Part shown: piece by piece, positions 1-64,000 of the stretch
How the letters are laid out: each line of letters opens with the position of its first letter
Position numbering within the stretch: the stretch's first letter is position 1
Assembly (NCBI RefSeq): GCF_004022485.1
Contig: NZ_CP034951.1
Coordinates: forward strand, 3,038,001-3,102,000
Direction: 5' to 3'
Source: Aequorivita sp. H23M31
GTDB taxonomy: Bacteria; Bacteroidota; Bacteroidia; Flavobacteriales; Flavobacteriaceae
Length of the DNA stretch: 64,000 bases
The notes under the pieces: model-generated
Told to the model about the DNA's origin: nothing
What the model saw: the letters and a program-made list of their open reading frames with translations, nothing else
The model's database searches: none
Made by a program: the position numbers and the translations under genes

Positions 1-404
1 ACAATCTGTTCGTCAGAATTACTTCGGAATTGTCTGTCACGTGCTTGTTGCAGGGCAAAATCGGTTACAGGCCCTGTAGTTGCTCTTCCTGCACCTAGGT
101 CTATTCTACCTGGATAAAGTTCATTGAGTGTGCAAAACACCTCTGCCACCTTAAACGGACTGTAGTGGTTCAACAACACCGACCCAGAACCCACACGAAT
201 TGATTTTGTATTTGCTGCTATTGCTCCGATCAATATTTCGGGAGCACGGCCGGCGATGGAACCACTGCCGTGGTGTTCAGCTACCCAAATTCTGTGAAAA
301 CCGAGTTTTTCAATATGTTGGGCTACTTCAATACTGTGCATTAGCGCGTCGTGACGGCTTTCGTCTGGTAAAACGGTTGATAGATCTACTATGGATAATT
401 TCAT
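1..404 (-). CDS. LLM-class (luciferase-like) flavin-dependent oxidoreductase, C-terminus outside window
   Basis: The gene starts at the ATG complementary to 402-404 and runs off the left edge, so 134 codons are visible. The N-terminus (MKLSIVDLSTVLPDES) is followed by the conserved pieces of the bacterial luciferase-like TIM barrel: WVAEHH at residues 40-45, SIRVGSGSVLL at 68-78 and YPGRIDLGAGRA at 97-108. Members of this family use reduced flavin to oxidise small organic substrates in the cytoplasm; the substrate cannot be told from sequence. It is a paralogue of the complete gene at 56181-57185, which carries the equivalent ISEHH, IRVGSGGVML and YPDRIDLGLGRA segments. It is transcribed away from rtcB, with a heptamer repeat in the gap between them. 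Confidence 0.85.
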   Translation of the reverse strand, partial: MKLSIVDLSTVLPDESRHDALMHSIEVAQHIEKLGFHRIWVAEHHGSGSIAGRAPEILIGAIAANTKSIRVGSGSVLLNHYSPFKVAEVFCTLNELYPGRIDLGAGRATTGPVTDFALQQARDRQFRSNSDEQI

Positions 405-464
405 GCGTAATATTTTTGGGGAAATTTATTGAATGCGTAAGTTAAGCATTCAATTCCCAATTCA

Positions 465-527
465 GAATTCTGAATTCTGAATTCTGAATTCTGAATTCCG
501 AATTTTCTACTCTCTACTCTCTACCTG
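465..527. repeat. Heptanucleotide tandem repeats
   Basis: Six head-to-tail 7-base units, four GAATTCT plus the variants GAATTCC and GAATTTT, span 465-506. They are followed directly by two CTACTCT units and one variant (507-527). The array fills most of the gap between two divergent genes, 36 bases before the rtcB start. Other period-7 arrays occur at 3503-3549, 6303-6323 and 61725-61759. Confidence 0.85.
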
Positions 528-562
528 TTGGAAATGATTGGAAACCTTTGTATATTCTAATT

Positions 563-1717
563 ATGATACAAAAAATCGAAACAGAGAAAATTCCCATCAA
601 ATTGTGGTTGGACGATATTGAGGATGGTGCTTTGCAACAGGCCAAGGATTTGGCCAATTTGGATATTGCATTTAGACATATTGCCATTATGCCGGATTCT
701 CATCAGGGATATGGCATGCCCATTGGTGGGATTCTCGCAACCAAGGATGCCATTATTCCCAATGCCGTAGGGGTTGATATCGGTTGTGGCATGTGTTCCT
801 TACGCACAAATCTTGAAACGATTGAAATGGATGAACTTAAAAATATCATGGGTCAGATTCGAGAAACGGTTCCCGTGGGATTTAAGCACCACGATGAGAA
901 ACAGGATGAAAGATGGATGCCGGATTTAAAAGAGGATTTGCCAATTGTAAGCAAAGAATATGAGCGTGGAAGAAACCAAGTAGGAACGCTAGGTGGAGGG
1001 AACCATTTTATGGAGATCCAAAAAGGATCCGATGGCTATATTTGGATTATGGTGCATTCGGGTTCTCGGAATATTGGTTATACCGTGGCAAACCATTACC
1101 ATAAAAAGGCTGTAGTGGAAACAAAAAAACGCGGCGATGACGTTCCAAAGGACCTTTCCTATTTTGTACGCGGAACTGAGGATTACGACAATTATTATAA
1201 GGAAATGAATTACTGCATCGAGTTTGCCCTTCAAAACAGAAAACTGATGATGGAAAGAATAAAGGACGCTTTTAAGGAGTTTGTGCCTGAGGTTGAGTTT
1301 TCGAATTTTATAAATAAACCTCATAATTTTGCGGCATGGGAAACCCATTTCGGCGGAAAAGTAATGGTCCATAGAAAAGGTGCCACCCGTGCCGAAAAAG
1401 GGGAGTGGGGGATGATTCCTGGATCGCAAGGGACCAGCTCATTTTTGGTAAAAGGAAAAGGAAATCCCCTGTCCTTCAATTCCTGTTCGCATGGAGCGGG
1501 CAGATTAATGAGCCGCTCCGAAGCCAGACGGAGCCTTGATTTGAAAAAGGAAGTAGCCCAATTAAAGGAGAAAGGAGTGCTGCATGCACTTCGGCATAAA
1601 AAAGATTTGGATGAAGCACCCAGTTCCTATAAAAACATAAATGAGGTAATGGCTCTTCAGAAAGATTTGGTGGAGATACAGGTGGAACTAACGCCTTTGG
1701 CCGTGGTCAAGGGTTAG
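563..1717 (+). CDS. rtcB: RtcB family RNA-splicing ligase
   Basis: RtcB joins RNA 2',3'-cyclic phosphate or 3'-phosphate ends to 5'-hydroxyl ends, using GTP and Mn2+, through a guanylated histidine. The 384-residue protein shows the metal-binding GVDIGCGM segment (about residues 70-77), the GTLGGGNHFMEI motif (about 141-152), HSGSR (about 165), GSQGTSSFLVKG (about 287-298) and NSCSHGAGR near residue 310, whose histidine is the guanylation site in the family. Length is normal for the shorter bacterial RtcB form. An in-frame TTG lies 15 bases upstream at 548, but ATG 563 gives the usual N-terminus (MIQKIETEKIPIK). No archease or RtcA gene is adjacent. The gene converges on the small membrane protein at 1746-2066. 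Confidence 0.95.
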   Translation: MIQKIETEKIPIKLWLDDIEDGALQQAKDLANLDIAFRHIAIMPDSHQGYGMPIGGILATKDAIIPNAVGVDIGCGMCSLRTNLETIEMDELKNIMGQIRETVPVGFKHHDEKQDERWMPDLKEDLPIVSKEYERGRNQVGTLGGGNHFMEIQKGSDGYIWIMVHSGSRNIGYTVANHYHKKAVVETKKRGDDVPKDLSYFVRGTEDYDNYYKEMNYCIEFALQNRKLMMERIKDAFKEFVPEVEFSNFINKPHNFAAWETHFGGKVMVHRKGATRAEKGEWGMIPGSQGTSSFLVKGKGNPLSFNSCSHGAGRLMSRSEARRSLDLKKEVAQLKEKGVLHALRHKKDLDEAPSSYKNINEVMALQKDLVEIQVELTPLAVVKG

Positions 1718-1745
1718 TCAAACCATATTTTTAAGGATTTAGATT

Positions 1746-2066
1746 TCAATCTTTTTTACCGCTATCAATTTTATATTTATCAGAATTTGCCAATATTAAG
1801 AGCAGGGGTACACCTATAAATACAGCGATAAAAAGCGCAGTTATTTCCACATAGATATTATCAATCCAAAGATTTATAACCACGCCGGAGATAATCACGA
1901 GTGCCATAGCAAAAAAGATATTTGCCATCACAGAGGCAATTCTTTTAATATCATATTCGGCTTTCTTTTCCTTTGGCATTGTATTGTAGCCAGCAATGAG
2001 GAAGTACATTTTGCCATATTTTATTAAAACTCCCGCAACTATTAAAATTAAAGCCGTTAGAATCAT
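1746..2066 (-). CDS. DUF3784-like small membrane protein
   Basis: This is a 106-residue protein with three strongly hydrophobic stretches: an N-terminal helix (about 2-20), a second (about 46-67) and a third (about 74-94). The loop between the first and second helices reads GYNTMPKEKKAEYD, which resembles the GYNT-M-x-E-K-x-x-YD signature of the DUF3784 family of inner-membrane proteins, whose function is unknown. The tail is charged (DSGKKD). It stands alone: its stop faces the rtcB stop 28 bases away, and 212 bases separate it from the upstream permease gene. Family assignment rests on the loop motif and topology. Confidence 0.75.
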   Translation of the reverse strand: MILTALILIVAGVLIKYGKMYFLIAGYNTMPKEKKAEYDIKRIASVMANIFFAMALVIISGVVINLWIDNIYVEITALFIAVFIGVPLLLILANSDKYKIDSGKKD

Positions 2067-2278
2067 AAGCCGATGAATATATATTTGCTTTATAGAACAA
2101 GAAAACGTGGGATTCGAAAAAATAGCTGTTCTTAATAAATGATTCTTTCCAAGCGTATTTCTGCTGCTGATGTGATGTTAACTAGTGTTTATACTCAAAT
2201 AGGTAGGCAATATATCAAAAAGTATCAGTATCATAAAAATATCTTAAAAAGGATTGTTTATGCGCACAAGCGTGGCCA

Positions 2279-3463
2279 TTACAAGTCCGAATAAATAATA
2301 GTCGTTTTGTTTTTCTTTCCAAACAACCAAATTTTCATCTGAAGCAATAGCACCATAACCAAAAAAGAAACTGTTGTAATTAATAACAGCATTCCTATTT
2401 CTCCTTTTATTGCTGACAAATCCCCACCATAAAACGCAATTTTCCGGAAGCCGCTTAAAAATTGTGTGAGGGGGATATACTGCGCAATATTTGTAATCCA
2501 AACTGGGATCGCCATGGTTGGCCAAGTAAATCCGCTGAGAATAAATGCTGGTGTAGAAATAACCATCAATAATTCCGTAGCCTTTAATTGACTTGGGATT
2601 GCGATTGAAAACAACATTCCGATAGCCATTGATGCCAAAGTCAAAAGAGTGGCTAAAACCAACATTGGGAAATTAAAGATGCTTGCATCAATCTGAAAAT
2701 ACGGGAAAAAGAAACTTATTGCCAACCACATTAACGGCAACATCAGTAAAAATGGAGTGGCTTTCAAAGTGATATGATATAGAGAAGATTTGCTCTCTTC
2801 TATCAAACTTCCAAAATATCCATCTTCAAAATCCCTTGCAAAAACCAAAGCCATAGCCAAGAATATCACCTGCTGCATAATTCCTGCCAATAATCCAGGT
2901 AACATAAACGTTACATAATTTCCTGTGGAGTTATAGAGTTTGTTGAAGTTGATTTTAAAACTTTCGTAGGAACTATATGCTTGTGCGGGGTGCATTCCTT
3001 GTTTTTTAAGCCCTTCTATTTCCATCCCTGCATTAAGGGTCATTAAAACAGATTGTATATTTTTACTAGCGGTATTAGCGTTTAGGATATTTGCCATATT
3101 CAAATCAACATGTATTTCTGGATGTCTTTTTTGAAGAACGTCGGCTTCAAAACCATTTGGTATAGTGATTACCGCTGCGTATTGTTTTACGGGCATTTCT
3201 GCGACGATATCACCAGCGGAATAGCGCACATCGCTCACCAATAATCCTTCATTATCATTAAAAGCATCGATAATTTTGTCGGTTGTTGGACTGCGGTCCT
3301 GATCGATGATCACTATCGGCAAATTGACCACTTTTGCTTGCTGGTACACATATCCAAACAGAAATCCGTAAAGTATCGGCGCACCAAAAAAAATGGCAAG
3401 CAACACATTGTTTGAAAATATACGCTTGAACTCTATTCCGACTAATTTTTTAAACTTTTTCAT
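2279..3463 (-). CDS. ABC-2 type transporter permease (YhhJ/YbhR-like)
   Basis: This 394-residue inner-membrane protein has the ABC-2 exporter permease layout: one N-terminal transmembrane helix (about 20-38), a large extracytoplasmic domain (about 45-200, with VVIIDQDRSPTTDKIIDAF near its start) and a block of five to six helices (about 205-385). The helix block contains the conserved SGFTWPTMAIPVWITNIAQYIPLTQFLSGFR region. It is the last gene of an operon after an outer-membrane channel (TolC family) and a membrane-fusion protein, so it probably exports small molecules such as drugs or lipophilic compounds. No ATP-binding subunit and no second permease gene is seen in the neighbourhood; many Bacteroidota operons of this type encode two permeases. 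The ATPase may be supplied from elsewhere or be dispensable. Confidence 0.88.
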   Translation of the reverse strand: MKKFKKLVGIEFKRIFSNNVLLAIFFGAPILYGFLFGYVYQQAKVVNLPIVIIDQDRSPTTDKIIDAFNDNEGLLVSDVRYSAGDIVAEMPVKQYAAVITIPNGFEADVLQKRHPEIHVDLNMANILNANTASKNIQSVLMTLNAGMEIEGLKKQGMHPAQAYSSYESFKINFNKLYNSTGNYVTFMLPGLLAGIMQQVIFLAMALVFARDFEDGYFGSLIEESKSSLYHITLKATPFLLMLPLMWLAISFFFPYFQIDASIFNFPMLVLATLLTLASMAIGMLFSIAIPSQLKATELLMVISTPAFILSGFTWPTMAIPVWITNIAQYIPLTQFLSGFRKIAFYGGDLSAIKGEIGMLLLITTVSFLVMVLLLQMKIWLFGKKNKTTIIYSDL

Positions 3464-3502
3464 TATTTCAATACTATAAAATGAAAACTTCTTGATTTTT
3501 TT

Positions 3503-3549
3503 CTCTACTCTCTACTCTCACCACTCACCACTCACCACTCACCACTCAC
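3503..3549. repeat. Heptanucleotide tandem repeats at 3' end of HlyD gene
   Basis: CTCTACT-type heptamers are followed by four CACCACT units (3519-3546) and a variant. Read on the minus strand the array is GAGTGGT repeats. The stop codon of the membrane-fusion gene (3539-3541) lies inside it, so the last residues of that protein are encoded by the repeat. Confidence 0.8.
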
Positions 3550-4504
3550 CTCTAATCAAAACCGTTGCATTCAAATAAAACGTCATATCCTCGACATTTT
3601 CAGTAGGAACCACTTTCAATTCATAAATGGATTCATCCAATCCGTATAGCGGTGCCGTACTGGTGATATCCGCATATTCTGCCAATTGGTTTATCGCGAT
3701 TATTTTCGCTTGAATCACTTCTTTGGTATACGGATTTTCCAATACTAAATTTTGATCTATTTTAAAGTCATAGATTTTAGATTCTGGAATGGTGAATCGG
3801 AAATACACACTGTTTTTTCTATACCCATTAAACAGGCTGTATCCTGGAGTTAGCAATTCCCCTTCCTTTAAGCTGATGGTCTCTATAGACATATCTGCCG
3901 GAGCGATAAGGTATTTTTCATTTGCAGCGGAAGTTACTTCCTGTTTTGCCCCCAAGGCCCGGTCCAATTGCCCCTTGGCCTGTTCTATTTGCTCGGCACG
4001 GGCTCCTTTTCGCACTTCTGTGCGTTTGGCTTCCAGAGCCTCAACCTGTGCCTGTGCCATAGAAAGTTTCATTTTCACCTCATCAAATTGCTGTTGGCTG
4101 ATCAAGGAATCCTTAACCATATTGTTCAATCGGTTATAGGATTCCTGTGCAAATTGCAATTGGGCTTTTCCTGAATTCAGTTGTTGTTCTATCTGGCTTA
4201 ATTGTTCTGTAGTAGCGCCGTTATACGCCATATTGAGCTGTCCTTGTGCGGAGGTGATTGCCCCTTCAGCTTGCATCATCTTCGCCGCCACCTCGGGGAT
4301 GTCGATATAGGCGAGTGTATCTCCTTTTTTTACTTCCTGTCCTTCGGTTACATATATCTCTGAAATCCTTCCGCCCAGCTTGCTGCTGATGGAAATGGTT
4401 TCAAATTTCACTTTTCCTCTTTCCGAAGTAACCTTTTCATTACTACAGGAATTTAAAACAGCCAAGGAAAGAAGGCTTAATACTATGGTTTTGGTCATTT
4501 TCAT
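3539..4504 (-). CDS. HlyD-family efflux membrane-fusion (adaptor) lipoprotein
   Basis: This periplasmic adaptor would link the inner-membrane permease encoded downstream to the TolC-like channel encoded upstream. The N-terminus is a lipoprotein signal (TIVLSLLSLAVLNSC, lipobox cysteine about residue 20). The first half of a barrel-sandwich hybrid domain follows (SKLGGRISEIYVTEGQEVKKGDTLAYID), then a long Q/A-rich coiled-coil hairpin (about residues 70-190), then the second half of the lipoyl-like domain and a beta-barrel. I place the start at ATG 4504 (MKMTKTIV; ATG 4498 is also possible). The longer frame would begin at a GTG inside the 89-bp inverted-repeat element at 4521-4609, which is unlikely. 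The stop codon lies in a heptamer array. Confidence 0.9.
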   Translation of the reverse strand: MKMTKTIVLSLLSLAVLNSCSNEKVTSERGKVKFETISISSKLGGRISEIYVTEGQEVKKGDTLAYIDIPEVAAKMMQAEGAITSAQGQLNMAYNGATTEQLSQIEQQLNSGKAQLQFAQESYNRLNNMVKDSLISQQQFDEVKMKLSMAQAQVEALEAKRTEVRKGARAEQIEQAKGQLDRALGAKQEVTSAANEKYLIAPADMSIETISLKEGELLTPGYSLFNGYRKNSVYFRFTIPESKIYDFKIDQNLVLENPYTKEVIQAKIIAINQLAEYADITSTAPLYGLDESIYELKVVPTENVEDMTFYLNATVLIRGEW

Positions 4505-4520
4505 CTTTGTGATTTTAATT

Positions 4521-4609
4521 ATTGTCACCCTGAGTCCTTCGACTCCGCTCAGGATAACCTAAGGTCGAAAGGTCATCGAAAACGTCTCGACTGCGCTCGA
4601 CGTGACAAT
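4521..4609. repeat. 89-bp MITE-like inverted-repeat element
   Basis: The element is bounded by the perfect 8-base inverted repeats ATTGTCAC (4521-4528) and GTGACAAT (4602-4609). Inside are a CCTGAG...CTCAGG stem with CTTCGAC in its loop and CTCGA-rich inverted segments. It sits between the TolC-family and HlyD-family genes. Sequences of the type GTCACCCTGAG...CTTCGAC are, as far as I know, common dispersed intergenic repeats in Bacteroidota genomes. Confidence 0.7.
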
Positions 4610-4645
4610 CTTTATCTTGAATTTAATTAGAGATTATTTTTCTAT

Positions 4646-6019
4646 TTAATATTGTAATATTCCCTTTGCGTGAAGCAATTCCGTTCCTGCACGTTGTTGA
4701 TCGAAATAGGATTCTTGTAATTTAAAGTTAGCTTTCTCAAGATCAGTCAATGCATCCAATACATCATTTATCGACGCTAAATCGTTTTTATACTGCTTGT
4801 TAATCATTTCATACGTGTCCTCGGCCAACTCGATTTCCTTTTCCACTATTCTTGAATTTTGCAAGGTGGATTGATAAGTCTGTTCCGCTTTTACAATGCT
4901 TAAATCGATCATTTCCTCCGCTTCCTCAATTCGCTCTCTATAAATCTGGCTTTCCAATTTTGATTTTCTAGCTTTTAAACGCGATTGGTTTCCGTCGAAC
5001 ACATTCCATTGTATCCCTACGCCCACATACCATTTTGGATCTAAAAGCGAGAGATAGTCTTCGATAAATTCATAATGCCCCTTTAAAGCAATCTTCGGAA
5101 TAAAATTACTCTGTTCCATTCTAGATTTGTATATGGTAGCTTGTTCTGCTTCTTCCAAAGCTTTTATTTCATTTCGTTTTACAATATTAGAAGTAGCATT
5201 CAAAGTGAAAGATTCTAGTTGAGGCCTTAAGATTCTTAAGTTTTCTTTGGATTCTCCCGTAAGCTGATATAACACTTCAATTAAAAGGGTTTTGTTATGT
5301 TGAAATTCCAATTTTTTTCCTGCCAATTGCTGTTGTGCCAATTCTATTTTTTTTCTTCCTATGGGAGTTGCCAATCCGTTTTCAATGGCTTTTTTTACGA
5401 AATGTGCTTGTTCGTCAAGGTGCTTTTCAGAAGTGGTCAAGACTTTTTCCGAAGCATAGACTAAGGCGAGTTTGTCATACGTTTCAATAATTTTTAAAGC
5501 GAGCTTGTCTTTTTCCGCCATTCCTAAATAGTTAATTGAGGATTCCTTGTGTTTGCTGGCCTTTATGGCATTGGTAGCTTCCAATCCGCTGAATAGAACC
5601 CAATCCACATCCACGGAAGTTTTTAGAATGTTTTTGTCCTGGAGATTTGGCGTATCCTTTAATGGAATCCCCTCGGGAAAGGGTGCATTAAAAGGCAGTC
5701 CCGCACCTTCTTTAATTAAGAGTTTTTGGGTGGCGACCAATAGGTTTTGGGTGTCCTCATCAAAAGTGATGTCGTCGTTTAAACGGGTATAGCTTCCATT
5801 TAAGGTGATTTTGGGAATAAAAACCGATTTGGCCAATCGTTGATCCACTCTGGCCTGCTCTGCTTCAATGGATTTAATGTTCACAGTTTGGCTTTTGTTC
5901 AAACCTTTGTTTATCAAGTCCTGAAGAACAGGATCCATTTGCTGTGAAAAACCTATCGCTGAAAACAGACCAATTGAGATGCCCATTACGATATTGAATA
6001 TGCCTTTGTTGAATTGCAT
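4646..6019 (-). CDS. TolC-family outer-membrane efflux channel
   Basis: This 457-residue protein begins with a signal peptide (MQFNKGIFNIVMGISIGLFSAIGFSQQ). It has the two-fold repeated outer-membrane efflux protein fold: each half has a hydrophobic beta-strand segment (FIPKITLNGSYTRL near residue 56; FIPKIALKGHYEFI near residue 305) followed by long amphipathic helices, as in TolC/OprM channels. It would form the trimeric outer-membrane exit duct for the adaptor and permease encoded just downstream. It is the first gene of that operon. The 5' leader is about 300 bp long and separates it from the Crp/Fnr-like gene, which is on the same strand and may regulate it. Confidence 0.92.
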   Translation of the reverse strand: MQFNKGIFNIVMGISIGLFSAIGFSQQMDPVLQDLINKGLNKSQTVNIKSIEAEQARVDQRLAKSVFIPKITLNGSYTRLNDDITFDEDTQNLLVATQKLLIKEGAGLPFNAPFPEGIPLKDTPNLQDKNILKTSVDVDWVLFSGLEATNAIKASKHKESSINYLGMAEKDKLALKIIETYDKLALVYASEKVLTTSEKHLDEQAHFVKKAIENGLATPIGRKKIELAQQQLAGKKLEFQHNKTLLIEVLYQLTGESKENLRILRPQLESFTLNATSNIVKRNEIKALEEAEQATIYKSRMEQSNFIPKIALKGHYEFIEDYLSLLDPKWYVGVGIQWNVFDGNQSRLKARKSKLESQIYRERIEEAEEMIDLSIVKAEQTYQSTLQNSRIVEKEIELAEDTYEMINKQYKNDLASINDVLDALTDLEKANFKLQESYFDQQRAGTELLHAKGILQY

Positions 6020-6328
6020 TGCTGCTCATTTTTAATTACAGTGCAAAGTTCAGGCGAATGGGGATGTTTTCCTTTGACCTATATCAAAAATCGATTTTTT
6101 GAGACAGACACAAAGATGTAGAATGTAGGGAGGGATGTTTCTGAAAAAGGTTTTTAGAGCAGTGACGTTTCTAGCTGGAATAGGTAGAACGAGAATGGAT
6201 TTTTTATCGCAGGAGGCATGGAGGACGTAGAGAGTGGTTAAGAGTAAGAAATAAATAAAATGATTTTTCTATCCATTATTGTTGGAATTCTTTACATTTT
6301 CAAATCCCCAATCCCCAATCCCAAACTC
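6020..6328. other. Intergenic region between Crp/Fnr gene and efflux operon
   Basis: No gene is supported here. It holds the upstream region of the TolC gene on the minus strand, with a GAACTTTG segment close to the TAnnTTTG consensus at about 6043-6050. A short heptamer array lies at 6303-6323 (AATCCCC, AATCCCC, AATCCCA) immediately after the Crp/Fnr stop codon. Confidence 0.5.
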
Positions 6329-6889
6329 TTATCCTCTTCGAATCCGACTGAGGGTTTCTTGGGTCATTCCCAGATAAGAAGCGATGTGTCCAAGCGGTAC
6401 ACGGTAGGAGATGTCTGGAAATTCAGCGAGCATATAGTCATAGCGTTCCCTTGCTGTCTGAAATTGAATGGCGTTTAATTTATTCACCACCTTTGTCAGC
6501 ATTTCTATGGAAACCAATCTGCCCAACTGTTCCATTTTTTGGTATTTTGCAAAGAGCAGATCCATTTCTTCTTTGGAAATGGAATAAAGAATTGAATCTT
6601 CCAAAGTTTCCAAATAGTATAGGCTTGGGGTCTGTTGAAAAAAACTGTCAACAGAGGTCATAAATTTTCCGACTCCAAAAAACCACTGGGTTACCTCCTT
6701 GCCATCTTCTTTAAGATAATAACTTCTGCCCATTCCTGTTTCCACGAAATATAGTTTTTTACAGATTTCACCTTGTTCGATCAGCCTGGTATTCTTGGAA
6801 ATGTTTTCCTTTTCAAAATGTGAGGTAATATCTGCTAGTTCCAGAGTAGAGAAAGGTACAAGAGAATGCAGAAATTCAGATAGATTCAT
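6329..6889 (-). CDS. Crp/Fnr family transcriptional regulator
   Basis: This protein has 186 residues from the ATG at 6889 (MNLSEFLHSLVPFSTLEL). The N-terminal two thirds is a cyclic-nucleotide-binding-like beta-roll (ISKNTRLIEQGEICKKLYFVETGMGRSYYLKEDGKEVTQWFFGVGKFMTS), lacking the obvious phosphate-binding cassette of true CRP. The C-terminal winged helix contains ISYRVPLGHIASYLGMTQETLSRIRR, the recognition helix motif of the family. Proteins of this Bacteroidota group often sit beside efflux or stress genes. Here the gene is on the same strand and directly upstream of the efflux operon, 309 bp away. The longer open frame upstream adds a hydrophobic leader with no family support. Confidence 0.9.
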   Translation of the reverse strand: MNLSEFLHSLVPFSTLELADITSHFEKENISKNTRLIEQGEICKKLYFVETGMGRSYYLKEDGKEVTQWFFGVGKFMTSVDSFFQQTPSLYYLETLEDSILYSISKEEMDLLFAKYQKMEQLGRLVSIEMLTKVVNKLNAIQFQTARERYDYMLAEFPDISYRVPLGHIASYLGMTQETLSRIRRG

Positions 6890-7069
6890 TGAGGCTAGAA
6901 AGCTGGATTTTATTAAAATCAAATATATCGAAAATATGAAGATCAATTGTTGAATAAAGACTTATTAAAAGTCACAAAATAATTGCAATTCTATTAAAAT
7001 AGAAATTCCTTCAAAATATCATCTTCTGCTTTGAAGGAATTTTATGAAGGCTTCCTTGTCCTTCTGGTT

Positions 7070-8662
7070 TTAATAATTTATTTTTTCCAAGCGCATTTCT
7101 GCCCCATTTTTTTCAGAATATTCCTGAAGAAGTATCGAACCGTTTTTTGCCTTAATTGGTACTATCATTCCATCGGTTGTGGTAAGGTTTAGTTTATCGT
7201 ATTCAAACTCTCCGTCCACATAGGTAACTATACCAAGAACCCAAGATGGATCTCTTTTACGCTTAATTTTTCCTCCTTCTTTTTCGTTATTTGCATAAAG
7301 TATTACGTAATTGCCGTCCTCATCCAATTTCTGAGAAAAGTAATAATCGAATGCGCCGTACCTTTGCAGTCTTTGGCCGGAGATTTTTTGCCCTTTAATA
7401 ATATTCTGCATCTTTTCGGTCTTCTTGAAATACTTTACTTTCATTTCTGGATCGAATTCCATTACATAAAAGTCCAAAATTTCTGTATTTGAGGCGGTTT
7501 TATATCCTTCGGCAATACCAATGGTGTTTCCATTTTTTAAGGGAATAAAATTTTGAAAAAGGATTTTGCCATATTTAGGAATGTTGCCAAATTTATCCTT
7601 AAAAGTGAAATGAGAATTTAGGTTTTCCCATAGCAAATAGTTCCGCTTTAATTCCTTTCCGGTTTTTTTGTCAATGATCAATCTGGCATAACCCAAAGTT
7701 TTTTCGTGAGTGAAAACTTTATCCTTTGGCTCATATAAATAATTGTAGATCACCAAATAATCTCCATCGATTTCCATTTTAAACTGGCTCATTCTATAAT
7801 TTGGATCTTCTTCTGTAACCTTCCCCATTAATTTGCCAGATTCTAGACTGTAAATTTCATAGGAACTTAGTTCGGTTACTGTTTTGTTCAGATTCTTTTT
7901 TTCCAAAACTAAAGTTGAATTATCCGAAGACCTTACGCGGTAAACACCCGCATCCTTTTTATCTGCATTGATTTCTGAAGTCCAGATTACTTTAAGGTTT
8001 TCATCTAAAACAGAAAATGATTTTACCCCTGCCTTTATTAAACTATGATAATCTTTATTACCAGACTGAATGAAGGGGATTTTATAAGTTGAAGGGGAAA
8101 AGAGTACAAACTTGCCATCATTAATGGGGATTAAGGATTGGTTCTCCTTCATTTCCTTTACTGAAAAAGTATCACCCGCACTTGTTTCCATTTCGGCAAT
8201 TTCGTTATCCTGAATAAAGAAAGTTTTGGATAGGGTAAAGTTGTCGAGATTTATTTTTCGGTATCGTTCGCGAAAATAGTCGGACGTAACTTGGGTTTGC
8301 ATAAAGTACTCATTGTCCAGATTATCATGAATACCAAAATAGAGTTGATTCTTCTTCTTTTTTACAAAGGAAAGTCTTGCTCCAGTTTTAATCATGAAAT
8401 TTTTGTAAACGCCTTCGGTAAAAGTTCCGGAAGTTATTTTATTTAGGTTTTTGTCCATAACCACATATTCCATATCATAAACTTCCCGGCTTTTTCTGTC
8501 GAATTCATACAAAAGGAAATAACCAAATACGTCGTCTTTATTGTCTTCATAGATAATTCTGGAATCTACAAAGCTACCAGCAGAAAACTCACGTAGCTTT
8601 TGAATTTGGGCAAAGGAACTTGAAAGTATAAAAAGGAAGAGGAGGGTAAAAGTTTGTTTCAT
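7070..8662 (-). CDS. Secreted protein of unknown function (530 aa)
   Basis: I do not recognise this gene. The product starts with a clear signal peptide (KQTFTLLFLFILSSSFAQ), so it is exported. The rest is rich in beta-strand-like segments with alternating aromatic residues (for example VFGYFLLYEFDRKSREVYDMEYVVMDK and GDYLVIYNYLYEPKDKVFTHEKTLGYARLIIDKK). These recur at intervals, which suggests a beta-propeller or similar repeat fold. No lipobox, no T9SS sorting domain and no catalytic motif is evident. It starts 3 bases after the stop of the M48 protease gene (8666-9961), so the two are very likely co-transcribed and possibly functionally linked. Confidence 0.75.
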   Translation of the reverse strand: MKQTFTLLFLFILSSSFAQIQKLREFSAGSFVDSRIIYEDNKDDVFGYFLLYEFDRKSREVYDMEYVVMDKNLNKITSGTFTEGVYKNFMIKTGARLSFVKKKKNQLYFGIHDNLDNEYFMQTQVTSDYFRERYRKINLDNFTLSKTFFIQDNEIAEMETSAGDTFSVKEMKENQSLIPINDGKFVLFSPSTYKIPFIQSGNKDYHSLIKAGVKSFSVLDENLKVIWTSEINADKKDAGVYRVRSSDNSTLVLEKKNLNKTVTELSSYEIYSLESGKLMGKVTEEDPNYRMSQFKMEIDGDYLVIYNYLYEPKDKVFTHEKTLGYARLIIDKKTGKELKRNYLLWENLNSHFTFKDKFGNIPKYGKILFQNFIPLKNGNTIGIAEGYKTASNTEILDFYVMEFDPEMKVKYFKKTEKMQNIIKGQKISGQRLQRYGAFDYYFSQKLDEDGNYVILYANNEKEGGKIKRKRDPSWVLGIVTYVDGEFEYDKLNLTTTDGMIVPIKAKNGSILLQEYSEKNGAEMRLEKINY

Positions 8663-8665
8663 GGG

Positions 8666-9961
8666 TTAGGCTTTATAAAGATTAATCAATTCATCCATTT
8701 CTTTTCTTCGCAATTCTCTTATAAAATATAAGAAGGTATTATAGCTGTCTGAATTTCGAGGATTGAGTCTGTCCAAGTGCCTATCCAAAGTATAGGATTT
8801 TTGGGCACTTTGAATTTTGAGCAAATTCTCTGAAACCAGGTTTCGCAAAAATTGGTTTTCAGGCTCCCATTTAAGAAGCAAAAGTGTTTCATAAAGGGAT
8901 TTTCCATATTCCTCGATGACATACAATCCAAGCACATCATTGTATTTACTCGCGAATTGAATAGTTTTAAATTCTTCTGAAGCCTCCTGAAGCTTATTTT
9001 CCTGAACCTCAAAATTCGTTTTTATAAACTCGGCTCTTATCTTACAATCTGGATGGGTTTTTAAGGAATCTATAGTCCAAAATTTCGGCGTGGTGTCATA
9101 TTTATAGCTTTCCAATTCCCCATTGACAATCCATTCTTTTTTAAAGGGAAGTTGCTCTGTTTCAAAAAGTGAAACATAGTCCTCCACGCTTAGAGAATCA
9201 GTTTCTTTATCTACAATTTCCAATAATTCCAAGGTTTTTACCACTTCATATTGATAGTCTTTATAGGCGTTTTTAAACAGAATAAACCCTAATGAATCGG
9301 CCTCTTGCTCCAATTTTCTTTTGTTTTTGGAAGAGCCGTATATCAAGTTTTTATACAAGGTTATGGATTCGCCCGCTCGGTTGTATTTCTGCTTCTTAAG
9401 TTCCTTGGTTTTTTTGATTAAATCTTCAGATTGCTTTAAGGAAGCATTGGCGATCATCCCGTTATAGGAATGCTTTAAAATGTTATGGGCAATTTCGTGG
9501 CTGATAATATAAGCCAATTCATATTGGTTTCTTATTTTCTTGAGGAGGGGAATGTAAACAACAACGATATCATTTCCGATTGCATAGGCGTTTGGAGCTG
9601 TGCCATAAGACAAAAGGATCTGAGTGGTTTTTAGAGAAGCATAATCTGGATTATTGTTTTTTAAATTTTTTAAAATCTTATCCAATTCATTTCGATACAA
9701 GCTATCTTCTACAAAATATCCTTTGTCAATTGTTTCTTTAAATCCGTCGGTTACTTCCTTATATATTGAACCCACTTCTTTCCTAACCTTCGGATTGGTT
9801 ATTTGTTTTTGAAAGATTTGCGATTGGTCTGAAACTCTTTTTGAATATAAAGTTTTTAAATTTTTCCGGTAAGTGACATTGGAAGTGTCAATTGGAACGA
9901 AATTTTGTGCTTGGATTGATTGAGAAAAGATTATGAAGAATAGGGAAATTACGAATCTCAT
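8666..9961 (-). CDS. M48-family metallopeptidase
   Basis: The start is ATG 9961, giving a signal peptide (MRFVISLFFIIFSQSIQAQ); the open frame extends further upstream only from a TTG. The zinc-protease motif HEIAHNILKH (about residue 155) is of HExxH type, and a downstream EQEADSLGF supplies the third, glutamate ligand expected for M48 proteases. The segment before it (PNAYAIGNDIVVVYIPLLKKIRNQYELAYIIS) matches the usual M48 strand arrangement. The C-terminal 200 residues are helical and have no recognised domain. As an exported M48 enzyme it probably acts in periplasmic or outer-membrane protein quality control. It is followed after 3 bases by a secreted protein of unknown function. Confidence 0.9.
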   Translation of the reverse strand: MRFVISLFFIIFSQSIQAQNFVPIDTSNVTYRKNLKTLYSKRVSDQSQIFQKQITNPKVRKEVGSIYKEVTDGFKETIDKGYFVEDSLYRNELDKILKNLKNNNPDYASLKTTQILLSYGTAPNAYAIGNDIVVVYIPLLKKIRNQYELAYIISHEIAHNILKHSYNGMIANASLKQSEDLIKKTKELKKQKYNRAGESITLYKNLIYGSSKNKRKLEQEADSLGFILFKNAYKDYQYEVVKTLELLEIVDKETDSLSVEDYVSLFETEQLPFKKEWIVNGELESYKYDTTPKFWTIDSLKTHPDCKIRAEFIKTNFEVQENKLQEASEEFKTIQFASKYNDVLGLYVIEEYGKSLYETLLLLKWEPENQFLRNLVSENLLKIQSAQKSYTLDRHLDRLNPRNSDSYNTFLYFIRELRRKEMDELINLYKA

Positions 9962-10381
9962 TCTACTTTTTTTAATATCTTGATAAATAGAAATCAACTT
10001 TCTAATTAAATGTATAATTATTTGGGTTATTAAACCTTTCTTAAAAAGGTTTTTGTCGTCTTTTTGGGAAACAGTAATGAGAGGCAATATATTAAATACT
10101 AAGTAGAAATCATAAAATTGTCTTAAAATAAAAATTGGAATGTTGGAATGTTAAATAGCGGATGAGGAGGGACGCCAAACTGGAGACTGTTTGTGCAGTG
10201 TTGGATGATTGGGGGGGTTGGGTTAGTAAATTATCCTGTTCACCCACTCCTTAGGAATAATAAAAGATTTCATTTTCCATTTTGATTTTACAAAAGATTT
10301 GTTCGATAAGCTTGGAATAAAAAATGCCCCATATTTCAGGAGCATTTCCGGTTGATTTAAACCTTTCGGGCTAATAAAAAT
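9962..10381. other. Intergenic region upstream of the M48 protease gene
   Basis: No gene is supported. The region contains the 5' leader of the M48 gene (A+T-rich, 9962-10140), a G-rich stretch around 10200-10220 and the terminator of the T9SS repeat-protein gene at 10314-10347. Confidence 0.5.
10314..10347 (-). terminator. Rho-independent terminator of T9SS repeat protein
   Basis: On the minus strand AAATGCTCC pairs with GGGGCATTT (9 bp, one G-T), followed by TTTTTTATT. It lies 35 bases after the stop of the gene at 10382-11869. Confidence 0.75.
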
Positions 10382-11869
10382 TTATTGTTTTATAATCCTA
10401 AAAGTTTTCGATCCTTCTTTAGCAGTGCTTACTTTTACGAAATAGACTCCTGCGGAAGCATTTATTTCTTGGGATATCGCTTTTGTTGAAGTATATTTTT
10501 CTGTTGATACAAGTTGACCTAGAATATTGTAAACTGCTATGCTAACATCTGTGTATTCTTTCCCAAGATCAATCTCGAAATTGCGCTCAGTTGGGTTTGG
10601 GTAAAGGGAAATACTCGAAAATGTGTTTTCAGTTATTTCTAAATTTCCATCATATCGAAAAACCCGTAGTTGCCCTGCGCTTTGGCCATTGTTGTTATTT
10701 GTTATAGATCCTGTGCTTACCGTATTGCCTGATTCATTTAGATCCAAGCCACGGCCGCTATCATCTCCTGTGCTCTGTCCAAAAATAGTTTGTCCCAGTT
10801 GTACCCAATCCCCATCGGTGTATTTAAAAACTCGAGCACTACCATGACTTCCGCTCCCTTGGGGTCCTTTTAAACCTCTAAAGGCGATTATATTTCCCGC
10901 ATTGTTCATGGCAACATAGGAACCAATTTTATCATAATCCCACGTTCCATCTATATTAGAGCCCTTTTGAACCCAGTCTGATCCATTCCAAGAAAACATT
11001 CTTACTCTTCCTATTTTATCACCATTCTGACTAACGTATTGGCTTTCACTCGTAATAATTGTAGAGCCATCTGCGCTTATATCTACAGATGAACCGGAAT
11101 TGCCATTGGTTTGCTCTCCTGGAATATTAACTCCTTTTTGGATCCATTCTGTTCCATTGTATTTATAAATTGAGGTTACGCCATTTCCGTTTTTTCCAGC
11201 ATCCGCATGTGGCGATCCAGCTACAAAAGTATTTCCATCCGCGCTTAATTTTACCGAAAAACCAAATTGATCACCCGGCGCACCGCCATTTATGTTCGAG
11301 CCCAATTTGATCCAAGAACTGCCATCCCAGCCAAAAACACGTACCTGTCCAGTTGTGGATCCCACACTCATAGATCCGATTGCAACTCTACTGCCATCAG
11401 CACTAATACCGATTGCGCCTCCACTTTGATCGTGAGGACCCTCGCTTGGGATTGTAGCACCTTGTTTTATCCAATCGCTACCATCAAAGTAATATACACG
11501 AACATGACCGGAATTACTTCCGCTATCACCATTAAAGGGTGCTCCAATTGCCAGAGTATTGCCATCGGCACTTAGGGCAACACGACTACTGTTGTCTTCT
11601 GCTCCCTCTCCATCAATATCACTTCCTTTTTGTGTCCAATTTGATCCGTTAAGAGCAAATACCCGAACATGGCCGGCCCTATAGCCTCCATCGCTGTTGT
11701 ATAGCGCTCCTACTGCCACGGTATTTCCATCTGCACTTAGGGAAGAATGGGAGCCACAAAAATCACCCGCGGCTTCCCCATTTATGTCATTGCCCAACTG
11801 TATCCAGTTTTGGGCAGAAACAGTTAAACAGAAGAGGCTCATTATTGATAAAAGTAAAAATTGCTTCAT
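10382..11869 (-). CDS. Secreted repeat protein with T9SS type A sorting domain
   Basis: This 495-residue protein begins with a signal peptide (MKQFLLLSIMSLFCLTVSAQ). About seven degenerate repeats of roughly 55 residues follow, each reading like SADGNTVAVGAPxNxxxGxxxGHVRVFxxDGSxWxQKGxxIxGE. This resembles FG-GAP or integrin-type propeller blades. The last 75 residues are a T9SS sorting domain: SLYPNPTERNFEIDL, then VYNILGQLVSTE, INASAGVYFVKV and a basic end (TFRIIKQ). The protein is therefore probably exported by the Por machinery and attached to or released from the cell surface. A copy of the ECF-type motif lies 42-69 bases upstream of its start, linking it to the sigma factor at 16787-17362. 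A decayed paralogue fragment lies upstream at 12084-12300. Confidence 0.9.
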   Translation of the reverse strand: MKQFLLLSIMSLFCLTVSAQNWIQLGNDINGEAAGDFCGSHSSLSADGNTVAVGALYNSDGGYRAGHVRVFALNGSNWTQKGSDIDGEGAEDNSSRVALSADGNTLAIGAPFNGDSGSNSGHVRVYYFDGSDWIKQGATIPSEGPHDQSGGAIGISADGSRVAIGSMSVGSTTGQVRVFGWDGSSWIKLGSNINGGAPGDQFGFSVKLSADGNTFVAGSPHADAGKNGNGVTSIYKYNGTEWIQKGVNIPGEQTNGNSGSSVDISADGSTIITSESQYVSQNGDKIGRVRMFSWNGSDWVQKGSNIDGTWDYDKIGSYVAMNNAGNIIAFRGLKGPQGSGSHGSARVFKYTDGDWVQLGQTIFGQSTGDDSGRGLDLNESGNTVSTGSITNNNNGQSAGQLRVFRYDGNLEITENTFSSISLYPNPTERNFEIDLGKEYTDVSIAVYNILGQLVSTEKYTSTKAISQEINASAGVYFVKVSTAKEGSKTFRIIKQ

Positions 11870-11910
11870 AATATTTGGTTTTGGAATTATTAAAATTGAT
11901 GTATATATAC

Positions 11911-11938
11911 CTATCGCAATAAATGAAAAAGGTCATCA
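11911..11938 (-). promoter_or_regulatory. Predicted ECF sigma promoter (copy a), T9SS repeat protein
   Basis: On the minus strand TGATGACC (11938-11931) is followed by TTTTT and, after exactly 14 bases, CGATAG (11916-11911). It differs from the other three copies at the third position of the -10-like box. The ATG is at 11869, predicting a leader of about 35 nt. Confidence 0.7.
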
Positions 11939-12020
11939 AAAGGAGTTGGAATATTTTTTTCCGAACAAAACGGATGCCTATTTATTATTGACCATAAAAA
12001 ATGGAATGCCTAGTTTTCAA

Positions 12021-12050
12021 TAAATAAAAAATGCCCCGTTCCTGGGGCAT
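12021..12050 (-). terminator. Rho-independent terminator downstream of T9SS remnant
   Basis: A perfect ATGCCCC/GGGGCAT stem with a 6-base loop (12031-12050) is followed on the minus strand by TTTTTTATTTA. It lies about 35 bases after the stop codon of the broken T9SS domain. Confidence 0.75.
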
Positions 12051-12083
12051 TCTGGCTATTCTAGATCTTAAAGACTATTAAAA

Positions 12084-12300
12084 TCATAGTTTTATAATCT
12101 TTAAGGTTTTTGATAATTTCTTATCAATATTCACTTTTACAAAATAAATTCCTGCGTAAGCATTTAATCCTTTGGATATATTTTTTGACCGAAGCATATT
12201 TTTCAGAAGAGATCAGTTTTCCGAACATATTGTAGATATGAACAAAGTGCAGACTGAAATAGGTCGTCAGAAACTCAAATCGAGAATTTTAAATTAAAGG
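12084..12300 (-). pseudogene. Remnant of a T9SS C-terminal sorting domain (frameshifted)
   Basis: Read on the minus strand, the end of this stretch encodes NISKGLNAYAGIYFVKV then a lysine-rich tail ending IIKL and a TGA stop (12084-12086). The upstream part encodes FVHIYNMFGKLISSEKYASVK in a different frame. Together they match the last 60 or so residues of the intact T9SS protein at 10382-11869 (VYNILGQLVSTEKYTSTK, then INASAGVYFVKV). The frame breaks near 12180-12190. Nothing upstream joins to a start codon. I read this as the 3' remnant of a deleted paralogue; its terminator survives at 12021-12050. Confidence 0.75.
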
Positions 12301-12354
12301 AGGAGATCAAGGAAAATAGATAAGAGTGAAATTTTTGGGAGAACAGGCAACTAA

Positions 12355-12603
12355 ATGAAAAAACCCACAAGAAACGCATAATGTTAAATTGCGGTTTCCT
12401 GCGGGTAGGCTCACAAGAGTTGAAAGAATTATTATCTCTATTTTAGAAAAAAACAAATTCCTTCCAGATGGTATTTATCCTCCTCAAAACAAACACTGAT
12501 CTCACTTGTGATTTTCACTTTTACTCGTCGTTAAAAAAACTTATATAATCCTGAGTTTTATATATCCTAACTGTAAGCACGGACATCCTTTTGATGGTTT
12601 CTG
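12355..12603 (-). ncRNA. Putative short transcript (small RNA or micropeptide gene) from ECF-type promoter
   Basis: A predicted ECF promoter (copy b, 12610-12636) points into this region, and a hairpin with a U-run closes it at 12357-12406, giving a predicted transcript of about 250 nt with no long gene. Two tiny frames are present. One is ATG 12586 to 12521 (21 codons, MSVLTVRIYKTQDYISFFND and a final E), preceded by AAAAGG. The other is GTG 12518 to 12438 (26 codons, containing SVCFEEDKYHLEGICFF). It could be a regulatory RNA, a micropeptide gene, or the 5' remnant of the deleted T9SS paralogue whose 3' end lies at 12084-12300. Confidence 0.4.
12357..12406 (-). terminator. Rho-independent terminator of short transcript
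   Basis: The minus-strand arms ACCCGCAGGAAACCGC and GCGTTTCTTGTGGGT pair along 14-15 positions with one bulge and wobble pairs, with a 13-base loop. A run of six T follows (12363-12358). Confidence 0.7.
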
Positions 12604-12609
12604 CTTGTC

Positions 12610-12636
12610 TAACGATACTGTTGCAAAAGGTCATCA
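12610..12636 (-). promoter_or_regulatory. Predicted ECF sigma promoter (copy b), short transcript
   Basis: On the minus strand TGATGACC (12636-12629) is followed by TTTT and, after exactly 14 bases, CGTTA (12614-12610). It fits the consensus of the copies at 17464-17490 and 23458-23484 perfectly, but no long gene follows. Confidence 0.75.
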
Positions 12637-12804
12637 CTTTTTAAAAAAATATGGTGGGGAGCTAACTAATTACAGTCGATAAAATTATGAATTGTGGTTT
12701 TTAACAAATTGGTCTTAAAACCTAGCCAACAAAAGGTAATACCAAATTATGGAATAACTTTTAAGAATGAACCCTATGGTTATGGGCTATTCTATAAGCA
12801 CTCT

Positions 12805-15800
12805 TTAAATTCTCCGTTTTTGATAAAAATAAACAAATATTAATGAAATCAACCCCAATCCCAGAATCCACCACCAAATGGGGTTAGTATTATTTTGCAA
12901 ATGGAGCGGACTTGTATCCCCAACCAACACCAGTCCTGCCCAATATTGCGGTGCGGCTCCTCGTCCCTCCACTGTAGATAGGTATTTAAATTTGGCTTTT
13001 TTGAGTGCCTCATCTTTTGGGAGCCCATCGGAAAGATAATCATAAAAATATCCAACTATTTTGCTGCTGGAAACTTCGTCTATGTTCCATAAACTAGTCA
13101 GGATGCTTTCACTGCCCGCATAATTAAAGGCATGCGCTAAGCTAATCGCGCCCTCCCCCGCTTGGTAGGTTGGTTTGCCAGTTTCGCAAGCGGTCAATAT
13201 TGCGAGGTTTGAGGAAAGGTCTATATTGTAAACTTCATAAACATATAAAGAGTTGTCATCATAAGTTTCTCTATCCTTTGACTTTTTTGCAAAGAGTAGT
13301 CGGCTAAGTTCAGGTGTAATGTTATTGGATTCAGCATGGGTGCCAATATGGATTATCTTATGGTCCTTGGCCTTATTTACGAAGAGAGTTTTACTGGCAT
13401 TTTCATTCATAAAATATTCTCCATCAAACGTTTTCGCGTACTGTTTTATCAAATTTTCACTGAAAGGTTGCGGCAGTAGGGTTAAATACATTTTGTCCAA
13501 ATTCACGGAATCTTGAAGACCCAATCGATAATTCTGTTTCATTTTTTTGTTGAAACCAGGAGCAAAGCCTACATAATTTTCCGAATAATCGATAATCTTT
13601 TTTCTGTCTTTATACAGTAAAAGACTGAAGTTATAGGAAATGTCATATTTTGCCAATAAACTGTTGGTTTCAAATTCCTTAAAATTCTTTATCGGTTTTG
13701 GTGTAAGCATTTCAAAGCTAAGGTTGAATAATTCCCTATCTGGAACTATAATTATTTTCCTGGTTTTAATATAGGGCTCGATGGGTTGCCACAGTTCATT
13801 ATAAAGATTAAATAGCAGCGGACTCTTCTTTTCTACGGAAAAATCCTCCACGTTAAGTTGCTGGACATAGTTTTTAACATTGCTGCTGCTAAGTAAAACA
13901 ATATTTTTCTCGGTATGGGAAACTATATAGGCGTATAACTGATCTTCAATAAAAAAATAACGGACGATGGTTGTATTTTCGGGTATTTTTTGCTGTAGAT
14001 TTTGAATAGGTTTTTCTACGGTTCCATAGCGCATTTTATAATATTCCGGATAATCTTTTTGTAGGGAACCTAAAAAGTTTTCCCACTCCTCAGATGCGTC
14101 TATATAGGCATCAATCCCTCTTTCGGTATCTCCGATAGTTGTGGCAATACTATTTTTTAAATGGGTTTCCTTCTCCAAGACCCGTTTGGGAACATTTTTA
14201 AATGCTATATTTTCCCGGAGACTTAGGCGAGAACGTATTCTGCTGTAAATGGCCGATTCATGAAGCGAAATTACTTGATCTATATAATGAACGTCTTTCG
14301 TAGTTTCATAGAGTTCCAACCTCAACTTTTTTGCGAGATTAAAAAGTTCCTCATTGTCATTTATCAGTAAGGTAACATCCTCATGGGTCGTCACTACTTT
14401 CTTGCGTTGATCCAAGATGGAAATGGCTTGATCTATTTCCGAGAGGTATTGTTTTAAAATTTTTGGAGATTTGTTTTCTGAAAGATTGTATTCTGAATTG
14501 ATTTTGATCAATATAGCTGGGGGTTTTCTATATTGAACTAGGATGGAATCCAAACCGCTCATTTTCCTTCCATCTGCCATCAGATTGAAATTAATAGCCT
14601 CGTTACTATACTTCAGAGCATTTTTATAATCCTTTAGTTCAAAATATACTTTAGCAATATTTTGAATGTGATAAAATTCCTGAAGTGTATTTCTAAAGCT
14701 TGATGCTCTAATGTGATTATAAGCTTCAAAAGCCGTTGCTATTGCCTTTTGGTCCTCCCCAATCTTCACATAAAATTGTGATAACATAATTAAATGATCT
14801 AAAAAGTTTTGCGAAAAATTACCATTGGATGAATTTCTATAAACTTGGTCTCCTTTTTCATAAAATTTTCTGGCCAACTCCATATTACCAGTTCGTTCAT
14901 ATATTGTTCCCTTTACAGAATACAGCGCTGCCTTCCAGTAACTATCCTCATCCGGTCTCTGTTTATAAAGTTCCAAGGCCAAATCAGCATGTTTTGTCGC
15001 ATCCTCATAGTCTTGGTTTATAGTTTTGGCCTGTGCCAATATAATGTGGGAAATTATAATGGGCATATCATTTTCCGGATACATCTTTTGTTTTTGTGCA
15101 TACGAATATTCCATGATCTCCTCGCTTCTCTTGTATTCTCCCAAAGTATTATGGTACGATGCCAGGTTATCCAGAATGCTATAAATAAAATTCCGAGCTT
15201 GTCTAATATAAAATTCGTCTGTAGTTTTTTCAATAAATTCCTGAAGATCTTCGATGGCTTCATACGAAATTGTAATAGCTTCCTTGTTTCTTCCCAAGGC
15301 ATTCAAAAGAACAGACATATTCAATTTTATAAGACTCGGTCTGAACAATTTGTTTTTTAAATCCGTAGTGTCCGTTTTTTTAAGAATTTCCAGAGCCTCC
15401 TGAAAATAAACTTGGGCGCTGTCCAATTTAGCTTCTTGCCAAAGAAGTCCACCAAGGGAAACGTAAACCTGATTGTAAAAAACATAATCATCATTTCCGC
15501 TCTTCTTTAGGAGAGCCAACGATTTGTTGTAATGCTTTTTTGCAAGAGGATAATTGCCAATTTTAAATTTATAGTATCCCAGACTGTATTGGACGGAGGC
15601 TGCATCCGTGTTTTTAGGATCGGTAATATGAGAGGTAGGTTCCACGGCCTCCAGCATGAGGTCATATGCCTTTATGTGCTGTCCAGCGTTATCGTAGATA
15701 TAGGACATTTGTTTATAAGCCAAGGCAATCAAATGCGGATCTTTGTTTGCCGTGATGTATCCGGTCAATTCCTTGGCCTTGGCGATCGCTTTTTCTGTAT

Positions 15801-16044
15801 TGTTGTCATTAAGTTTGAAGTGCCCCTGAAACCGGATATATTCTATTAAGCTATCATATTGTTTCTCCGCTTTATATAATTCGATATTATCTGAAACAAT
15901 TGTCTTGGCCTTTTTGAGAGAATCTTGGCTAATTAGGTTTCGGATATCGTTTACGGAATAGGCTTTTTCTTGGGAATGGGCAGGAATAATGCTAAGTAGG
16001 CAAATGCTGAAAACCGCACGGACTATTCTTACCCTTATTTTCAT
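12805..16044 (-). CDS. Exported TPR-CHAT protein (CHAT protease-like), C-terminally membrane-anchored
   Basis: This 1079-residue protein begins with a signal peptide (VFSICLLSIIPAHSQ). A long array of tetratricopeptide repeats follows (about residues 40-560, for example YSLGYYKFKIGNYPLAKKHYNKSLALLKK). The C-terminal part is a CHAT domain (about 700-1045) of the caspase/separase-like clan: VPDRELFNLSFEML, then HIGTHAESNN with the putative catalytic His about 903, then ILTACETGK with the putative catalytic Cys about 953, then YAGSESILTSLWNIDE. A single transmembrane helix (about 1055-1074) and a basic tail (QKRRI) end the protein, so TPR and CHAT should face the periplasm. Its ATG overlaps the stop of the putative anti-sigma gene (ATGA, 16041-16044), which implies translational coupling. 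It is a close paralogue of the gene at 18928-22206. Protease activity is inferred from the intact His/Cys pair. Confidence 0.9.
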   Translation of the reverse strand: MKIRVRIVRAVFSICLLSIIPAHSQEKAYSVNDIRNLISQDSLKKAKTIVSDNIELYKAEKQYDSLIEYIRFQGHFKLNDNNTEKAIAKAKELTGYITANKDPHLIALAYKQMSYIYDNAGQHIKAYDLMLEAVEPTSHITDPKNTDAASVQYSLGYYKFKIGNYPLAKKHYNKSLALLKKSGNDDYVFYNQVYVSLGGLLWQEAKLDSAQVYFQEALEILKKTDTTDLKNKLFRPSLIKLNMSVLLNALGRNKEAITISYEAIEDLQEFIEKTTDEFYIRQARNFIYSILDNLASYHNTLGEYKRSEEIMEYSYAQKQKMYPENDMPIIISHIILAQAKTINQDYEDATKHADLALELYKQRPDEDSYWKAALYSVKGTIYERTGNMELARKFYEKGDQVYRNSSNGNFSQNFLDHLIMLSQFYVKIGEDQKAIATAFEAYNHIRASSFRNTLQEFYHIQNIAKVYFELKDYKNALKYSNEAINFNLMADGRKMSGLDSILVQYRKPPAILIKINSEYNLSENKSPKILKQYLSEIDQAISILDQRKKVVTTHEDVTLLINDNEELFNLAKKLRLELYETTKDVHYIDQVISLHESAIYSRIRSRLSLRENIAFKNVPKRVLEKETHLKNSIATTIGDTERGIDAYIDASEEWENFLGSLQKDYPEYYKMRYGTVEKPIQNLQQKIPENTTIVRYFFIEDQLYAYIVSHTEKNIVLLSSSNVKNYVQQLNVEDFSVEKKSPLLFNLYNELWQPIEPYIKTRKIIIVPDRELFNLSFEMLTPKPIKNFKEFETNSLLAKYDISYNFSLLLYKDRKKIIDYSENYVGFAPGFNKKMKQNYRLGLQDSVNLDKMYLTLLPQPFSENLIKQYAKTFDGEYFMNENASKTLFVNKAKDHKIIHIGTHAESNNITPELSRLLFAKKSKDRETYDDNSLYVYEVYNIDLSSNLAILTACETGKPTYQAGEGAISLAHAFNYAGSESILTSLWNIDEVSSSKIVGYFYDYLSDGLPKDEALKKAKFKYLSTVEGRGAAPQYWAGLVLVGDTSPLHLQNNTNPIWWWILGLGLISLIFVYFYQKRRI

Positions 16045-16787
16045 TGGTTCTCTAGCTGCTTGAGAAGTTTATCATTATCTGGTGACGGATTATTCCGAAG
16101 AAGTATTTCCGCCTTCTTAAAATTCCCATCTTTTATTTCTGCCAAGGCGGCATAATAAGCCGCTTCTTGCTCAAACATTCCGCCTTTATAGAGTTCCTGG
16201 TTTCTCAGATATTCTAAAGATTCTACCGTATTACCCAGCGCCAAATTTGCCACCCCCAAAAAATAATTCAGGGTATCGTTATGTGGTTTGGCGGGCAATA
16301 TTGTGTTCCATTTTGCGATGGCTTCTTTATAATTTTCCTGTTTATAGTCCAACATACCTTCGTAGAAGCCATAGTTGCCAATGGTGCTCATTTTAAGAGG
16401 CAATCCAATATCAGGCTTAAAATTTTCGGCAAATATCTTTTCCCCTGGTGTCTTTGTATTAAGCATCCAAAAGATTCCAAATAAGACAATGAGTGTTGCT
16501 GCGACAGAATAAAAGAAAACTGACATTTTCAATCTTTTGATTTTGGGTTTTCTTGTCACTTCCTCATCAACGTCCACCTCCGTTTGGAACTCTTTAATTT
16601 TGGACATTCGAATGCAGTCCTCGATGTCCTCCCGCGTTTCCTTGACGTATTTTATTTTTTCATCCAGGTTGGGTATTTGATCAAGAGATTGTTTAAGATG
16701 GGCAGTTACTTCTCCTGCCTCGTTTTTTTCAAGGTAGGTTTCAATTGCATTCCATTCTTCAAATTCTATTTTCATTGGGGGATTCAT
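16041..16787 (-). CDS. Putative anti-sigma factor with periplasmic TPR region
   Basis: This protein has 248 residues from ATG 16787, which overlaps the sigma factor stop by one base (TAATG). The N-terminal region (about 1-85, acidic and helical, FEEWNAIETYLEKNEAG then EVTAHLKQSLDQIPNLDEKIKYVKE) would be cytoplasmic and could bind the sigma factor. One transmembrane helix follows at about residues 89-108 (FFYSVAATLIVLFGIFWML), preceded by a basic stretch (KPKIKRLK). The periplasmic C-terminal half has TPR-like pairs (FYEGMLDYKQENYKEAIAKWN; LNYFLGVANLALGNTVESLEYL). No zinc-binding anti-sigma motif is visible. The anti-sigma role is inferred from topology and from its position between the sigma factor and the CHAT gene; a scaffold role is possible. 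Confidence 0.75.
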   Translation of the reverse strand: MNPPMKIEFEEWNAIETYLEKNEAGEVTAHLKQSLDQIPNLDEKIKYVKETREDIEDCIRMSKIKEFQTEVDVDEEVTRKPKIKRLKMSVFFYSVAATLIVLFGIFWMLNTKTPGEKIFAENFKPDIGLPLKMSTIGNYGFYEGMLDYKQENYKEAIAKWNTILPAKPHNDTLNYFLGVANLALGNTVESLEYLRNQELYKGGMFEQEAAYYAALAEIKDGNFKKAEILLRNNPSPDNDKLLKQLENQ

Positions 16788-17362
16788 TATCTTTTTTCTT
16801 TTGCAAGGGCAATCTCTCTTAATTTTTGAATGCACCTATATTTTTTGTTTTTTGCCGAGTTTTCTTCCAGTTCTAACTTCTCGGCAATAATTTTTAATGG
16901 CAGTTTATAAAAGTAAAATTGAGTAAGCAGCTCTTTACAAGCGGGACCTAAACTTTCAAACGCAGATAAGGTTATAGACAATTTTCTATCCTTATTTTCC
17001 ATTTCCAAGGGATTGGATTCGTCCACAGCAAGATTTAAATTTTTTGCATCCATAGAAATCGTTCTTTTTCTTGCAACACCTCGAGTCTGATCTATCCATT
17101 TGTTTTTGGCAATCGTAAACAAATACGCTTCAATCTGTGCTCTGTTCTCAGGTTTAAATTTTCTGGAACTCAATTTTTTCCAACATGCAAGGTAAGCCTC
17201 TTGAAAAATGTCCTTACAGTTGTCTAGGGAACCACCATGTTGAAGGATATAACATTTTATTTTAGGGTATTCCGTTTTGTAAAATTCTCGCATAGGAATC
17301 TCCTTATTGGTCAAAAATGCGTCCAATAATGCAAAATGCTCTTGTTTTATTGTGTCTCCCAT
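16787..17362 (-). CDS. ECF-type RNA polymerase sigma factor
   Basis: This protein has 191 residues from ATG 17362 (MGDTIKQEHFALLDAFL). A longer frame starts at GTG 17395 and adds a hydrophobic leader that is unusual for the family. Region 2 is represented by LDNCKDIFQEAYLACWKKL and IEAYLFTIAKNKWIDQTRG; region 4 by SLGPACKELLTQFYFYKLPLKIIAEKLE and the recognition segment NSAKNKKYRCIQKLRE. Regions 1 and 3 are absent, as in ECF factors. It is the first gene of a coupled operon with a putative anti-sigma protein and a TPR-CHAT protein. A copy of TGATGACCTTTT-N10-CGTTA lies at 17464-17490, about 100 bases upstream, which would make it autoregulated. The same motif precedes three other local transcription units. 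Confidence 0.92.
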   Translation of the reverse strand: MGDTIKQEHFALLDAFLTNKEIPMREFYKTEYPKIKCYILQHGGSLDNCKDIFQEAYLACWKKLSSRKFKPENRAQIEAYLFTIAKNKWIDQTRGVARKRTISMDAKNLNLAVDESNPLEMENKDRKLSITLSAFESLGPACKELLTQFYFYKLPLKIIAEKLELEENSAKNKKYRCIQKLREIALAKEKR

Positions 17363-17463
17363 ATAAAGTATTGGGAAATATACAATATTTTTCACATAAA
17401 ATCATGATATACATAAATTGTAATTTTTTAATTTAATTCAAGCATATTGGCTCTTTAACGGTA

Positions 17464-17490
17464 TAACGAATAATAGAAAAAAGGTCATCA
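17464..17490 (-). promoter_or_regulatory. Predicted ECF sigma promoter (copy c), sigma/anti-sigma/CHAT operon
   Basis: On the minus strand TGATGACC (17490-17483) is followed by TTTTTT and, after exactly 14 bases, CGTTA (17468-17464). The sequence fits autoregulation of the sigma gene; the predicted leader to ATG 17362 is about 95 nt. Confidence 0.75.
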
Positions 17491-17783
17491 TGCAACTTAT
17501 TTTTTTAACAAACCTTTGTGGCTCAGGATTTAGAAACTGAAATTTATAATGTGGATTTTAGTAAATTATCCGAAATCGGCTTTAAAATATTTTTAGAAAG
17601 TTTTTTGAGCAGATATACAAGTTTGAATATTTCATTTTTATAGAATATCGAGCGCAGTTACATTGGAATAACATAAATTGATCTAAGAACGCAGACCTTA
17701 TTTTTCCCACATATTCTGGATTGCTTTCAGGGGAAATAGGGAAAGCTTTTCAAAATGGGACAGCTTTCGTCAAAAAAGAAGTT

Positions 17784-17791
17784 TATTTTTG
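17784..17791 (+). promoter_or_regulatory. TAnnTTTG promoter element of mvaD
   Basis: TATTTTTG matches the Bacteroidota housekeeping -7 element and lies 24 bases before the mvaD ATG. The rest of the divergent intergenic region 17363-17815 is A+T-rich and holds the oppositely directed ECF promoter copy c; nothing else is evident. Confidence 0.6.
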
Positions 17792-17815
17792 TTCTGCTTT
17801 TAATTTTATAGATCT

Positions 17816-18931
17816 ATGGAGCTTTTTTCGGGTTCAAATTATCCTAAAAATTTAATTTCAGGAAGGGTTTCCTGGCAATCTCCCAGCAATATTGCCCTGG
17901 TAAAATATTGGGGAAAATATGGGGAGCAATTGCCCATGAATGCTTCAGTTAGCTTCACCTTAAAGAATTGTAATACCCAGACATCTCTTTCGTTCGAGCC
18001 ACGGACCAATATATCTTCTAAAGCTGTTGTAGAAAATTCACTTAAATTCGAATTTGAAGTGTTTCTAGATGGTAAAAGAGAGAAATCCTTTGAGCCTAAA
18101 ATCCAAAATTTCTTTGAAAGGATTGAGGGTTATATCCCCTTTCTGAAGGATTTTAAATTCAAGATCGAAACTTCTAATAGTTTTCCACATAGCAGTGGTA
18201 TTGCTTCTTCAGCAAGCGGAATGAGTGCTTTAGCCCTGTGTTTGGTGAATATGGAGCATAAGTTGCTTTCCTCCGATTCTACAAATTTCAAATTGACTGA
18301 AAAGGAATACGAGAAGGCATCCTTTCTCGCTCGATTGGGGTCAGGGAGTGCTTGTAGAAGTATTGGAGGACCACTTATTGTTTGGGGCGAACATCCCCAG
18401 ATTGATGGTAGCACCAATCTCTACGGAATTAAATATCCTTTCGAAGTTCATGAATGCTTTTTAGATTATAAGGATTGCATCTTATTGGTGGATAAAGGAG
18501 AGAAACAAGTGAGTAGCACCATTGGGCATGATCTTATGCATAATCATCCATTTGCCGAACAACGATTTAAACAGGCAAACGGCAATCTTTCAGAATTGAT
18601 TCCCGTTCTGCGCGATGGGAATATTCAGAAGTTTGTGGAAATCGTAGAAAGTGAAGCCTTATCGCTCCACGCAATGATGCTAACTTCTATGCCGTATTTT
18701 ATTTTGATGAAACCTAATACCTTAGAGATAATCAACAGAATATGGGATTTTCGACGAAATACGGGAAGTAATGCATGTTTCACCTTAGATGCCGGAGCCA
18801 ATGTCCATTTGCTCTATCCCGAAGCTGAAAAAGAAGCCGTTCTCAGTTTTATAAAGAAGGATCTTTCACGATTCTGCAAAAACGGAGAATTTATTTTGGA
18901 TGAGGTAGGCCTTGGCGCTTCTAAAATTTAA
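17816..18931 (+). CDS. mvaD: Diphosphomevalonate decarboxylase
   Basis: This enzyme makes isopentenyl diphosphate from mevalonate 5-diphosphate by ATP-dependent decarboxylation. The 371-residue protein has the GHMP-superfamily layout with family-specific motifs: SPSNIALVKYWGKYGEQLPMN near residue 22, HSSGIASSASGMSALAL (ATP-binding loop, about 123-139), LARLGSGSACRSIGGPLI (about 172-189) and FTLDAGANVHLLYPE near residue 322. Length is typical. The stop overlaps the stop of the convergent TPR-CHAT gene by 4 bases (18928-18931). The mevalonate kinase-like gene and the UbiA prenyltransferase follow 4.7 and 5.8 kb downstream; the lipoprotein/CHAT pair on the other strand lies between. Confidence 0.95.
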   Translation: MELFSGSNYPKNLISGRVSWQSPSNIALVKYWGKYGEQLPMNASVSFTLKNCNTQTSLSFEPRTNISSKAVVENSLKFEFEVFLDGKREKSFEPKIQNFFERIEGYIPFLKDFKFKIETSNSFPHSSGIASSASGMSALALCLVNMEHKLLSSDSTNFKLTEKEYEKASFLARLGSGSACRSIGGPLIVWGEHPQIDGSTNLYGIKYPFEVHECFLDYKDCILLVDKGEKQVSSTIGHDLMHNHPFAEQRFKQANGNLSELIPVLRDGNIQKFVEIVESEALSLHAMMLTSMPYFILMKPNTLEIINRIWDFRRNTGSNACFTLDAGANVHLLYPEAEKEAVLSFIKKDLSRFCKNGEFILDEVGLGASKI

Positions 18932-21900
18932 CTTGAATTTTTTTCTTGAAATTCGGAAGACTTCCGTCTTTTTAAGCCTTGCAAAAGAAGAAAAAGGATC
19001 AGCAATATAACTATTCCAACCGCTCCGTACCACATCCAGGAAATACCGGTATCCAAATCAATAGGAGTGGTGTCGCCGATAAGAACAAGTCCTGCCCAGT
19101 ATTGCGGAGCAGCTGTCCGGCCCCTGGCGGACTTAATGTACTCCAGCTTAGCGTTTCGCAAAGCTTCATCCTTAGGTAGGCCCTTTGCCAGATTTTCATA
19201 AAAACGTCTTACAATCTCGGTGCTCGATACTTCATCTATTTCCCAAAGACTTGTCAAAATACTCTCACTGCCCGCATAATTAAACGCGTGCGCCAATGAA
19301 ATCATTCCTTCTCCCGCTTGGTAGGTGGGTTTCCCCGTTTCACAAGCAGTCAGGATCGCCAAATTGGATGACAAATCTATATTGTAAATTTCATAGGAAT
19401 AAAGTGAGTTGGCATCATAATCCTGTTTGTCATCCGTTCTTTTCGCAAATATTAGCCTACTCAATTCCGGACTTACATTATTGCTTTCCGCGTGGGTGCC
19501 AATGTGGATTATTTTATGTTCCTTGGCTCGGTCTATAAATAAATCTTTGCTGGCGTTTTCATTAATATAGTATTCGCCGTCAAAAATTCGGGAATATTCT
19601 TTTACCAAGTCTTCACTAAAAGGCTGGGGAAGAAGGGTGAGGTAAGTTTTATCCAGATTTACAGAATCTTTGATAGCCATTTTGTAATCCTCTTTCATCT
19701 TTTTCGTAAAGCCTGGAGCAAAGGCAATATATTCTGAGGAAAAGTTGGCTACCTTGTTTTTGTCCTTATAGAGGAGCAAACTAAAGTTGTATGAAATGTT
19801 GTATTTAGCCAATAAACTATTCGTGGCCATTTCCTTAAAATCCTTAATCGGTTCTGGAGTAAGGGTTTCAAAGCTAAGATTGAAAAGCTCTCGATCTGGC
19901 ACGATAACAACATTTTTGGTTTTTACAAAACTTTCTAACGGAAACCAGAGTACTTGATATAGCTTATGGAGTTTTGGACTTATTTCTGAAACGGAAAAAT
20001 TATTTTCTGAGAGATTGCTTATGCCATTTTCTAGCTTCTCCCAATTGAGTTTTATCATTTTTTTTATTGAGGAAGAAACTACAAATGCGTACAATGCGTC
20101 CTCAATAAATATATAGCGAATTACCGTAGTGTTTTCAGGAATTTTTTGCTGCAAGTCGTTAATTGGCTCCTCTATTGTGGCATAGCGCATTTTATAATAT
20201 TTGGGATATTGCTGCTTTAGGGAATCCAGGAAATTATCCCAATTTTCTGAGGCCTCAAAGAACGCGGAAATATCCCCGGTTTCTGAATCGTCGAGAGAGG
20301 AAGCCAATTTTCCTTTTAGCTCGCTTTCCCGTACAACCAATTTTTGGGGAACATGCTGAAAGGCGAGGTTTTCCCGAAGATTTAAACGGGACCGGATGCG
20401 GTTATAAATGCTGGATTCGTGAAGAGATATCAGTTTATCTAGATACTTTTCATCCTGTGTAAGTTGGTAAAGTTCCAATCGTAACTTTTCGGTGAAATCT
20501 AAAAGTTCCTCATTTTCTGCGAGAAGTATTGCAATGTCATCATTATTGTTTACAACTTTTTTCCGGTGGTCCAGAATTGCAATTCCCTTGTTTATTTCTT
20601 CCAAAAGCGACTTTAATAGCTGTGGATTTTTGTTTTCCGAAAGATGGTATTTTGATGCTGCATTGATCAACAATGCTTGTGGTTTCCGGAATTGCCCCAA
20701 AATAGAATCAGTTGGACTAATTTTTACGTCTTTTCGTATATTGCTGAATGCCAGGGCCTCACTACTATACTTTTCCGCTTCTCTGTAATCTTTTAAGATG
20801 TAATGTACCTGGGCCAGATTTATGATATGGTTGAATTCCTGGATGGTGTTTTTAAAATCTCCTGTATGGGTAAAATCATAAGTTTCCCTGGCCAGACTGA
20901 TTGCTTTTTCCCTTAAATTATTCCTTGCAGCAAAAAGAGAATGTTCCAAAAGTTGCTCTAGGAAATCCTTGGTATAATTGGGACCCATAGATTCCCGATA
21001 CACTTGTTCTGCTCTTTCAAAATAAATAGCAGCATTTTCAACATCATCCATAGCTTGATAAATACTCGCTCGGGTACTTAGAGCCGCTGCCTGCCAATAT
21101 AGGTCAGCGCTTGCGCTCGATTTTAAAAGTTCAAGGGCCTCATCGGCATCTGCAGCAGCATCCTCAAAATCACGGGAAGCAGTTTTTGCAGAGGCTAAAT
21201 TTACCAGAGAAATAATGAGATAAGTATTGTTGCTATCGTATAGTTTCTTTTTCTGTTCATAGGAATATTCAAGTAATTCCAAAGACCGCTGATGTTGGCC
21301 TATTGTATTGTAAAAAGAGGCCATATTGTCCATTACCATACATTGGTTTCCCTTTGCTTTAAAGATCCGGGACTCATCGGTTGAGCGGTTTATGTATTCC
21401 TGAAATCCGGCAATGGCTTCTTGTGAAATCGAAATGGCTTCCTGATTTTTTCCCAAGGCATTCCATAATACCGATAAATTCAATTTTACAAGTGCCGGCC
21501 GGTAGTAGCGGTTCATAATATCATTTTCATCTGTTTTTTCCAACACCTTAACCGCTTCCTGAAAATAATATTTGGCACTGTCCAATTTTGACTCTTGCCA
21601 CATCATTCCGCCCAAGGCATTATACACCTGATTGTAGAAAACATAATCGGGCTTTCCCGATTTTTTGAGGAGACGAAGTGCCCTTTGATAGTGATTGTTT
21701 GCCAAGGGGAAATCCCCCAGATGGGCGGCATAATATCCCATTCTATATTGTACACCAGCCAAGTCGGTGCTTTGAGGTTCTGTATTTTTGAGAGCATATG
21801 GAATTGCTGATTCCAGAAGATCGTAGGCTTTTTTTTGTTGGCCCATGTCATCGTAAATCCAGCCTAGTTCGGTTATAGCTTCAACAATGAAATGGGGATG

Positions 21901-22206
21901 GGCATTTTTTTTAATTTCTTCCGTGAGAATTTCTGCCTTTTTCAAGGCCTTCATTTTATCTCCATTATTTAATTTAAAGCTGCCCTCAAATTGGATAAAA
22001 CTATACAGACTATCATACAACTTTTTACTTCTATAATAGGTTAAGGCTTTCTGGGTTTCTGTCCTGGCCCTCGTCAATGAGTCCCCTTCAATAAGATTTT
22101 GGATTTCTTTGACGGATGAAATCCTCTCTTGGGAAATCCCCTTAAAGAAAAAAACAAACGCTATAAATAGAAAGAGGAGGGTATTTTTTCGGTATTTTTT
22201 CCGCAT
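18928..22206 (-). CDS. Exported TPR-CHAT protein, second paralogue
   Basis: This 1092-residue protein has the same architecture as the protein at 12805-16044: signal peptide (LLFLFIAFVFFFKGISQ), TPR array (about 40-560), CHAT domain and one C-terminal transmembrane helix (about 1060-1078) with a basic tail (GLKRRKSSEFQEKNSS). The putative catalytic pair is intact: His about 905 in HIGTHAESNN and Cys about 955 in ILTACETGK. The two proteins are nearly identical around these motifs and diverge in the TPR region, which suggests conserved catalysis but different partners. It lies 100 bp downstream of a lipoprotein gene on the same strand. That gene has an ECF-type promoter (copy d) and this one has no motif copy of its own, so the two are probably co-transcribed. 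Substrate unknown. Confidence 0.9.
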   Translation of the reverse strand: MRKKYRKNTLLFLFIAFVFFFKGISQERISSVKEIQNLIEGDSLTRARTETQKALTYYRSKKLYDSLYSFIQFEGSFKLNNGDKMKALKKAEILTEEIKKNAHPHFIVEAITELGWIYDDMGQQKKAYDLLESAIPYALKNTEPQSTDLAGVQYRMGYYAAHLGDFPLANNHYQRALRLLKKSGKPDYVFYNQVYNALGGMMWQESKLDSAKYYFQEAVKVLEKTDENDIMNRYYRPALVKLNLSVLWNALGKNQEAISISQEAIAGFQEYINRSTDESRIFKAKGNQCMVMDNMASFYNTIGQHQRSLELLEYSYEQKKKLYDSNNTYLIISLVNLASAKTASRDFEDAAADADEALELLKSSASADLYWQAAALSTRASIYQAMDDVENAAIYFERAEQVYRESMGPNYTKDFLEQLLEHSLFAARNNLREKAISLARETYDFTHTGDFKNTIQEFNHIINLAQVHYILKDYREAEKYSSEALAFSNIRKDVKISPTDSILGQFRKPQALLINAASKYHLSENKNPQLLKSLLEEINKGIAILDHRKKVVNNNDDIAILLAENEELLDFTEKLRLELYQLTQDEKYLDKLISLHESSIYNRIRSRLNLRENLAFQHVPQKLVVRESELKGKLASSLDDSETGDISAFFEASENWDNFLDSLKQQYPKYYKMRYATIEEPINDLQQKIPENTTVIRYIFIEDALYAFVVSSSIKKMIKLNWEKLENGISNLSENNFSVSEISPKLHKLYQVLWFPLESFVKTKNVVIVPDRELFNLSFETLTPEPIKDFKEMATNSLLAKYNISYNFSLLLYKDKNKVANFSSEYIAFAPGFTKKMKEDYKMAIKDSVNLDKTYLTLLPQPFSEDLVKEYSRIFDGEYYINENASKDLFIDRAKEHKIIHIGTHAESNNVSPELSRLIFAKRTDDKQDYDANSLYSYEIYNIDLSSNLAILTACETGKPTYQAGEGMISLAHAFNYAGSESILTSLWEIDEVSSTEIVRRFYENLAKGLPKDEALRNAKLEYIKSARGRTAAPQYWAGLVLIGDTTPIDLDTGISWMWYGAVGIVILLILFLLLQGLKRRKSSEFQEKNSS

Positions 22207-22306
22207 AACTTAGAACCACTTAAGAGATAAGATATACCCGGGGATAGCGTGAAGTAAGATACAAATTATTTTTTATGGTTTTTATGCTCAGATAATTTTT
22301 AAATTT

Positions 22307-23434
22307 CTAGTTCTGCTCTTCAAATTCAGTCCAATTTTGATTGTTGACCCATTTATCCTGGTTGGGATTGTAGAGGGAATTATCGCTCATTATATATTCT
22401 CCTTGGTCATTAACCCAATATTGTTTAGCACCTGATTCAACCTTATAAGCTTGACCAGTACTGTGATCGCTAACATTGGTTGTGCCGCGAATGTTGTCTA
22501 TCACTTGGCTGTGACTTCTATCATTGGCAGCTTGTCTGTATTTCCAATCGGTCATATTTTGGTCCATTGTCGCCATTCGCGCATTGTGGTTCGCAGTACT
22601 TCTTTCTCCTGCAGCCTTAATGTTGTCCATTCTAATTTGGTGATCTATATTGCTTTGTTGGGCTATTTGCATGTCCTTCTTATTTTGCTTTTGGATCCAT
22701 TGTGGATTTACCTGTTTATTTAAAAGCCCATTTATATATTGTCTTTTCGCTTTTTCATAGGCACCTTCGGAGGATTCTAGAATAGTATAAATAACGCCCC
22801 AATATCCGCCGTAATTATCATAGGATACAAAATGGTGGAGTACTGTAAGAAGCTTGGTGCCATCAGGATCCTGCCATTCCAGACCCATAACGGTAAAGGT
22901 TTTTTGGGAAGGCAGACTTTTGTACTTCTGATCCTCGTACTGTTTGTCCCAAGTTGCCAGTTGGGGAATGGGAAATTTCCCGACGAGCTTTCTGTTTATT
23001 TTATTGCCATATGGGACAAAGGATTCATTTATAACCTGCTCAATAGACTTAGGAAATTGAATGGGAATTCCGCTTTGTTGATACATTTGGTTCGTCTGTT
23101 GGTCATTTGAAAACATATACATAGAAGCCCTCTCATTATAGATCTTAATCCCGTTTGGGCCTAAATAGCTGAACTCTTTATCGTTTTGTTTTTTCCAATT
23201 GGACGGCAATGGAATGCGGGACATTATCATGCCGCTTTGAGGATCTATGTTGTTATAATAGACAATGGTATCTCTTTTTGGTCCCTGTCTATTTTCTTCC
23301 GTTTTATATCCTCGACGATTTTCGCTTAATTGGGCCTCACGGTGATAGTTTGAGTCCTCTTCCAAATTGTTTAAACACGAAATTTGAAAAAAAGAGAAGG
23401 TTACTAAAATTAAAAAAGGAAAAGAATATTTCAT
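22307..23434 (-). CDS. Lipoprotein of unknown function, ECF regulon candidate
   Basis: This 375-residue protein starts with a lipoprotein signal (FPFLILVTFSFFQISC, cysteine at residue 20). An N-terminal charged linker is followed by a globular region (about 60-240) containing WKKQNDKEFSYLGPNGIKIYNERASMYMF and TVMGLEWQDPDGTKLLTVLHHFVSYDNYGGYWGVIYTIL. A Q/N/M-rich helical stretch follows (about 250-320), then a C-terminal segment with KQYWVNDQGEYIMSDNSLYNPN. I do not recognise a family. The ECF-type motif (copy d) lies only 24-50 bases upstream, and the second TPR-CHAT gene follows after 100 bp. This suggests the lipoprotein is a partner or substrate of that CHAT protein on the periplasmic side. 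Confidence 0.8.
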   Translation of the reverse strand: MKYSFPFLILVTFSFFQISCLNNLEEDSNYHREAQLSENRRGYKTEENRQGPKRDTIVYYNNIDPQSGMIMSRIPLPSNWKKQNDKEFSYLGPNGIKIYNERASMYMFSNDQQTNQMYQQSGIPIQFPKSIEQVINESFVPYGNKINRKLVGKFPIPQLATWDKQYEDQKYKSLPSQKTFTVMGLEWQDPDGTKLLTVLHHFVSYDNYGGYWGVIYTILESSEGAYEKAKRQYINGLLNKQVNPQWIQKQNKKDMQIAQQSNIDHQIRMDNIKAAGERSTANHNARMATMDQNMTDWKYRQAANDRSHSQVIDNIRGTTNVSDHSTGQAYKVESGAKQYWVNDQGEYIMSDNSLYNPNQDKWVNNQNWTEFEEQN

Positions 23435-23457
23435 GATTTCTGCATTTTATAATAATA

Positions 23458-23484
23458 TAACGAGAGAGTTGGAAAAGGTCATCA
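23458..23484 (-). promoter_or_regulatory. Predicted ECF sigma promoter (copy d), lipoprotein/CHAT operon
   Basis: On the minus strand TGATGACC (23484-23477) is followed by TTTT and, after exactly 14 bases, CGTTA (23462-23458). The ATG at 23434 would be about 15 nt from a start site placed 7 nt after the -10-like box. Confidence 0.75.
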
Positions 23485-23578
23485 AAACAGGGACGGAATC
23501 ATTGCGCTACAGTATATTGTGAATTTGCGTCTAAATTTTATTGTTCATTAATTTTCAATGACTATTTGTTAAAATGAT

Positions 23579-23586
23579 TATCTTTG
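23579..23586 (+). promoter_or_regulatory. TAnnTTTG promoter element of mevalonate kinase gene
   Basis: TATCTTTG followed by CAG is a perfect match to the Bacteroidota -7 element, 57 bases before the ATG at 23644. It is divergent from ECF promoter copy d. Confidence 0.65.
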
Positions 23587-23643
23587 CAGTGAGATTCGTT
23601 TTAAATTAATAACTATATTTTTAGATTTATTAACCAATAGCTT

Positions 23644-24582
23644 ATGCACGGTCCTTTATTTTACTCAAAAATTCTTCTTTTCGGTGAATATGGAATTATA
23701 AAAGATTCCAAAGGACTTTCCATTCCGTATAATTTTTACAAGGGTGCGTTAAAGCTTGATAAGCACCATACCATCTCTACGCACAAATCGAACGCAGGGT
23801 TAAGGCGTTTTGCGGAATATTTGGAAAATTTACAACAGGAAAAACCCGAAATGATTTCCTTCGATCTTGAATCTCTAAAGGCAGATGTTGAGGCCGGTTT
23901 ATATTTCGATAGCAGCATCCCCCAGGGATATGGCGTAGGAAGCAGTGGGGCTTTGGTAGCAGCGGTTTATGATAAGTATGCCAACAATAAAATTACGGTT
24001 TTGGAAAACCTCACTCGTGACAAATTGCTGCAGCTGAAAGCTATATTTTCAGAAATGGAATCTTTTTTTCACGGTAAATCTTCCGGCTTGGATCCGTTAA
24101 ATAGCTATTTAAGTCTGCCTATTCTTATAAATTCCAGCGATAATATAGAACCTGCAGGAATTCCTTCCCAAACCGCCAATGGTAAGGGAGCTGTTTTTTT
24201 GCTGGACAGTGGAAATACAGGTGAAACCGCTCCAATGGTCCAGATATTCATGGAGAATATGAAGCAGGAGGGTTTCCGAAAAATGGTCAAGGATCAGTTC
24301 GTAAAACATACGGATGCCTGTGTAGAGGATTTTCTTTTGGGCGACGTAAAATCACTTTTTGGCAATATCAAACAATTGTCGAAGGTGGTTCTGGACAATT
24401 TCAAACCAATGATCCCAATTGAATTCCATAAGCTCTGGAAAAAGGGAATTGATACTAATGCATACTACCTTAAATTATGCGGTTCTGGAGGTGGCGGTTA
24501 TATGCTCGGATTTACCGAAGATATCGAAAAAGCCAAAAAGGCGTTGAAAAATTATAAACTGGAAGTAGTTTATAGCTTTTAA
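23644..24582 (+). CDS. Mevalonate kinase (GHMP kinase family)
   Basis: This 312-residue protein belongs to the GHMP kinases and is assigned to ATP-dependent mevalonate phosphorylation. It shows the N-terminal FYSKILLFGEYGII (substrate-binding strand, residues 6-19), the ATP-binding loop QGYGVGSSGALVAAV (about 97-111), the HGKSSGLDPLNSYLS region (about 146-160, aspartate in the catalytic position) and the C-terminal KLCGSGGGGYMLGF (about 277-290). Length fits. It lies between mvaD (17816) and a UbiA-type prenyltransferase (24713), which supports a place in isoprenoid synthesis. Phosphomevalonate kinase is an alternative within the family, but gene context and motifs favour mevalonate kinase. 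Confidence 0.88.
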   Translation: MHGPLFYSKILLFGEYGIIKDSKGLSIPYNFYKGALKLDKHHTISTHKSNAGLRRFAEYLENLQQEKPEMISFDLESLKADVEAGLYFDSSIPQGYGVGSSGALVAAVYDKYANNKITVLENLTRDKLLQLKAIFSEMESFFHGKSSGLDPLNSYLSLPILINSSDNIEPAGIPSQTANGKGAVFLLDSGNTGETAPMVQIFMENMKQEGFRKMVKDQFVKHTDACVEDFLLGDVKSLFGNIKQLSKVVLDNFKPMIPIEFHKLWKKGIDTNAYYLKLCGSGGGGYMLGFTEDIEKAKKALKNYKLEVVYSF

Positions 24583-24712
24583 TAATTCTTATTTGCCTAA
24601 TGGTAATTCCCAAGGTAGCATAACCTGTTAAGTTATAGATCAATCGATTGATAACTCCTATTTACCTGATGTAAAATCTTCCTTTATAGTTCCTCCCTCA
24701 ATTTTGTAGTCT

Positions 24713-25624
24713 ATGTTCAACAGGAAACAAAAACTCTTACTTCTTAAGTTTTTCAGTTTGTTTTCAGTGGTCCGTGGCTATAATATTTTAATCATCGTAA
24801 TCGCGCAATATCTGGCAAGTATATATATTCTGGCGCCGGACTTGCCCGTGAGAAAAGTTTTGTTTGATGTTAATTTGTTGATGTTGGTACTTGCCTCCTC
24901 TTCTGCCATTGCCAGCGGATACATCATCAATAGTTTTTACGACAGCGAAAAGGATCTCATAAACCGTCCCCGAAAAACGATGTTGGACAGATTGGTAAGC
25001 CAACGCACAAAACTATCTACATACTTTCTGCTCAATTTCTTGTCCGTTATTTTTGCCAGTTACGTTTCGTTCAAAGCCGTCCTGTTCTTTTCGGTCTATA
25101 TTTTTATGCTTTGGCTTTATTCCCACAAGCTTAAAAAATATCCCTTTATAGGAAATATAACCGCTGCTATCTTGGCGGTAGTGCCATTTTTTGCAATTTT
25201 CGTGCATTACGGAAATTTTGATATCGTAATCTTCGTTCACGCCACCTTCCTGTTTTTGCTTATTGCAATGAGGGAACTGGTGAAGGATTTAGAAAACATA
25301 AAAGGCGATCTCACCCACGGATATAATACCATTCCAATTGTATATGGAGAAATGACTTCCAAACGAATGTTGACGATTTTAAGCATTTTGACTTTGGTGC
25401 CAATTCTGCTACTTATTACAAAATTTAAGACGGAAATAGGATATATGGATTTTTATTTTTATGCCAGCATCGCGGGCCTAGTTGTATTCTTGGTGGTTTT
25501 ATGGTATTCCAGAAATAAAATCCATTATATGGTACTTCATAATATTCTGAAGTTTGCAATCGTTCTTGGTGTTTTCAGTATTGTGCTTATCCACGTAGAA
25601 TTATTGACCAGCCGATTTTTTTAA
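24713..25624 (+). CDS. UbiA-family prenyltransferase (geranylgeranylglycerol-phosphate geranylgeranyltransferase-like)
   Basis: This 303-residue polytopic inner-membrane protein has about eight hydrophobic helices. The first Mg2+-diphosphate motif of UbiA enzymes is present as NSFYDSEKDLINRP (N-x3-D-x3-D, about residues 68-81). The second appears as RELVKDLENIKGDLTHGYNTIPI (about 186-208). It transfers a prenyl group from an isoprenoid diphosphate to an acceptor; in Flavobacteria this subgroup is usually annotated as a geranylgeranylglycerol-phosphate geranylgeranyltransferase. The gene follows the mevalonate kinase gene after 130 bp on the same strand, which supports a common isoprenoid role. 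The acceptor is not provable from sequence. Confidence 0.85.
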   Translation: MFNRKQKLLLLKFFSLFSVVRGYNILIIVIAQYLASIYILAPDLPVRKVLFDVNLLMLVLASSSAIASGYIINSFYDSEKDLINRPRKTMLDRLVSQRTKLSTYFLLNFLSVIFASYVSFKAVLFFSVYIFMLWLYSHKLKKYPFIGNITAAILAVVPFFAIFVHYGNFDIVIFVHATFLFLLIAMRELVKDLENIKGDLTHGYNTIPIVYGEMTSKRMLTILSILTLVPILLLITKFKTEIGYMDFYFYASIAGLVVFLVVLWYSRNKIHYMVLHNILKFAIVLGVFSIVLIHVELLTSRFF

Positions 25625-25674
25625 TAGGAATAATTTTATCTTCATCTTCGACTTCATTTTCTACCAGCTACCCT

Positions 25675-26217
25675 CTATCCACTAATCTTCAACTTCACAT
25701 AAAGATCCCAAACCACAACGCCAACACTCACCGCAATATTCAATGAATGTTTGGTGCCGAATTGAGGAATTTCGATAACTACATCGCTCGCTGAAACCAC
25801 TTTTTGTTGCACTCCTTTTACCTCATTTCCGAAGACGATTGCATAGGTCATTTCTTGCTGTGTGGAAAAATCATTAAGGTTTACGGCAAGTTCCGCTTGC
25901 TCGATAGAAGCGACAAAAACTCCTTCCTTTTGAAGTTTCGAAACTACTTCCATTACATCTTCAGCATATTCCCATTCTACACTTTCTGTTGCGCCCAGAG
26001 CGGTTTTTTGAATGTCTTTATGCGGTGGTTTGGCGGTGATTCCGCAGAGATAAATTTTCTGGATCAGAAATGCATCGGCAGTACGAAACACAGAACCGAT
26101 GTTGTTCAGACTACGAATATTGTCGAGGATAATGATAAGGGGAGTTTTTTCTACAGCTTTAAATTCGTCCGCATTGATTCGTTCAAGTTCGCTGTTTTTT
26201 AATTTTCTGTTTTTCAT
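25675..26217 (-). CDS. SpoU/TrmH-family RNA 2'-O-methyltransferase
   Basis: This protein has 180 residues from ATG 26217 (MKNRKLKNSELERI). The knotted SPOUT methyltransferase fold is indicated by its three family motifs: NIRSLNNIGSVFRTADAF (motif 1, about residues 31-48), AIVFGNEVKGV (motif 2, about 128-138) and IEIPQFGTKHSLNIAVSVGVVVWDL (motif 3, about 148-172). It would methylate ribose 2'-OH groups on tRNA or rRNA using S-adenosylmethionine. The RNA substrate is not determinable. It is divergent from mutS, whose start lies 215 bp away, and convergent with the UbiA gene. Confidence 0.93.
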   Translation of the reverse strand: MKNRKLKNSELERINADEFKAVEKTPLIIILDNIRSLNNIGSVFRTADAFLIQKIYLCGITAKPPHKDIQKTALGATESVEWEYAEDVMEVVSKLQKEGVFVASIEQAELAVNLNDFSTQQEMTYAIVFGNEVKGVQQKVVSASDVVIEIPQFGTKHSLNIAVSVGVVVWDLYVKLKISG

Positions 26218-26431
26218 AGAAGGCAAAGTTAATTGTTAAAAGTTAATTCTACGACGCAAAGTTGAGTGGTTGAAGTCTCAAAATTTTCCTCTGGGAGACT
26301 CTGCGATACTCCGCGCAACTCTGTGAAACAACTTATACAGTTTGTTGATAAAAGCCAGCAAATCTCTATCACTTCATTTTTAAGAAAACTACATTTTCGT
26401 TACATTTATCGGTTAAAGAACATTTTGAGTT

Positions 26432-29068
26432 ATGTCGAAGAAGGAAACCCCATTGATGAAGCAATACAACACTATTAAAGCAAAGTATCCCGATGCTTTG
26501 CTGCTGTTTCGAGTGGGTGATTTTTATGAAACTTTCGGTGAGGATGCCATCCGTGCCGCCGGAATATTAAACATTACCCTTACCGCTCGGAATAATGGTG
26601 GTGATAAAATGGAGCTCGCGGGTTTCCCACATCATTCCCTAAACACTTATTTGCCAAAACTTGTGATGGCGGGTTGCCGCGTTGCTATTTGCGACCAGTT
26701 GGAAGATCCCAAAATGACCAAAACCATTGTAAAACGAGGTGTAACAGAGTTGGTAACTCCCGGAGTTGCCTTTAATGATGATATTCTAAAATCTAAATCG
26801 AACAACTTTTTGGCCGCCATTCATTTTGGAACTTCCAAAGGCTCCATGGCAGTTAAAAATATTGGAGTTTCCTTTTTGGATGTTTCCACGGGAGAATTCC
26901 TGGTTTCCGAAGGTTCTGCTGAATATGTTGATAAATTACTTCAAAATTTTGGTCCCTCAGAAGTACTTTTCTCGAAACAAAAGAGGAAACTTTTTGCCGA
27001 AACTTTTGGCAATGAATATCACGTTTTTCATTTGGAAGATTGGATTTTCCAAACCGATTATACTTTTGAGGCTCTCACAAAACATTTCAATACAAAAAAC
27101 TTAAAGGGTTTTGGAGTGGACCATTTGGAAGATGGAACTATTGCCGCCGGTGCCGCCCTTCATTATTTAAGTGAAACCCGTCATACCAAACTTCAGCACA
27201 TCTCAAGACTATCAAGGATTGCAGAAGACGAATACGTATGGATGGATCGATTTACCATCCGGAATTTGGAGCTTTACCATTCAAACTCCCAGAATGCGGT
27301 GACGCTTTTGGATGTTATCGACAAAACCATTTCTCCAATGGGCGGAAGGCTTTTAAAGCGCTGGATGGCACTTCCCTTAAAAAATTCGGAGAAAATCACC
27401 AGACGACATGAAGTAGTCAGTTTTTTACTTGATAACCCTACAGTCTTAGCGAAAGTCCAGCAATACACCAAGCGAATTGGAGACTTGGAACGACTGATTT
27501 CAAAAGTTGCAACAGGAAAAGTGAATCCTCGGGAGGTGATTCATCTTAAAAATTCCTTGGAAGCGGTTGTTCCCATTAAAACTCTGGCTCTAGGTTCCAA
27601 GAATGAATCCCTGAAAATTATTGGAGAACAATTACACGATTGTGAATTGCTCCGAAATAAAATAAAGGAAACTCTTTTTGAAGAAGCTCCGGTAAATGTT
27701 TTAAAAGGAAATACCATCGCGGAAGGATTTTCAGAAGCATTGGATGACCTTCGCAATATTTCTGCGCATGGTAAAGATTATCTGGAAGAAATGCTGGAAC
27801 GGGAAACCAAAAAGACTGGAATTTCTTCGCTCAAAATAGGTTCCAATAATGTTTTCGGATATTATATTGAAGTCAGGAACACCCACAAGGACAAGGTGCC
27901 CGCTGAATGGATCCGAAAACAAACACTAGTAAGTGCGGAACGTTATATCACTGAGGAATTAAAGGAATATGAAGCCAAGATTCTTGGAGCCGAAGAAAAG
28001 ATTCTTGCCCTAGAACAGGAGTTTTTTGCCAAGTTAGTAGAGTGGATGCTTCAATATATTGGTACCGTTCAGCAAAATGCTTCTTTGATCGCACAGTTGG
28101 ATTGTCTGTGTTCTTTTGCTACACAGGCTAGAGATGCAAATTACACCCGCCCATTATTTGATGATTCTTACGATCTTGATATAAAGGAAGGCCGGCATCC
28201 TGTTATTGAAAATCAACTTCCGCCAGACGCGCCCTATATTGCAAATGATGTCTTTCTAGATCGCGATAATCAGCAGATCATTATGATCACCGGTCCGAAT
28301 ATGAGTGGTAAATCGGCGATTCTTCGACAAACGGCATTGATTGTATTGTTGGCGCAAATGGGGAGTTTTGTTCCCGCTTCTGCAGTACGGATGGGTTGTG
28401 TCGATAAGATTTTTACCCGGGTGGGGGCGAGCGATAATATTTCGATGGGCGAATCCACCTTTATGGTTGAAATGAATGAGACGGCGAGCATTTTGAACAA
28501 CCTTTCAGATAGAAGTCTAATCCTATTGGATGAAATAGGGCGTGGAACGAGTACTTATGATGGGATTTCCATCGCTTGGGCTATCAGTGAATATCTGCAC
28601 GAGCATCCTTCGCGGGGAAAAACACTTTTCGCTACACATTACCACGAATTGAACGAAATGACCGAAACTTTTTCCAGAATCAAAAACTATAATGTTTCGG
28701 TAAAGGAATTGAAAGACAACGTGCTTTTTCTTCGAAAATTGGTTCCGGGAGGAAGTCAGCACAGTTTTGGAATCCACGTTGCCAAGATGGCCGGTATGCC
28801 TCAGGCGGTTCTCCTGCGAGCCAATAAAATTTTAAAACGACTGGAAAAAAGTCATGCTTCCGAAGAATTGACCGAGGACATGAAAGCCGTCTCCCAAGAT
28901 GAAATGCAATTGAGTTTCTTTAAGTTGGACGATCCTTTGCTTGAAGAACTGAGAGAAGAAATTCTCGATATAGATATTGATACTTTGACACCAGTAGAAG
29001 CATTAATGAAACTTAATGAGATCCGGCGGATGTTACAACGGAATGCTTCCGTTAAGATGAAGAAGTAA
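26432..29068 (+). CDS. mutS: DNA mismatch repair protein MutS
   Basis: This 878-residue protein recognises mispaired or looped DNA and starts mismatch repair. Near the N-terminus, [14 protein letters not shown] carries the Phe-x-Glu mismatch-wedge motif, and the connector, lever and clamp domains follow. The C-terminal ATPase has Walker [18 protein letters not shown] (about residues 625-641), the [10 protein letters not shown] signature, Walker [17 protein letters not shown] and the ATHYHEL switch. It has full length and a complete motif set, so it should be functional. The gene is monocistronic in appearance: tRNA genes follow about 200 bp downstream. Confidence 0.97.
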
Positions 29069-29203
29069 TGGATGGGAGAAAAGATTGAGCAAAGGGAGAT
29101 ATGGGTCTTTATCTAAAATTTTCCCTTCATTATTCTTTGCCATTTGGTTAAAAGTTTTAAATTTGCACCCGCTTGGATATCTAAGCGACGATCTTTAGAA
29201 TTT

Positions 29204-29218
29204 ATGCGAAAATAGCTC
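29204..29218 (+). repeat. 15-bp copy of the tRNA-Gly 5' end
   Basis: ATGCGAAAATAGCTC at 29204-29218 is identical to 29268-29282, the start of tRNA-Gly plus two upstream bases. After this match the sequence diverges into a TCCCG...CGGGA hairpin (29217-29235) and a 12-bp palindrome TTTAGCGCTAAA (29240-29251). Confidence 0.6.
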
Positions 29219-29269
29219 TCCCGGTGGTTATCGGGATGGTTTAGCGCTAAACGTTCTTAAAAATAAAAT

Positions 29270-29342
29270 GCGAAAATAGCTCAGTTGGTAGAGCGCCACC
29301 TTGCCAAGGTGGAGGTCGCGGGTTCGAATCCCGTTTTTCGCT
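29270..29342 (+). tRNA. tRNA-Gly (anticodon GCC)
   Basis: This is a 73-nt cloverleaf. The acceptor arms GCGAAAA/TTTTCGC have discriminator T. The D-arm contains AGCTCAGTTGGTAGAGC, the anticodon stem-loop is CCACC-TTGCCAA-GGTGG, and the T-arm GCGGGTTCGAATCCCGT has the standard GTTCGAATC loop. CCA is not encoded. Confidence 0.95.
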
Positions 29343-29350
29343 CGACCAAG

Positions 29351-29378
29351 AATGCCGATAGAGTATCGGCATTTTTTG
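29351..29378 (+). terminator. Terminator after tRNA-Gly
   Basis: AATGCCGAT and ATCGGCATT form a perfect 9-bp stem with a 5-base loop, followed by TTTTT. Confidence 0.85.
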
Positions 29379-29449
29379 TTAAGTCCAAAATGTTTCGGAC
29401 AGATTGGTGTTAGGGTAATCTAAATGCCTTTATCGAGCGGAGCCGAGAT

Positions 29450-29535
29450 GCTGATGTGGTGGAATTGGTAGACACGCCGGACTTAAAATCCTGTGCCCTT
29501 ACTTGGGCGTGCGGGTTCAAGTCCCGCCATCAGTA
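29450..29535 (+). tRNA. tRNA-Leu (anticodon TAA)
   Basis: This is an 86-nt class II tRNA. The acceptor arms GCTGATG/CATCAGT (closing G-T pair) have discriminator A. The D-arm contains TGGTGGAATTGGTAGACACG, the anticodon loop CTTAAAA reads TAA, the variable arm TGCCCTTACTTGGGCG is long as in leucine tRNAs, and the T-arm is CGGGTTCAAGTCCCG. Confidence 0.95.
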
Positions 29536-29544
29536 CTTTTGATT

Positions 29545-29582
29545 AACGCAATCGCTTGTTTAACAAGAGGTTGCGTTTTTTT
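29545..29582 (+). terminator. Terminator after tRNA-Leu
   Basis: AACGCAA...TTGCGTT outer stem with a CTTG/CAAG inner stem, followed by TTTTT. Confidence 0.8.
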
Positions 29583-29916
29583 ATTCGCAAATTTGAACAC
29601 AAATTGCGCACAGATTATTTGTAATGTTCAAAAAATTTATCTTCTAACCTTTTTTCAGTATATCTAAATATCTACCAGGATTTTATAAGTCAATCATTGG
29701 GGTAAATTCCCAGCTTCTAATTTAGCCACACCTTACGGTTTCCCATCGGGATTATATTTCTTTTAATTATACCTTAGCTTTTAATTATATATATAGTTCG
29801 AGCATCCAATTTATTATGAGTTTATTCGAGAAAAAGCACCTTAAGCAAGGTCGCCCCCATCAACGACTGTTAACATAATTTTATGTATTTTGCATACACC
29901 AAAATTTAAAATATAA
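29583..29916. other. Intergenic region between tRNA-Leu and the hsdR start
   Basis: A+T-rich, with no gene supported. It marks the left edge of the restriction/defence island. I found no obvious integrase gene and no copy of the tRNA-Leu 3' end on the far side of the island. Confidence 0.4.
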
Positions 29917-32745
29917 ATGTCTTCCATCAATCAAGATCCAGAGCAAATAGCACGCGATAAGATAGACCAAATGCTTCGTGAAGCAGGTTGGATGGTGCAG
30001 TCAAAGAATAAAGTTGACTTGTATGCAAATATTGGTGTTTCGGTTCGTGAATATCAAACCGATGTTGGACCAGCTGATTATGTGCTGTTCGTAAACCAAA
30101 AACCTGTTGGGATCATTGAAGCAAAACGGGAAGAGGAAGGGCATAGGCTCATAGCGGTTGAAGAACAATCCACTGGTTATGCTCAGGCAAAATTAAAATA
30201 TTTAGACAATGACCCGCTCTCTTTTGTTTATGAGAGTACCGGTACAATTACAAGATTTACAGATCATCGGGATCCAAAACCGAGAGGAAGAAATGTTTTC
30301 AGCTTTCACAAACCCGAAACAATGGCCGAATGGTTAAAGAAAGGGAAAAGCCTAAGAGAAAGACTGCAATCAATTCCTGAACTGAATACTACAGGACTCA
30401 GGCCGGCACAAATCGTTGCTATTAATAACCTAGAACATTCATTTAAGAAAAATAGGCCGAAAGCACTGATTCAAATGGCCACCGGAGCCGGAAAAACATT
30501 TACAGCAGCTACTTTTGTATATCGTTTATTAAAACACGCCGATGCTAAGCGCATTCTGTTTCTGGTGGACACCAAAAACCTTGGTGAACAGGCAGAACAG
30601 GAGTTTATGACCTTTCAGCCCAATGACGATAACCGAAAGTTTACCGAACTCTACAATGTGCAACGCTTAACTTCAAGCTATATCGCTTCGGATAGTCAAG
30701 TGTGTATTTCTACTATTCAACGTCTTTATTCCATCTTAAAAGGAGAAGAGTTGGATGAAAGTGCCGAATTGGCAAATCCGGAAGAAAATTCTTGGATGCA
30801 ACAGCAGATTTCCAAAAAGAAGGCCATGCCGGTTGAATACACCCCCAAAGTACCGATTGAACAATTTGATTTTATCGTTATTGATGAGGCGCACCGTTCT
30901 ATTTATAATTTATGGAAACAAGTGCTGGATTATTTTGATGCCTTCCTGATCGGATTAACGGCAACTCCCGACAAACGAACTTTTGGTTTCTTTAATGAAA
31001 ATGTGGTCAGTCAATATACGTATGAAGAATCTGTAACCGATGGCGTAAATGTGCCTTACGATGTGTACACCATAGAAACCGAAATATCCCAAAAAGGTGC
31101 AGTAATCGAATCGGGTTGGTTTGTGGACCGACGTGATAAACTCACCCGGGCCAAACGTTGGCAACAGGAAGATGAAGACACGGAATACAAACGCAACGAT
31201 CTGGATAAAAAGGTAGTCAACCCCAGCCAGATCCGGAATATCATACGGGAATATAAACGCGCCCTAAAAACTACAATTTTCCCCAACAGAATAGATGCAA
31301 ATGGCGATTATGAAGTGCCCAAGACTTTGGTATTTGCCAAAACGGACAGCCATGCCGATGACATTATAAAAATCATTCGCGAGGAATTTGATGAAGGCAA
31401 TGACTTCTGCAAAAAAGTAACCTACAAAATTGAAGAGGATCCAAAATCCCTATTAAACCGTTTTAGAAATAATTACAATCCTCGGATTGCTGTCACCGTT
31501 GATATGATTGCCACGGGTACCGATGTAAAACCATTGGAAGTTTTGCTTTTTATGCGCGATGTAAAAAGCATCAATTACTTCGAGCAAATGAAAGGACGAG
31601 GAACACGTACTATCTCCTCGGATGCATTGCGCGAAGTCTCCGCAACGGCCACAAGCAAAACCCATTTTGTGATTGTAGATGCCGTTGGTGCTACCAAATC
31701 CAAGAAAACAGACAGCAGGCCGCTGGAGCGGAAACCCACGGTGGCTATGAAAGATTTATTGGGTGCCATTACGATGGGCGTGGCCGATGAAGATTTGTTT
31801 CTGTCATTGGCAAACCGATTGATCCGTTTGGAAAAACAGATTACCGATAAGGAGAAAGACAAATTATTGGATTATACTGGCGGTAAAAATCTAAAACAGA
31901 TAACCAAGGAACTGATTACTGCTTATGATGTGGATGCTATTGAAACCAAAGCGCAATTAGCTATTGACAAATTGTGTACCGACGGAGTGCTATCCGTCTC
32001 TGATATAAGCCCGGCAATAAGAGAAGAAGCCAAAGCCAAAGCACAACAGGAATTGGTCCGCGAGGCAAGCAAAACATTTAATGGAGAATTAAACGATTAC
32101 CTGGACAATGTTCGAAAACAGCACGAACAGATTATTGACAGCATTAATATAGATACCGTTACCAAAAGTGAATGGGACACCACCTCAGAAGATAAAGCAA
32201 AAGAAACCGTACAGAATTTTACAGCTTATTTGGAAGCCAATAAAGACGAGATCAAGGCATTGAGCATCTATTACAACCAACCTTATAACCGGCGAGATAT
32301 TACTTTTAAAATGATCAAGGAGGTGATGGAGAAATTGCAAATGGATAAACCCACTTTGGCACCTGAAATGGTTTGGAATGCCTATGCAACTTTAGAAGAA
32401 GTAAAAAGCACACAGCCCAAAGATGAATTAACGGCTTTGGTTTCGCTTATCCGAAGGGCTTGTGGTATTGACAGCGAATTAAAAGCCTACGACAAAACCA
32501 TAGACGAAAACTTTAGAAACTGGATTTTCAAACAAAACGCCGGACAACACAACCGTTTCAACCAGGAGCAGCTGGATTGGTTGCGCATGATCAAAGATCA
32601 CGTGGTAAGCAGTTATCATATAGAAATGGACGATCTCGATTACACTCCTTTTGATGCCAAAGGTGGAAAAGGAAAAATGTATCAGTTGTTTGGAAAGGAA
32701 ATGAATGGAATTATTAATGAACTTAATGAAATATTAGCAGCGTAG
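29917..32745 (+). CDS. hsdR: Type I restriction endonuclease R subunit
   Basis: HsdR is the DNA-translocating and cutting subunit of a type I restriction system. The 942-residue protein has an N-terminal nuclease domain with the PD-(D/E)xK motif (GPADYVL with Asp54, then GIIEAK with Glu68 and Lys70). A superfamily 2 helicase motor follows: Walker A MATGAGKT near residue 190, VIDEAHRS near 325, GLTATP near 347, and motifs V/VI TVDMIATGTDVKP and QMKGRGTR near 535-565. The C-terminal helical region (about 650-930) would bind the methylase core. It is the first gene of the locus. A GxxExxY gene, hsdS, fic and hsdM follow on the same strand. Confidence 0.95.
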   Translation: MSSINQDPEQIARDKIDQMLREAGWMVQSKNKVDLYANIGVSVREYQTDVGPADYVLFVNQKPVGIIEAKREEEGHRLIAVEEQSTGYAQAKLKYLDNDPLSFVYESTGTITRFTDHRDPKPRGRNVFSFHKPETMAEWLKKGKSLRERLQSIPELNTTGLRPAQIVAINNLEHSFKKNRPKALIQMATGAGKTFTAATFVYRLLKHADAKRILFLVDTKNLGEQAEQEFMTFQPNDDNRKFTELYNVQRLTSSYIASDSQVCISTIQRLYSILKGEELDESAELANPEENSWMQQQISKKKAMPVEYTPKVPIEQFDFIVIDEAHRSIYNLWKQVLDYFDAFLIGLTATPDKRTFGFFNENVVSQYTYEESVTDGVNVPYDVYTIETEISQKGAVIESGWFVDRRDKLTRAKRWQQEDEDTEYKRNDLDKKVVNPSQIRNIIREYKRALKTTIFPNRIDANGDYEVPKTLVFAKTDSHADDIIKIIREEFDEGNDFCKKVTYKIEEDPKSLLNRFRNNYNPRIAVTVDMIATGTDVKPLEVLLFMRDVKSINYFEQMKGRGTRTISSDALREVSATATSKTHFVIVDAVGATKSKKTDSRPLERKPTVAMKDLLGAITMGVADEDLFLSLANRLIRLEKQITDKEKDKLLDYTGGKNLKQITKELITAYDVDAIETKAQLAIDKLCTDGVLSVSDISPAIREEAKAKAQQELVREASKTFNGELNDYLDNVRKQHEQIIDSINIDTVTKSEWDTTSEDKAKETVQNFTAYLEANKDEIKALSIYYNQPYNRRDITFKMIKEVMEKLQMDKPTLAPEMVWNAYATLEEVKSTQPKDELTALVSLIRRACGIDSELKAYDKTIDENFRNWIFKQNAGQHNRFNQEQLDWLRMIKDHVVSSYHIEMDDLDYTPFDAKGGKGKMYQLFGKEMNGIINELNEILAA

Positions 32746-32793
32746 TCTTGAACCTTGATTTTTAGGATTTTGGGATTTCTTGATTTTTAATAT

Positions 32794-33171
32794 ATGGAAC
32801 ATAAAGAACTGACACATGCTATTATTGGAGCAGCAATGGAAGTACATAAAACATTGGGAAATGGCTTTCAGGAGGTTATTTATCAACGGGCTTTGGCTAT
32901 TGAAATGGCGGATAGAAATATAAATTTCAGTCGAGAGCATAATATGACTATAGAGTACAAAGGACACGATATTGGTATAAGAAGAGTGGACTTTTTTGTA
33001 GAAGACACCATTATGGTAGAAATAAAAGCAATCATCAATCTCGAAGACGTGCATTTAGCACAGGCTATGAATTATGTAGAAGCTTATAATTTAGAAATTG
33101 GTTTGCTTCTCAATTTCGGAGCTAAATCATTACAATTTAAACGTGTACACAATAACAATAAAAAACCATAA
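32794..33171 (+). CDS. GxxExxY protein (PDDEXK_3 family)
   Basis: This 125-residue protein carries the signature GNGFQEVIYQ (G-x-x-E-x-x-Y, residues 22-31). It also has a PD-(D/E)xK-like core, RRVDFFVEDTIMVEIKA (Asp, then Glu-x-Lys), so it is probably a small nuclease-fold protein. Proteins of this family are common in Bacteroidota as single genes of unknown function. Here it lies 48 bp after hsdR and 9 bp before hsdS, so it appears to belong to the restriction operon. Any role in restriction is inference from position only. Confidence 0.88.
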   Translation: MEHKELTHAIIGAAMEVHKTLGNGFQEVIYQRALAIEMADRNINFSREHNMTIEYKGHDIGIRRVDFFVEDTIMVEIKAIINLEDVHLAQAMNYVEAYNLEIGLLLNFGAKSLQFKRVHNNNKKP

Positions 33172-33180
33172 AAAACAATC

Positions 33181-34596
33181 ATGAAATCAGGTAAATCAAG
33201 TTTAATCATGGTTGAAGACAATAAAAATCAAGAAATCAAGAAAATCAAGCCATATCAAGGTTCAGACAAGGGGAAAGAGGATTGGGTGGAGTGTTTGTTG
33301 GGAGATATTTCATCAAAAATAACAAAGGGAAGCACACCTACAACGTATGGTTACAAATATCAAAATGAAGGAATTAATTTCATTAAAATTGAAAATGTTG
33401 TTAAGGGAAGAATTGAATTAAAAAGTATTCATCAATTTATTTCTGAAGAAGCACATAATTCTCAAAAACGTTCACAATTAAAAGAAGGAGACGTTTTGTT
33501 TTCAATTGCTGGAACAATAGGTGAAACTTGCTTAATATCTAAAGATGTTTTACCTGCGAATACTAATCAAGCATTTGCAATTATAAATGGGTTTAATAAA
33601 GTTTTAGTTGCTGATTTTCTAAGAAAACAACTTGATTCATTTGTTTCGAGAAAATTGAAAGCAAAAGCAAGAGGTGGTGCGATGAATAATGTTTCACTAA
33701 CAGATTTGAAAGAATTAAATGTTGTGATTCCACCTTTAGTAGAACAAAAAGCCATCGTCAAAAAAATAGAAGAACTCTTTAGCAGTTTAGATAGCGGTAT
33801 TGCCGACCTTAAAAAAGCACAAGAGCAATTGGTGATTTATAGACAAGCGGTTTTGAAAAAGGCTTTTGAGGGCCACCCTGAAATTCCCTTTGAGAAAATA
33901 ATTGAGTCATCTCAAAATGGAATTGCAAAGAGAAAAGGTACAGATGGCCGTGAAATAAAAGTTTTAAGATTAGCAGACATTACAAATCTTGAAATAGATA
34001 ATTCGTCATCGAGATCTATAATTTTAAAAGACAATGAGCTTGTAAAATACAAATTAAACGAGGGGGATTTAATTGTAATAAGAGTAAATGGTAGTGTGGA
34101 TTTAGTTGGTAGGTTTATTCACGTTAGTCATAAAGATGAAATCGAACTATGGGCATTTTGCGATCATTTTATTCGATTCTCTCTTGACCTGAATAAATGT
34201 ATGTCAAAGTTCTATTATTATTTTTTCCAATTATCAAAAGTGAGAAAGTTCATAAATCATAATATGGTTTCTTCTGCGGGTCAAAACACAGTCAGTCAGG
34301 GCACAATAAAATCTATTTCAGTTCCTCTGATTTCCATCCAAGAACAACACCAAATCGTCCAAGAAATCGAATCCCGTTTATCCGTTTGCGATAAAGTAGA
34401 AGAAAGCATTGTTGATAGTTTAGCCAAAGCAGAAGCCCTACGACAGAGTATTCTTAAAAAAGCCTTTGAGGGTAAACTATTAACCGAAGCAGAAATAGCA
34501 CAATGCAAAGCAGATAAAGATTATGAGCCGGCGAGTGTGTTGTTGGCTCGCATTGAGCGCAGTCGAAATGAGCGGATAAAAAAAGGAAAAGAATAA
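33181..34596 (+). CDS. hsdS: Type I restriction system specificity subunit S
   Basis: HsdS sets the DNA target of both methylation and cutting. The 471-residue protein has two target-recognition domains (about residues 35-190 and 240-400). Each ends in a conserved helical spacer: PPLVEQKAIVKKIEELFSSLDSGIADLKKAQEQL and ISIQEQHQIVQEIESRLSVCDKVEESI. The first domain begins with WVECLLGDISSKITKGSTP, the typical TRD opening. The bipartite recognition sequence cannot be predicted by eye. The first 30 residues are lysine-rich and may not all be translated; internal ATGs exist (the next is at 33208). Confidence 0.93.
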   Translation: MKSGKSSLIMVEDNKNQEIKKIKPYQGSDKGKEDWVECLLGDISSKITKGSTPTTYGYKYQNEGINFIKIENVVKGRIELKSIHQFISEEAHNSQKRSQLKEGDVLFSIAGTIGETCLISKDVLPANTNQAFAIINGFNKVLVADFLRKQLDSFVSRKLKAKARGGAMNNVSLTDLKELNVVIPPLVEQKAIVKKIEELFSSLDSGIADLKKAQEQLVIYRQAVLKKAFEGHPEIPFEKIIESSQNGIAKRKGTDGREIKVLRLADITNLEIDNSSSRSIILKDNELVKYKLNEGDLIVIRVNGSVDLVGRFIHVSHKDEIELWAFCDHFIRFSLDLNKCMSKFYYYFFQLSKVRKFINHNMVSSAGQNTVSQGTIKSISVPLISIQEQHQIVQEIESRLSVCDKVEESIVDSLAKAEALRQSILKKAFEGKLLTEAEIAQCKADKDYEPASVLLARIERSRNERIKKGKE

Positions 34597-34602
34597 AAAT
34601 GG

Positions 34603-34698
34603 TTGTAACTCATTCGTGAACTACAATTCATCTTGTAGCTCATATTTTTGTATATTTGAGCCATAAAGTTGTTTGTCACTCATTCATAAGCCACAAAA
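34603..34698 (+). promoter_or_regulatory. Promoter with repeated operator half-sites upstream of fic
   Basis: Two TAnnTTTG elements are adjacent: TATTTTTG at 34643-34650 and TATATTTG at 34651-34658. They are flanked by half-sites of the form TTGTxxCTCAT: TTGTAACTCAT (34603), inverted TTGTAGTTCAC (34626-34616), TTGTAGCTCAT (34633) and TTTGTCACTCAT (34672). The first pair forms TTGTA...TACAA; the second pair forms CTACAA-N6-TTGTAG (34621-34638). The arrangement suggests an autoregulated promoter, possibly bound by the winged-helix end of the Fic protein. Confidence 0.6.
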
Positions 34699-35790
34699 AT
34701 GAAACCTTATATCCCGAATCCTTTACCGCTTGAAAATATAGAATGGGCCAAACTTATTGACTTGATGGGTAAGGCCAACAGGTATATTGCGCGTTATGAT
34801 GGATTGCTGCAATCGGTAATCAACCCCGATGTGCTATTGGCTCCTTTACGAACTCAGGAAGCAGTTCACTCATCAAAAATTGAAGGTACGCAAGCCTCTT
34901 TAAGAGATGTTTTGCAGTTTGAAGGAGAGCAAAAGGTAGCGGATAACAAAAAAAGTGATATTTATGAGGTCATTAATTATCGTATTGCCTTAAAAGAAGG
35001 ACGGGAGCAGATGCAAAGTATGCCACTGACCTTAAACCTGATTCGTAAAATGCACGCAACATTAATGCGCGATGTTAGAGGGAGTAGTGCCGATCCTGGA
35101 AACTTTAGACGCATTCAAAATTTTATTGGTCCGCCCGGCTCTACCATAGACACCGCTCGATTTGTACCACCAACTGTTCCTGATATGACAGAGGCATTGG
35201 GTAATTGGGAAAAATACATGCATCACGAGGAACTGGATGTTAATGTGCAATTGGCCATTGTCCATGCCCAATTTGAAATTATTCATCCATTTTTGGATGG
35301 AAACGGCCGAATGGGTAGAATCCTAATTCCTCTATTTTTATATCACAAAAAGATCATTCACGAACCCGTTTTTTATCTCAGTGATTATTTAGAAAACCAT
35401 CGATCGGAATATTATGATGCATTAAAAAACATTACCGATAGCGGCAGCTGGACAAATTGGATTCGGTTTTTTCTTCAAGCAATTATTGTTCAGGCAGAGA
35501 GAAACATCAATAAAACCAGAGCGATCATCAATCTATACGAGGACGTTAAAAAAGAGATTATAGAAAGTACCCGTAGTCAGTATGCGGTACATTGCTTAGA
35601 TACTATTTTTATCCAACCTATATTTTCATCCAATTATTTTTCAAAACACTCCGGAATACCCAAATCGAGTGCAACGCGGCTTTTAGATATTTTGGTGAAA
35701 GAAAGTGTACTGGAAATTGCGGAAGCCGGTTCAGGGAGAAGACCAACAATTTATGCTTTTAAAAGATTATTGACTATTGTAAATGATTAG
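34699..35790 (+). CDS. Fic family protein with C-terminal winged helix
   Basis: This 363-residue protein has an N-terminal Fic_N region with the inhibitory motif SSKIEG (residues 58-63, the (S/T)xxxE(G/N) type that blocks ATP binding in autoinhibited Fic proteins). The catalytic Fic motif HPFLDGNGRMGR is at 196-207, with the active His196 and all ATP-binding residues present. A C-terminal winged-helix segment follows (FSKHSGIPKSSATRLLDILVKESVLEI, about 313-340). Such proteins transfer AMP (or another nucleotide part) to target proteins. The gene lies between hsdS and hsdM and has its own promoter region with repeated operator-like half-sites on both sides. It could regulate the restriction locus by transcription, by AMPylation, or both; this is inference. 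Confidence 0.93.
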   Translation: MKPYIPNPLPLENIEWAKLIDLMGKANRYIARYDGLLQSVINPDVLLAPLRTQEAVHSSKIEGTQASLRDVLQFEGEQKVADNKKSDIYEVINYRIALKEGREQMQSMPLTLNLIRKMHATLMRDVRGSSADPGNFRRIQNFIGPPGSTIDTARFVPPTVPDMTEALGNWEKYMHHEELDVNVQLAIVHAQFEIIHPFLDGNGRMGRILIPLFLYHKKIIHEPVFYLSDYLENHRSEYYDALKNITDSGSWTNWIRFFLQAIIVQAERNINKTRAIINLYEDVKKEIIESTRSQYAVHCLDTIFIQPIFSSNYFSKHSGIPKSSATRLLDILVKESVLEIAEAGSGRRPTIYAFKRLLTIVND

Positions 35791-35797
35791 CAAGACC

Positions 35798-35825
35798 TTT
35801 TGTGAACCACATATAAGTCACAAAA
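35798..35825 (+). promoter_or_regulatory. Inverted repeat between fic and hsdM
   Basis: TTTTGTGA-N12-TCACAAAA is a perfect 8-bp inverted repeat, 55 bases before the hsdM start. The minus-strand arm TTTTGTGACTTAT resembles the half-sites upstream of fic. A further ACAACTCAT is at 35832-35840. Confidence 0.6.
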
Positions 35826-35879
35826 CATTTTACAACTCATAATTAAGAAAATATTAGTTATAAAATTATAAACCTATAG

Positions 35880-37403
35880 ATGACAGACGCTTCAATAATA
35901 TCAAAAATATGGAACCTCGCTAATGTTTTACGTGATGATGGTGTAGGCTATGGTGATTACCTAGAACAAATCACTTATTTGCTATTCCTAAAAATGGCAG
36001 ATGAACTCAACAAACCGCCTTACAATAAAGGTTTGCTTTTTCCGAAATTAAAGGACGTTGATGGAAATGAAATCGAGGATGGGGAAACGGCAGATTGGGA
36101 AACGCTTTCAGGAAAAAGAGGAGCAGAACTGGAATCATTTTACAGTCAGCTGTTGCGTACGCTCAGCACAGAAAAAGGAACTTTAGGACAGATTTTCACC
36201 AAGAGCCAAAATAAAATACAGGATCCTGCCAAGCTGTTGAAAGTCATCAACTTGATCGATAAGGAAGATTGGTCCATGATGGGTGCCGACATCAAAGGAA
36301 AAATCTACGAGGGTCTTTTGGAGAAAAACGCCGAGGACACCAAAAGTGGCGCAGGCCAATATTTTACACCAAGAGCCTTGATTAAAACCATGGTTGCCTG
36401 CGTGCAACCCAAACCAATGAAGACCATTGTAGATCCCGCCTGTGGCACCGGAGGCTTCTTTTTGGCAGCTTATGACTGGATTGTGGAAAACCATCAATTG
36501 GACCGGGAAGAAAAAGAGTTTTTAAAGAATAAAACTTTTCACGGCAATGAAATCGTTGCGAACACCCGCAGAATGTGTCTGATGAATATGTATCTGCACA
36601 ACATTGGTGAAATAGACGGCGAATCATTTATCAATCCAAACGATGCCCTGATTTCGGATGATGGGAGGAGATATGATTACGTACTTGCAAATCCGCCATT
36701 TGGCAAGAAAAGCAGTATGTCTTTCACCAACGAGCAAGGAGAAATTGTAAAGGAAGATTTAAGCTACAACCGTCAAGACTTTTGGGAAACCACCTCCAAC
36801 AAGCAATTGAACTTTTTGCAGCACATAAAAACGCAACTAAAAATTAATGGAGAAGCCGCAGTAGTTTTACCAGACAACGTTCTATTTGAAGGTGGTGCCG
36901 GTGAAGAAGTGCGTAAGCAATTATTAAAAACCACGGAGCTGCACACGATATTACGTTTACCAACGGGAATATTCTATGCTCAAGGTGTAAAAGCGAACGT
37001 TTTATTTTTCAACAACAAACCAGCAAGCAAAGATCCTTGGACAAAAGAAATTTGGTTTTATGATTACAGAACCAACATACACCACACCCCAAAGAAGAAC
37101 CCAATGCGCCAAGAGCATTTAGCCGAGTTCGAGGAACTATACAACAGCCAAAACCTAGACAAGCGAGAAGAAACTTGGAGTGAAGAAAATGAAGATGGGC
37201 GTTGGCGCAAATACACCTACGAAGAAATTGTAGCAAGAGATAAGACAAGTCTTGACATTTTCTGGTTAAGAGATCAAAGCCTAACCGATCTTGACAACCT
37301 CCCCGATCCAGATATTTTAGCTGCTGAGATTATTGAGAATATTGAGGCTGGGTTGAATAGTTTTCGGGAGATTATGGAGGTTTTGGAGGTGGAGGAAGAG
37401 TGA
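35880..37403 (+). CDS. hsdM: Type I restriction system methyltransferase subunit M
   Basis: HsdM methylates adenine N6 in the target set by HsdS. The 507-residue protein has an N-terminal HsdM_N helical domain (ISKIWNLANVLRDDGVGYGDYLEQITYLLFLKMADE). It also has the S-adenosylmethionine motif VDPACGTGGFFLAAYDW (about residues 184-200) and the catalytic NPPFGKKS (about 274-281), as expected for an N6-adenine enzyme. The C-terminal end is acidic and coil-like. The gene order R, GxxExxY, S, Fic, M is unusual, since M usually directly precedes S. An inverted repeat lies 55 bp upstream. Confidence 0.95.
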   Translation: MTDASIISKIWNLANVLRDDGVGYGDYLEQITYLLFLKMADELNKPPYNKGLLFPKLKDVDGNEIEDGETADWETLSGKRGAELESFYSQLLRTLSTEKGTLGQIFTKSQNKIQDPAKLLKVINLIDKEDWSMMGADIKGKIYEGLLEKNAEDTKSGAGQYFTPRALIKTMVACVQPKPMKTIVDPACGTGGFFLAAYDWIVENHQLDREEKEFLKNKTFHGNEIVANTRRMCLMNMYLHNIGEIDGESFINPNDALISDDGRRYDYVLANPPFGKKSSMSFTNEQGEIVKEDLSYNRQDFWETTSNKQLNFLQHIKTQLKINGEAAVVLPDNVLFEGGAGEEVRKQLLKTTELHTILRLPTGIFYAQGVKANVLFFNNKPASKDPWTKEIWFYDYRTNIHHTPKKNPMRQEHLAEFEELYNSQNLDKREETWSEENEDGRWRKYTYEEIVARDKTSLDIFWLRDQSLTDLDNLPDPDILAAEIIENIEAGLNSFREIMEVLEVEEE

Positions 37404-37501
37404 TTATGATTCCAGGCTTAAAATCATGAGAATATTTCTAATCTTTAAATATCCCAGACATCCCTGTTGAAAAGGAATAGTTAGATCCATAATAAAAAGA
37501 A

Positions 37502-39841
37502 ATGAAAAACTACGATTTCCAGATATTATCGCCCTTTGAGTTCGAAATGCTTTCTCGTGATTTACTTCAGCTGCATTTAAATATACACTTGGAATCATTC
37601 GGTGAAGGTGCAGATCAGGGGATAGATCTGCGACATTCTAATGGAGAAATATTAATTGTTCAAGCTAAGAGATATAAGACTTATAAATCTTTAGCCTCCA
37701 ATCTAAAAGGCGAGTTGAAAAAAGCAGAAAAACTGAATCCTGAAAGATATATTTTAACTACGAGTGTTTCCTTAACACCTGGAAATAAAGAAGAAATCAA
37801 AAAACTCTTTCAACCCTATATAAAGAGCAGTGAAGATATTTTCGGAAGAGAAGATCTAAATAACCTCTTAACTCAGTTTCCTGAGGTTGAGGACAATTTC
37901 AATAAGCTATGGTTATCAAGCACTGATATATTAAAGAAGATTTTTAATAGACAGGTCATTAATCAAACAAAATTTGTTCTTGATGAAATAAAGGAAAAAA
38001 TAAAAGTGTATGTGCAAAATGATAGCTATGCAGAGGCAACATCTATTATCAATTCTAATAAATATGTAATTATTTCAGGACCTCCAGGAATTGGAAAGAC
38101 TACCATGGCTGAAATGTTAGTTTTCGATTTATTAGCCCAATCAGATTATGAATTTGTGTTTTTGGCTGATAGTATTGATGATGGCTTTAAGTTATTCGAT
38201 GAAGATAAGGAACAAATCTTTTTGTTCGATGACTTTTTAGGTAGAAATTTTTTGCAAAATTCTATTGCAAATAACGAAGAGAAAAATATTATTAGATTTA
38301 TAAACAAGATTCAAAAATCTTCTAACAAGGTTTTAATATTTACGACAAGAGAATATATTTTAAATCAGGCAAAACAAAGGTTTGATATTTTTGAACGGGA
38401 CCTGTCCAAGTGTCTACTTGATGTTTCCAAATATAACGATTTTACAAAAGCACTTATTCTATATAATCATCTATCAATTAATGAAATTCCATTTGAATAT
38501 ATTGATGAGATTATAAAGCAAGAATATCTATTTAAAATTATAAATCACAGAAACTATAATCCGCGAATTATTCATTCCTTTACCCAAGGCAAAATTTGGG
38601 AAGGATACGAACCATTAGAATTTCCTCAATATGTTATGAAATTGTTTGATTCTCCTTTTTTAATATGGGAGCACGTTTATGAGAATCAAATATCTGATCT
38701 GTCCAGAATTATCTTGGATTGTTTATTGATTTCGGGAAGTGAAATTAATTATGGCCAATTATTTAAACAGATTCAATATTATTTGAAAATAAATAGTACG
38801 AGTTTTAACATTTCAATAAATAGTCGAAATTTTAAATCCTCCCTTAAAGAAATGGAAAACTCTATGATCCAGATTAATAAATTGCCAAATGGAAATTTGG
38901 CAATTAAATATCAAAACCCCTCAATTCAGGACTTTTTAGTATCTTATATAAATATGGATTCAATTGCTAAAGAACAACTGTTATCCTCAATTCTTTTTTT
39001 AAAACCTGCGCTGGCAATAACGGGGAGAAAAGAGATCGAAGATTCTCATAAAGTGGAACTAAATTCTGAAGAATTAAAATTGATTGAAAATATAGTCTTT
39101 AGGAATTTTGACATTCTCGAAATGGATTCTAAGCAATCGAAATATTTTAAACCGAGCAGAGAGGATTTAATTATTTTAAAAATTGATCTTCTAAGAGATT
39201 TCTTTGGAAGAGAAAATAGAAGTTTGTTGGCGTTTGTTAAAGATAATTTAAGGGAGATTTGCTATTCGAATAATATAACCAACAATTCAATATGTAATTT
39301 CTTTTCATTGTTGAGTCATTTTACAGGTGAAGAAGCTTTTGATATAGAAAGAATATTGATGAATAATTTTGAAAGCATCATATATTTCGACGAATTACCA
39401 GCAATATTTGAAATCAAAACTGCTTTTCCCATTCAATTTGAAAAATTTCAAAATGAAAACGAGGATCTTTATAATGCTGTTTTTTATGATGTGATTTCAA
39501 ACCTAGATTATGCAATTCCAGACGAATCTCCTATTCATAGTTTAAAGAATAAATTGAAACAACTAAAAGAAATAGAATACTATCATGACTTCGACACGTC
39601 TTATGAACGACAGAAAGTTGAAAAAACGATAGAAGAACTTGAGAAAATAGAACAACAAGACGCTCACTCTGAATATGATGAATTTCCGGATGCTTATTTC
39701 CCACAAAGGGTAAGCTATACAGATGGAAGTTTAAGTAGTTATATAGCTGATGAGGAATATAAAGAGCATAAACGAGAATCTAAGGATGAAGCTGCGAATG
39801 AAAAGGAGTTTATAAAGAATCTTTTCAGATCGTTGAAATAA
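37502..39841 (+). CDS. Mrr-like nuclease fused to a STAND P-loop ATPase (candidate anti-phage protein)
   Basis: Residues 1-110 form an Mrr/restriction-endonuclease-like domain: FEFEMLSRDLL, then GADQGIDL (Asp42), then ILIVQAKRY (Gln54-x-Lys56). A P-loop ATPase follows with Walker A ISGPPGIGKTT (191-201), Walker B IFLFDDFLG (about 239-247) and LIFTTREYIL as the sensor/arginine strand, as in STAND NTPases. The remaining 400 residues are helical, without clear TPR or WD repeats, and form the probable sensor part. The fusion of nuclease effector and STAND switch is the plan of Avs-like anti-phage sensors, although this protein (779 aa) is shorter than the well-known Avs types. It sits 98 bp after hsdM in a visibly more A+T-rich stretch, suggesting transfer. 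Confidence 0.88.
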   Translation: MKNYDFQILSPFEFEMLSRDLLQLHLNIHLESFGEGADQGIDLRHSNGEILIVQAKRYKTYKSLASNLKGELKKAEKLNPERYILTTSVSLTPGNKEEIKKLFQPYIKSSEDIFGREDLNNLLTQFPEVEDNFNKLWLSSTDILKKIFNRQVINQTKFVLDEIKEKIKVYVQNDSYAEATSIINSNKYVIISGPPGIGKTTMAEMLVFDLLAQSDYEFVFLADSIDDGFKLFDEDKEQIFLFDDFLGRNFLQNSIANNEEKNIIRFINKIQKSSNKVLIFTTREYILNQAKQRFDIFERDLSKCLLDVSKYNDFTKALILYNHLSINEIPFEYIDEIIKQEYLFKIINHRNYNPRIIHSFTQGKIWEGYEPLEFPQYVMKLFDSPFLIWEHVYENQISDLSRIILDCLLISGSEINYGQLFKQIQYYLKINSTSFNISINSRNFKSSLKEMENSMIQINKLPNGNLAIKYQNPSIQDFLVSYINMDSIAKEQLLSSILFLKPALAITGRKEIEDSHKVELNSEELKLIENIVFRNFDILEMDSKQSKYFKPSREDLIILKIDLLRDFFGRENRSLLAFVKDNLREICYSNNITNNSICNFFSLLSHFTGEEAFDIERILMNNFESIIYFDELPAIFEIKTAFPIQFEKFQNENEDLYNAVFYDVISNLDYAIPDESPIHSLKNKLKQLKEIEYYHDFDTSYERQKVEKTIEELEKIEQQDAHSEYDEFPDAYFPQRVSYTDGSLSSYIADEEYKEHKRESKDEAANEKEFIKNLFRSLK

Positions 39842-39959
39842 AGTAGTAATTTTTTTATTCATTTGTAAGATGGTGTTTTTAACTGTCTTTTTAGTATGTT
39901 GGTTAGGTTTCAAAATGGAATCTAATTAATTCAATATAGGCCGGTCTTCATTAATTCAT

Positions 39960-39967
39960 TAAATTTG
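39960..39967 (+). promoter_or_regulatory. TAnnTTTG promoter element
   Basis: TAAATTTG followed by CAG matches the Bacteroidota -7 element, 25 bases before the TTG start proposed for the gene at 39993. Confidence 0.5.
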
Positions 39968-39992
39968 CAGTGGTAAAAAATCCATTAATCTT

Positions 39993-40505
39993 TTGATTGA
40001 TTCCACATCAAATAGTCACTCTAGAGCCAAGTCTTCTCATAAAAATATTAGAGGTTTTCATGGCCTAATTTCCCACTTTAGAAGTAGGTTAGAGAACTTA
40101 CCCGAATCTCCTTTGGAAGTAGAGGATATTGATCATTTTTATGATAGGATAAACAGTCTCCGTTTTTCTTTTTTTGGTAATTATTATCGTAAGTATATTG
40201 AGAATCTAAATAGGTTCAGGCCTTCGGAAGAGAATAATTTTGATGTCACCTTTTTAAAAATTGCAATTGCCGAAGACGAGTGGAAGCCTACAAAACCTTA
40301 TCCGGTTTTTATTTACCACTTAAAATATAGGTTTAAGCTTACTTCCTTCTTTTTTATTAAACGCCAAAAAAAGCGCAATCATAAAAAATTAAATCCCGAG
40401 ATTGTTATTGATAAGAAAACGTCCAAATTCGATTCAGAAAAAAAATGGACCCAAGTACCTCTTGGAGATAAAAAGTGCCAGCCGGGTTGTGGCTGCTCAA
40501 AGTAG
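39993..40505 (+). CDS. Hypothetical protein with TTG start and Cys-rich tail
   Basis: I do not recognise this 170-residue protein. No other methionine codon occurs in the frame, so translation must start at TTG 39993 or another non-ATG codon. A perfect TAnnTTTG element 25 bases upstream supports this. The protein is basic, with aromatic-rich segments (RINSLRFSFFGNYYRKYIENLNRF and YPVFIYHLKYRFKLTSFFFI) and a C-terminal CQPGCGCSK, a possible metal-binding or disulfide tail. Codon use is as A+T-rich as in the STAND gene 150 bp upstream, so it may belong to the same acquired island. Alternatively it is not translated. Confidence 0.5.
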   Translation: MIDSTSNSHSRAKSSHKNIRGFHGLISHFRSRLENLPESPLEVEDIDHFYDRINSLRFSFFGNYYRKYIENLNRFRPSEENNFDVTFLKIAIAEDEWKPTKPYPVFIYHLKYRFKLTSFFFIKRQKKRNHKKLNPEIVIDKKTSKFDSEKKWTQVPLGDKKCQPGCGCSK

Positions 40506-40703
40506 AAAACGGGTTTTTCTGTGCAATGCATTCTGAGTTATCGATGAGAATATTTGATGACTATAAAACTTCTCATTATCGAATGTCACTATAAAACACC
40601 CACCATTTTAAAGTCTTGATTCTTGGTTTTTGTTTCCTGGGTCTAGAAGCATAGCAGGCTAGATTCTATTCCGGTTTTGAATAAGGATTATAGTACAATA
40701 AAA

Positions 40704-40735
40704 AAGCCCCTCCAAATCGAAGGGGCTTCTGTTTT
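40704..40735. terminator. Bidirectional terminator
   Basis: AAGCCCCT (40704-40711) and AGGGGCTT (40721-40728) form a perfect 8-bp stem, with A-run upstream and T-rich sequence downstream. It serves the small lipoprotein gene on the minus strand and possibly the plus-strand gene ending at 40505. Confidence 0.8.
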
Positions 40736-40751
40736 ATTAGCAAAGAATTGC

Positions 40752-41012
40752 TTATTGTCCGTCTGTAGCGTCGTTCACAGCGTCTTTTGTGTCGTCGGCA
40801 GCTTGCTCAACAGCATCTCCTGCATCTTCCAAAGCGTCTTCAGTGGCATCAGCAGCATCGTCAAGCTTGTTACCTGCGTGGTCCAATGCATTTTCTGTGT
40901 CCATTTGAACAGATTCTGCAGTGTCCTCAGCATTTTCTTTGGTGGTTTCTCTGCAAGAGTAAACAGAAGCAACTAATGCAAGAGCAGCAAGTGATAAAAA
41001 GATTTTTTTCAT
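40752..41012 (-). CDS. Small acidic lipoprotein with Ala/Asp helical repeats
   Basis: This 86-residue protein starts with a lipoprotein signal (KKIFLSLAALALVASVYSC, cysteine at residue 20). The mature part is almost entirely Ala, Asp, Glu, Asn, Thr and Val in a repeating helical pattern of about 11 residues (DAADATEDALEDAGDAVEQAA), like YtxH or apolipoprotein-type amphipathic helices. Such small lipoproteins are common in Flavobacteria and their role is unknown. A clean terminator follows at 40704-40728. The gene is divergent from the S24 regulator, which shares a 147-bp intergenic region with it. Confidence 0.8.
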   Translation of the reverse strand: MKKIFLSLAALALVASVYSCRETTKENAEDTAESVQMDTENALDHAGNKLDDAADATEDALEDAGDAVEQAADDTKDAVNDATDGQ

Positions 41013-41124
41013 TTTGAAAATAAATTAGTGATTAATAGTGCGCAAAAGTAGTTAAAAATATGATTGAATATTATTTGTGATGAATTATTTTTTTATTTTT
41101 TTATAGGAATTTATCCCACTAAAT

Positions 41125-41141
41125 TTTGGAAATATTCCAAA
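41125..41141 (+). promoter_or_regulatory. Operator-like palindrome upstream of S24 regulator
   Basis: TTTGGAA-ATA-TTCCAAA is a perfect 7-bp inverted repeat with a 3-base centre, ending 18 bases before the ATG of the LexA-like regulator gene. Its position fits autorepression; it may also act on the divergent lipoprotein gene. Confidence 0.6.
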
Positions 41142-41159
41142 TATTCATATTTTTAGCAG

Positions 41160-41927
41160 ATGGAAAGAACATTACCACTTGAAGCCAAGCGTTTCAAACA
41201 GTTACGTGAAGAATTTGGCTATACGCAGCAGGCTTTTGCCGAACTCTTGGATGCAGGATCCACCACCGCAGACATCGAGCGGGGAAAGACTAAGATATCC
41301 GGAAAGATTGTAGCGGCTCTTATGGGACAGTTTCAGATCAATCCTTTATGGCTTTTTGGCGAAAGTGGTGAAAAACATATTAATACCCGCAGTGGAGATG
41401 TGTCGCCATTAGTTGTTACCCTGGACTCCAGTGGGAATGATAATATTGTTTTGGTCAATCAAAAAGCGGCCGCCGGATACCCAAATAATATTCAAGATGT
41501 AGGGTGGTATCAATCGCTCCCCAGTTTTAATATTCCGCTGCCAGAATATAGAAACGCTTCTTATCGTGGTTTTCAGGTGGAAGGAGACAGCATGATGCCC
41601 AATATTAGACCCAATGAATGGGTATTGGGCCGTGCGGTTCCAAATATCACGGAGGCTACGGATAGCAAAATCTATATCGTTGTTCTTAAGGATTCTGTTT
41701 TGGTCAAAAAACTGCAAAAAGTGCCGAACAATCCACAAAGTATTCGACTCATTTCTCTAAATAGTCAATATCTTCCCATCGATGTAAAAGTCCGGGATAT
41801 CTTGGAGCTTTGGCTTGTCAATAGTAAGCTTAGTTTTGGTGTAGATGAACCATCGGACAGTAATCTGCTACGGCAACTTCAGGAGTCTATGGAAGAGTTG
41901 AAGGGACAAATACGCGGTTTAAAATAG
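41160..41927 (+). CDS. XRE-type HTH regulator with LexA-like S24 peptidase domain
   Basis: This 255-residue protein has an N-terminal helix-turn-helix (RFKQLREEFGYTQQAFAELLDAGSTTADIERGKTKIS). The C-terminal S24 domain has nucleophile Ser144 in VEGDSMMP and Lys183/184 in VLVKKL. An Ala-Gly pair at 105-106 (KAAAGYPNN) is a candidate self-cleavage site of LexA/CI type. It could be a phage-type or SOS-type repressor that cleaves itself on DNA damage; many Bacteroidota lack classic LexA control. The perfect palindrome TTTGGAA-ATA-TTCCAAA just upstream is a likely operator. It sits at the right edge of the defence island. Confidence 0.9.
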   Translation: MERTLPLEAKRFKQLREEFGYTQQAFAELLDAGSTTADIERGKTKISGKIVAALMGQFQINPLWLFGESGEKHINTRSGDVSPLVVTLDSSGNDNIVLVNQKAAAGYPNNIQDVGWYQSLPSFNIPLPEYRNASYRGFQVEGDSMMPNIRPNEWVLGRAVPNITEATDSKIYIVVLKDSVLVKKLQKVPNNPQSIRLISLNSQYLPIDVKVRDILELWLVNSKLSFGVDEPSDSNLLRQLQESMEELKGQIRGLK

Positions 41928-42413
41928 ATTGAGCTTTTCTTGTTTTTCGGAACAAAAGGATTTTGGGTTTTCAGCAAATTCCTAGAAGCTGAAGTACATT
42001 GTGTTCTTAGTTTTAAAAGGCATTGTTGTCCTTTATTATCTAAATTGATTTAAAGCTACTTTCTTTCTTAAATATATATTAAAATCATCTTGTTTTGATT
42101 GTATATTTTATATAAATTTATCTCGGACGGAAAAGTGTTCTTATTGTAAAAATGTAATGATTATATAGATTGCCGAATGGAATAATGATGTTTTTTATAG
42201 TATTCTTTTAAATCCTCGGCGATTCCCCAGCATATATTTATCATTCTCGATATTACTTTCGATTCCATGAGAAAGATATTATTCTTTAGAGACAAGTGCA
42301 TAGAATAATTCCTAAACATTTTTCCAATTTAAAAATCAGCATCACACCACAGATTTTAGATCTCTTGGTTTTGATATGCTGGCATCATTAATCTTTTAAG
42401 TCGATTTAACGGG
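41928..42413. other. 486-bp intergenic region, A+T-rich
   Basis: No gene is supported on either strand. An imperfect hairpin CTTTTCTTGTTT...AACAAAAGG with TTTT after it (41935-41964) may end the S24 regulator transcript. The remainder (42060-42410) is A+T-rich and presumably holds the promoter of the FHA protein gene. Confidence 0.4.
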
Positions 42414-44327
42414 ATGGAGACTAAAGTTTTTATTGTTGGGCGGGAACCAAAGGTGTCAAATAAGGAAATATCCATCTTGGTTAATGATCCTACCAACCGA
42501 GTAAGCAAAAGCCATTGCCGTATTTCTTTCGATGGATTAAATCTTTTTATTGAAGACCTGAACTCTACAAATGGTACCTACATTAATGGAGACCGAATCG
42601 ACTCTGGAACCAAAATAGATTTTTCCAGTTCCATAAGTTTGGGACGAAGTTTTCCCCTTAATTTGGATATTTTAAATATTTCGAAGAAGAAGGAGGTCTA
42701 TTTTTCAAATGAAGATGATGTAATTGAAGGGCTCCCACATAAAAATGAAAATCGCTCTCGAGGATTGAAGAATAATTTGCCACCTTACAATGAAAATGCT
42801 TTGTCATCTCAAGAGTTGCTCAAGTATGACGAAAAGATTGCGATTAAATCAAAAATTGATCCTGAAAAACAAAGGAGGAAGATTAACCCCTTACTATTAA
42901 TAGCTGTTTTTTTAGGAATCTTGCTACTGGGTGGAGGTGGCTACTATTTTGCGAATGAATATAGCCCCCAATCATCTGGTGAAGCATCCGCTTTACTGCT
43001 AACCGCTGAAAATCACTATAACTCTGGAGAATATAAAAAGGCACACGAAATCTACAGTCAGGTTCTTTCACGATCTCCTGAAAACAAAATTGCACAAAAG
43101 AGAGTTTCTGAGCTTATTTCTGAAAATGAGGTTTTTCAGCGGCGAAGTTCAGATAGTGTGATGCAATTATTCTTACAGACCAAATCTCTTGAAGATTTTG
43201 ATCCCAATGACTCTATCCTGGGTTATAAGATTATAACTGGTTTTAACCATATATATGGGGTCCTTGATACGCTGAGGAATAATTCCAGAATAATTAATGA
43301 GCCTATAATTTTAAATAAGACTCTTCACGATCTCGAGATATCCAATCATTATTTCACCGCAAATGCGCTATATAGTTCGGGACAAGGAATGGAGGCTTTG
43401 GAGAATCTGAATAGGGCTTTAGAAATAGGAACCAATCCGCACGTGGAAAATCTAAAAAACTCGATTTCAACTTCCCTGAATATTCCAGAAGTAGAGATTA
43501 TAAAGGAAGAAGTTCCTTTAAAAGTTGGAATTGTAGCCTTCAATAATACTCAAATTCCACCCATTTTTGTCGGCTGTCCTTATAATATGAGCTCTTCGGA
43601 ACTTCGGGAATGTTTCAATAAGAGCTTCAAAGAATTTTTGGATGGACGAATCAGTCCGAAGGATTATTATAATCTGCCGTTAAAAACTGGAATTCAAAAA
43701 GTAAAAGTTTCTTTTGTCGTCGGTAAGGATGGCAATATAAAGGAGATCGGCGTGGCGGCTCCACATAAAAAAATAGAGGACGACATTTATTTTGCACTCC
43801 ACAATCTCAAGGGGATAAAACCTGGGTTTAGAAACCACGTTCCGGTGGAGGTGTCGTATACTAATACTTACTCCTTTGAAGTTGTTGCAAAGAAAAACAA
43901 CCTTGCAGAGGTCACTAAAAAGGAGACAACTATGGGAGCTAGAGAGCCAATCAATTCCTCTAGGAAGCAGGCTGTTTCTATGAATATGGTGGAGCGGGCG
44001 CCGGTTTTTCCAGGTTGTGAGGATCTAAAAGGAGGTGCTTTGGTTGCCTGCTCTACGGAAAACATAAATCATTTTATCACGGAATATGTAGATTATCGAA
44101 GTTTAGCTGCGGCTGGAATTCCTAAAGGATCGCACGAATTTATCGTGAGATTTCAGATAGATGAACAGGGTAAACCCGAAAATATAAATGTGGTCTCACC
44201 TCTAGAGACTATTCAACGAGAAGTTATAAAAGTGATTAACCAAATGCCAAAACTAGAACCAGCTACATACAGGTCTGAGACTGCCCTCGTAGATTTTAGT
44301 GCCAGATTGACCATTGAGGTGGAATAG
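42414..44327 (+). CDS. FHA-TM-TPR protein with two TonB C-terminal-like domains
   Basis: This 637-residue protein has a rare order of domains. Residues 1-90 form an FHA phosphothreonine-binding domain (IVGREPKV; NRVSKSHCRISFD; DLNSTNGTYINGDRI). A linker, one transmembrane helix (159-180) and TPR-like repeats (about 190-350) follow. Two copies of a region resembling the C-terminal domain of Bacteroidota TonB-like proteins end the protein. The first (about 385-490) begins PIFVGCPYNMSSSELRECF. The second (about 525-637) begins APVFPGCEDLKGGALVAC and contains EFIVRFQIDEQGKPENINVVSPL. FHA should be cytoplasmic and the TonB-like parts periplasmic. It may couple Ser/Thr phosphorylation inside the cell to an envelope function; that is inference. 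No kinase gene is adjacent. Confidence 0.85.
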   Translation: METKVFIVGREPKVSNKEISILVNDPTNRVSKSHCRISFDGLNLFIEDLNSTNGTYINGDRIDSGTKIDFSSSISLGRSFPLNLDILNISKKKEVYFSNEDDVIEGLPHKNENRSRGLKNNLPPYNENALSSQELLKYDEKIAIKSKIDPEKQRRKINPLLLIAVFLGILLLGGGGYYFANEYSPQSSGEASALLLTAENHYNSGEYKKAHEIYSQVLSRSPENKIAQKRVSELISENEVFQRRSSDSVMQLFLQTKSLEDFDPNDSILGYKIITGFNHIYGVLDTLRNNSRIINEPIILNKTLHDLEISNHYFTANALYSSGQGMEALENLNRALEIGTNPHVENLKNSISTSLNIPEVEIIKEEVPLKVGIVAFNNTQIPPIFVGCPYNMSSSELRECFNKSFKEFLDGRISPKDYYNLPLKTGIQKVKVSFVVGKDGNIKEIGVAAPHKKIEDDIYFALHNLKGIKPGFRNHVPVEVSYTNTYSFEVVAKKNNLAEVTKKETTMGAREPINSSRKQAVSMNMVERAPVFPGCEDLKGGALVACSTENINHFITEYVDYRSLAAAGIPKGSHEFIVRFQIDEQGKPENINVVSPLETIQREVIKVINQMPKLEPATYRSETALVDFSARLTIEVE

Positions 44328-44381
44328 ATTTTTTATTTTTTGAAACGCGAGTAATCACAATATTTTTAAATTCAAATCTGG

Positions 44382-44620
44382 TTATCCAAATTTCACATTG
44401 GTAACTCCAATATAATCAGACAACTTATCTATTAATCCAGCATTTAACCCATTTAACTGAGATACAGGAACGGTAAGTAAGGATGCATCTTTGGTGGGAT
44501 CACAATAGATTTTAAACTGATCGGACCATCAATGGCTACAATAGGGTCATCAGAGTTCAGAAAAACATCTTTATTTTCATTAAGGGTTTTTAGTAATCCC
44601 GTGATTTGAACGATGATCAT
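44382..44620 (-). pseudogene. Frameshifted small gene of unknown function
   Basis: From ATG 44620 the minus strand reads MIIVQITGLLKTLN, then FLNSDDPIVAIDGPI, and meets a stop at about 44455. One base out of frame from about 44518 it continues as FKIYCDPTKDASLLTVPVSQ, then DKLSDYIGVTNVKFG, to a TAA at 44382-44384. The two halves join into a plausible protein of about 78 residues if one base is removed near 44517. It is either a pseudogene or a sequencing error. I do not recognise the family. Confidence 0.55.
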
Positions 44621-44638
44621 ATAAATATTTTATTTAAT

Positions 44639-44682
44639 AAACCACATCATCAGGTACTGCGCTATACTTGAGGATGTGGTTT
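44639..44682 (-). terminator. Terminator of the LRR protein gene
   Basis: AAACCACATC and GATGTGGTTT form a perfect 10-bp stem with additional inner pairing. On the minus strand it is followed by a T/A-rich run. It lies 20 bases after the stop of the gene at 44703-45707. Confidence 0.7.
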
Positions 44683-44702
44683 CCTGTAATGGAATTTAAT
44701 TG

Positions 44703-45707
44703 TTATTCAACAAGAAATTTTTCAATCTGCGAGCCTTTATTATTTTGAATCTTTAACAAATACAAGCCTTTGGCGAGATCAGTGACATCATATTCACTTT
44801 GTTGCTTAAAAGTTTTGATCTGTTTTCCGGAAATATCATAAATGGAAACAGAATCAACATCTGAATTCGTGTTGATAATAAAATGACCTTTCGACGGATT
44901 TGGATAAATAGCAAATGAAATGGCGTGAATATCTTCGGTACCAAGAGCATCACATTCGGCTTGTGTTTCTACATAGGTAGCTGTAGCATCTTTTGTCCAC
45001 TCTTGGGGAACATTGTTTTTGTCATCGACAAAAATACAGGTCAATTCTGGATTGTTGGTTACAATAAGTCTTTCAAGACCCTGATTGTTTCCATTCCTAA
45101 GATCTATTTTTAAGAGATTGTTGTCTAAAAGATAAACCAACCTTACATTCTCATTAGCACTTAAATCCAAATTACCTTCAAGATTGTTCTCGCCCAAGTA
45201 TAACCGCTCCAGATTTGGCATAGCCGAAAAAATATTTGAAACCTCGCCGGTGAGGTTATTCGCACTAAAGTACAAGCTTTCCATTGCCGTTAGATTTGCA
45301 TATTCGCCTGGGATGCTTCCAGTAAAATCATTGTAATCAAGTGCCAGAATAGTTAGTTTGCTAAAATCGGAAATAAAAACTGGCAAATTACCAGATAGTT
45401 GGTTGTCGAAGAGACCCAGGAATGTCAATTCTGTTAGATTGACCAATTCTGGAGATAGGGTGCCCAGGAGGCCGTTGCTTGGTAAATTTAGCCAAGTAAC
45501 ATGGTCGTTTCCTTCAATATTTTCAACGGTTACTCCGTGCCACGTGGAAACAGGATTACTAGAACCCCAATTAGTATTTTCGACCCAGTTTGGGCCATCG
45601 GTACTGTTGTAAAGTGCCATTAAGGCATCCCTTTCGAATTGGGGTACTTGGCAGATTATAGTGTTTGCGAATAATATCGCAATGCTTAGGAATGTAATTT
45701 TCTTCAT
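44703..45707 (-). CDS. Secreted leucine-rich-repeat protein with T9SS sorting domain
   Basis: This 334-residue protein begins with a signal peptide (KKITFLSIAILFANTIICQ). An LRR N-terminal cap of plant-receptor type follows (ERDALMALYNSTDGPNWVENTNW), then about six leucine-rich repeats (LTELTFLGLFDNQLSGNLP; LTILALDYNDFTGSIP; MPNLERLYLGENNLEGNL) to about residue 230. The C-terminal 75 residues form a T9SS type A domain (FAIYPNPSKGHFIIN; IYDISGKQIKTF; DLAKGLYLLKIQN; IEKFLVE). It would be secreted through the Por system and bind proteins or glycans outside the cell. The gene looks monocistronic, with its own terminator. Confidence 0.93.
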   Translation of the reverse strand: MKKITFLSIAILFANTIICQVPQFERDALMALYNSTDGPNWVENTNWGSSNPVSTWHGVTVENIEGNDHVTWLNLPSNGLLGTLSPELVNLTELTFLGLFDNQLSGNLPVFISDFSKLTILALDYNDFTGSIPGEYANLTAMESLYFSANNLTGEVSNIFSAMPNLERLYLGENNLEGNLDLSANENVRLVYLLDNNLLKIDLRNGNNQGLERLIVTNNPELTCIFVDDKNNVPQEWTKDATATYVETQAECDALGTEDIHAISFAIYPNPSKGHFIINTNSDVDSVSIYDISGKQIKTFKQQSEYDVTDLAKGLYLLKIQNNKGSQIEKFLVE

Positions 45708-46014
45708 AGTTCGAGTTTTAGGATTATCAGAGTGGTTATTAATGGTGTTTTATAAATTAAAAATAGTTTTTCATCTTATTCGTTAAAAATGGATGCATTC
45801 ATCTTCATTTGATAGTTAAATATATGTGTTAAATCTATGTTAAGCAAGTAGGCAAAAAAACTTTCATATTGGGATGCTCCCCTTAAAATTAATTTCCCAA
45901 AAGTAGCAATGGATACATTTGCGAAAAGGACGCCGGAAAATCAATAAATAGCTTTATTTTTGTTGTGCTTTTTAAAGCAGGAAGCTTGATTATTTATAAA
46001 TACAACTTTTAGGA
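45708..46014. other. Divergent intergenic region, LRR gene / pdhB
   Basis: No gene is supported. TATTTTTG at 45955-45962 matches the TAnnTTTG promoter element for pdhB, 53 bases before its ATG. I found no ECF-type motif upstream of the LRR gene. Confidence 0.5.
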
Positions 46015-46992
46015 ATGAAGACATTACAATTCAGAGAGGCAATAGCAGAAGCAATGAGCGAGGAGATGCGTCGGGACGATACTATATATTTAATGGGTGA
46101 GGAAGTTGCCGAATATAATGGAGCATACAAGGCCAGTAAAGGAATGCTTGATGAATTTGGTGCCAAACGAGTAATAGATACACCAATTTCAGAAAATGGA
46201 TTTTCGGGAATTGGAGTTGGTTCAGCAATGAATGGCAATAGACCGATCATTGAATTTATGACGTTTAATTTCTCGCTTGTGGCAATTGACCAAATAATAA
46301 ACAACGCCGCGAAAATGAGACAAATGAGCGGTGGCCAATTCAATATTCCCATCGTTTTTCGTGGACCAACTGCATCAGCCGGTCAGTTGGCCGCCACCCA
46401 TAGCCAAGCTTTTGAAAGTTGGTATGCCAACTGCCCAGGTTTAAAAGTAGTTGTTCCCAGTAATCCTGCAGATGCCAAGGGTCTTTTAAAAAGTGCTATT
46501 CGCGATGATGACCCGGTTATCTTTATGGAAAGTGAACAGATGTACGGCGATAAAGGTGAGGTGCCGGAAGGAGAATATCTTATTCCTCTTGGAGTTGCCG
46601 AAATCAAACGTAAAGGAAAAGATGTAACAATTGTTTCTTTTGGAAAAATTATTAAGGAAGCATACAAAGCAGCCGATGATTTGGCTAAAGAAGGAATTGA
46701 ATGCGAAATTATAGACCTGCGCACAGTAAGACCCATGGATAAGGACACAATTCTTGAATCTGTAAAGAAAACAAACCGTCTGGTAATTTTGGAAGAGGCG
46801 TGGCCTTTCGGAAATGTTGCAACGGAAATTTCGTATATCGTTCAAAATGAAGCTTTCGATTATCTGGACGCCCCTATTATTAAAATCAACACTGCCGATA
46901 CACCTGCACCTTATTCTCCAGCCTTGTTCAAAGAATGGTTGCCAAGTAGTGAGGACGTGGTTAAGGCGGTTAAAAAGGTCCTGTATAAATAA
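46015..46992 (+). CDS. pdhB: Pyruvate dehydrogenase complex E1 component, beta subunit
   Basis: This 325-residue protein forms the beta half of the heterotetrameric, thiamine-diphosphate-dependent E1, which decarboxylates pyruvate and passes acetyl groups to lipoyl-E2. Family segments are clear: TIYLMGEEVAEYNGAYKASKGMLDEFGAKRVIDTPISENGFSGIGVGSAM, then FRGPTASAGQLAATHSQAFESWYANCPGLKVVVPSNPADAKGLL, then IDLRTVRPMDKDTILESVKKTNR. An oxo-acid E1 of branched-chain type is an alternative, but the overall sequence favours pyruvate. The alpha subunit and E2 are not in the window, so the complex is split in this genome or E1-alpha lies elsewhere. Confidence 0.93.
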   Translation: MKTLQFREAIAEAMSEEMRRDDTIYLMGEEVAEYNGAYKASKGMLDEFGAKRVIDTPISENGFSGIGVGSAMNGNRPIIEFMTFNFSLVAIDQIINNAAKMRQMSGGQFNIPIVFRGPTASAGQLAATHSQAFESWYANCPGLKVVVPSNPADAKGLLKSAIRDDDPVIFMESEQMYGDKGEVPEGEYLIPLGVAEIKRKGKDVTIVSFGKIIKEAYKAADDLAKEGIECEIIDLRTVRPMDKDTILESVKKTNRLVILEEAWPFGNVATEISYIVQNEAFDYLDAPIIKINTADTPAPYSPALFKEWLPSSEDVVKAVKKVLYK

Positions 46993-47148
46993 TATATTTT
47001 ACTCAGTTGGACTAATAAATCTAGCAGTTCAAAATATCTTCGGGAATAAAACTATCATTCGAAGATTTTATTGAGTTTGTATTTGGCGATACGTAATTTC
47101 ATTTATTCTTTTTGCCGTTTTTGATTTTGTTTGTTATTCTCTCCCTAT

Positions 47149-49641
47149 ATGAAGCAATTTTTAATTTTAGGTTTATTATTATTAAGTGCTTCGGTATTTT
47201 CACAAACCAAAATTAGCGGTCTTATTAAGGATACTTCAGGGGAACCTATCGCTTTTGCCAACGTTATTTTTAAAGGTTCCCAGGAAGGAACCATTTCTGA
47301 TGAAAACGGTCGGTTCTATCTTGAAAGTGCCAAAACTTTTCCAACAGTTGTTTTTTCTTTTATCGGCTACACTACCAAAGAAGTGGAGCTTTCCCAGCGA
47401 ATTACCTATAAAATGGAAGTGGTGCTGGAAGAAGCTGCCTCGGCTTTAGACGAAGTGGTAATCTTTACCGGGAAAACATCCAAAAAGAATAATCCTGCTA
47501 TAGATATTCTTCGGAAGATATGGGAGAATAGGAGGGAGAATGGTGTAAAAAAATTTAAGCAATACCAATACGATAAGTACGAAAAACTTGAATTTGATTT
47601 AAACTCCATAGACAGTGCTTTTATGCAAAGCAAAATATTCAACGGAATGGAATTCATATTTGATATGACGGATACTTCCAATATAACAGGAAAAACCTAT
47701 TTACCCATTTTCCTAAATGAAGCATATTATAAAGTTTACGGAGATAATGTTTTAAATACGGAGAAAGAAGATCTTATAGGAAATAAAAATTCTGGATTCG
47801 ATAATAATCAGGCATTGATTGCTTTTATCAAGGATTTATATAGCGAATACGATGTTTATGATAATTACCTAAAGTTTTTTGATAAGGCATTTACAAGCCC
47901 TTTGTCACGGACGGGTATTGATGTGTATAATTATGTGTTGCAGGACAGTGCTTTTCGTGACAATAAATGGTGTTATAATATTATCTATTATCCCCGTAGG
48001 AAGAATGAACTTACATTTAAGGGGGATTTTTGGGTAAACGATACCACTTGGGCAATAAAGGAAATTAATCTACAGGCCTCCAAAAGCGCCAATTTAAATT
48101 GGGTGCGGGATGTTTATATTGAACAAAAGTTTGATGTGCTGAACGATTCCATATTCTTGATTACCCGTGATTATTTTATGAGCGATTTCAGTTTGCGAAA
48201 AAAGGAAAAGGCCAAAGGCATATATGGAAAACGTACCACACTTTATAATAATTATGTGTTCGATGTACCCAAGGATAAGAAGTTTTATTCCGAACAGGTT
48301 GATCCTTATCAATATGAAATCTATAATCGTCCTGATGAATTTTGGGATGAAAGAAGATTGGAAAAATTGAGCAAAGATGAAAAAGGAATTTATAAAATGC
48401 TTGATACGCTAAGGACAGTCCCTCGATTCAACACTTTATATAATCTTACGGCCACCTTGGCAAGTGGGTATTATTTGATCGATCATTTTGATGCTGGTCC
48501 TATCTATTCCATTTTCGGATACAATGAAGCCGAAGGTGTGCGCATCCGTCTGGGTGGAAGAACATTTTTCAGCCAGAACGACCTCTGGAGATTAGAAGGT
48601 TTTGGTGCCTACGGATTTAAAGATAATAAATTTAAATACGGTCTTTCTGGTAAGTGGTTATTAGATCGGCGATCAAGACTTACTGTTTTTGGAGGCAATC
48701 GTCGCGATGTGGAGCAAACCGGTGCAAGTTTGACTAACAGTAATGATGTTTTAGGTCGAAATTTAGCAAGTTCCACTCTGTTTTCAGTTGGCACCAATGA
48801 TAGGCTCTCAAACATTAATCTTAGTACTGTTGGTTTTGATATTGAACCTTGGAAAAACTTTGTAGTAAGAGTTACAGGTTCTTATAGAACTCTTCGATCT
48901 GCTACCGAAACTTTCAGTATAGATTACAAGGTTATGGATGATGGTGTATTTACTGGTGAAATAGCGAGTGAAGTCCACCAGCCGGAAATTGAGGTTGGAT
49001 TGTTTTACACACCTGGCAAAAAGACATCTGGCTTTGGTGTGGAGCGAACTATTATTAATGACGGTAGTTATTCTACTTTTTATGTGGGATATGGATATGG
49101 AATGAAAGATATATTAGGTGGCGATTTTGAATACAGACGTCTGCAGGCATATTATTCTAGACCTTGGAATATTGGAGGATTGGGACGTTTATTTTCTACT
49201 GCCGAAATAGGGAAAACTTTTGATCCTGTGCCTCTCAGTCTTCTGAGTCCTATTCCGGGCAACCAAACCTATTTTACTATATACAATACTTTCACCCAAC
49301 TTGATTATTACGAGTTTGTAAGCGATACATATGCTTCCCTTTATTTGCAACATGATTTTGGCGGGCGCATCTTTTCCCGAATTCCAATTATTCGCAAATG
49401 GAATCTTAGAGAAATAGTAGGTTTTAGGGCGGTTTATGGAACTATTTCACAGGATAATATCTATTTGAACGCCTCCAACATTGTCTATCAGGCTCCAGAG
49501 GATATTTACTGGGAATGGAGTGTAGGGGTTGGCAATATATTTAAAGTTTTCCGATTGGATTTTAACTTCCGGGGCAATTATTTGGAAGAGCCCGAGGCAC
49601 GCAAATTTGGGATAACTGGCTCTTTTGGATTTTCGTTCTAA
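47149..49641 (+). CDS. DUF5686 outer-membrane protein with carboxypeptidase-like regulatory domain
   Basis: The start is ATG 47149, giving a signal peptide (FLILGLLLLSASVFSQ). The mature protein (about 815 residues) opens with a CarboxypepD_reg-like beta-sandwich (TKISGLIKDTSGEPIAFANVIFKGSQEGTISDENGRFYLES, residues 18-58), as in many Bacteroidota outer-membrane receptors. The remainder matches the DUF5686 family: a middle region of about 350 residues and a C-terminal beta-barrel of alternating aromatic strands ending in ITGSFGFSF, the terminal phenylalanine pattern of outer-membrane barrels. There is no TonB plug domain, so it is not a SusC-type transporter. Function is not established. It follows pdhB after 150 bp and is probably transcribed separately. 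Confidence 0.85.
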   Translation: MKQFLILGLLLLSASVFSQTKISGLIKDTSGEPIAFANVIFKGSQEGTISDENGRFYLESAKTFPTVVFSFIGYTTKEVELSQRITYKMEVVLEEAASALDEVVIFTGKTSKKNNPAIDILRKIWENRRENGVKKFKQYQYDKYEKLEFDLNSIDSAFMQSKIFNGMEFIFDMTDTSNITGKTYLPIFLNEAYYKVYGDNVLNTEKEDLIGNKNSGFDNNQALIAFIKDLYSEYDVYDNYLKFFDKAFTSPLSRTGIDVYNYVLQDSAFRDNKWCYNIIYYPRRKNELTFKGDFWVNDTTWAIKEINLQASKSANLNWVRDVYIEQKFDVLNDSIFLITRDYFMSDFSLRKKEKAKGIYGKRTTLYNNYVFDVPKDKKFYSEQVDPYQYEIYNRPDEFWDERRLEKLSKDEKGIYKMLDTLRTVPRFNTLYNLTATLASGYYLIDHFDAGPIYSIFGYNEAEGVRIRLGGRTFFSQNDLWRLEGFGAYGFKDNKFKYGLSGKWLLDRRSRLTVFGGNRRDVEQTGASLTNSNDVLGRNLASSTLFSVGTNDRLSNINLSTVGFDIEPWKNFVVRVTGSYRTLRSATETFSIDYKVMDDGVFTGEIASEVHQPEIEVGLFYTPGKKTSGFGVERTIINDGSYSTFYVGYGYGMKDILGGDFEYRRLQAYYSRPWNIGGLGRLFSTAEIGKTFDPVPLSLLSPIPGNQTYFTIYNTFTQLDYYEFVSDTYASLYLQHDFGGRIFSRIPIIRKWNLREIVGFRAVYGTISQDNIYLNASNIVYQAPEDIYWEWSVGVGNIFKVFRLDFNFRGNYLEEPEARKFGITGSFGFSF

Positions 49642-49984
49642 AATCCCAAAATATTTTCTACCACCATAATTGACTTTTGCCGTTTCGGCTTTTCGACCCA
49701 AATTTTCCATAAGAAAATTTGTTAGTGTTTTCTCTTATTTGCATTTTGACTGAGGCAAAAAAGTAATCCCCCACAAAATTAATTATGAGGGATTGGTAAT
49801 TTGGTTCATTAATATGATCCTCCCCAGAATCAATCAGATAATGAACCACTGCAAAGTTAAATCAACAATTTCGGCATTCCTTACGGAAAACCTTATTCTG
49901 AGAACTTTATCGGAATAAATTTTAATTCTAAAAATATTTGCACACATAAGTCTCGTAATATTCTCAAAATATAAACAGATTTTG
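49642..49984. other. Convergent intergenic region
   Basis: It lies between the 3' ends of the DUF5686 gene and the response regulator gene. A minus-strand terminator is at 49755-49794. I see no supported gene; a 63-codon frame on the minus strand spans the terminator and is rejected. Confidence 0.45.
49755..49794 (-). terminator. Candidate terminator of the two-component operon
   Basis: On the minus strand AATCCCTCA pairs with TGGGGGATT (9 bp with one G-T), followed by ACTTTTTTG. It is about 190 bp after the response regulator stop. Confidence 0.55.
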
Positions 49985-50650
49985 CTAGATAATCCCCAAA
50001 TCCTTTGTAATTGATACTAAATGAACAACATTGTTCGCTCCAAAGTGATGACGCAATATATTGAGTCGTTTTTCCAGGGCACTCAAGCTACACGGTTTTA
50101 TACTCTTTTCTTTTAGATAGGCACTTATTTGATCCTGGGAATGGCCCTTGGAGAGAAGCCGTAACAGTTCAATGTCAAAATCTATGATTTCCACGGGTGG
50201 CTGTGATCTTATAGTTTGGTTCAAGCTGGGAGAGAGATAAATTTTTTCATTTATCACGGAAATAATTGCGTCTTCCAACTCTCTTAATCCTCTTCTTCCT
50301 TTTGCTACATAACCATCTACCTTAAAATCTCTCAGTAGGGAGCGAACGCGTTCAGGACGGTCTTCTATAGAATAAACTATAATTTTAAGTTCAGGAAATT
50401 CTTTTCTTACCTTTTTGATTAATTCCTCACCAGAGTTTATTTCCTGTTTTCGGTGGTCTGGAACAAAGGAAAGATCTGTTATTAATAAGTCTATAGGAAA
50501 CCCGTCAATATTTGATTTCTTTATTCTCAAATAGGTGTCGTCACAATATTGTGTTTGTTGCACATCTTCAATATGCAGTTTATCCATCACGGCCATAATA
50601 CCCTGACTGATAGTATCTATATCCTCAGAAAGTAAAACTCTTTTAAACAT
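49985..50650 (-). CDS. Response regulator with C-terminal HTH
   Basis: This 221-residue protein has an N-terminal receiver domain: acidic pair SEDID (residues 8-12), putative phospho-acceptor Asp in LLITDLSFVP (about residue 59), conserved Ser/Thr in IIVYSIEDRPE and Lys in DGYVAKGRRG. The C-terminal part (about 155-221) is a helix-turn-helix: ELLRLLSKGHSQDQISAYLKEKSIKPCSLSALEKRLNILRHHFGANN. It resembles the LuxR-like regulators of Bacteroidota but diverges from the canonical LuxR sequence. It is encoded 3 bases after the histidine kinase gene and is its obvious partner. Confidence 0.9.
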   Translation of the reverse strand: MFKRVLLSEDIDTISQGIMAVMDKLHIEDVQQTQYCDDTYLRIKKSNIDGFPIDLLITDLSFVPDHRKQEINSGEELIKKVRKEFPELKIIVYSIEDRPERVRSLLRDFKVDGYVAKGRRGLRELEDAIISVINEKIYLSPSLNQTIRSQPPVEIIDFDIELLRLLSKGHSQDQISAYLKEKSIKPCSLSALEKRLNILRHHFGANNVVHLVSITKDLGII

Positions 50651-50653
50651 CCT

Positions 50654-52318
50654 CTAAATAGTTATGGTTACTCTAAATCCTTTTTGGGGAGATGTTTCAA
50701 ATATAATACTTCCTTTTACCGCCTTAATACGGCTTTCCATATTCTCAAGACCATTTTTGTTTTTTAACTTACATCCAACCCCGTTATCTACATATTTTAT
50801 CTGTAATTTTTTTCCGTTTTTACTAAAACTTATAAGAACCTGCGAGGCTTGACTATGTTTTTTCATGTTTGTCATTATTTCCTGCAACAGCCTATAAATA
50901 GTAGTTTTTTTATGGGGCGAAATAGTTTTCCAATCCACTTGCGAAATATTCTGCGTAGTTATTACGGTTTCGTCTTGTTTGTAGCTATTTAAAAGATCTT
51001 TTAGTTGAGAACCAAAATCCTCCTCAATAATTAGTGCGGCATTGTCCCTACTTAAATCTCTGGTTTTATTGTAAATCAAATCCAGATCATCCAATAGTTT
51101 TTCTGGATCAGGGTCACCCAATTGGATTTTGGTCATTAAGTGGTACATGTCATTTGCCACCTCATCGTGAAGTTTTTTTGAAATGCGCGTCTCAGTATTG
51201 TAGATCTGCTTTATGGTGTTTTTTCTATTTTGGGCCCGTTGGATGAAATAGATTGCTATAAGGGTTAAAAACAATAAGATTCCCAAATATTGATATCCCT
51301 GTTTCTTTCTTTTTTCCTTCTCCTGCAATAATCTATTTTGCTCAGTTTTTCGCTTTTCTTTTAATAGATTATATTGCATTCCTGCATATTTATTTCGTCT
51401 TTGAAGTTTTGCTTGGGCTATGCTATCGTTAAGTTTAATGTACTCACGTGAAAGGCTATCTTCCCTAATTTCCAATAAGTTGGCCAATGAATTTTCTATA
51501 TACGATGGTCGTTTAAGCCGGTGAGCAAGATGATAGGCTTTCTCCGCGTATTCCAAAGCTTCTTTTTGTTCGCCACGACCGTAATAATGTTTTGCCAAGT
51601 GCGAGTAGCTTGCATAAAGTCCTGCTAAATCATTGTTGCTGTGGCGTATTTTCAGTGCAGTTAGCATATTTTGCAGCCCTACTGGAAGTCCCAATTTGGA
51701 CTGTGAAAAGCCTAAATTATCCAAAAACCTTGCTTGTGAATAAAAGTCGGTACTCTTTTTACTTAATTCGTAAGAGCTTCGAAATTGTTCCTCTGCCAAC
51801 TCAAAATTGCCTTGATCAACGTAAATATTTCCCATATTATTTACAAGGTGCATGCTGTCCTGGGCATTCAGGCAATATTTAAGAGATTCATTATAAAACC
51901 TAAAGGCATTGTCGGGATTTTTCAGAATTCTATAAATCATTCCCAAATCATTATATATTCCTTTTTTTAAATTTATTACAAGTGAATCGGTAGGTTGATT
52001 TTCCAATAACAACAAAGCTCGGGTGGCAGTTTCCTCTCCCGCGAAAAGTGCTCCAACTTCAATTTGTCCAATAGTTATATGACGAAGCTTTTTAACTGCT
52101 TCCAGAGTATCTCCTTCGTTTAGATTTATAATCAGGGATTTTTCAAAATAGTTGAAGGCTGCCGGAAGGTTGGCTTCTCGGTCAGGATTTAGTAAGGTTT
52201 TCCCATAAAATTTTATGCTATCAACTTCATTCTGGGCATGGGTGGATAAACTCGATAACATTCCAAAAAACAGGATTTGGAATGTAAAAAAGAGGGATGG
52301 AAGCTTTTGAAATTTCAT
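50654..52318 (-). CDS. Sensor histidine kinase with periplasmic TPR region
   Basis: This 554-residue protein has a signal-like N-terminus (FFTFQILFFGMLSSLSTHAQ) and a periplasmic TPR array (about 30-270, for example AEEQFRSSYELSKKS and ALEYAEKAYHLAHRLKR). A coiled stretch, one transmembrane helix (about 335-355, YLGILLFLTLIAIYFIQ) and a cytoplasmic kinase of the NarX-like class follow. Phosphorylation site region: ISKKLHDEVANDMYHLMTKI. ATP-binding domain: EIMTNMKKHSQASQVLISFSKNGKKLQIKYVDNGVGC, ending GLENMESRIKAVKGSI. The TPR sensor layout is common in Flavobacteria. It is preceded by a 53-codon lipoprotein gene and followed by its response regulator, all in one operon. Confidence 0.92.
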   Translation of the reverse strand: MKFQKLPSLFFTFQILFFGMLSSLSTHAQNEVDSIKFYGKTLLNPDREANLPAAFNYFEKSLIINLNEGDTLEAVKKLRHITIGQIEVGALFAGEETATRALLLLENQPTDSLVINLKKGIYNDLGMIYRILKNPDNAFRFYNESLKYCLNAQDSMHLVNNMGNIYVDQGNFELAEEQFRSSYELSKKSTDFYSQARFLDNLGFSQSKLGLPVGLQNMLTALKIRHSNNDLAGLYASYSHLAKHYYGRGEQKEALEYAEKAYHLAHRLKRPSYIENSLANLLEIREDSLSREYIKLNDSIAQAKLQRRNKYAGMQYNLLKEKRKTEQNRLLQEKEKRKKQGYQYLGILLFLTLIAIYFIQRAQNRKNTIKQIYNTETRISKKLHDEVANDMYHLMTKIQLGDPDPEKLLDDLDLIYNKTRDLSRDNAALIIEEDFGSQLKDLLNSYKQDETVITTQNISQVDWKTISPHKKTTIYRLLQEIMTNMKKHSQASQVLISFSKNGKKLQIKYVDNGVGCKLKNKNGLENMESRIKAVKGSIIFETSPQKGFRVTITI

Positions 52319-52353
52319 CCCTCTAAAAGTAACTATTTTTTAAGAGCCACCAA

Positions 52354-52515
52354 TCAGCCACCGTTTAATCCTGGTGATGGAGGTGGAGGAAAATGGCTGT
52401 CGTCGCCACAGCAAGATTGTGGATTTATCGTATCTGCATCAATTGCCTGGGGCGTACAGGAAAAAACTATCAGACTAAATAGTCCGATTGCCATTATGGA
52501 AACAATTTTCTTCAT
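52354..52515 (-). CDS. 53-aa lipoprotein leading the two-component operon
   Basis: This small gene starts at ATG 52515 (MKKIVSIMAIGLFSLIVFSC). It has a clear lipoprotein signal with the cysteine at residue 20. The mature part is only 33 residues and contains NPQSCCGDDSHFPPPPSPGL: a Cys-Cys pair and a proline-rich end. It ends 35 bases before the histidine kinase ATG on the same strand, so the three genes appear to form an operon. It may be the ligand, accessory sensor or target of the TPR-kinase; no family is recognised. The frame begins with ATG, has a perfect lipobox and is bounded by a TGA, which supports it being real. Confidence 0.7.
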   Translation of the reverse strand: MKKIVSIMAIGLFSLIVFSCTPQAIDADTINPQSCCGDDSHFPPPPSPGLNGG

Positions 52516-52825
52516 TTTTTATAATTTTAGGATTGAACAAAAGGGTTAGGGCTGGATATGGAGGTCCAGATTTTGCGAGAAGTGCTGTGGAAATAGAATA
52601 AAAGCGCTACTTCTCCTAGAGCCTCTATTCTATTTCATTCAGTTTATGTTGAAATGAAATAATCAGTAAGCAGTTTTCATTATGCTTCTTATTTCAATTA
52701 CCAGTTCAAAAGAATGACAATGCTGAAAGAGAAATTGGAAATCGTCCGGAAAGGATTTGGAAAAGAATTTCCATATATTTCCGAAAGGGTTTTGTAGTTT
52801 TAAATGCTTGAATAATAGGAAAGGA
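52516..52825. other. Divergent intergenic region with 10-bp inverted repeat
   Basis: AAATAGAATA (52591-52600) and TATTCTATTT (52626-52635) form a perfect inverted repeat separated by 25 bases. It is placed between the two-component operon (minus) and the gene at 52826 (plus). It could be an operator or an RNA hairpin. No gene is supported in the gap. Confidence 0.45.
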
Positions 52826-53554
52826 ATGCACAGCAAATTGATTTTGGAGGCTTTTGAAAAGGCAATGGCCATTGAATTGGAAACAGGGATTTTAACCCCC
52901 TCGAAAACCAGTGCCGCTGAAAAACTTTCAGACTTTATTGAGCAGGAAATGAACTTTCAATTTGGCGAAAGAAGACTTCGCGATTACTACAATGCAGCAT
53001 CACAAGGAGAGGATATTGAATTAAAACAAAAGGCCGTTCGCGATGGTCTTGCAAAATTTTTAGACTATGCAGATTTTAGCGATTTTCTAATAAGGAACAG
53101 TGAAGAAAAAAAGGTTCTGGAAATAGAAGAGATTGGTAGAACTTCTAAAGGAAGGGCTTTCTTTTTGGGTAGTTTTTTTAGAAGAAACCGAACTACAGTT
53201 CTAATAATCTTAGGATGTTTGCTAGCTTATTTTATTCTCGATTTCGTAAACAAGGAAAAATGGATGAAGTGGGATGGAAATGAATTTGTGGAAACCGATT
53301 TCGATTCAAAGGAATTGGAAAACGGACAAATATTCCTGTTCAATAAAAGCCAGATGGAGCATTTCAATAAAATCCAACCCGATTGCAACACCCAATTTTT
53401 TAATTCCGAAGGAAATCCCCAAATCTGGTACGGAAAAAACCGAAAAGGAGAACTGGAATTTTTCACGGACCTAGGAAAACATCCAGAAACCGGAAAAACC
53501 TTAAAACCCATTACGCAGTATATGATTGATAAATATGTGTGTAAGGAGAAATGA
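52826..53554 (+). CDS. Hypothetical single-pass membrane protein
   Basis: This protein has 242 residues from ATG 52826 (MHSKLILEAFEKAMAIELETGILTPSKTSAAEKLSDFIEQEMNF). The longer frame would need a TTG start at 52757. The N-terminal 75 residues are helical and end in FGERRLRDYYNAASQGEDIELK, which looks like a small DNA- or protein-binding domain. A basic stretch and one transmembrane helix follow (about 130-147, TTVLIILGCLLAYFILDFV). The C-terminal part (about 150-242) is soluble and rich in aromatic and charged residues (PQIWYGKNRKGELEFFTDLGKHPETGKTLKPIT). I know of no function. Its stop codon overlaps the first bases of the large repeat array. Confidence 0.75.
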   Translation: MHSKLILEAFEKAMAIELETGILTPSKTSAAEKLSDFIEQEMNFQFGERRLRDYYNAASQGEDIELKQKAVRDGLAKFLDYADFSDFLIRNSEEKKVLEIEEIGRTSKGRAFFLGSFFRRNRTTVLIILGCLLAYFILDFVNKEKWMKWDGNEFVETDFDSKELENGQIFLFNKSQMEHFNKIQPDCNTQFFNSEGNPQIWYGKNRKGELEFFTDLGKHPETGKTLKPITQYMIDKYVCKEK

Positions 53555-54680
<1,126 letters not shown>

Positions 54681-54848
54681 CGTCAAAATCCCAAAAGGTT
54701 AACGATATGATAAACCACCCAAAATCCTCCCCATCCCGCTCCATTTGTGTATATTTTTGCAGATGTAGAGATTCAGACGATTTAGTCCTCCGTCTTATGT
54801 CTTTAAGTCCTAGGTCTTATCATTTTAATTCCATTTAAAACCCATAGT

Positions 54849-55922
54849 ATGTCAAAACTCTTCACCCCGCTTCAAATCAGAAATACCATTTTAAAAAACC
54901 GAATGGTAGTTTCCCCTATGTGTATGTATAGCTGCGTAGATGGGTATGCCAACGATTTTCATCTCGTGCATTTAGGAAGTCGAGCTACAGGGGGGTTCGG
55001 ATTAATTATTCAAGAAGCTACGGCTGTATCGCCAGAAGGCAGAATATCGTATGGAGATATGGGTCTGTGGGATGACGAGCAGATTATCAAGCCTAGAGAG
55101 ATTATAGAATATGTCCATTCACAAAATTCGCTTATGGGAATCCAGTTGGCGCACGCCGGTCGGAAAGCAAGCCATGCCCTACCTTTGGAAGGAGCGCATA
55201 AGATAAATCCAGAACAAAGGAATGGGTGGCAAACAGTTTCATCTTCCGCTTTGCCTTTTAGGGAGGGTGAGGCACCTCCTGTAGCATTGGACAAAAACGG
55301 AATTCAAAAAGTGAAGGATGATTATGTGGCAGCGACCCGTCGAGCAAAGAAAGCTGGTTATGATGTAGTCGAGATTCACGCTGCTCACGGCTATCTATTC
55401 CATCAGTTCTATTCGCCATTGGCAAATAATCGAACAGATGAATATGGCGGCAGTTTTGAAAATCGGATTAGATTGTTATTGGAAGTAACTTCCGAAGTAA
55501 AAAAAGAATGGGGCGATGAAAAGCCACTTTTTGTACGAATTTCGGCAACCGATTGGACAGAAGGTGGATGGGATATTGAAGATTCGGTCAACCTCGCAAA
55601 GCATCTAAAAGATTTGGGAGTAGACCTGATTGATACCTCTTCCGGAGGGAATGTACCACACGCTAAGATTCCAACTGCTCCTGGATATCAAGCGGGTTTT
55701 GCGGAGAGAATTAAAAAAGAAACAGGAATACTTACGGGCGCGGTAGGCCAAATAAACACCTCAGCATTATCCGAAGAAATTTTGGAAAAAGGGATGGCAG
55801 ATCTAATTCTATATGCCCGAGAAAGTCTCCGACAACCCTATCTCCCATTACAATTTGCACACGAATTGAGAGAGGATATAGAATGGCCGCTTCAATATAA
55901 AAGAGGCAGAATTAAATCGTGA
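54849..55922 (+). CDS. namA: Old Yellow Enzyme family NADPH dehydrogenase (NamA/YqjM-like)
   Basis: This 357-residue FMN enzyme reduces activated C=C bonds of unsaturated carbonyl compounds using NADPH. The YqjM-type features are visible: SPMCMYSCVDG (FMN-site Cys, about residues 22-32), LIIQEATAVSPEGRIS, GIQLAHAGRKAS (about 100-111), the substrate-binding EIHAAHGYLFHQFYSPLANNRTDEYGGSFENRIRLLLEV (active-site His pair) and GAVGQINTSALSEEIL with DLILYARESLRQPYLPLQ for the FMN phosphate. Length is typical. The physiological substrate is not defined. It stands alone between the repeat array and the second luciferase-like gene. Confidence 0.93.
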   Translation: MSKLFTPLQIRNTILKNRMVVSPMCMYSCVDGYANDFHLVHLGSRATGGFGLIIQEATAVSPEGRISYGDMGLWDDEQIIKPREIIEYVHSQNSLMGIQLAHAGRKASHALPLEGAHKINPEQRNGWQTVSSSALPFREGEAPPVALDKNGIQKVKDDYVAATRRAKKAGYDVVEIHAAHGYLFHQFYSPLANNRTDEYGGSFENRIRLLLEVTSEVKKEWGDEKPLFVRISATDWTEGGWDIEDSVNLAKHLKDLGVDLIDTSSGGNVPHAKIPTAPGYQAGFAERIKKETGILTGAVGQINTSALSEEILEKGMADLILYARESLRQPYLPLQFAHELREDIEWPLQYKRGRIKS

Positions 55923-56045
55923 TAAAAAAATAGAAAAAACTACTTCGCTAATTGGCTCGAATAAAAAACAGTGGGATTTTTTTAATTTTTATTTATACTG
56001 AGACAATGTGAATTTGTTGCGAAGGTTAATAAGTGATAATTTGTC

Positions 56046-56100
56046 CGTCTGAGCCTGTCGAAGACCTATTGATACTGCACTTCGACAAGTTCAGTGGGAC
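56046..56100. repeat. Dispersed inverted-repeat element
   Basis: CTGAGCCTGTCGAAG and CTTCGACAAGTTCAG face each other across about 18 bases, giving an imperfect hairpin. It belongs to the CTGTCGAAG-type intergenic repeats that, to my knowledge, are frequent in Bacteroidota. Confidence 0.6.
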
Positions 56101-56180
56101 TTATAAATATTCGATTAAAATAACCAAGCTAACCATAATTTGTATTCATCGCCAATCCAGTAAATTGTAAAAATGTATCA

Positions 56181-57185
56181 ATGTTAGAAGAACAAAACCT
56201 AAAAAACATTCCCTTTTCCGTCTTGGATTTGGTTCCGGTAATTCAGGGAAGTTCCCATAAACAAGCAATGGAAAACAGTCTTTCCCTCGCTCAGCATGTC
56301 GAGAAATTGGGATTCAAACGCTTTTGGATCTCCGAGCACCACAATGCGGAAAGTCTTGTCAGTTCGGCCACGCCATTGCTTATTGGATATATTGCAGAGG
56401 GAACTAAAACGATTCGCGTAGGTTCTGGCGGAGTTATGCTCCCGAATCACGCACCTTTAATTGTGGCAGAACAATTTGGAACATTAGCTACTCTTTATCC
56501 AGACCGTATTGATCTTGGTTTAGGTCGTGCCCCGGGAACGGATCAACTAACGGCAAGAGCTCTTCGACGAGAAAGAGTGGAAACGGTAAATGATTTTCCT
56601 CGGGATATTCAGGAACTGCAATATTATTTTTCAAAAACCAGTCATAACAGTCCCGTTCGAGCTATTCCAGGCGAAGGTTTGGAAGTGCCCCTTTATCTTT
56701 TGGGCTCCAGCACCTTTAGTGCCCAGCTCGCTGCCGAACTCGGATTACCTTACGCTTTCGCCAGTCATTTTGCTCCTAATCATTTGCACGAGGCGATGCA
56801 ATTGTACCTAAATGGCTTTAGGCCTTCCAAACAATTGGAAAACTGCTATGCAATGGCAGCGGTGAATGTTGTGGTAGCAGATACCGATGAAGAAGCAGAA
56901 TATCTCTCCAGCAGTATGAAACAATTTATGCTGAATATTATTCGTAATACAAGACAACCATTACCTCCGCCCGTGGAAGATATGTCCAAAATTTGGAATC
57001 CAATGGAAGAGGCGCATATAGCCAAAATGATGCAATATACTTTTGTGGGAAGTCAGGAAACAGTTCGGAAAAAGATTGCGAATTTCATCTCAGAAACACG
57101 AGTGGATGAAATAATTACGGTTTCACATATTCACAATCACGGATCCAGATTAAAGTCATTTGAATTGTTGGCACAACTGAAATAG
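56181..57185 (+). CDS. LLM-class (luciferase-like) flavin-dependent oxidoreductase
   Basis: This 334-residue protein carries a complete luciferase-like TIM barrel: PFSVLDLVPVIQGSS at the start, FWISEHHNAESLVSSATP (about residues 45-62), TIRVGSGGVMLPNHAPLIVAEQFGTLATLYPDRIDLGLGRAPGTDQ (about 75-120), LYLLGSSTFSAQLAAELGLPYAFASHF (about 174-200) and FVGSQETVRKKIANF near the end. The long family-typical N-terminal strand and the RxPGTDQ segment place it in the MsnO8-like group of LLM oxidoreductases. It is probably a flavin-dependent monooxygenase; the substrate is unknown. It is a paralogue of the partial gene at 1-404. Confidence 0.92.
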   Translation: MLEEQNLKNIPFSVLDLVPVIQGSSHKQAMENSLSLAQHVEKLGFKRFWISEHHNAESLVSSATPLLIGYIAEGTKTIRVGSGGVMLPNHAPLIVAEQFGTLATLYPDRIDLGLGRAPGTDQLTARALRRERVETVNDFPRDIQELQYYFSKTSHNSPVRAIPGEGLEVPLYLLGSSTFSAQLAAELGLPYAFASHFAPNHLHEAMQLYLNGFRPSKQLENCYAMAAVNVVVADTDEEAEYLSSSMKQFMLNIIRNTRQPLPPPVEDMSKIWNPMEEAHIAKMMQYTFVGSQETVRKKIANFISETRVDEIITVSHIHNHGSRLKSFELLAQLK

Positions 57186-57286
57186 GGATTTTTAAATTTT
57201 ATGTTTCTTAGTCTCCTTGACGAATGTCATAATTTATATGGAACATTTTCTCGAAATTTATCCTATTACTAAAAACAATAGAAATT

Positions 57287-57706
57287 ATGAGAAAAGGAGA
57301 GCCGATTTCATCAATTATGACCAAGAATGTTATCACTTTAAATTCAAAGGACGAATTAGAGACTGCAGAACATTTATTTAAGAAGAACAAAATAAGACAT
57401 ATTCCCGTGGTGAAGGGCAAATCCATTATTGGAATGCTGAGTTATACGGATTTGTTGCGAATCAGTTTTGCCGATGCAGTTGATGACGATGATGAAACTA
57501 TCGATACTACCGTATATAATATGTTTACAATCGAGCAGGTAATGGCAAAAAACCTTGTCAGCGTTCCTTCCTCCGCTACTGTCAAGGAGGTTGCTGAAAT
57601 ACTGGCAAAAAAGGAATTTCACGCCTTGCCAGTGGTTGATGACAATAAACTTGTTGGAATAGTTACAACTACTGATTTGATTAAGTATTTGATTGAGCAG
57701 ATTTAA
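57287..57706 (+). CDS. CBS-pair domain protein
   Basis: This 139-residue protein consists of two CBS domains and nothing else. CBS1 (about 8-65): ISSIMTKNVITLNSKDELETAEHLFKKNKIRHIPVVKGKSIIGMLSYTDLL. CBS2 (about 82-139): TIEQVMAKNLVSVPSSATVKEVAEILAKKEFHALPVVDDNKLVGIVTTTDLIKYL. A CBS pair binds adenosine nucleotides and acts as an energy-sensing module; stand-alone versions usually regulate a partner protein that cannot be named here. The acidic insert DDDDETIDT joins the two domains. Confidence 0.93.
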   Translation: MRKGEPISSIMTKNVITLNSKDELETAEHLFKKNKIRHIPVVKGKSIIGMLSYTDLLRISFADAVDDDDETIDTTVYNMFTIEQVMAKNLVSVPSSATVKEVAEILAKKEFHALPVVDDNKLVGIVTTTDLIKYLIEQI

Positions 57707-57902
57707 AGTGTAAATAATAAGCCTACAATCAAAGTTTTTCCAAATGAATGATTTCAGCTCCATTCTTAGTTATTGAAACCTGAGGAGATTGTTTATATAA
57801 AAAGGCTACTTAGTTTTGAGTGGCCTTTTACTTTAATTTTTTGTGAATTAGCGCCCCCATCATTCAATCCATAGTATCTTCGCAAAAAAAGAAAACAGAT
57901 AA

Positions 57903-58559
57903 ATGATAAAGGCAGTACTTTTCGATATGGACGGTGTAATTGTGGATACGGAACCACTTCACCGGAAATCTTATTATAGAATGTTTGATGATTTCGGAAT
58001 TGACGTTTCCGATTCGTTGTACGATTCCTTCACCGGTCAAGCTACTTTACCCATTTGTCGCACTCTTACTGAAGAGTATAATTTGGCGGCAAGTCCGCAG
58101 GAATTAATGGCGACCAAGCGGAAGCATTTTAAATACCTTTTCGAAAATGATAATGATCTCGACCTCTTGGATGGTGTATATGATTTAATCCGTGATTACT
58201 ATAATAACGACCTAACACTCGTTCTTGCTTCCTCTGCTTCCATGTTAAATATTGAAAGAATCTTTGATCGTTTCGACCTTAATAAATATTTTAAAGCCAA
58301 AATAAGTGGCGCCGATTTAAAAGCCTCCAAGCCGCATCCAGAGATTTTTATTAAGGCTGCGGAATTGGCGGGTAAACCACGCGAAAAGTGTATGGTTATC
58401 GAGGATTCAACTAATGGTATCGCCGCCGCACATTCGGCAGGAATTTATTGTGTCGGATTTAAAAGTCCAAATTCTGTTAATCAGGATTATTCCAAAGCCG
58501 ATAAGGTGATTACGGATTTTGGGGAGATTAGGTTTTCAAAGATTTCTGAAATTTTCTAA
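57903..58559 (+). CDS. HAD-superfamily phosphatase, beta-phosphoglucomutase-like
   Basis: This 218-residue protein shows the four HAD motifs: DMDGVIVDTEPLHRKSYY (motif I, Asp8 and Asp10), LVLASSASMLNIERIF (motif II), KASKPHPEIFIKAAELAG (motif III Lys) and MVIEDSTNGIAAAHSAG (motif IV). The cap between residues 15 and 85 is helical (subfamily IA, type I cap), which is the form found in beta-phosphoglucomutase and related sugar-phosphate phosphatases. It lacks a distinct signature to choose between mutase and phosphatase, so the substrate is left open. Confidence 0.9.
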   Translation: MIKAVLFDMDGVIVDTEPLHRKSYYRMFDDFGIDVSDSLYDSFTGQATLPICRTLTEEYNLAASPQELMATKRKHFKYLFENDNDLDLLDGVYDLIRDYYNNDLTLVLASSASMLNIERIFDRFDLNKYFKAKISGADLKASKPHPEIFIKAAELAGKPREKCMVIEDSTNGIAAAHSAGIYCVGFKSPNSVNQDYSKADKVITDFGEIRFSKISEIF

Positions 58560-58580
58560 ACCTAACAGGTCTCGTTGGTT

Positions 58581-58613
58581 AAACCTGACAGGTTTTTGAA
58601 ACCTGTCAGGTTT
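58581..58613. repeat. Perfect REP-like palindrome (3' of the RAYT gene)
   Basis: Arms AAACCTGACAGGTTT and AAACCTGTCAGGTTT are perfect complements (15 bp) around a TTG loop. A matching palindrome with one compensated change lies at 59246-59278, on the other side of the transposase gene. Confidence 0.85.
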
Positions 58614-58648
58614 GATGAATCAAGTTTTGGTCGATCAAGTTTGGTGGA

Positions 58649-59191
58649 TCAGGTTTGGTCGAGATCTGATAAATCAGGTCTTTGTCGATGGACGAATTTA
58701 AAGTTCTCAATATTGTCAAAAATCTCAATTACTTCTTCTCTTTTTAATTGGGTAGGTTTTGATGAAAGAATGGTAGCATAGGAACTATTTGGGTAATTTT
58801 CAATATTCTCTATAATTCCGTGATTTTCGGGATTCAGATGGATATAAAGTATAACCTGCCTTAAGTATTTTTCCTCCGTGATTCTCTTTCGTTTAAAAGG
58901 ACGTTGAAATAAGTTCCCAGTTCTATTGTACTTTTTGTTGAAAGCTTTCGAATATGCATTAAATAAATTGGAAAAAGCCTGGGATTGGTTTTCACTCTTT
59001 TCCTTAATCCTGACTAAAAAATGAAAATGATTTTTAAGAAGACAATAGCAATAAATATCTGCTATGTGTAAAATATGTTTCTGTGTCAATTTTAGGAAAT
59101 ACCGATAGTTATCATCTTCATGGAAAATGGGCTGTTTGTTGTTTCCTCTATTGAAAATATGATAGAAATATGTGGGTTCCAAGAAATCCAT
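58649..59191 (-). CDS. REP-associated tyrosine transposase (RAYT, Y1/HUH family)
   Basis: This 180-residue protein has the single-strand-DNA transposase motif CLLKNHFHFLV with His55 and His57 (the HUH pair). A candidate catalytic Tyr about residue 80 is in NLFNAYSKAFNKKYNRTGNLFQRPFKRKRI. The downstream HLNPENHGIIENIENYPNSSY segment is typical of RAYTs. Such proteins bind and cut REP hairpins. Perfect 15-bp palindromes flank the gene on both sides (58581-58613 and 59246-59278), which supports the assignment. The last 13 codons (RQRPDLSDLDQT) lie in the degenerate direct repeats at 58614-58688, so the natural C-terminus may have been changed. The product is a single-copy domesticated transposase rather than an insertion sequence. 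Confidence 0.9.
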   Translation of the reverse strand: MDFLEPTYFYHIFNRGNNKQPIFHEDDNYRYFLKLTQKHILHIADIYCYCLLKNHFHFLVRIKEKSENQSQAFSNLFNAYSKAFNKKYNRTGNLFQRPFKRKRITEEKYLRQVILYIHLNPENHGIIENIENYPNSSYATILSSKPTQLKREEVIEIFDNIENFKFVHRQRPDLSDLDQT

Positions 59192-59245
59192 TGTATTTGA
59201 TTGACTGCAATGAATATAGCTATATTTTTCTCAACTCGACTACCT

Positions 59246-59278
59246 AAACCTGACAGGTCTTTGAGACCTGTCAGGTTT
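59246..59278. repeat. Perfect REP-like palindrome (5' of the RAYT gene)
   Basis: AAACCTGACAGGTCT and AGACCTGTCAGGTTT pair perfectly over 15 bp around TTG. It differs from the 58581-58613 copy by a compensated C/G pair at the tip of the stem, so the hairpin is kept. Confidence 0.85.
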
Positions 59279-59283
59279 AATCC

Positions 59284-60732
59284 TTAATTCCCGGGAAAAA
59301 ACTCAAACAAATCAATAGTCAGGCTCCGCACTTCACACCGAACAGTTGGAGCATTCTCAAACCGCACCACATTATCCTCTCCATATTTTTTCAGATAACT
59401 CCGGATTACCGCGTGGGTATGGTAACTGGCAATCTGCCGTTTTAAATATGGTTCAAAATCTTCTACTTCACAAATGGACTCATTCTGGTCAAAAAATCCG
59501 AAGCCTTGATATTGTCCGGCTACTACTAGGGCGAATCCTATTTCTCCGTTTGATCTTCCTTTTCCTTGGATGGCAAAACTGGGTTTGTTTTCATTAAGAA
59601 ATTCAATGGCCGATCTGACTTTTTCATTGTAATCTTCCACTGATTCGGTTTCCTCACAAATTCCTTCGCAGCTATGTATTTTATAATGCGAACATTTTTC
59701 CACATTACTTTGAAGAGTGCAGAACCGCGGACATAATTTATAAGTCTCACAAATTTCTTCCAACTTTTCCATCGCTTCCGTCCGGCTGTAAAAGGTACTC
59801 ACGGAATCGTTAAGTGCTTTCGTTTTTCCCAATGCCAGTTGGATAATCCCCCGTTGATTCACATAGCTTATAATTTGATAGGTGGTTGCCGGCAGTTTCT
59901 GAGCGCGGTTAAATTTAGGATAGTGTTTTCGGATATGTTCCGATTCCACCAACAACGCTAAAAGTTCATTTCCGGTCTTTTCATAATCGATATAATACGT
60001 TTCCTGGCCAAGATGGTATTCCTTCTTTTTATCATAAAAATGGCTCAATACCCGTTTTTTGATGTTAATGGCCTTACCAGCATATATCACCTTGTGCTTC
60101 TGGTTTTTAAAAAGATATATCCCCGCCTCTTCCGGCAAATCCTCTATTTGTTCCGAAGATAAATGAGGTGGGAGTGTGGCCTGCTTGGAACGCGGATTTA
60201 GAAAGGTATTGAACACTTTAAAGTCTTCGTCCAAAGATAACAACCGTTGAAAAAGAATTACCGTCGCATCCACATCTCCTTCGGCACGGTGCCGGTCCAG
60301 ATGTGGGATATTAATAGTATCGCAAAGTCGTCCAAGACTATAAGAGAGTAAATTCGGAATCAATTTCCGCGAAAGGCGAACCGTGCACAATCTTTTCCGT
60401 GTAAAACTCTGACCGATATTCTCAAATTCATTCCGAATAACATTGTAGTCGAAACTCACATTATGCGCCACAAAAATTGCATCACGAGTAAATAGGTCAA
60501 TCTTTTCCGCCACTTCAAAAAAACGAGGCGCGTTTGCAACCATTCGGTCATCAATTCCAGTCAAAGCCGTGATATAATGCGGAATCTCCCTTTCAGGATT
60601 TACTAGCGTGGTATATTTATCAACTACTACATTGCCACGTAATAGGGCAATACAAATCTCCGTGATCCTATTGCCGGCTATTCCTCCGCCGGTGGTTTCT
60701 ACGTCAATAATGGCAAAAAGATGTTGATGCAT
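59284..60732 (-). CDS. DEDDh exonuclease fused to GIY-YIG (UvrC-type) nuclease domain
   Basis: This protein has 482 residues from ATG 60732 (MHQHLFAIIDVETTGGG). The N-terminal half is a DnaQ/Pol III epsilon-like 3'-5' exonuclease with IDVETTG (Asp10, Glu12) and the later HNVSFDYNVIRNEF and HRAEGDVDATV (His and Asp of the DEDDh set). From about residue 200 a GIY-YIG domain follows, EEAGIYLFKNQKHKVIYAGKAINIKKRVLSHF, as in the N-terminal part of UvrC and Cho. The C-terminal 200 residues include a Cys-rich region (CPRFCTLQSNVEKCSHYKIHSCEGIC). Fusions of this kind are widespread in Bacteroidota, with a probable DNA repair role. It starts upstream of, and divergent from, the toxin-antitoxin pair. 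Confidence 0.92.
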   Translation of the reverse strand: MHQHLFAIIDVETTGGGIAGNRITEICIALLRGNVVVDKYTTLVNPEREIPHYITALTGIDDRMVANAPRFFEVAEKIDLFTRDAIFVAHNVSFDYNVIRNEFENIGQSFTRKRLCTVRLSRKLIPNLLSYSLGRLCDTINIPHLDRHRAEGDVDATVILFQRLLSLDEDFKVFNTFLNPRSKQATLPPHLSSEQIEDLPEEAGIYLFKNQKHKVIYAGKAINIKKRVLSHFYDKKKEYHLGQETYYIDYEKTGNELLALLVESEHIRKHYPKFNRAQKLPATTYQIISYVNQRGIIQLALGKTKALNDSVSTFYSRTEAMEKLEEICETYKLCPRFCTLQSNVEKCSHYKIHSCEGICEETESVEDYNEKVRSAIEFLNENKPSFAIQGKGRSNGEIGFALVVAGQYQGFGFFDQNESICEVEDFEPYLKRQIASYHTHAVIRSYLKKYGEDNVVRFENAPTVRCEVRSLTIDLFEFFPGN

Positions 60733-60857
60733 TTTATTTGCTTGAAAGGAAAACAAATGTATTAAAAATTAGAGATTAAAATGGAAACCTTCCTGTTAAA
60801 TGGAAATAATCCAATAATTTATAATTCCGATTTATTTGTCAACCTAACAATTTTTTT

Positions 60858-60890
60858 ATTACGTAGTAATCGATTATTTTTACACGTAAA
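60858..60890 (+). promoter_or_regulatory. Paired inverted-repeat operator of the toxin-antitoxin operon
   Basis: Two inverted repeats with the same TTAC/GTAA arms: ATTAC-GTA-GTAAT (60858-60870) and TTTAC-AC-GTAAA (60879-60890). Their centres are about 20 bases apart (two helical turns), and the second ends 10 bases before the antitoxin ATG. The layout is typical of dimeric antitoxin autorepression. Confidence 0.65.
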
Positions 60891-60899
60891 CTTATTGCT

Positions 60900-61145
60900 A
60901 TGGACAAGAAACTCACTTTAAGCCTTAAAGGCGCGGTTATAGAAAGGGCAAAAGCATATGCCAAAGCTCAGGATACCAGTCTATCAAAACTTATAGAATC
61001 CTATTTGGCTAGTCTAACTAAAACCAATGAAAATAAATCCAATATAACTTCTTTAGTTCAGAGTCTAAGTGGTGTTGTGACTCTTCCGGAGAATTTCGAC
61101 CACAAGGATGCTTACACTGATTATCTAATCGAGAAATACAAATGA
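60900..61145 (+). CDS. Antitoxin of a PIN-type toxin-antitoxin pair (DUF6364-like)
   Basis: This 81-residue protein has an N-terminal ribbon-helix-helix-like segment (KKLTLSLKGAVIERAKAYAKAQDTSLSKLIESYLASL, residues 3-39) that would dimerise and bind DNA. The C-terminal half (VVTLPENFDHKDAYTDYLIEKYK) is the usual toxin-neutralising region of this family. Its stop overlaps the toxin ATG (ATGA, 61142-61145), as expected for a coupled pair. A pair of inverted repeats with TTAC/GTAA arms lies directly upstream. Expression is probably autorepressed by the antitoxin, alone or with the toxin. Confidence 0.88.
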   Translation: MDKKLTLSLKGAVIERAKAYAKAQDTSLSKLIESYLASLTKTNENKSNITSLVQSLSGVVTLPENFDHKDAYTDYLIEKYK

Positions 61146-61552
61146 GCAAATTACTCATCGATACAAACATTGTCATTGACTTGCTTTCTAGACGAGAGGA
61201 ATTTTATGACGAAGCAGCCGATCTGTTTTCTAGGGCCGATAGAAAAGAATTGGATTTGGTAATCTCATCTTTAACTTTTGTCAAAACAAACTATATCCTC
61301 ACAAAGCTGAAGTCAGCCAAAGAAGCTCGTGAAATATTGAGAAAATTCAAGGTGCTTGTTGAAATAGTAAGTTTGGATGATAAGATTATTCAACTTGCTT
61401 TAAGTGATGATGATTTTCCAGATTTTGAAGATGGATTACAATTTTATACCGCTGTCGAAAATCAAATAGACATTATAATAACACGAAACAAAAAGGATCT
61501 TAAAAACTCCAAGATACCTGTCCTGACCGCAAAAGAATTTCTGGCCCAATAG
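61142..61552 (+). CDS. PIN-domain toxin (VapC-like)
   Basis: This 136-residue protein has the PIN ribonuclease layout: LIDTNIVIDLL (Asp7), a conserved Glu in the helix FYDEAADLF, and FEDGLQFYTAVENQIDIIITRNKKDL with the later acidic residues. PIN toxins of this class cut RNA, usually tRNA or rRNA, and stop growth when the antitoxin is lost. Starting with ATGA overlap, it is translationally coupled to the antitoxin gene upstream. Length and acidic residues are complete, so the toxin is probably active. Target RNA unknown. Confidence 0.9.
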   Translation: MSKLLIDTNIVIDLLSRREEFYDEAADLFSRADRKELDLVISSLTFVKTNYILTKLKSAKEAREILRKFKVLVEIVSLDDKIIQLALSDDDFPDFEDGLQFYTAVENQIDIIITRNKKDLKNSKIPVLTAKEFLAQ

Positions 61553-61724
61553 CAAAAAGATTGCAGTATTAATCCCCACAAATTCCTCTTTTTCTCCATT
61601 TTCAAAACTTTGAAAGGTTCTCATTCAGGTTAAAATATCCTAAAATCTGCCATACTTCATAAATAGAAGTTATAATTTTATACGAAGTTGAAGGAAGTGG
61701 TTATAAAAAGAAATTGCTCAACAA

Positions 61725-61759
61725 CCTAATCCCTAATCCCCAATCCCTAATACCTAAAA
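61725..61759. repeat. Heptanucleotide array upstream of ku
   Basis: Five period-7 units: CCTAATC, CCTAATC, CCCAATC, CCTAATA and CCTAAAA. The array ends 4 bases before the Ku ATG at 61764, so it covers the leader region where translation signals would lie. Confidence 0.75.
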
Positions 61760-61763
61760 AACT

Positions 61764-62540
61764 ATGCGCTCAATCTGGAACGGCTCGATTAGTTTTGGCC
61801 TTGTGTCAATACCCATTAAAATGTACAGTGCTTCGGAAGAAAGCAGGCTGGAACTCGATATGCTCGACGTGCACGACAACGCCCGAATCCGTTACAAACG
61901 GGTAAACGAAAATACGGGGAAGGAAGTGGAATGGAAGGATATCGTAAAAGGTTTTAAAAAAGATGATCACTATGTGATTTTGGAAGATGAGGATTTCGCC
62001 CAGGCGAATATGAAAAAGAGCAAAACCATCGATATCGAGGAATTTGTAGAAGAAAAAGAAGTGAGCGACTTGCTTTTTAAAAAGCCTTATTTTCTTGAAC
62101 CTCAAAAGGAAGGAGGGAAAAGTTATAATTTACTAAGAGATGCGCTTAAAAAAACCAAGAAACTGGGAGTGGCCACTTTTGTGATGCGCCAAAAAGAAAA
62201 TCTTGCCCTTATTGGAGTTTATAAAGATGCCCTTGTCCTACATGCCATCAGATTTGCTGATGAAATTCGCGATCCCGCAGATCTTAAATTGCCATCCACT
62301 AAGGTTTCTAAGAAAGAGGTAGATATGGCACTGACGCTCATAGAAAATTATACGGAACCCTTCAAACTGGATAAATATAAGGACGTTTATAATGACCAGT
62401 TGATGAAAATAATCAATGCCAAAGCCAAGGGTAAAAAGACCAAGGTGGAGAAAGTGGATACCACTCCTACACAAGCTGAAGATCTGATGGCAAAGCTTAA
62501 AGCGAGTCTTGATAAGAAAAAGAAAAGTAAAGCTTCCTGA
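61764..62540 (+). CDS. ku: Ku protein (non-homologous end joining)
   Basis: Bacterial Ku forms a homodimeric ring that binds DNA double-strand ends and recruits LigD. The 258-residue protein begins MRSIWNGSISFGLVSIPIKMYSASEE, the standard Ku opening. It continues with IRYKRVNENTGKEVEWKDIVKGFKKDDHYVILEDEDF and FKKPYFLEPQKEGGKSYNLLRDALKKTKKLGVATFVMRQKENLALI, which form the core. The C-terminal tail is lysine-rich (KAKGKKTKVEKV; LDKKKKSKAS), as in DNA-threading Ku variants. The ligD start follows 2 bases after its stop, so the two genes form an operon. Confidence 0.96.
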   Translation: MRSIWNGSISFGLVSIPIKMYSASEESRLELDMLDVHDNARIRYKRVNENTGKEVEWKDIVKGFKKDDHYVILEDEDFAQANMKKSKTIDIEEFVEEKEVSDLLFKKPYFLEPQKEGGKSYNLLRDALKKTKKLGVATFVMRQKENLALIGVYKDALVLHAIRFADEIRDPADLKLPSTKVSKKEVDMALTLIENYTEPFKLDKYKDVYNDQLMKIINAKAKGKKTKVEKVDTTPTQAEDLMAKLKASLDKKKKSKAS

Positions 62541-62542
62541 TT

Positions 62543-64000
62543 TTGGGATTAGAGGATTACAAAAAGAAACGGAAATTCGATAAAACCCCCGAACCTGAGG
62601 GAGAGATAGGTGAGGAGAATCAACGTAGATTTGTGATCCAGCGCCATCAAGCCACGAGACTCCACTATGATTTACGTCTGGAAATGGAGGGCGTGCTTAA
62701 AAGTTGGGCGGTGCCCAAAGGTCCTTCCCAAAATCCAGAGGATAAACGGTTGGCAATCCAAACCGAGGACCATCCCGTTAAATATCTTTCTTTTCACGGA
62801 GTAATTCCCAAAGGAAATTACGGTGCGGGGGTTATGGATATTTGGGATGAAGGCACCTACAATGTTTTGGAAAGTAAGGGCACTTCAAATCCTGTTGCCC
62901 AAATTAACAAAGGAGATCTGAAAATAGAATTCTTCGGAAAAAAGATAAAAGGAACTTTCGCCCTTGTCCATACCCAACGCGGAGAGCAAAAAAACCAATG
63001 GCTGCTGATTAAAAAAAAGGATAAATATTCCACCGACCTGGAATACGATGCCGAAATCTTTGTGGAGGAAGGAAAGAAGTCCGCACAGGTCAGAAAATCC
63101 CTTAATCTTGATGAATATGTAAAACCGATGCTGGCTACTTCGGCCAAGGAGATTTTCAAAGATCCTAACTGGGTTTTTGAACTGAAATGGGATGGATATC
63201 GCGTTGTGGCAAATATCAAGGATGGGGAAGTGGATATTTATTCCAGAAATGGGATTTCCTATAATTCAAAATTCGCTTCCGTTAAAAAAGCTTTGGAAAA
63301 TATCCCCCATAACTGTATTTTGGATGGGGAAGTAATTGTGGTTAATAAAGAAGGAAAAAACGACTTTCAAAAACTTCAGAAATACGATGCCAAAACTACA
63401 AAAGGTCAATTGCAATATCAGGTTTTTGATTTGCTTCATCTTAACGGAATGGACACCATCGGACTCCCCTTGGTAGAACGAAAAAGTCTTCTGCCCGAAA
63501 TTCTGGAAGGCCTTGATAATGTTCTTTATTGTGATCATATTGAAGCAATGGGTCCAACTCTTTACAAACGTGCGGTGGATGCAGGAATGGAAGGCGTGAT
63601 GGCAAAAAAAGCAGATTCTACTTATGTTCCTGGGTATAGAAGTGAATATTGGTTAAAAATAAAAGACGTCAACACCGAGGAAGCCATTATTTGCGGCTAC
63701 ACCGATTCAAAAACAGGAGGTAATCTATTCGGCTCCCTAATTTTGGGAATGTATAAAGATGGAGTTTTGACGTATGTTGGAAATTGTGGCTCTGGATTTT
63801 CTACTGCCGAACAAAAAATGCTCAAAAAAAAGTTTGAAAAGCTGAAAGCTGAAGAACGACCTTTTAAAAAAGCCCCGGCATTAAAAGGTAGAAAACCATA
63901 TTGGGTAAAACCGGAATTGATCTGCGAAGTGAAATTCACCGAATGGACCAACAGTGGCGTAATGCGCCATCCCGTTTATAAAGGCCTTCGAAAGGATAAG
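62543..64000 (+). CDS. ligD: DNA ligase D, 3' end outside window
   Basis: 486 codons are visible and the gene runs off the right edge in frame. The proposed start is TTG 62543 (TTG-GGA-TTA-GAG, giving M-GLEDYKKKRKFDKTPEPEG), two bases after the Ku stop. No ATG occurs earlier, and the next in-frame ATG would cut into the domain. The N-terminal part is the 3'-phosphoesterase domain (RRFVIQRHQATRLHYDLRLEMEGVLKSWAVPKGPSQNPEDKRLA). The ATP-dependent ligase domain follows with motif I ELKWDGYR (Lys about residue 215), VDIYSRNG, ILDGEVIV and GVMAKKADSTY. The polymerase domain of the PE-ligase-polymerase order is presumably downstream. Together with Ku it repairs double-strand breaks. Confidence 0.95.
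   Translation, partial: MGLEDYKKKRKFDKTPEPEGEIGEENQRRFVIQRHQATRLHYDLRLEMEGVLKSWAVPKGPSQNPEDKRLAIQTEDHPVKYLSFHGVIPKGNYGAGVMDIWDEGTYNVLESKGTSNPVAQINKGDLKIEFFGKKIKGTFALVHTQRGEQKNQWLLIKKKDKYSTDLEYDAEIFVEEGKKSAQVRKSLNLDEYVKPMLATSAKEIFKDPNWVFELKWDGYRVVANIKDGEVDIYSRNGISYNSKFASVKKALENIPHNCILDGEVIVVNKEGKNDFQKLQKYDAKTTKGQLQYQVFDLLHLNGMDTIGLPLVERKSLLPEILEGLDNVLYCDHIEAMGPTLYKRAVDAGMEGVMAKKADSTYVPGYRSEYWLKIKDVNTEEAIICGYTDSKTGGNLFGSLILGMYKDGVLTYVGNCGSGFSTAEQKMLKKKFEKLKAEERPFKKAPALKGRKPYWVKPELICEVKFTEWTNSGVMRHPVYKGLRKDK

What the first reader, a model, noticed from the sequence alone, without database searches (positions are those of the whole stretch)
11911..23484. Four copies of a two-part ECF-type promoter (TGATGACCTTTT-N10-CGTTA) define a local regulon
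The motif occurs on the minus strand at 11911-11938, 12610-12636, 17464-17490 and 23458-23484. All have TGATGACC followed by at least TTTT, and all have exactly 14 bases between TGATGACC and the second box (CGTTA three times, CGATAG once). Every copy lies directly upstream of a transcription unit: the ECF sigma operon itself, a T9SS repeat protein, a lipoprotein/TPR-CHAT pair and a short transcript. A bipartite motif with constant spacing, one copy before the sigma gene itself, is the usual pattern for autoregulated ECF sigma factors. Two other TGATGACC strings (about 44545 and 46507) lie inside genes without the T-run or second box, which supports specificity.
Basis: partly seen in the sequence, partly recalled or inferred. 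Interest (0 to 1): 0.9.

Follow-up and report, generated by a model that had tools for sequence, protein, structure and literature searches.

The report
ECF sigma–caspase-like protease surface regulon
The four repeated DNA signals look like switches of one stress-type sigma factor that controls its own operon and nearby cell-surface genes, and the same switch with its membrane inhibitor and caspase-like protease recurs across many related bacteria.

Summary
Four TGATGACCTTTT-N10-CG[T/A]TA sites lie at the stated places; the 3.68 Mb genome has five exact copies (reversed control 0) and one with a mismatch. The ECF promoter reading is strongly supported. All eight sigma orthologues found among 59 relatives have the motif upstream. 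The form TGATGACATTTT-N10-CGAT occurs in 29 of 42 Flavobacteriaceae genomes with the partner protein and in 4 of 207 without.

Two corrections. The 'short transcript' is a decayed T9SS gene. The sigma operon is a triad: ECF sigma, anti-sigma-like protein with one TM and TPRs, and a membrane-anchored TPR-CHAT (caspase-like) protease; such triads are widespread.

Best model: an autoregulated envelope-signalling sigma factor driving exported surface proteins, a lipoprotein and a second TPR-CHAT. Sigma-promoter pairing is near certain by sequence, untested at the bench. That CHAT cuts the anti-sigma is inference after Craspase. Closest prior art in passages seen: Craspase, ECF54. Ten searches listed no report of this membrane version; the ECF classification paper is not held.

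The parts
17464..17490 (-). ECF-type promoter of the sigma operon (autoregulatory site)
   Evidence: TGATGACCTTTTTTCTATTATTCGTTA; conserved upstream block in 8 of 8 sigma orthologues; 101 nt from end of box to the ATG
16787..17362 (-). ECF sigma factor (191 aa from ATG 17362; the mechanical ORF starts at GTG 17395)
   Evidence: NCBIfam sigma70-ECF 75 bits, cut-off 42.9; Pfam Sigma70_r2 33 bits, cut-off 24; start chosen by the conserved ATG of orthologues
16041..16787 (-). Anti-sigma-like protein (248 aa from this ATG; exact start uncertain): N-terminal helical domain, one TM (about residue 96), TPR domain
   Evidence: Start codon overlaps the sigma stop; TM by hydropathy; TPR; profile match 99.4% to partner proteins of other ECF-CHAT loci; two NCBIfam anti-sigma models hit 23 and 22 of 54 family members at E<=0.1
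12805..16044 (-). TPR-CHAT caspase-like protein 1: signal peptide (by eye), TPRs, CHAT domain, C-terminal TM
   Evidence: Pfam CHAT 135 bits, cut-off 24; start codon overlaps the anti-sigma stop; TM at 1064 of 1079; His and Cys kept
23458..23484 (-). ECF-type promoter of the lipoprotein-TPR-CHAT 2 unit
   Evidence: TGATGACCTTTTCCAACTCTCTCGTTA, 23 nt before the ATG
22307..23434 (-). Lipoprotein-like protein of unknown function (375 aa; lipoprotein by eye); homologues stand upstream of the sigma gene in other genera, behind the same kind of promoter
   Evidence: phmmer E 3e-73 to 2e-12 in 9 of 16 extended loci; no Pfam or NCBIfam match at E<=0.1
18928..22206 (-). TPR-CHAT caspase-like protein 2 (signal peptide by eye, C-terminal TM)
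   Evidence: Pfam CHAT 149 bits, cut-off 24; TM at 1062 of 1092; His and Cys kept
11912..11938 (-). ECF-type promoter of a T9SS-exported FG-GAP protein
   Evidence: TGATGACCTTTTTCATTTATTGCGATA, 42 nt before the ATG
10382..11869 (-). FG-GAP repeat protein with type A T9SS sorting domain
   Evidence: Pfam Por_Secre_tail and FG-GAP_2; NCBIfam TIGR04183 52.8 bits, cut-off 23
12610..12636 (-). ECF-type promoter left in front of a decayed T9SS cargo gene
   Evidence: TGATGACCTTTTGCAACAGTATCGTTA; no ORF of 60 aa or more within 400 nt behind it
12090..12243 (-). Frameshifted remnant of a T9SS C-terminal sorting domain
   Evidence: tblastn of neighbouring and related cargo proteins, pieces in two frames, E down to 1e-10

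Best explanation
The sites are -35/-10 promoters read by the ECF sigma factor at 16787-17362. The sigma factor drives its own operon (sigma, membrane anti-sigma, TPR-CHAT 1), a lipoprotein-TPR-CHAT 2 unit, a T9SS surface protein next door and two distant exported-looking proteins (one an M23 peptidase with a T9SS sorting domain; the end of the other was not read); one further site is a fossil. In the resting cell the N-terminal domain of the anti-sigma protein would hold the sigma factor at the inner membrane, with its TPR domain in the periplasm. The TPR-CHAT protein carries a signal peptide and a C-terminal TM, so its caspase-like domain would face the same compartment. A signal at the cell surface (perhaps relayed by the lipoprotein) would switch CHAT on, it would cut the anti-sigma, and the freed sigma factor would switch on new surface proteins and more of the module. 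Shown here, by sequence: the sites, their specificity, their link to this sigma factor, the gene triad and its topology signals. Inferred: that the partner is an anti-sigma factor (moderate support), that CHAT cuts it (no direct test), and the signal (unknown). The confidence below is for the promoter-sigma pairing and autoregulation; for the CHAT step it is 0.4.
For: Genome scan: 5 exact sites in 3.68 Mb, reversed control 0, plus one at one mismatch. Among 59 genomes (own included) the exact 27-nt pattern is in 8 of 8 with a sigma orthologue of 60% identity or more and in 1 of 51 others; in two of the eight (G014, G023) the exact copy precedes an FHA operon and the sigma promoter has one mismatch. 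In 299 family genomes TGATGACCTT-N12-CGTTA hits the own genome 5 times and one other genome once; the reversed control hits 5 other genomes once each, so the single foreign hit is chance level. Outside the genus, CGAT follows TGATGAC after exactly 15 bases in 34 of 37 sense-strand pairs over 27 module loci; 4 of the 34 lie inside sigma ORFs, leaving 30 sites in 23 of 27 loci. Family-wide, 29 of 42 genomes with the anti-sigma partner have the exact pattern against 4 of 207 without; 26 of 42 after moving three genomes whose exact hit lies in the sigma ORF. The triad is in all 7 named loci, and a TPR-CHAT homologue follows the anti-sigma in 28 of 30 loci. In class Bacteroidia 18 of 20 CHAT proteins with a C-terminal TM lie near an ECF gene against 0 of 7 without; 27 of 29 CHAT genes were read. 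CHAT His and Cys are kept in the window pair and 11 orthologues. Genes behind the sites look exported.
Against: No transcript start, binding or mutant data. 4 of 27 module loci outside the genus have no site outside the sigma ORF in the stretch read, and 13 of 42 partner-bearing genomes lack the exact pattern (three are Aequorivita, with other variants). Foldseek found no match at E<=0.001, and the 50 listed of 1120 weaker ones cover the TPR half, so the N-terminal fold is not tied to a solved anti-sigma domain. The window's own anti-sigma gives only E 0.047 to an anti-sigma model. Contact between CHAT and anti-sigma, and a cleavage site, were not tested. Two TM-bearing CHAT genes (G430:C5, G380:C45) have no ECF gene in the stretch read. 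In L074 and L076 no second site lies near the module.
Confidence: 0.9

Rival explanations
1. The TPR-CHAT proteins are outputs of the regulon (envelope proteases or a protective or death effector induced under stress), not the switch that frees the sigma factor; the anti-sigma senses the signal through its own TPR domain. (Compatible with the promoter reading.)
For: TPR-CHAT 2 sits behind a regulon promoter in the window, as do other exported-looking proteins; in the two Aequorivita group B loci the same kind of sigma/anti-sigma pair has no CHAT homologue behind it.
Against: In 28 of 30 loci a CHAT homologue follows the anti-sigma gene, in the window with overlapping stop and start codons. In class Bacteroidia the link to ECF genes holds for CHATs with a C-terminal TM (18 of 20) and not for the others (0 of 7). 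Group B lies behind a gene that I read by eye as the site-2 protease rseP, a possible alternative protease.
Confidence: 0.35
2. The bipartite motif is the binding site of a conventional transcription factor rather than a sigma promoter.
For: No transcript starts are mapped; the first box is unusually sharp (though its core was part of the search).
Against: Fixed gap to a CG[A/T]T box, orientation towards the gene, location about 20-100 nt before starts in the own genome, and presence that follows the sigma/anti-sigma pair. A conserved DNA-binding regulator other than the sigma factor was not searched for systematically.
Confidence: 0.04
3. The sites are read by another ECF sigma factor of the cell, or by several, so the adjacent sigma factor is not their main reader.
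For: PMC9723704 (section 15) raises overlapping ECF regulons for Flavobacterium psychrophilum. Aequorivita group B sigma genes have a similar motif with a one-base longer gap.
Against: The window's genome has no group B sigma (one match at E<=1e-10; three weak ECF matches at E 5e-5 to 7e-4), yet has the most exact sites of the 59 genomes. Same-genus genomes with a group B but no group A sigma lack the exact 27-nt A-type pattern; two of them (G002, G003) have it with a longer gap.
Confidence: 0.06
4. The copies are recent duplications carried along with duplicated surface-protein genes, without function.
For: Cargo genes next to the module resemble each other and one has decayed.
Against: The ten spacer bases differ between copies; boxes and gap are kept across genera while the sequence around them in the eight orthologous upstream regions is not.
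Confidence: 0.01

Closest known systems
Type III-E CRISPR (Craspase): TPR-CHAT protease Csx29, sigma inhibitor Csx30, ECF-like CASP-sigma (PMC10028731, passages read)
   Same: Same three kinds of part: a TPR-CHAT protease, a sigma inhibitor, an ECF-type sigma factor; three sigma sites lie within its own locus.
   Different: There the protease works with the RNA-guided Cas7-11. Here CHAT has a signal peptide and a TM, the inhibitor spans the membrane, and none of the 8 proteins scanned matched a CRISPR component above its cut-off; the sigma factor scores 34 bits against a cut-off of 100 for the type III-E sigma model.
ECF54 (PMC8999054, two passages read)
   Same: CHAT-domain proteins in the genetic context of an ECF sigma factor; proteolytic control proposed.
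   Different: [quoted passage not shown] here an anti-sigma-like gene lies between sigma and CHAT genes.
RseA/DegS/RseP-type regulated proteolysis of a membrane anti-sigma (passages in PMC10028731 and, for class I anti-sigma domains, PMC7406223)
   Same: Membrane anti-sigma next to an autoregulated ECF gene; a protease acting outside the cytoplasm is the proposed trigger.
   Different: The candidate first protease is caspase-like (CHAT) and encoded in the operon; the far half of the anti-sigma is TPR.
Flavobacterium psychrophilum SM6 promoters (PMC9723704, passages and section 15 part 1)
   Same: ECF-type promoters with a CGT box at -10, one before an ECF/anti-sigma pair, others before T9SS genes and a TPR protein.
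   Different: The T9SS genes listed for SM6 are machinery (GldN, PorU); here the targets are T9SS cargo, a lipoprotein and TPR-CHAT. The SM6 logo is a figure and was not seen, so the -35 boxes were not compared.

Membership tests
ECF sigma factor (group 4 sigma-70) | Sigma-70 regions 2 and 4 in a short protein without region 3 | tested here: met
   191 aa; Sigma70_r2 above cut-off, the two region 4 models below theirs (18.1 of 24.1 and 17.8 of 25.7 bits), no region 3 match; sigma70-ECF model above cut-off
ECF sigma factor (group 4 sigma-70) | Autoregulatory promoter with bipartite -35/-10 and fixed gap | tested here: met
   By sequence only: 8 of 8 orthologues. No transcript data.
ECF sigma factor (group 4 sigma-70) | Cognate anti-sigma encoded next to it | tested here: inconclusive
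   TM+TPR partner, homologous to ECF partners elsewhere; sigma binding not tested
Class I anti-sigma factor (ASDI) | Helical N-terminal sigma-binding domain before a TM | tested here: inconclusive
   Model: helices 9-24, 29-36, 41-72, then TM helix 88-110; NF052375 'anti-sigma factor' hits 23 of 54 members at E<=0.1, best 2.6e-6 (whether over its cut-off is not shown); Pfam zf-HC2 hits 3 of 14 members of A3, best 0.01; no fold match to that half among the rows shown
Craspase / type III-E CRISPR | Cas7-11 (gRAMP) effector with crRNA in the locus | tested here: not met
   None of the 8 proteins scanned matches a Cas effector; other genes of the window and the rest of the genome were not searched for Cas7-11
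Craspase / type III-E CRISPR | Type III-E sigma model NF041236 above cut-off | tested here: not met
   34 bits, cut-off 100
ECF54 | CHAT context without an anti-sigma | tested here: not met
   Anti-sigma-like gene lies between sigma and CHAT in the window; the ECF group itself could not be assigned here
CHAT protease (PF12770) | CHAT domain with catalytic His and Cys | tested here: met
   135 and 149 bits against 24; His and Cys kept in both; activity not tested
T9SS cargo | C-terminal sorting domain (Por_Secre_tail) | tested here: met
   Protein 10382-11869 and the M23 protein behind a distant site; 8 of 8 cargo proteins scanned from related loci. Not seen for the protein behind G000:C1:1102230, whose end was not read

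The most novel reading that the evidence does not exclude
A membrane version of Craspase logic without CRISPR: an exported, membrane-anchored caspase-like TPR-CHAT protease is the trigger that cleaves a TPR-bearing membrane anti-sigma factor and frees an ECF sigma factor, which then remodels the cell surface (T9SS proteins, lipoproteins). The module is spread through Flavobacteriaceae and related modules occur in other Bacteroidia, so it would be a major class of envelope signalling that my searches did not find described.
Probability: 0.4. Interest if true: 0.85.

Novelty: new variant of a known kind. Interest (0 to 1): 0.62.

Why it matters
As far as I recall, few ECF regulons of Bacteroidota have a defined promoter, and the role of the common TPR-CHAT proteins outside CRISPR is open. 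This module gives a sharp promoter for one ECF group over many genera, a list of surface targets in each genome, and a concrete, testable pairing of a caspase-like protease with an anti-sigma-like protein on the same side of the membrane. A specialist could test it with one deletion strain and one reporter.

Tried and rejected
Rejected: (1) Chance: genome counts and controls exclude it. (2) A 286-aa lipoprotein (L011 1712-2572, plus strand) as target of the site at G000:C1:1102230: my first reading before strands were checked (my note and the domain scans rest on it); the site is on the minus strand and points at a protein of at least 1231 aa, 35 nt away. (3) An intact short transcript behind site 2: it is a decayed T9SS gene. 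(4) Strings inside the sigma ORF in L205, L208, L215 (and a near form in L209) as promoters: read as coding coincidence (the codons spell Asp-Asp...Arg-Leu, by eye); counted apart. (5) Assigning the sigma factor to a numbered ECF group: the classification paper is not held.

Led nowhere: Foldseek for the anti-sigma gave no match at E<=0.001; a solved-structure search of TPR-CHAT 1 gave only a kinesin-light-chain-like protein. A search for CHAT domain, periplasm, sigma factor and protease together found 0 papers. The other nine searches were judged by titles and the starts of abstracts; one search listed 15 of 2,111. I opened passages in five papers. A TTGTTACCC-like box before some ECF genes of other genera was not tested.

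Selections and limits: of 29 CHAT genes in class Bacteroidia 27 were read; TM calls are a simple hydropathy window (cut 1.8, 1.7), signal peptides are by eye, and 'near' means in the fetched stretch; TPR-CHAT 2 of the window counts as near although one gene lies between. The 16 extended loci were chosen because no exact site lay directly before sigma. In one search I gave 27 of 42 partner-bearing genomes and 20 of 207 without (26 of 27 against 0 of 20; three of the 26 only inside the sigma ORF); one search repeats it on the whole sample. The weight matrix was built from sites of the same genomes. In one search, of 28 TPR-CHAT loci the window's own went to the first group and two with truncated sigma ORFs were dropped, leaving 25.
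Full report
THE OBSERVATION. The four sites exist as described: TGATGACCTTTT, ten bases, CGTTA or CGATA, all on the minus strand. The 8-mer TGATGACC occurs seven times in the window against 1.58 expected; the three other copies (44545, 46506, 60546) have neither the T-run nor the second box. In the whole genome there are five exact sites with the gap left free between 8 and 12, all with 10, and none of the reversed control; one more has a single mismatch. At two mismatches there are 10 strings against 11 controls with up to two, so the regulon in this genome is about six sites.

WHAT LIES BEHIND EACH SITE. 17464-17490: the ECF sigma gene, ATG 101 nt away. 23458-23484: a lipoprotein-like gene, 23 nt, followed by a TPR-CHAT gene. 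11912-11938: an FG-GAP protein with a T9SS sorting domain, 42 nt. G000:C1:2871976: an M23 peptidase with a T9SS sorting domain, 40 nt. G000:C1:1102230: a repeat protein of at least 1231 aa with a signal peptide (by eye), 35 nt; its end was not read. 12610-12636: no intact gene; a frameshifted T9SS sorting-domain remnant lies at about 12090-12243. So five sites serve intact genes, four of them for proteins that look exported and one the sigma gene itself; one site is a relic.

THE SIGMA OPERON. It has three genes with overlapping stop and start codons: sigma (16787-17362), a 248-aa protein with one TM and TPRs (16041-16787), and a TPR-CHAT protein with signal peptide (by eye) and C-terminal TM (12805-16044). 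The middle protein is homologous (99.4%, E 9.6e-22) to 14 proteins taken from beside CHAT and mostly ECF genes in other Bacteroidia. Two NCBIfam anti-sigma models hit 23 and 22 of 54 family members at E<=0.1, best 2.6e-6 and 1.5e-6; the window's own protein gives 0.047. Its predicted structure is confident (mean pLDDT 86.8), but Foldseek gave no match at E<=0.001 and the 50 rows shown cover the TPR half. I call it anti-sigma-like.

CONSERVATION IN THE GENUS. Among 59 genomes, eight (own included) have a sigma orthologue of at least 60% identity. All eight have TGATGACCTT-N12-C[G/A]TTA beginning 118-141 nt before the sigma ATG (128 in the own genome). In the alignment of the eight upstream regions TGATGACCTT and the second box stand out; the other conserved block, TTGTATATTTCC, lies right before the start codon and resembles the -7 box TAnnTTTG of the main sigma factor quoted in PMC9723704. 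The exact 27-nt pattern is found in 8 of 8 of these genomes and 1 of 51 others; in G014 and G023 the exact copy precedes an FHA-phosphatase-kinase operon and the sigma promoter has CATTA. Named carriers are five Aequorivita, Gelidibacter japonicus and the MAG UBA5544. In these the sigma-anti-sigma-CHAT order holds in 7 of 7, a motif lies upstream of sigma in 7 of 7, and another lies about 5 kb further on, after the CHAT gene, in 5 of 7 (not in L074 and L076).

CONSERVATION IN THE FAMILY. A profile of the anti-sigma-like protein hits 42 of 249 Flavobacteriaceae genomes. Of the 30 loci returned, 28 have a TPR-CHAT homologue behind it; the two others are Aequorivita group B. In 27 module loci outside the genus, TGATGAC and CGAT are 15 bases apart in 34 of 37 pairs on the sense strand (6 of 7 on the other); position 8 is A in 33 of the 34, where the window has C. 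Four of the 34 are inside sigma ORFs; without them 23 of 27 loci have a site. In 9 of 16 extended loci a homologue of the window's lipoprotein lies upstream of the sigma gene, and in each of the 9 a site lies at or just before its start. The exact pattern TGATGACATTTT-N10-CGAT is in 29 of 42 genomes with the partner and 4 of 207 without (P 1e-23; 26 of 42 and P 3e-20 with three ORF hits moved to misses). The four hits in genomes without the partner were not looked at. Genomes are related, so these P values overstate independence, although the sample spans 218 genera.

BEYOND THE FAMILY. CHAT domains at E<=1e-15 occur in 51 of 99 Bacteroidota genomes. I read the surroundings of 27 of the 29 CHAT genes of class Bacteroidia. 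CHAT proteins with a C-terminal TM lie near an ECF gene in 18 of 20 cases; those without, in 0 of 7 (counted by hand; Fisher P 4e-5). The two exceptions are G430:C5 (anti-sigma-like gene only) and G380:C45 (neither). In several modules ECF and anti-sigma point one way and lipoprotein or other exported protein and CHAT the other. The active-site His and Cys are kept in both window CHATs and 11 orthologues.

MECHANISM. Sequence supports a closed loop: sigma reads its own promoter and those of surface genes. Topology signals put the CHAT domain and the TPR half of the anti-sigma in the same compartment, so proteolysis of the anti-sigma by CHAT is the simplest reason why the membrane-anchored CHATs, and not the others, sit beside ECF genes. 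Craspase shows that a TPR-CHAT protease can cut a sigma inhibitor (PMC10028731, passages). This step is inference. The alternative, CHAT as an output, remains open because TPR-CHAT 2 is itself behind a regulon promoter. The signal is unknown.

PRIOR ART. Passages seen: Craspase; ECF54 with CHAT in its context and no anti-sigma; SM6 ECF promoters of F. psychrophilum; ASDI classification; an ECF review without a CHAT mention in the passages shown. Ten full-text searches listed no paper whose title or abstract start points to this membrane triad or this promoter; the library lacks most subscription journals and the main ECF classification paper, so this is not proof of novelty.

VERDICT. New variant of a known kind.

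Noticed in passing
L034-L050 (upstream of group B sigma genes): A paralogous ECF sigma (34-41% identity) behind a gene that reads as rseP by eye has a variant with a one-base longer gap (TGATGAC, 16 bases, CGAT) upstream in 14 of 17 loci; the other three differ by a base in TGATGAC.
   Followed up: partly
L101, L102, L104, L106, L107, L108: An operon of an FHA protein, a PP2C-like phosphatase and a Ser/Thr kinase (named by eye) has TGATGAC[A/C]TTTT-N10-CGATA 73-80 nt upstream in six Aequorivita-group genomes.
   Followed up: partly
window 17374-17385 and the same place in 7 orthologues: TTGTATATTTCC is conserved just before the sigma start codon and resembles a housekeeping -7 box, which would give a basal second promoter.
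   Followed up: no
L113, L114, L121, L123, L134: In ECF-CHAT modules of other Bacteroidia some ECF upstream regions show a TTGTTACCC- or GGTTACC-like box (by eye) instead of TGATGAC.
   Followed up: no
L205:7526, L208:7453, L215:3064: Exact TGATGACATTTT-N10-CGAT strings inside the sigma ORF itself; probably coding coincidence, but all three have the exact gap.
   Followed up: partly
window 16787-17362, residue 171: Lys171 in sigma region 4 is Lys in 10 of 10 sigma factors of the C-type motif group and Arg in 23 of 25 of other genera, where A is usual at that motif position; confounded with descent.
   Followed up: partly
   Followed up: yes
window 17816-24582: The module is wedged among mevalonate-pathway-like genes (17816-18931 and 23644-24582, named by eye), as in the five named Aequorivita loci; in Gelidibacter japonicus (L073) and UBA5544 (L077) other genes flank it.
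   Followed up: no
G000:C1:1263927-1264736 (L151): A third CHAT protein of this genome (673 aa, no C-terminal TM) has no ECF gene in the 12.5 kb read.
   Followed up: no
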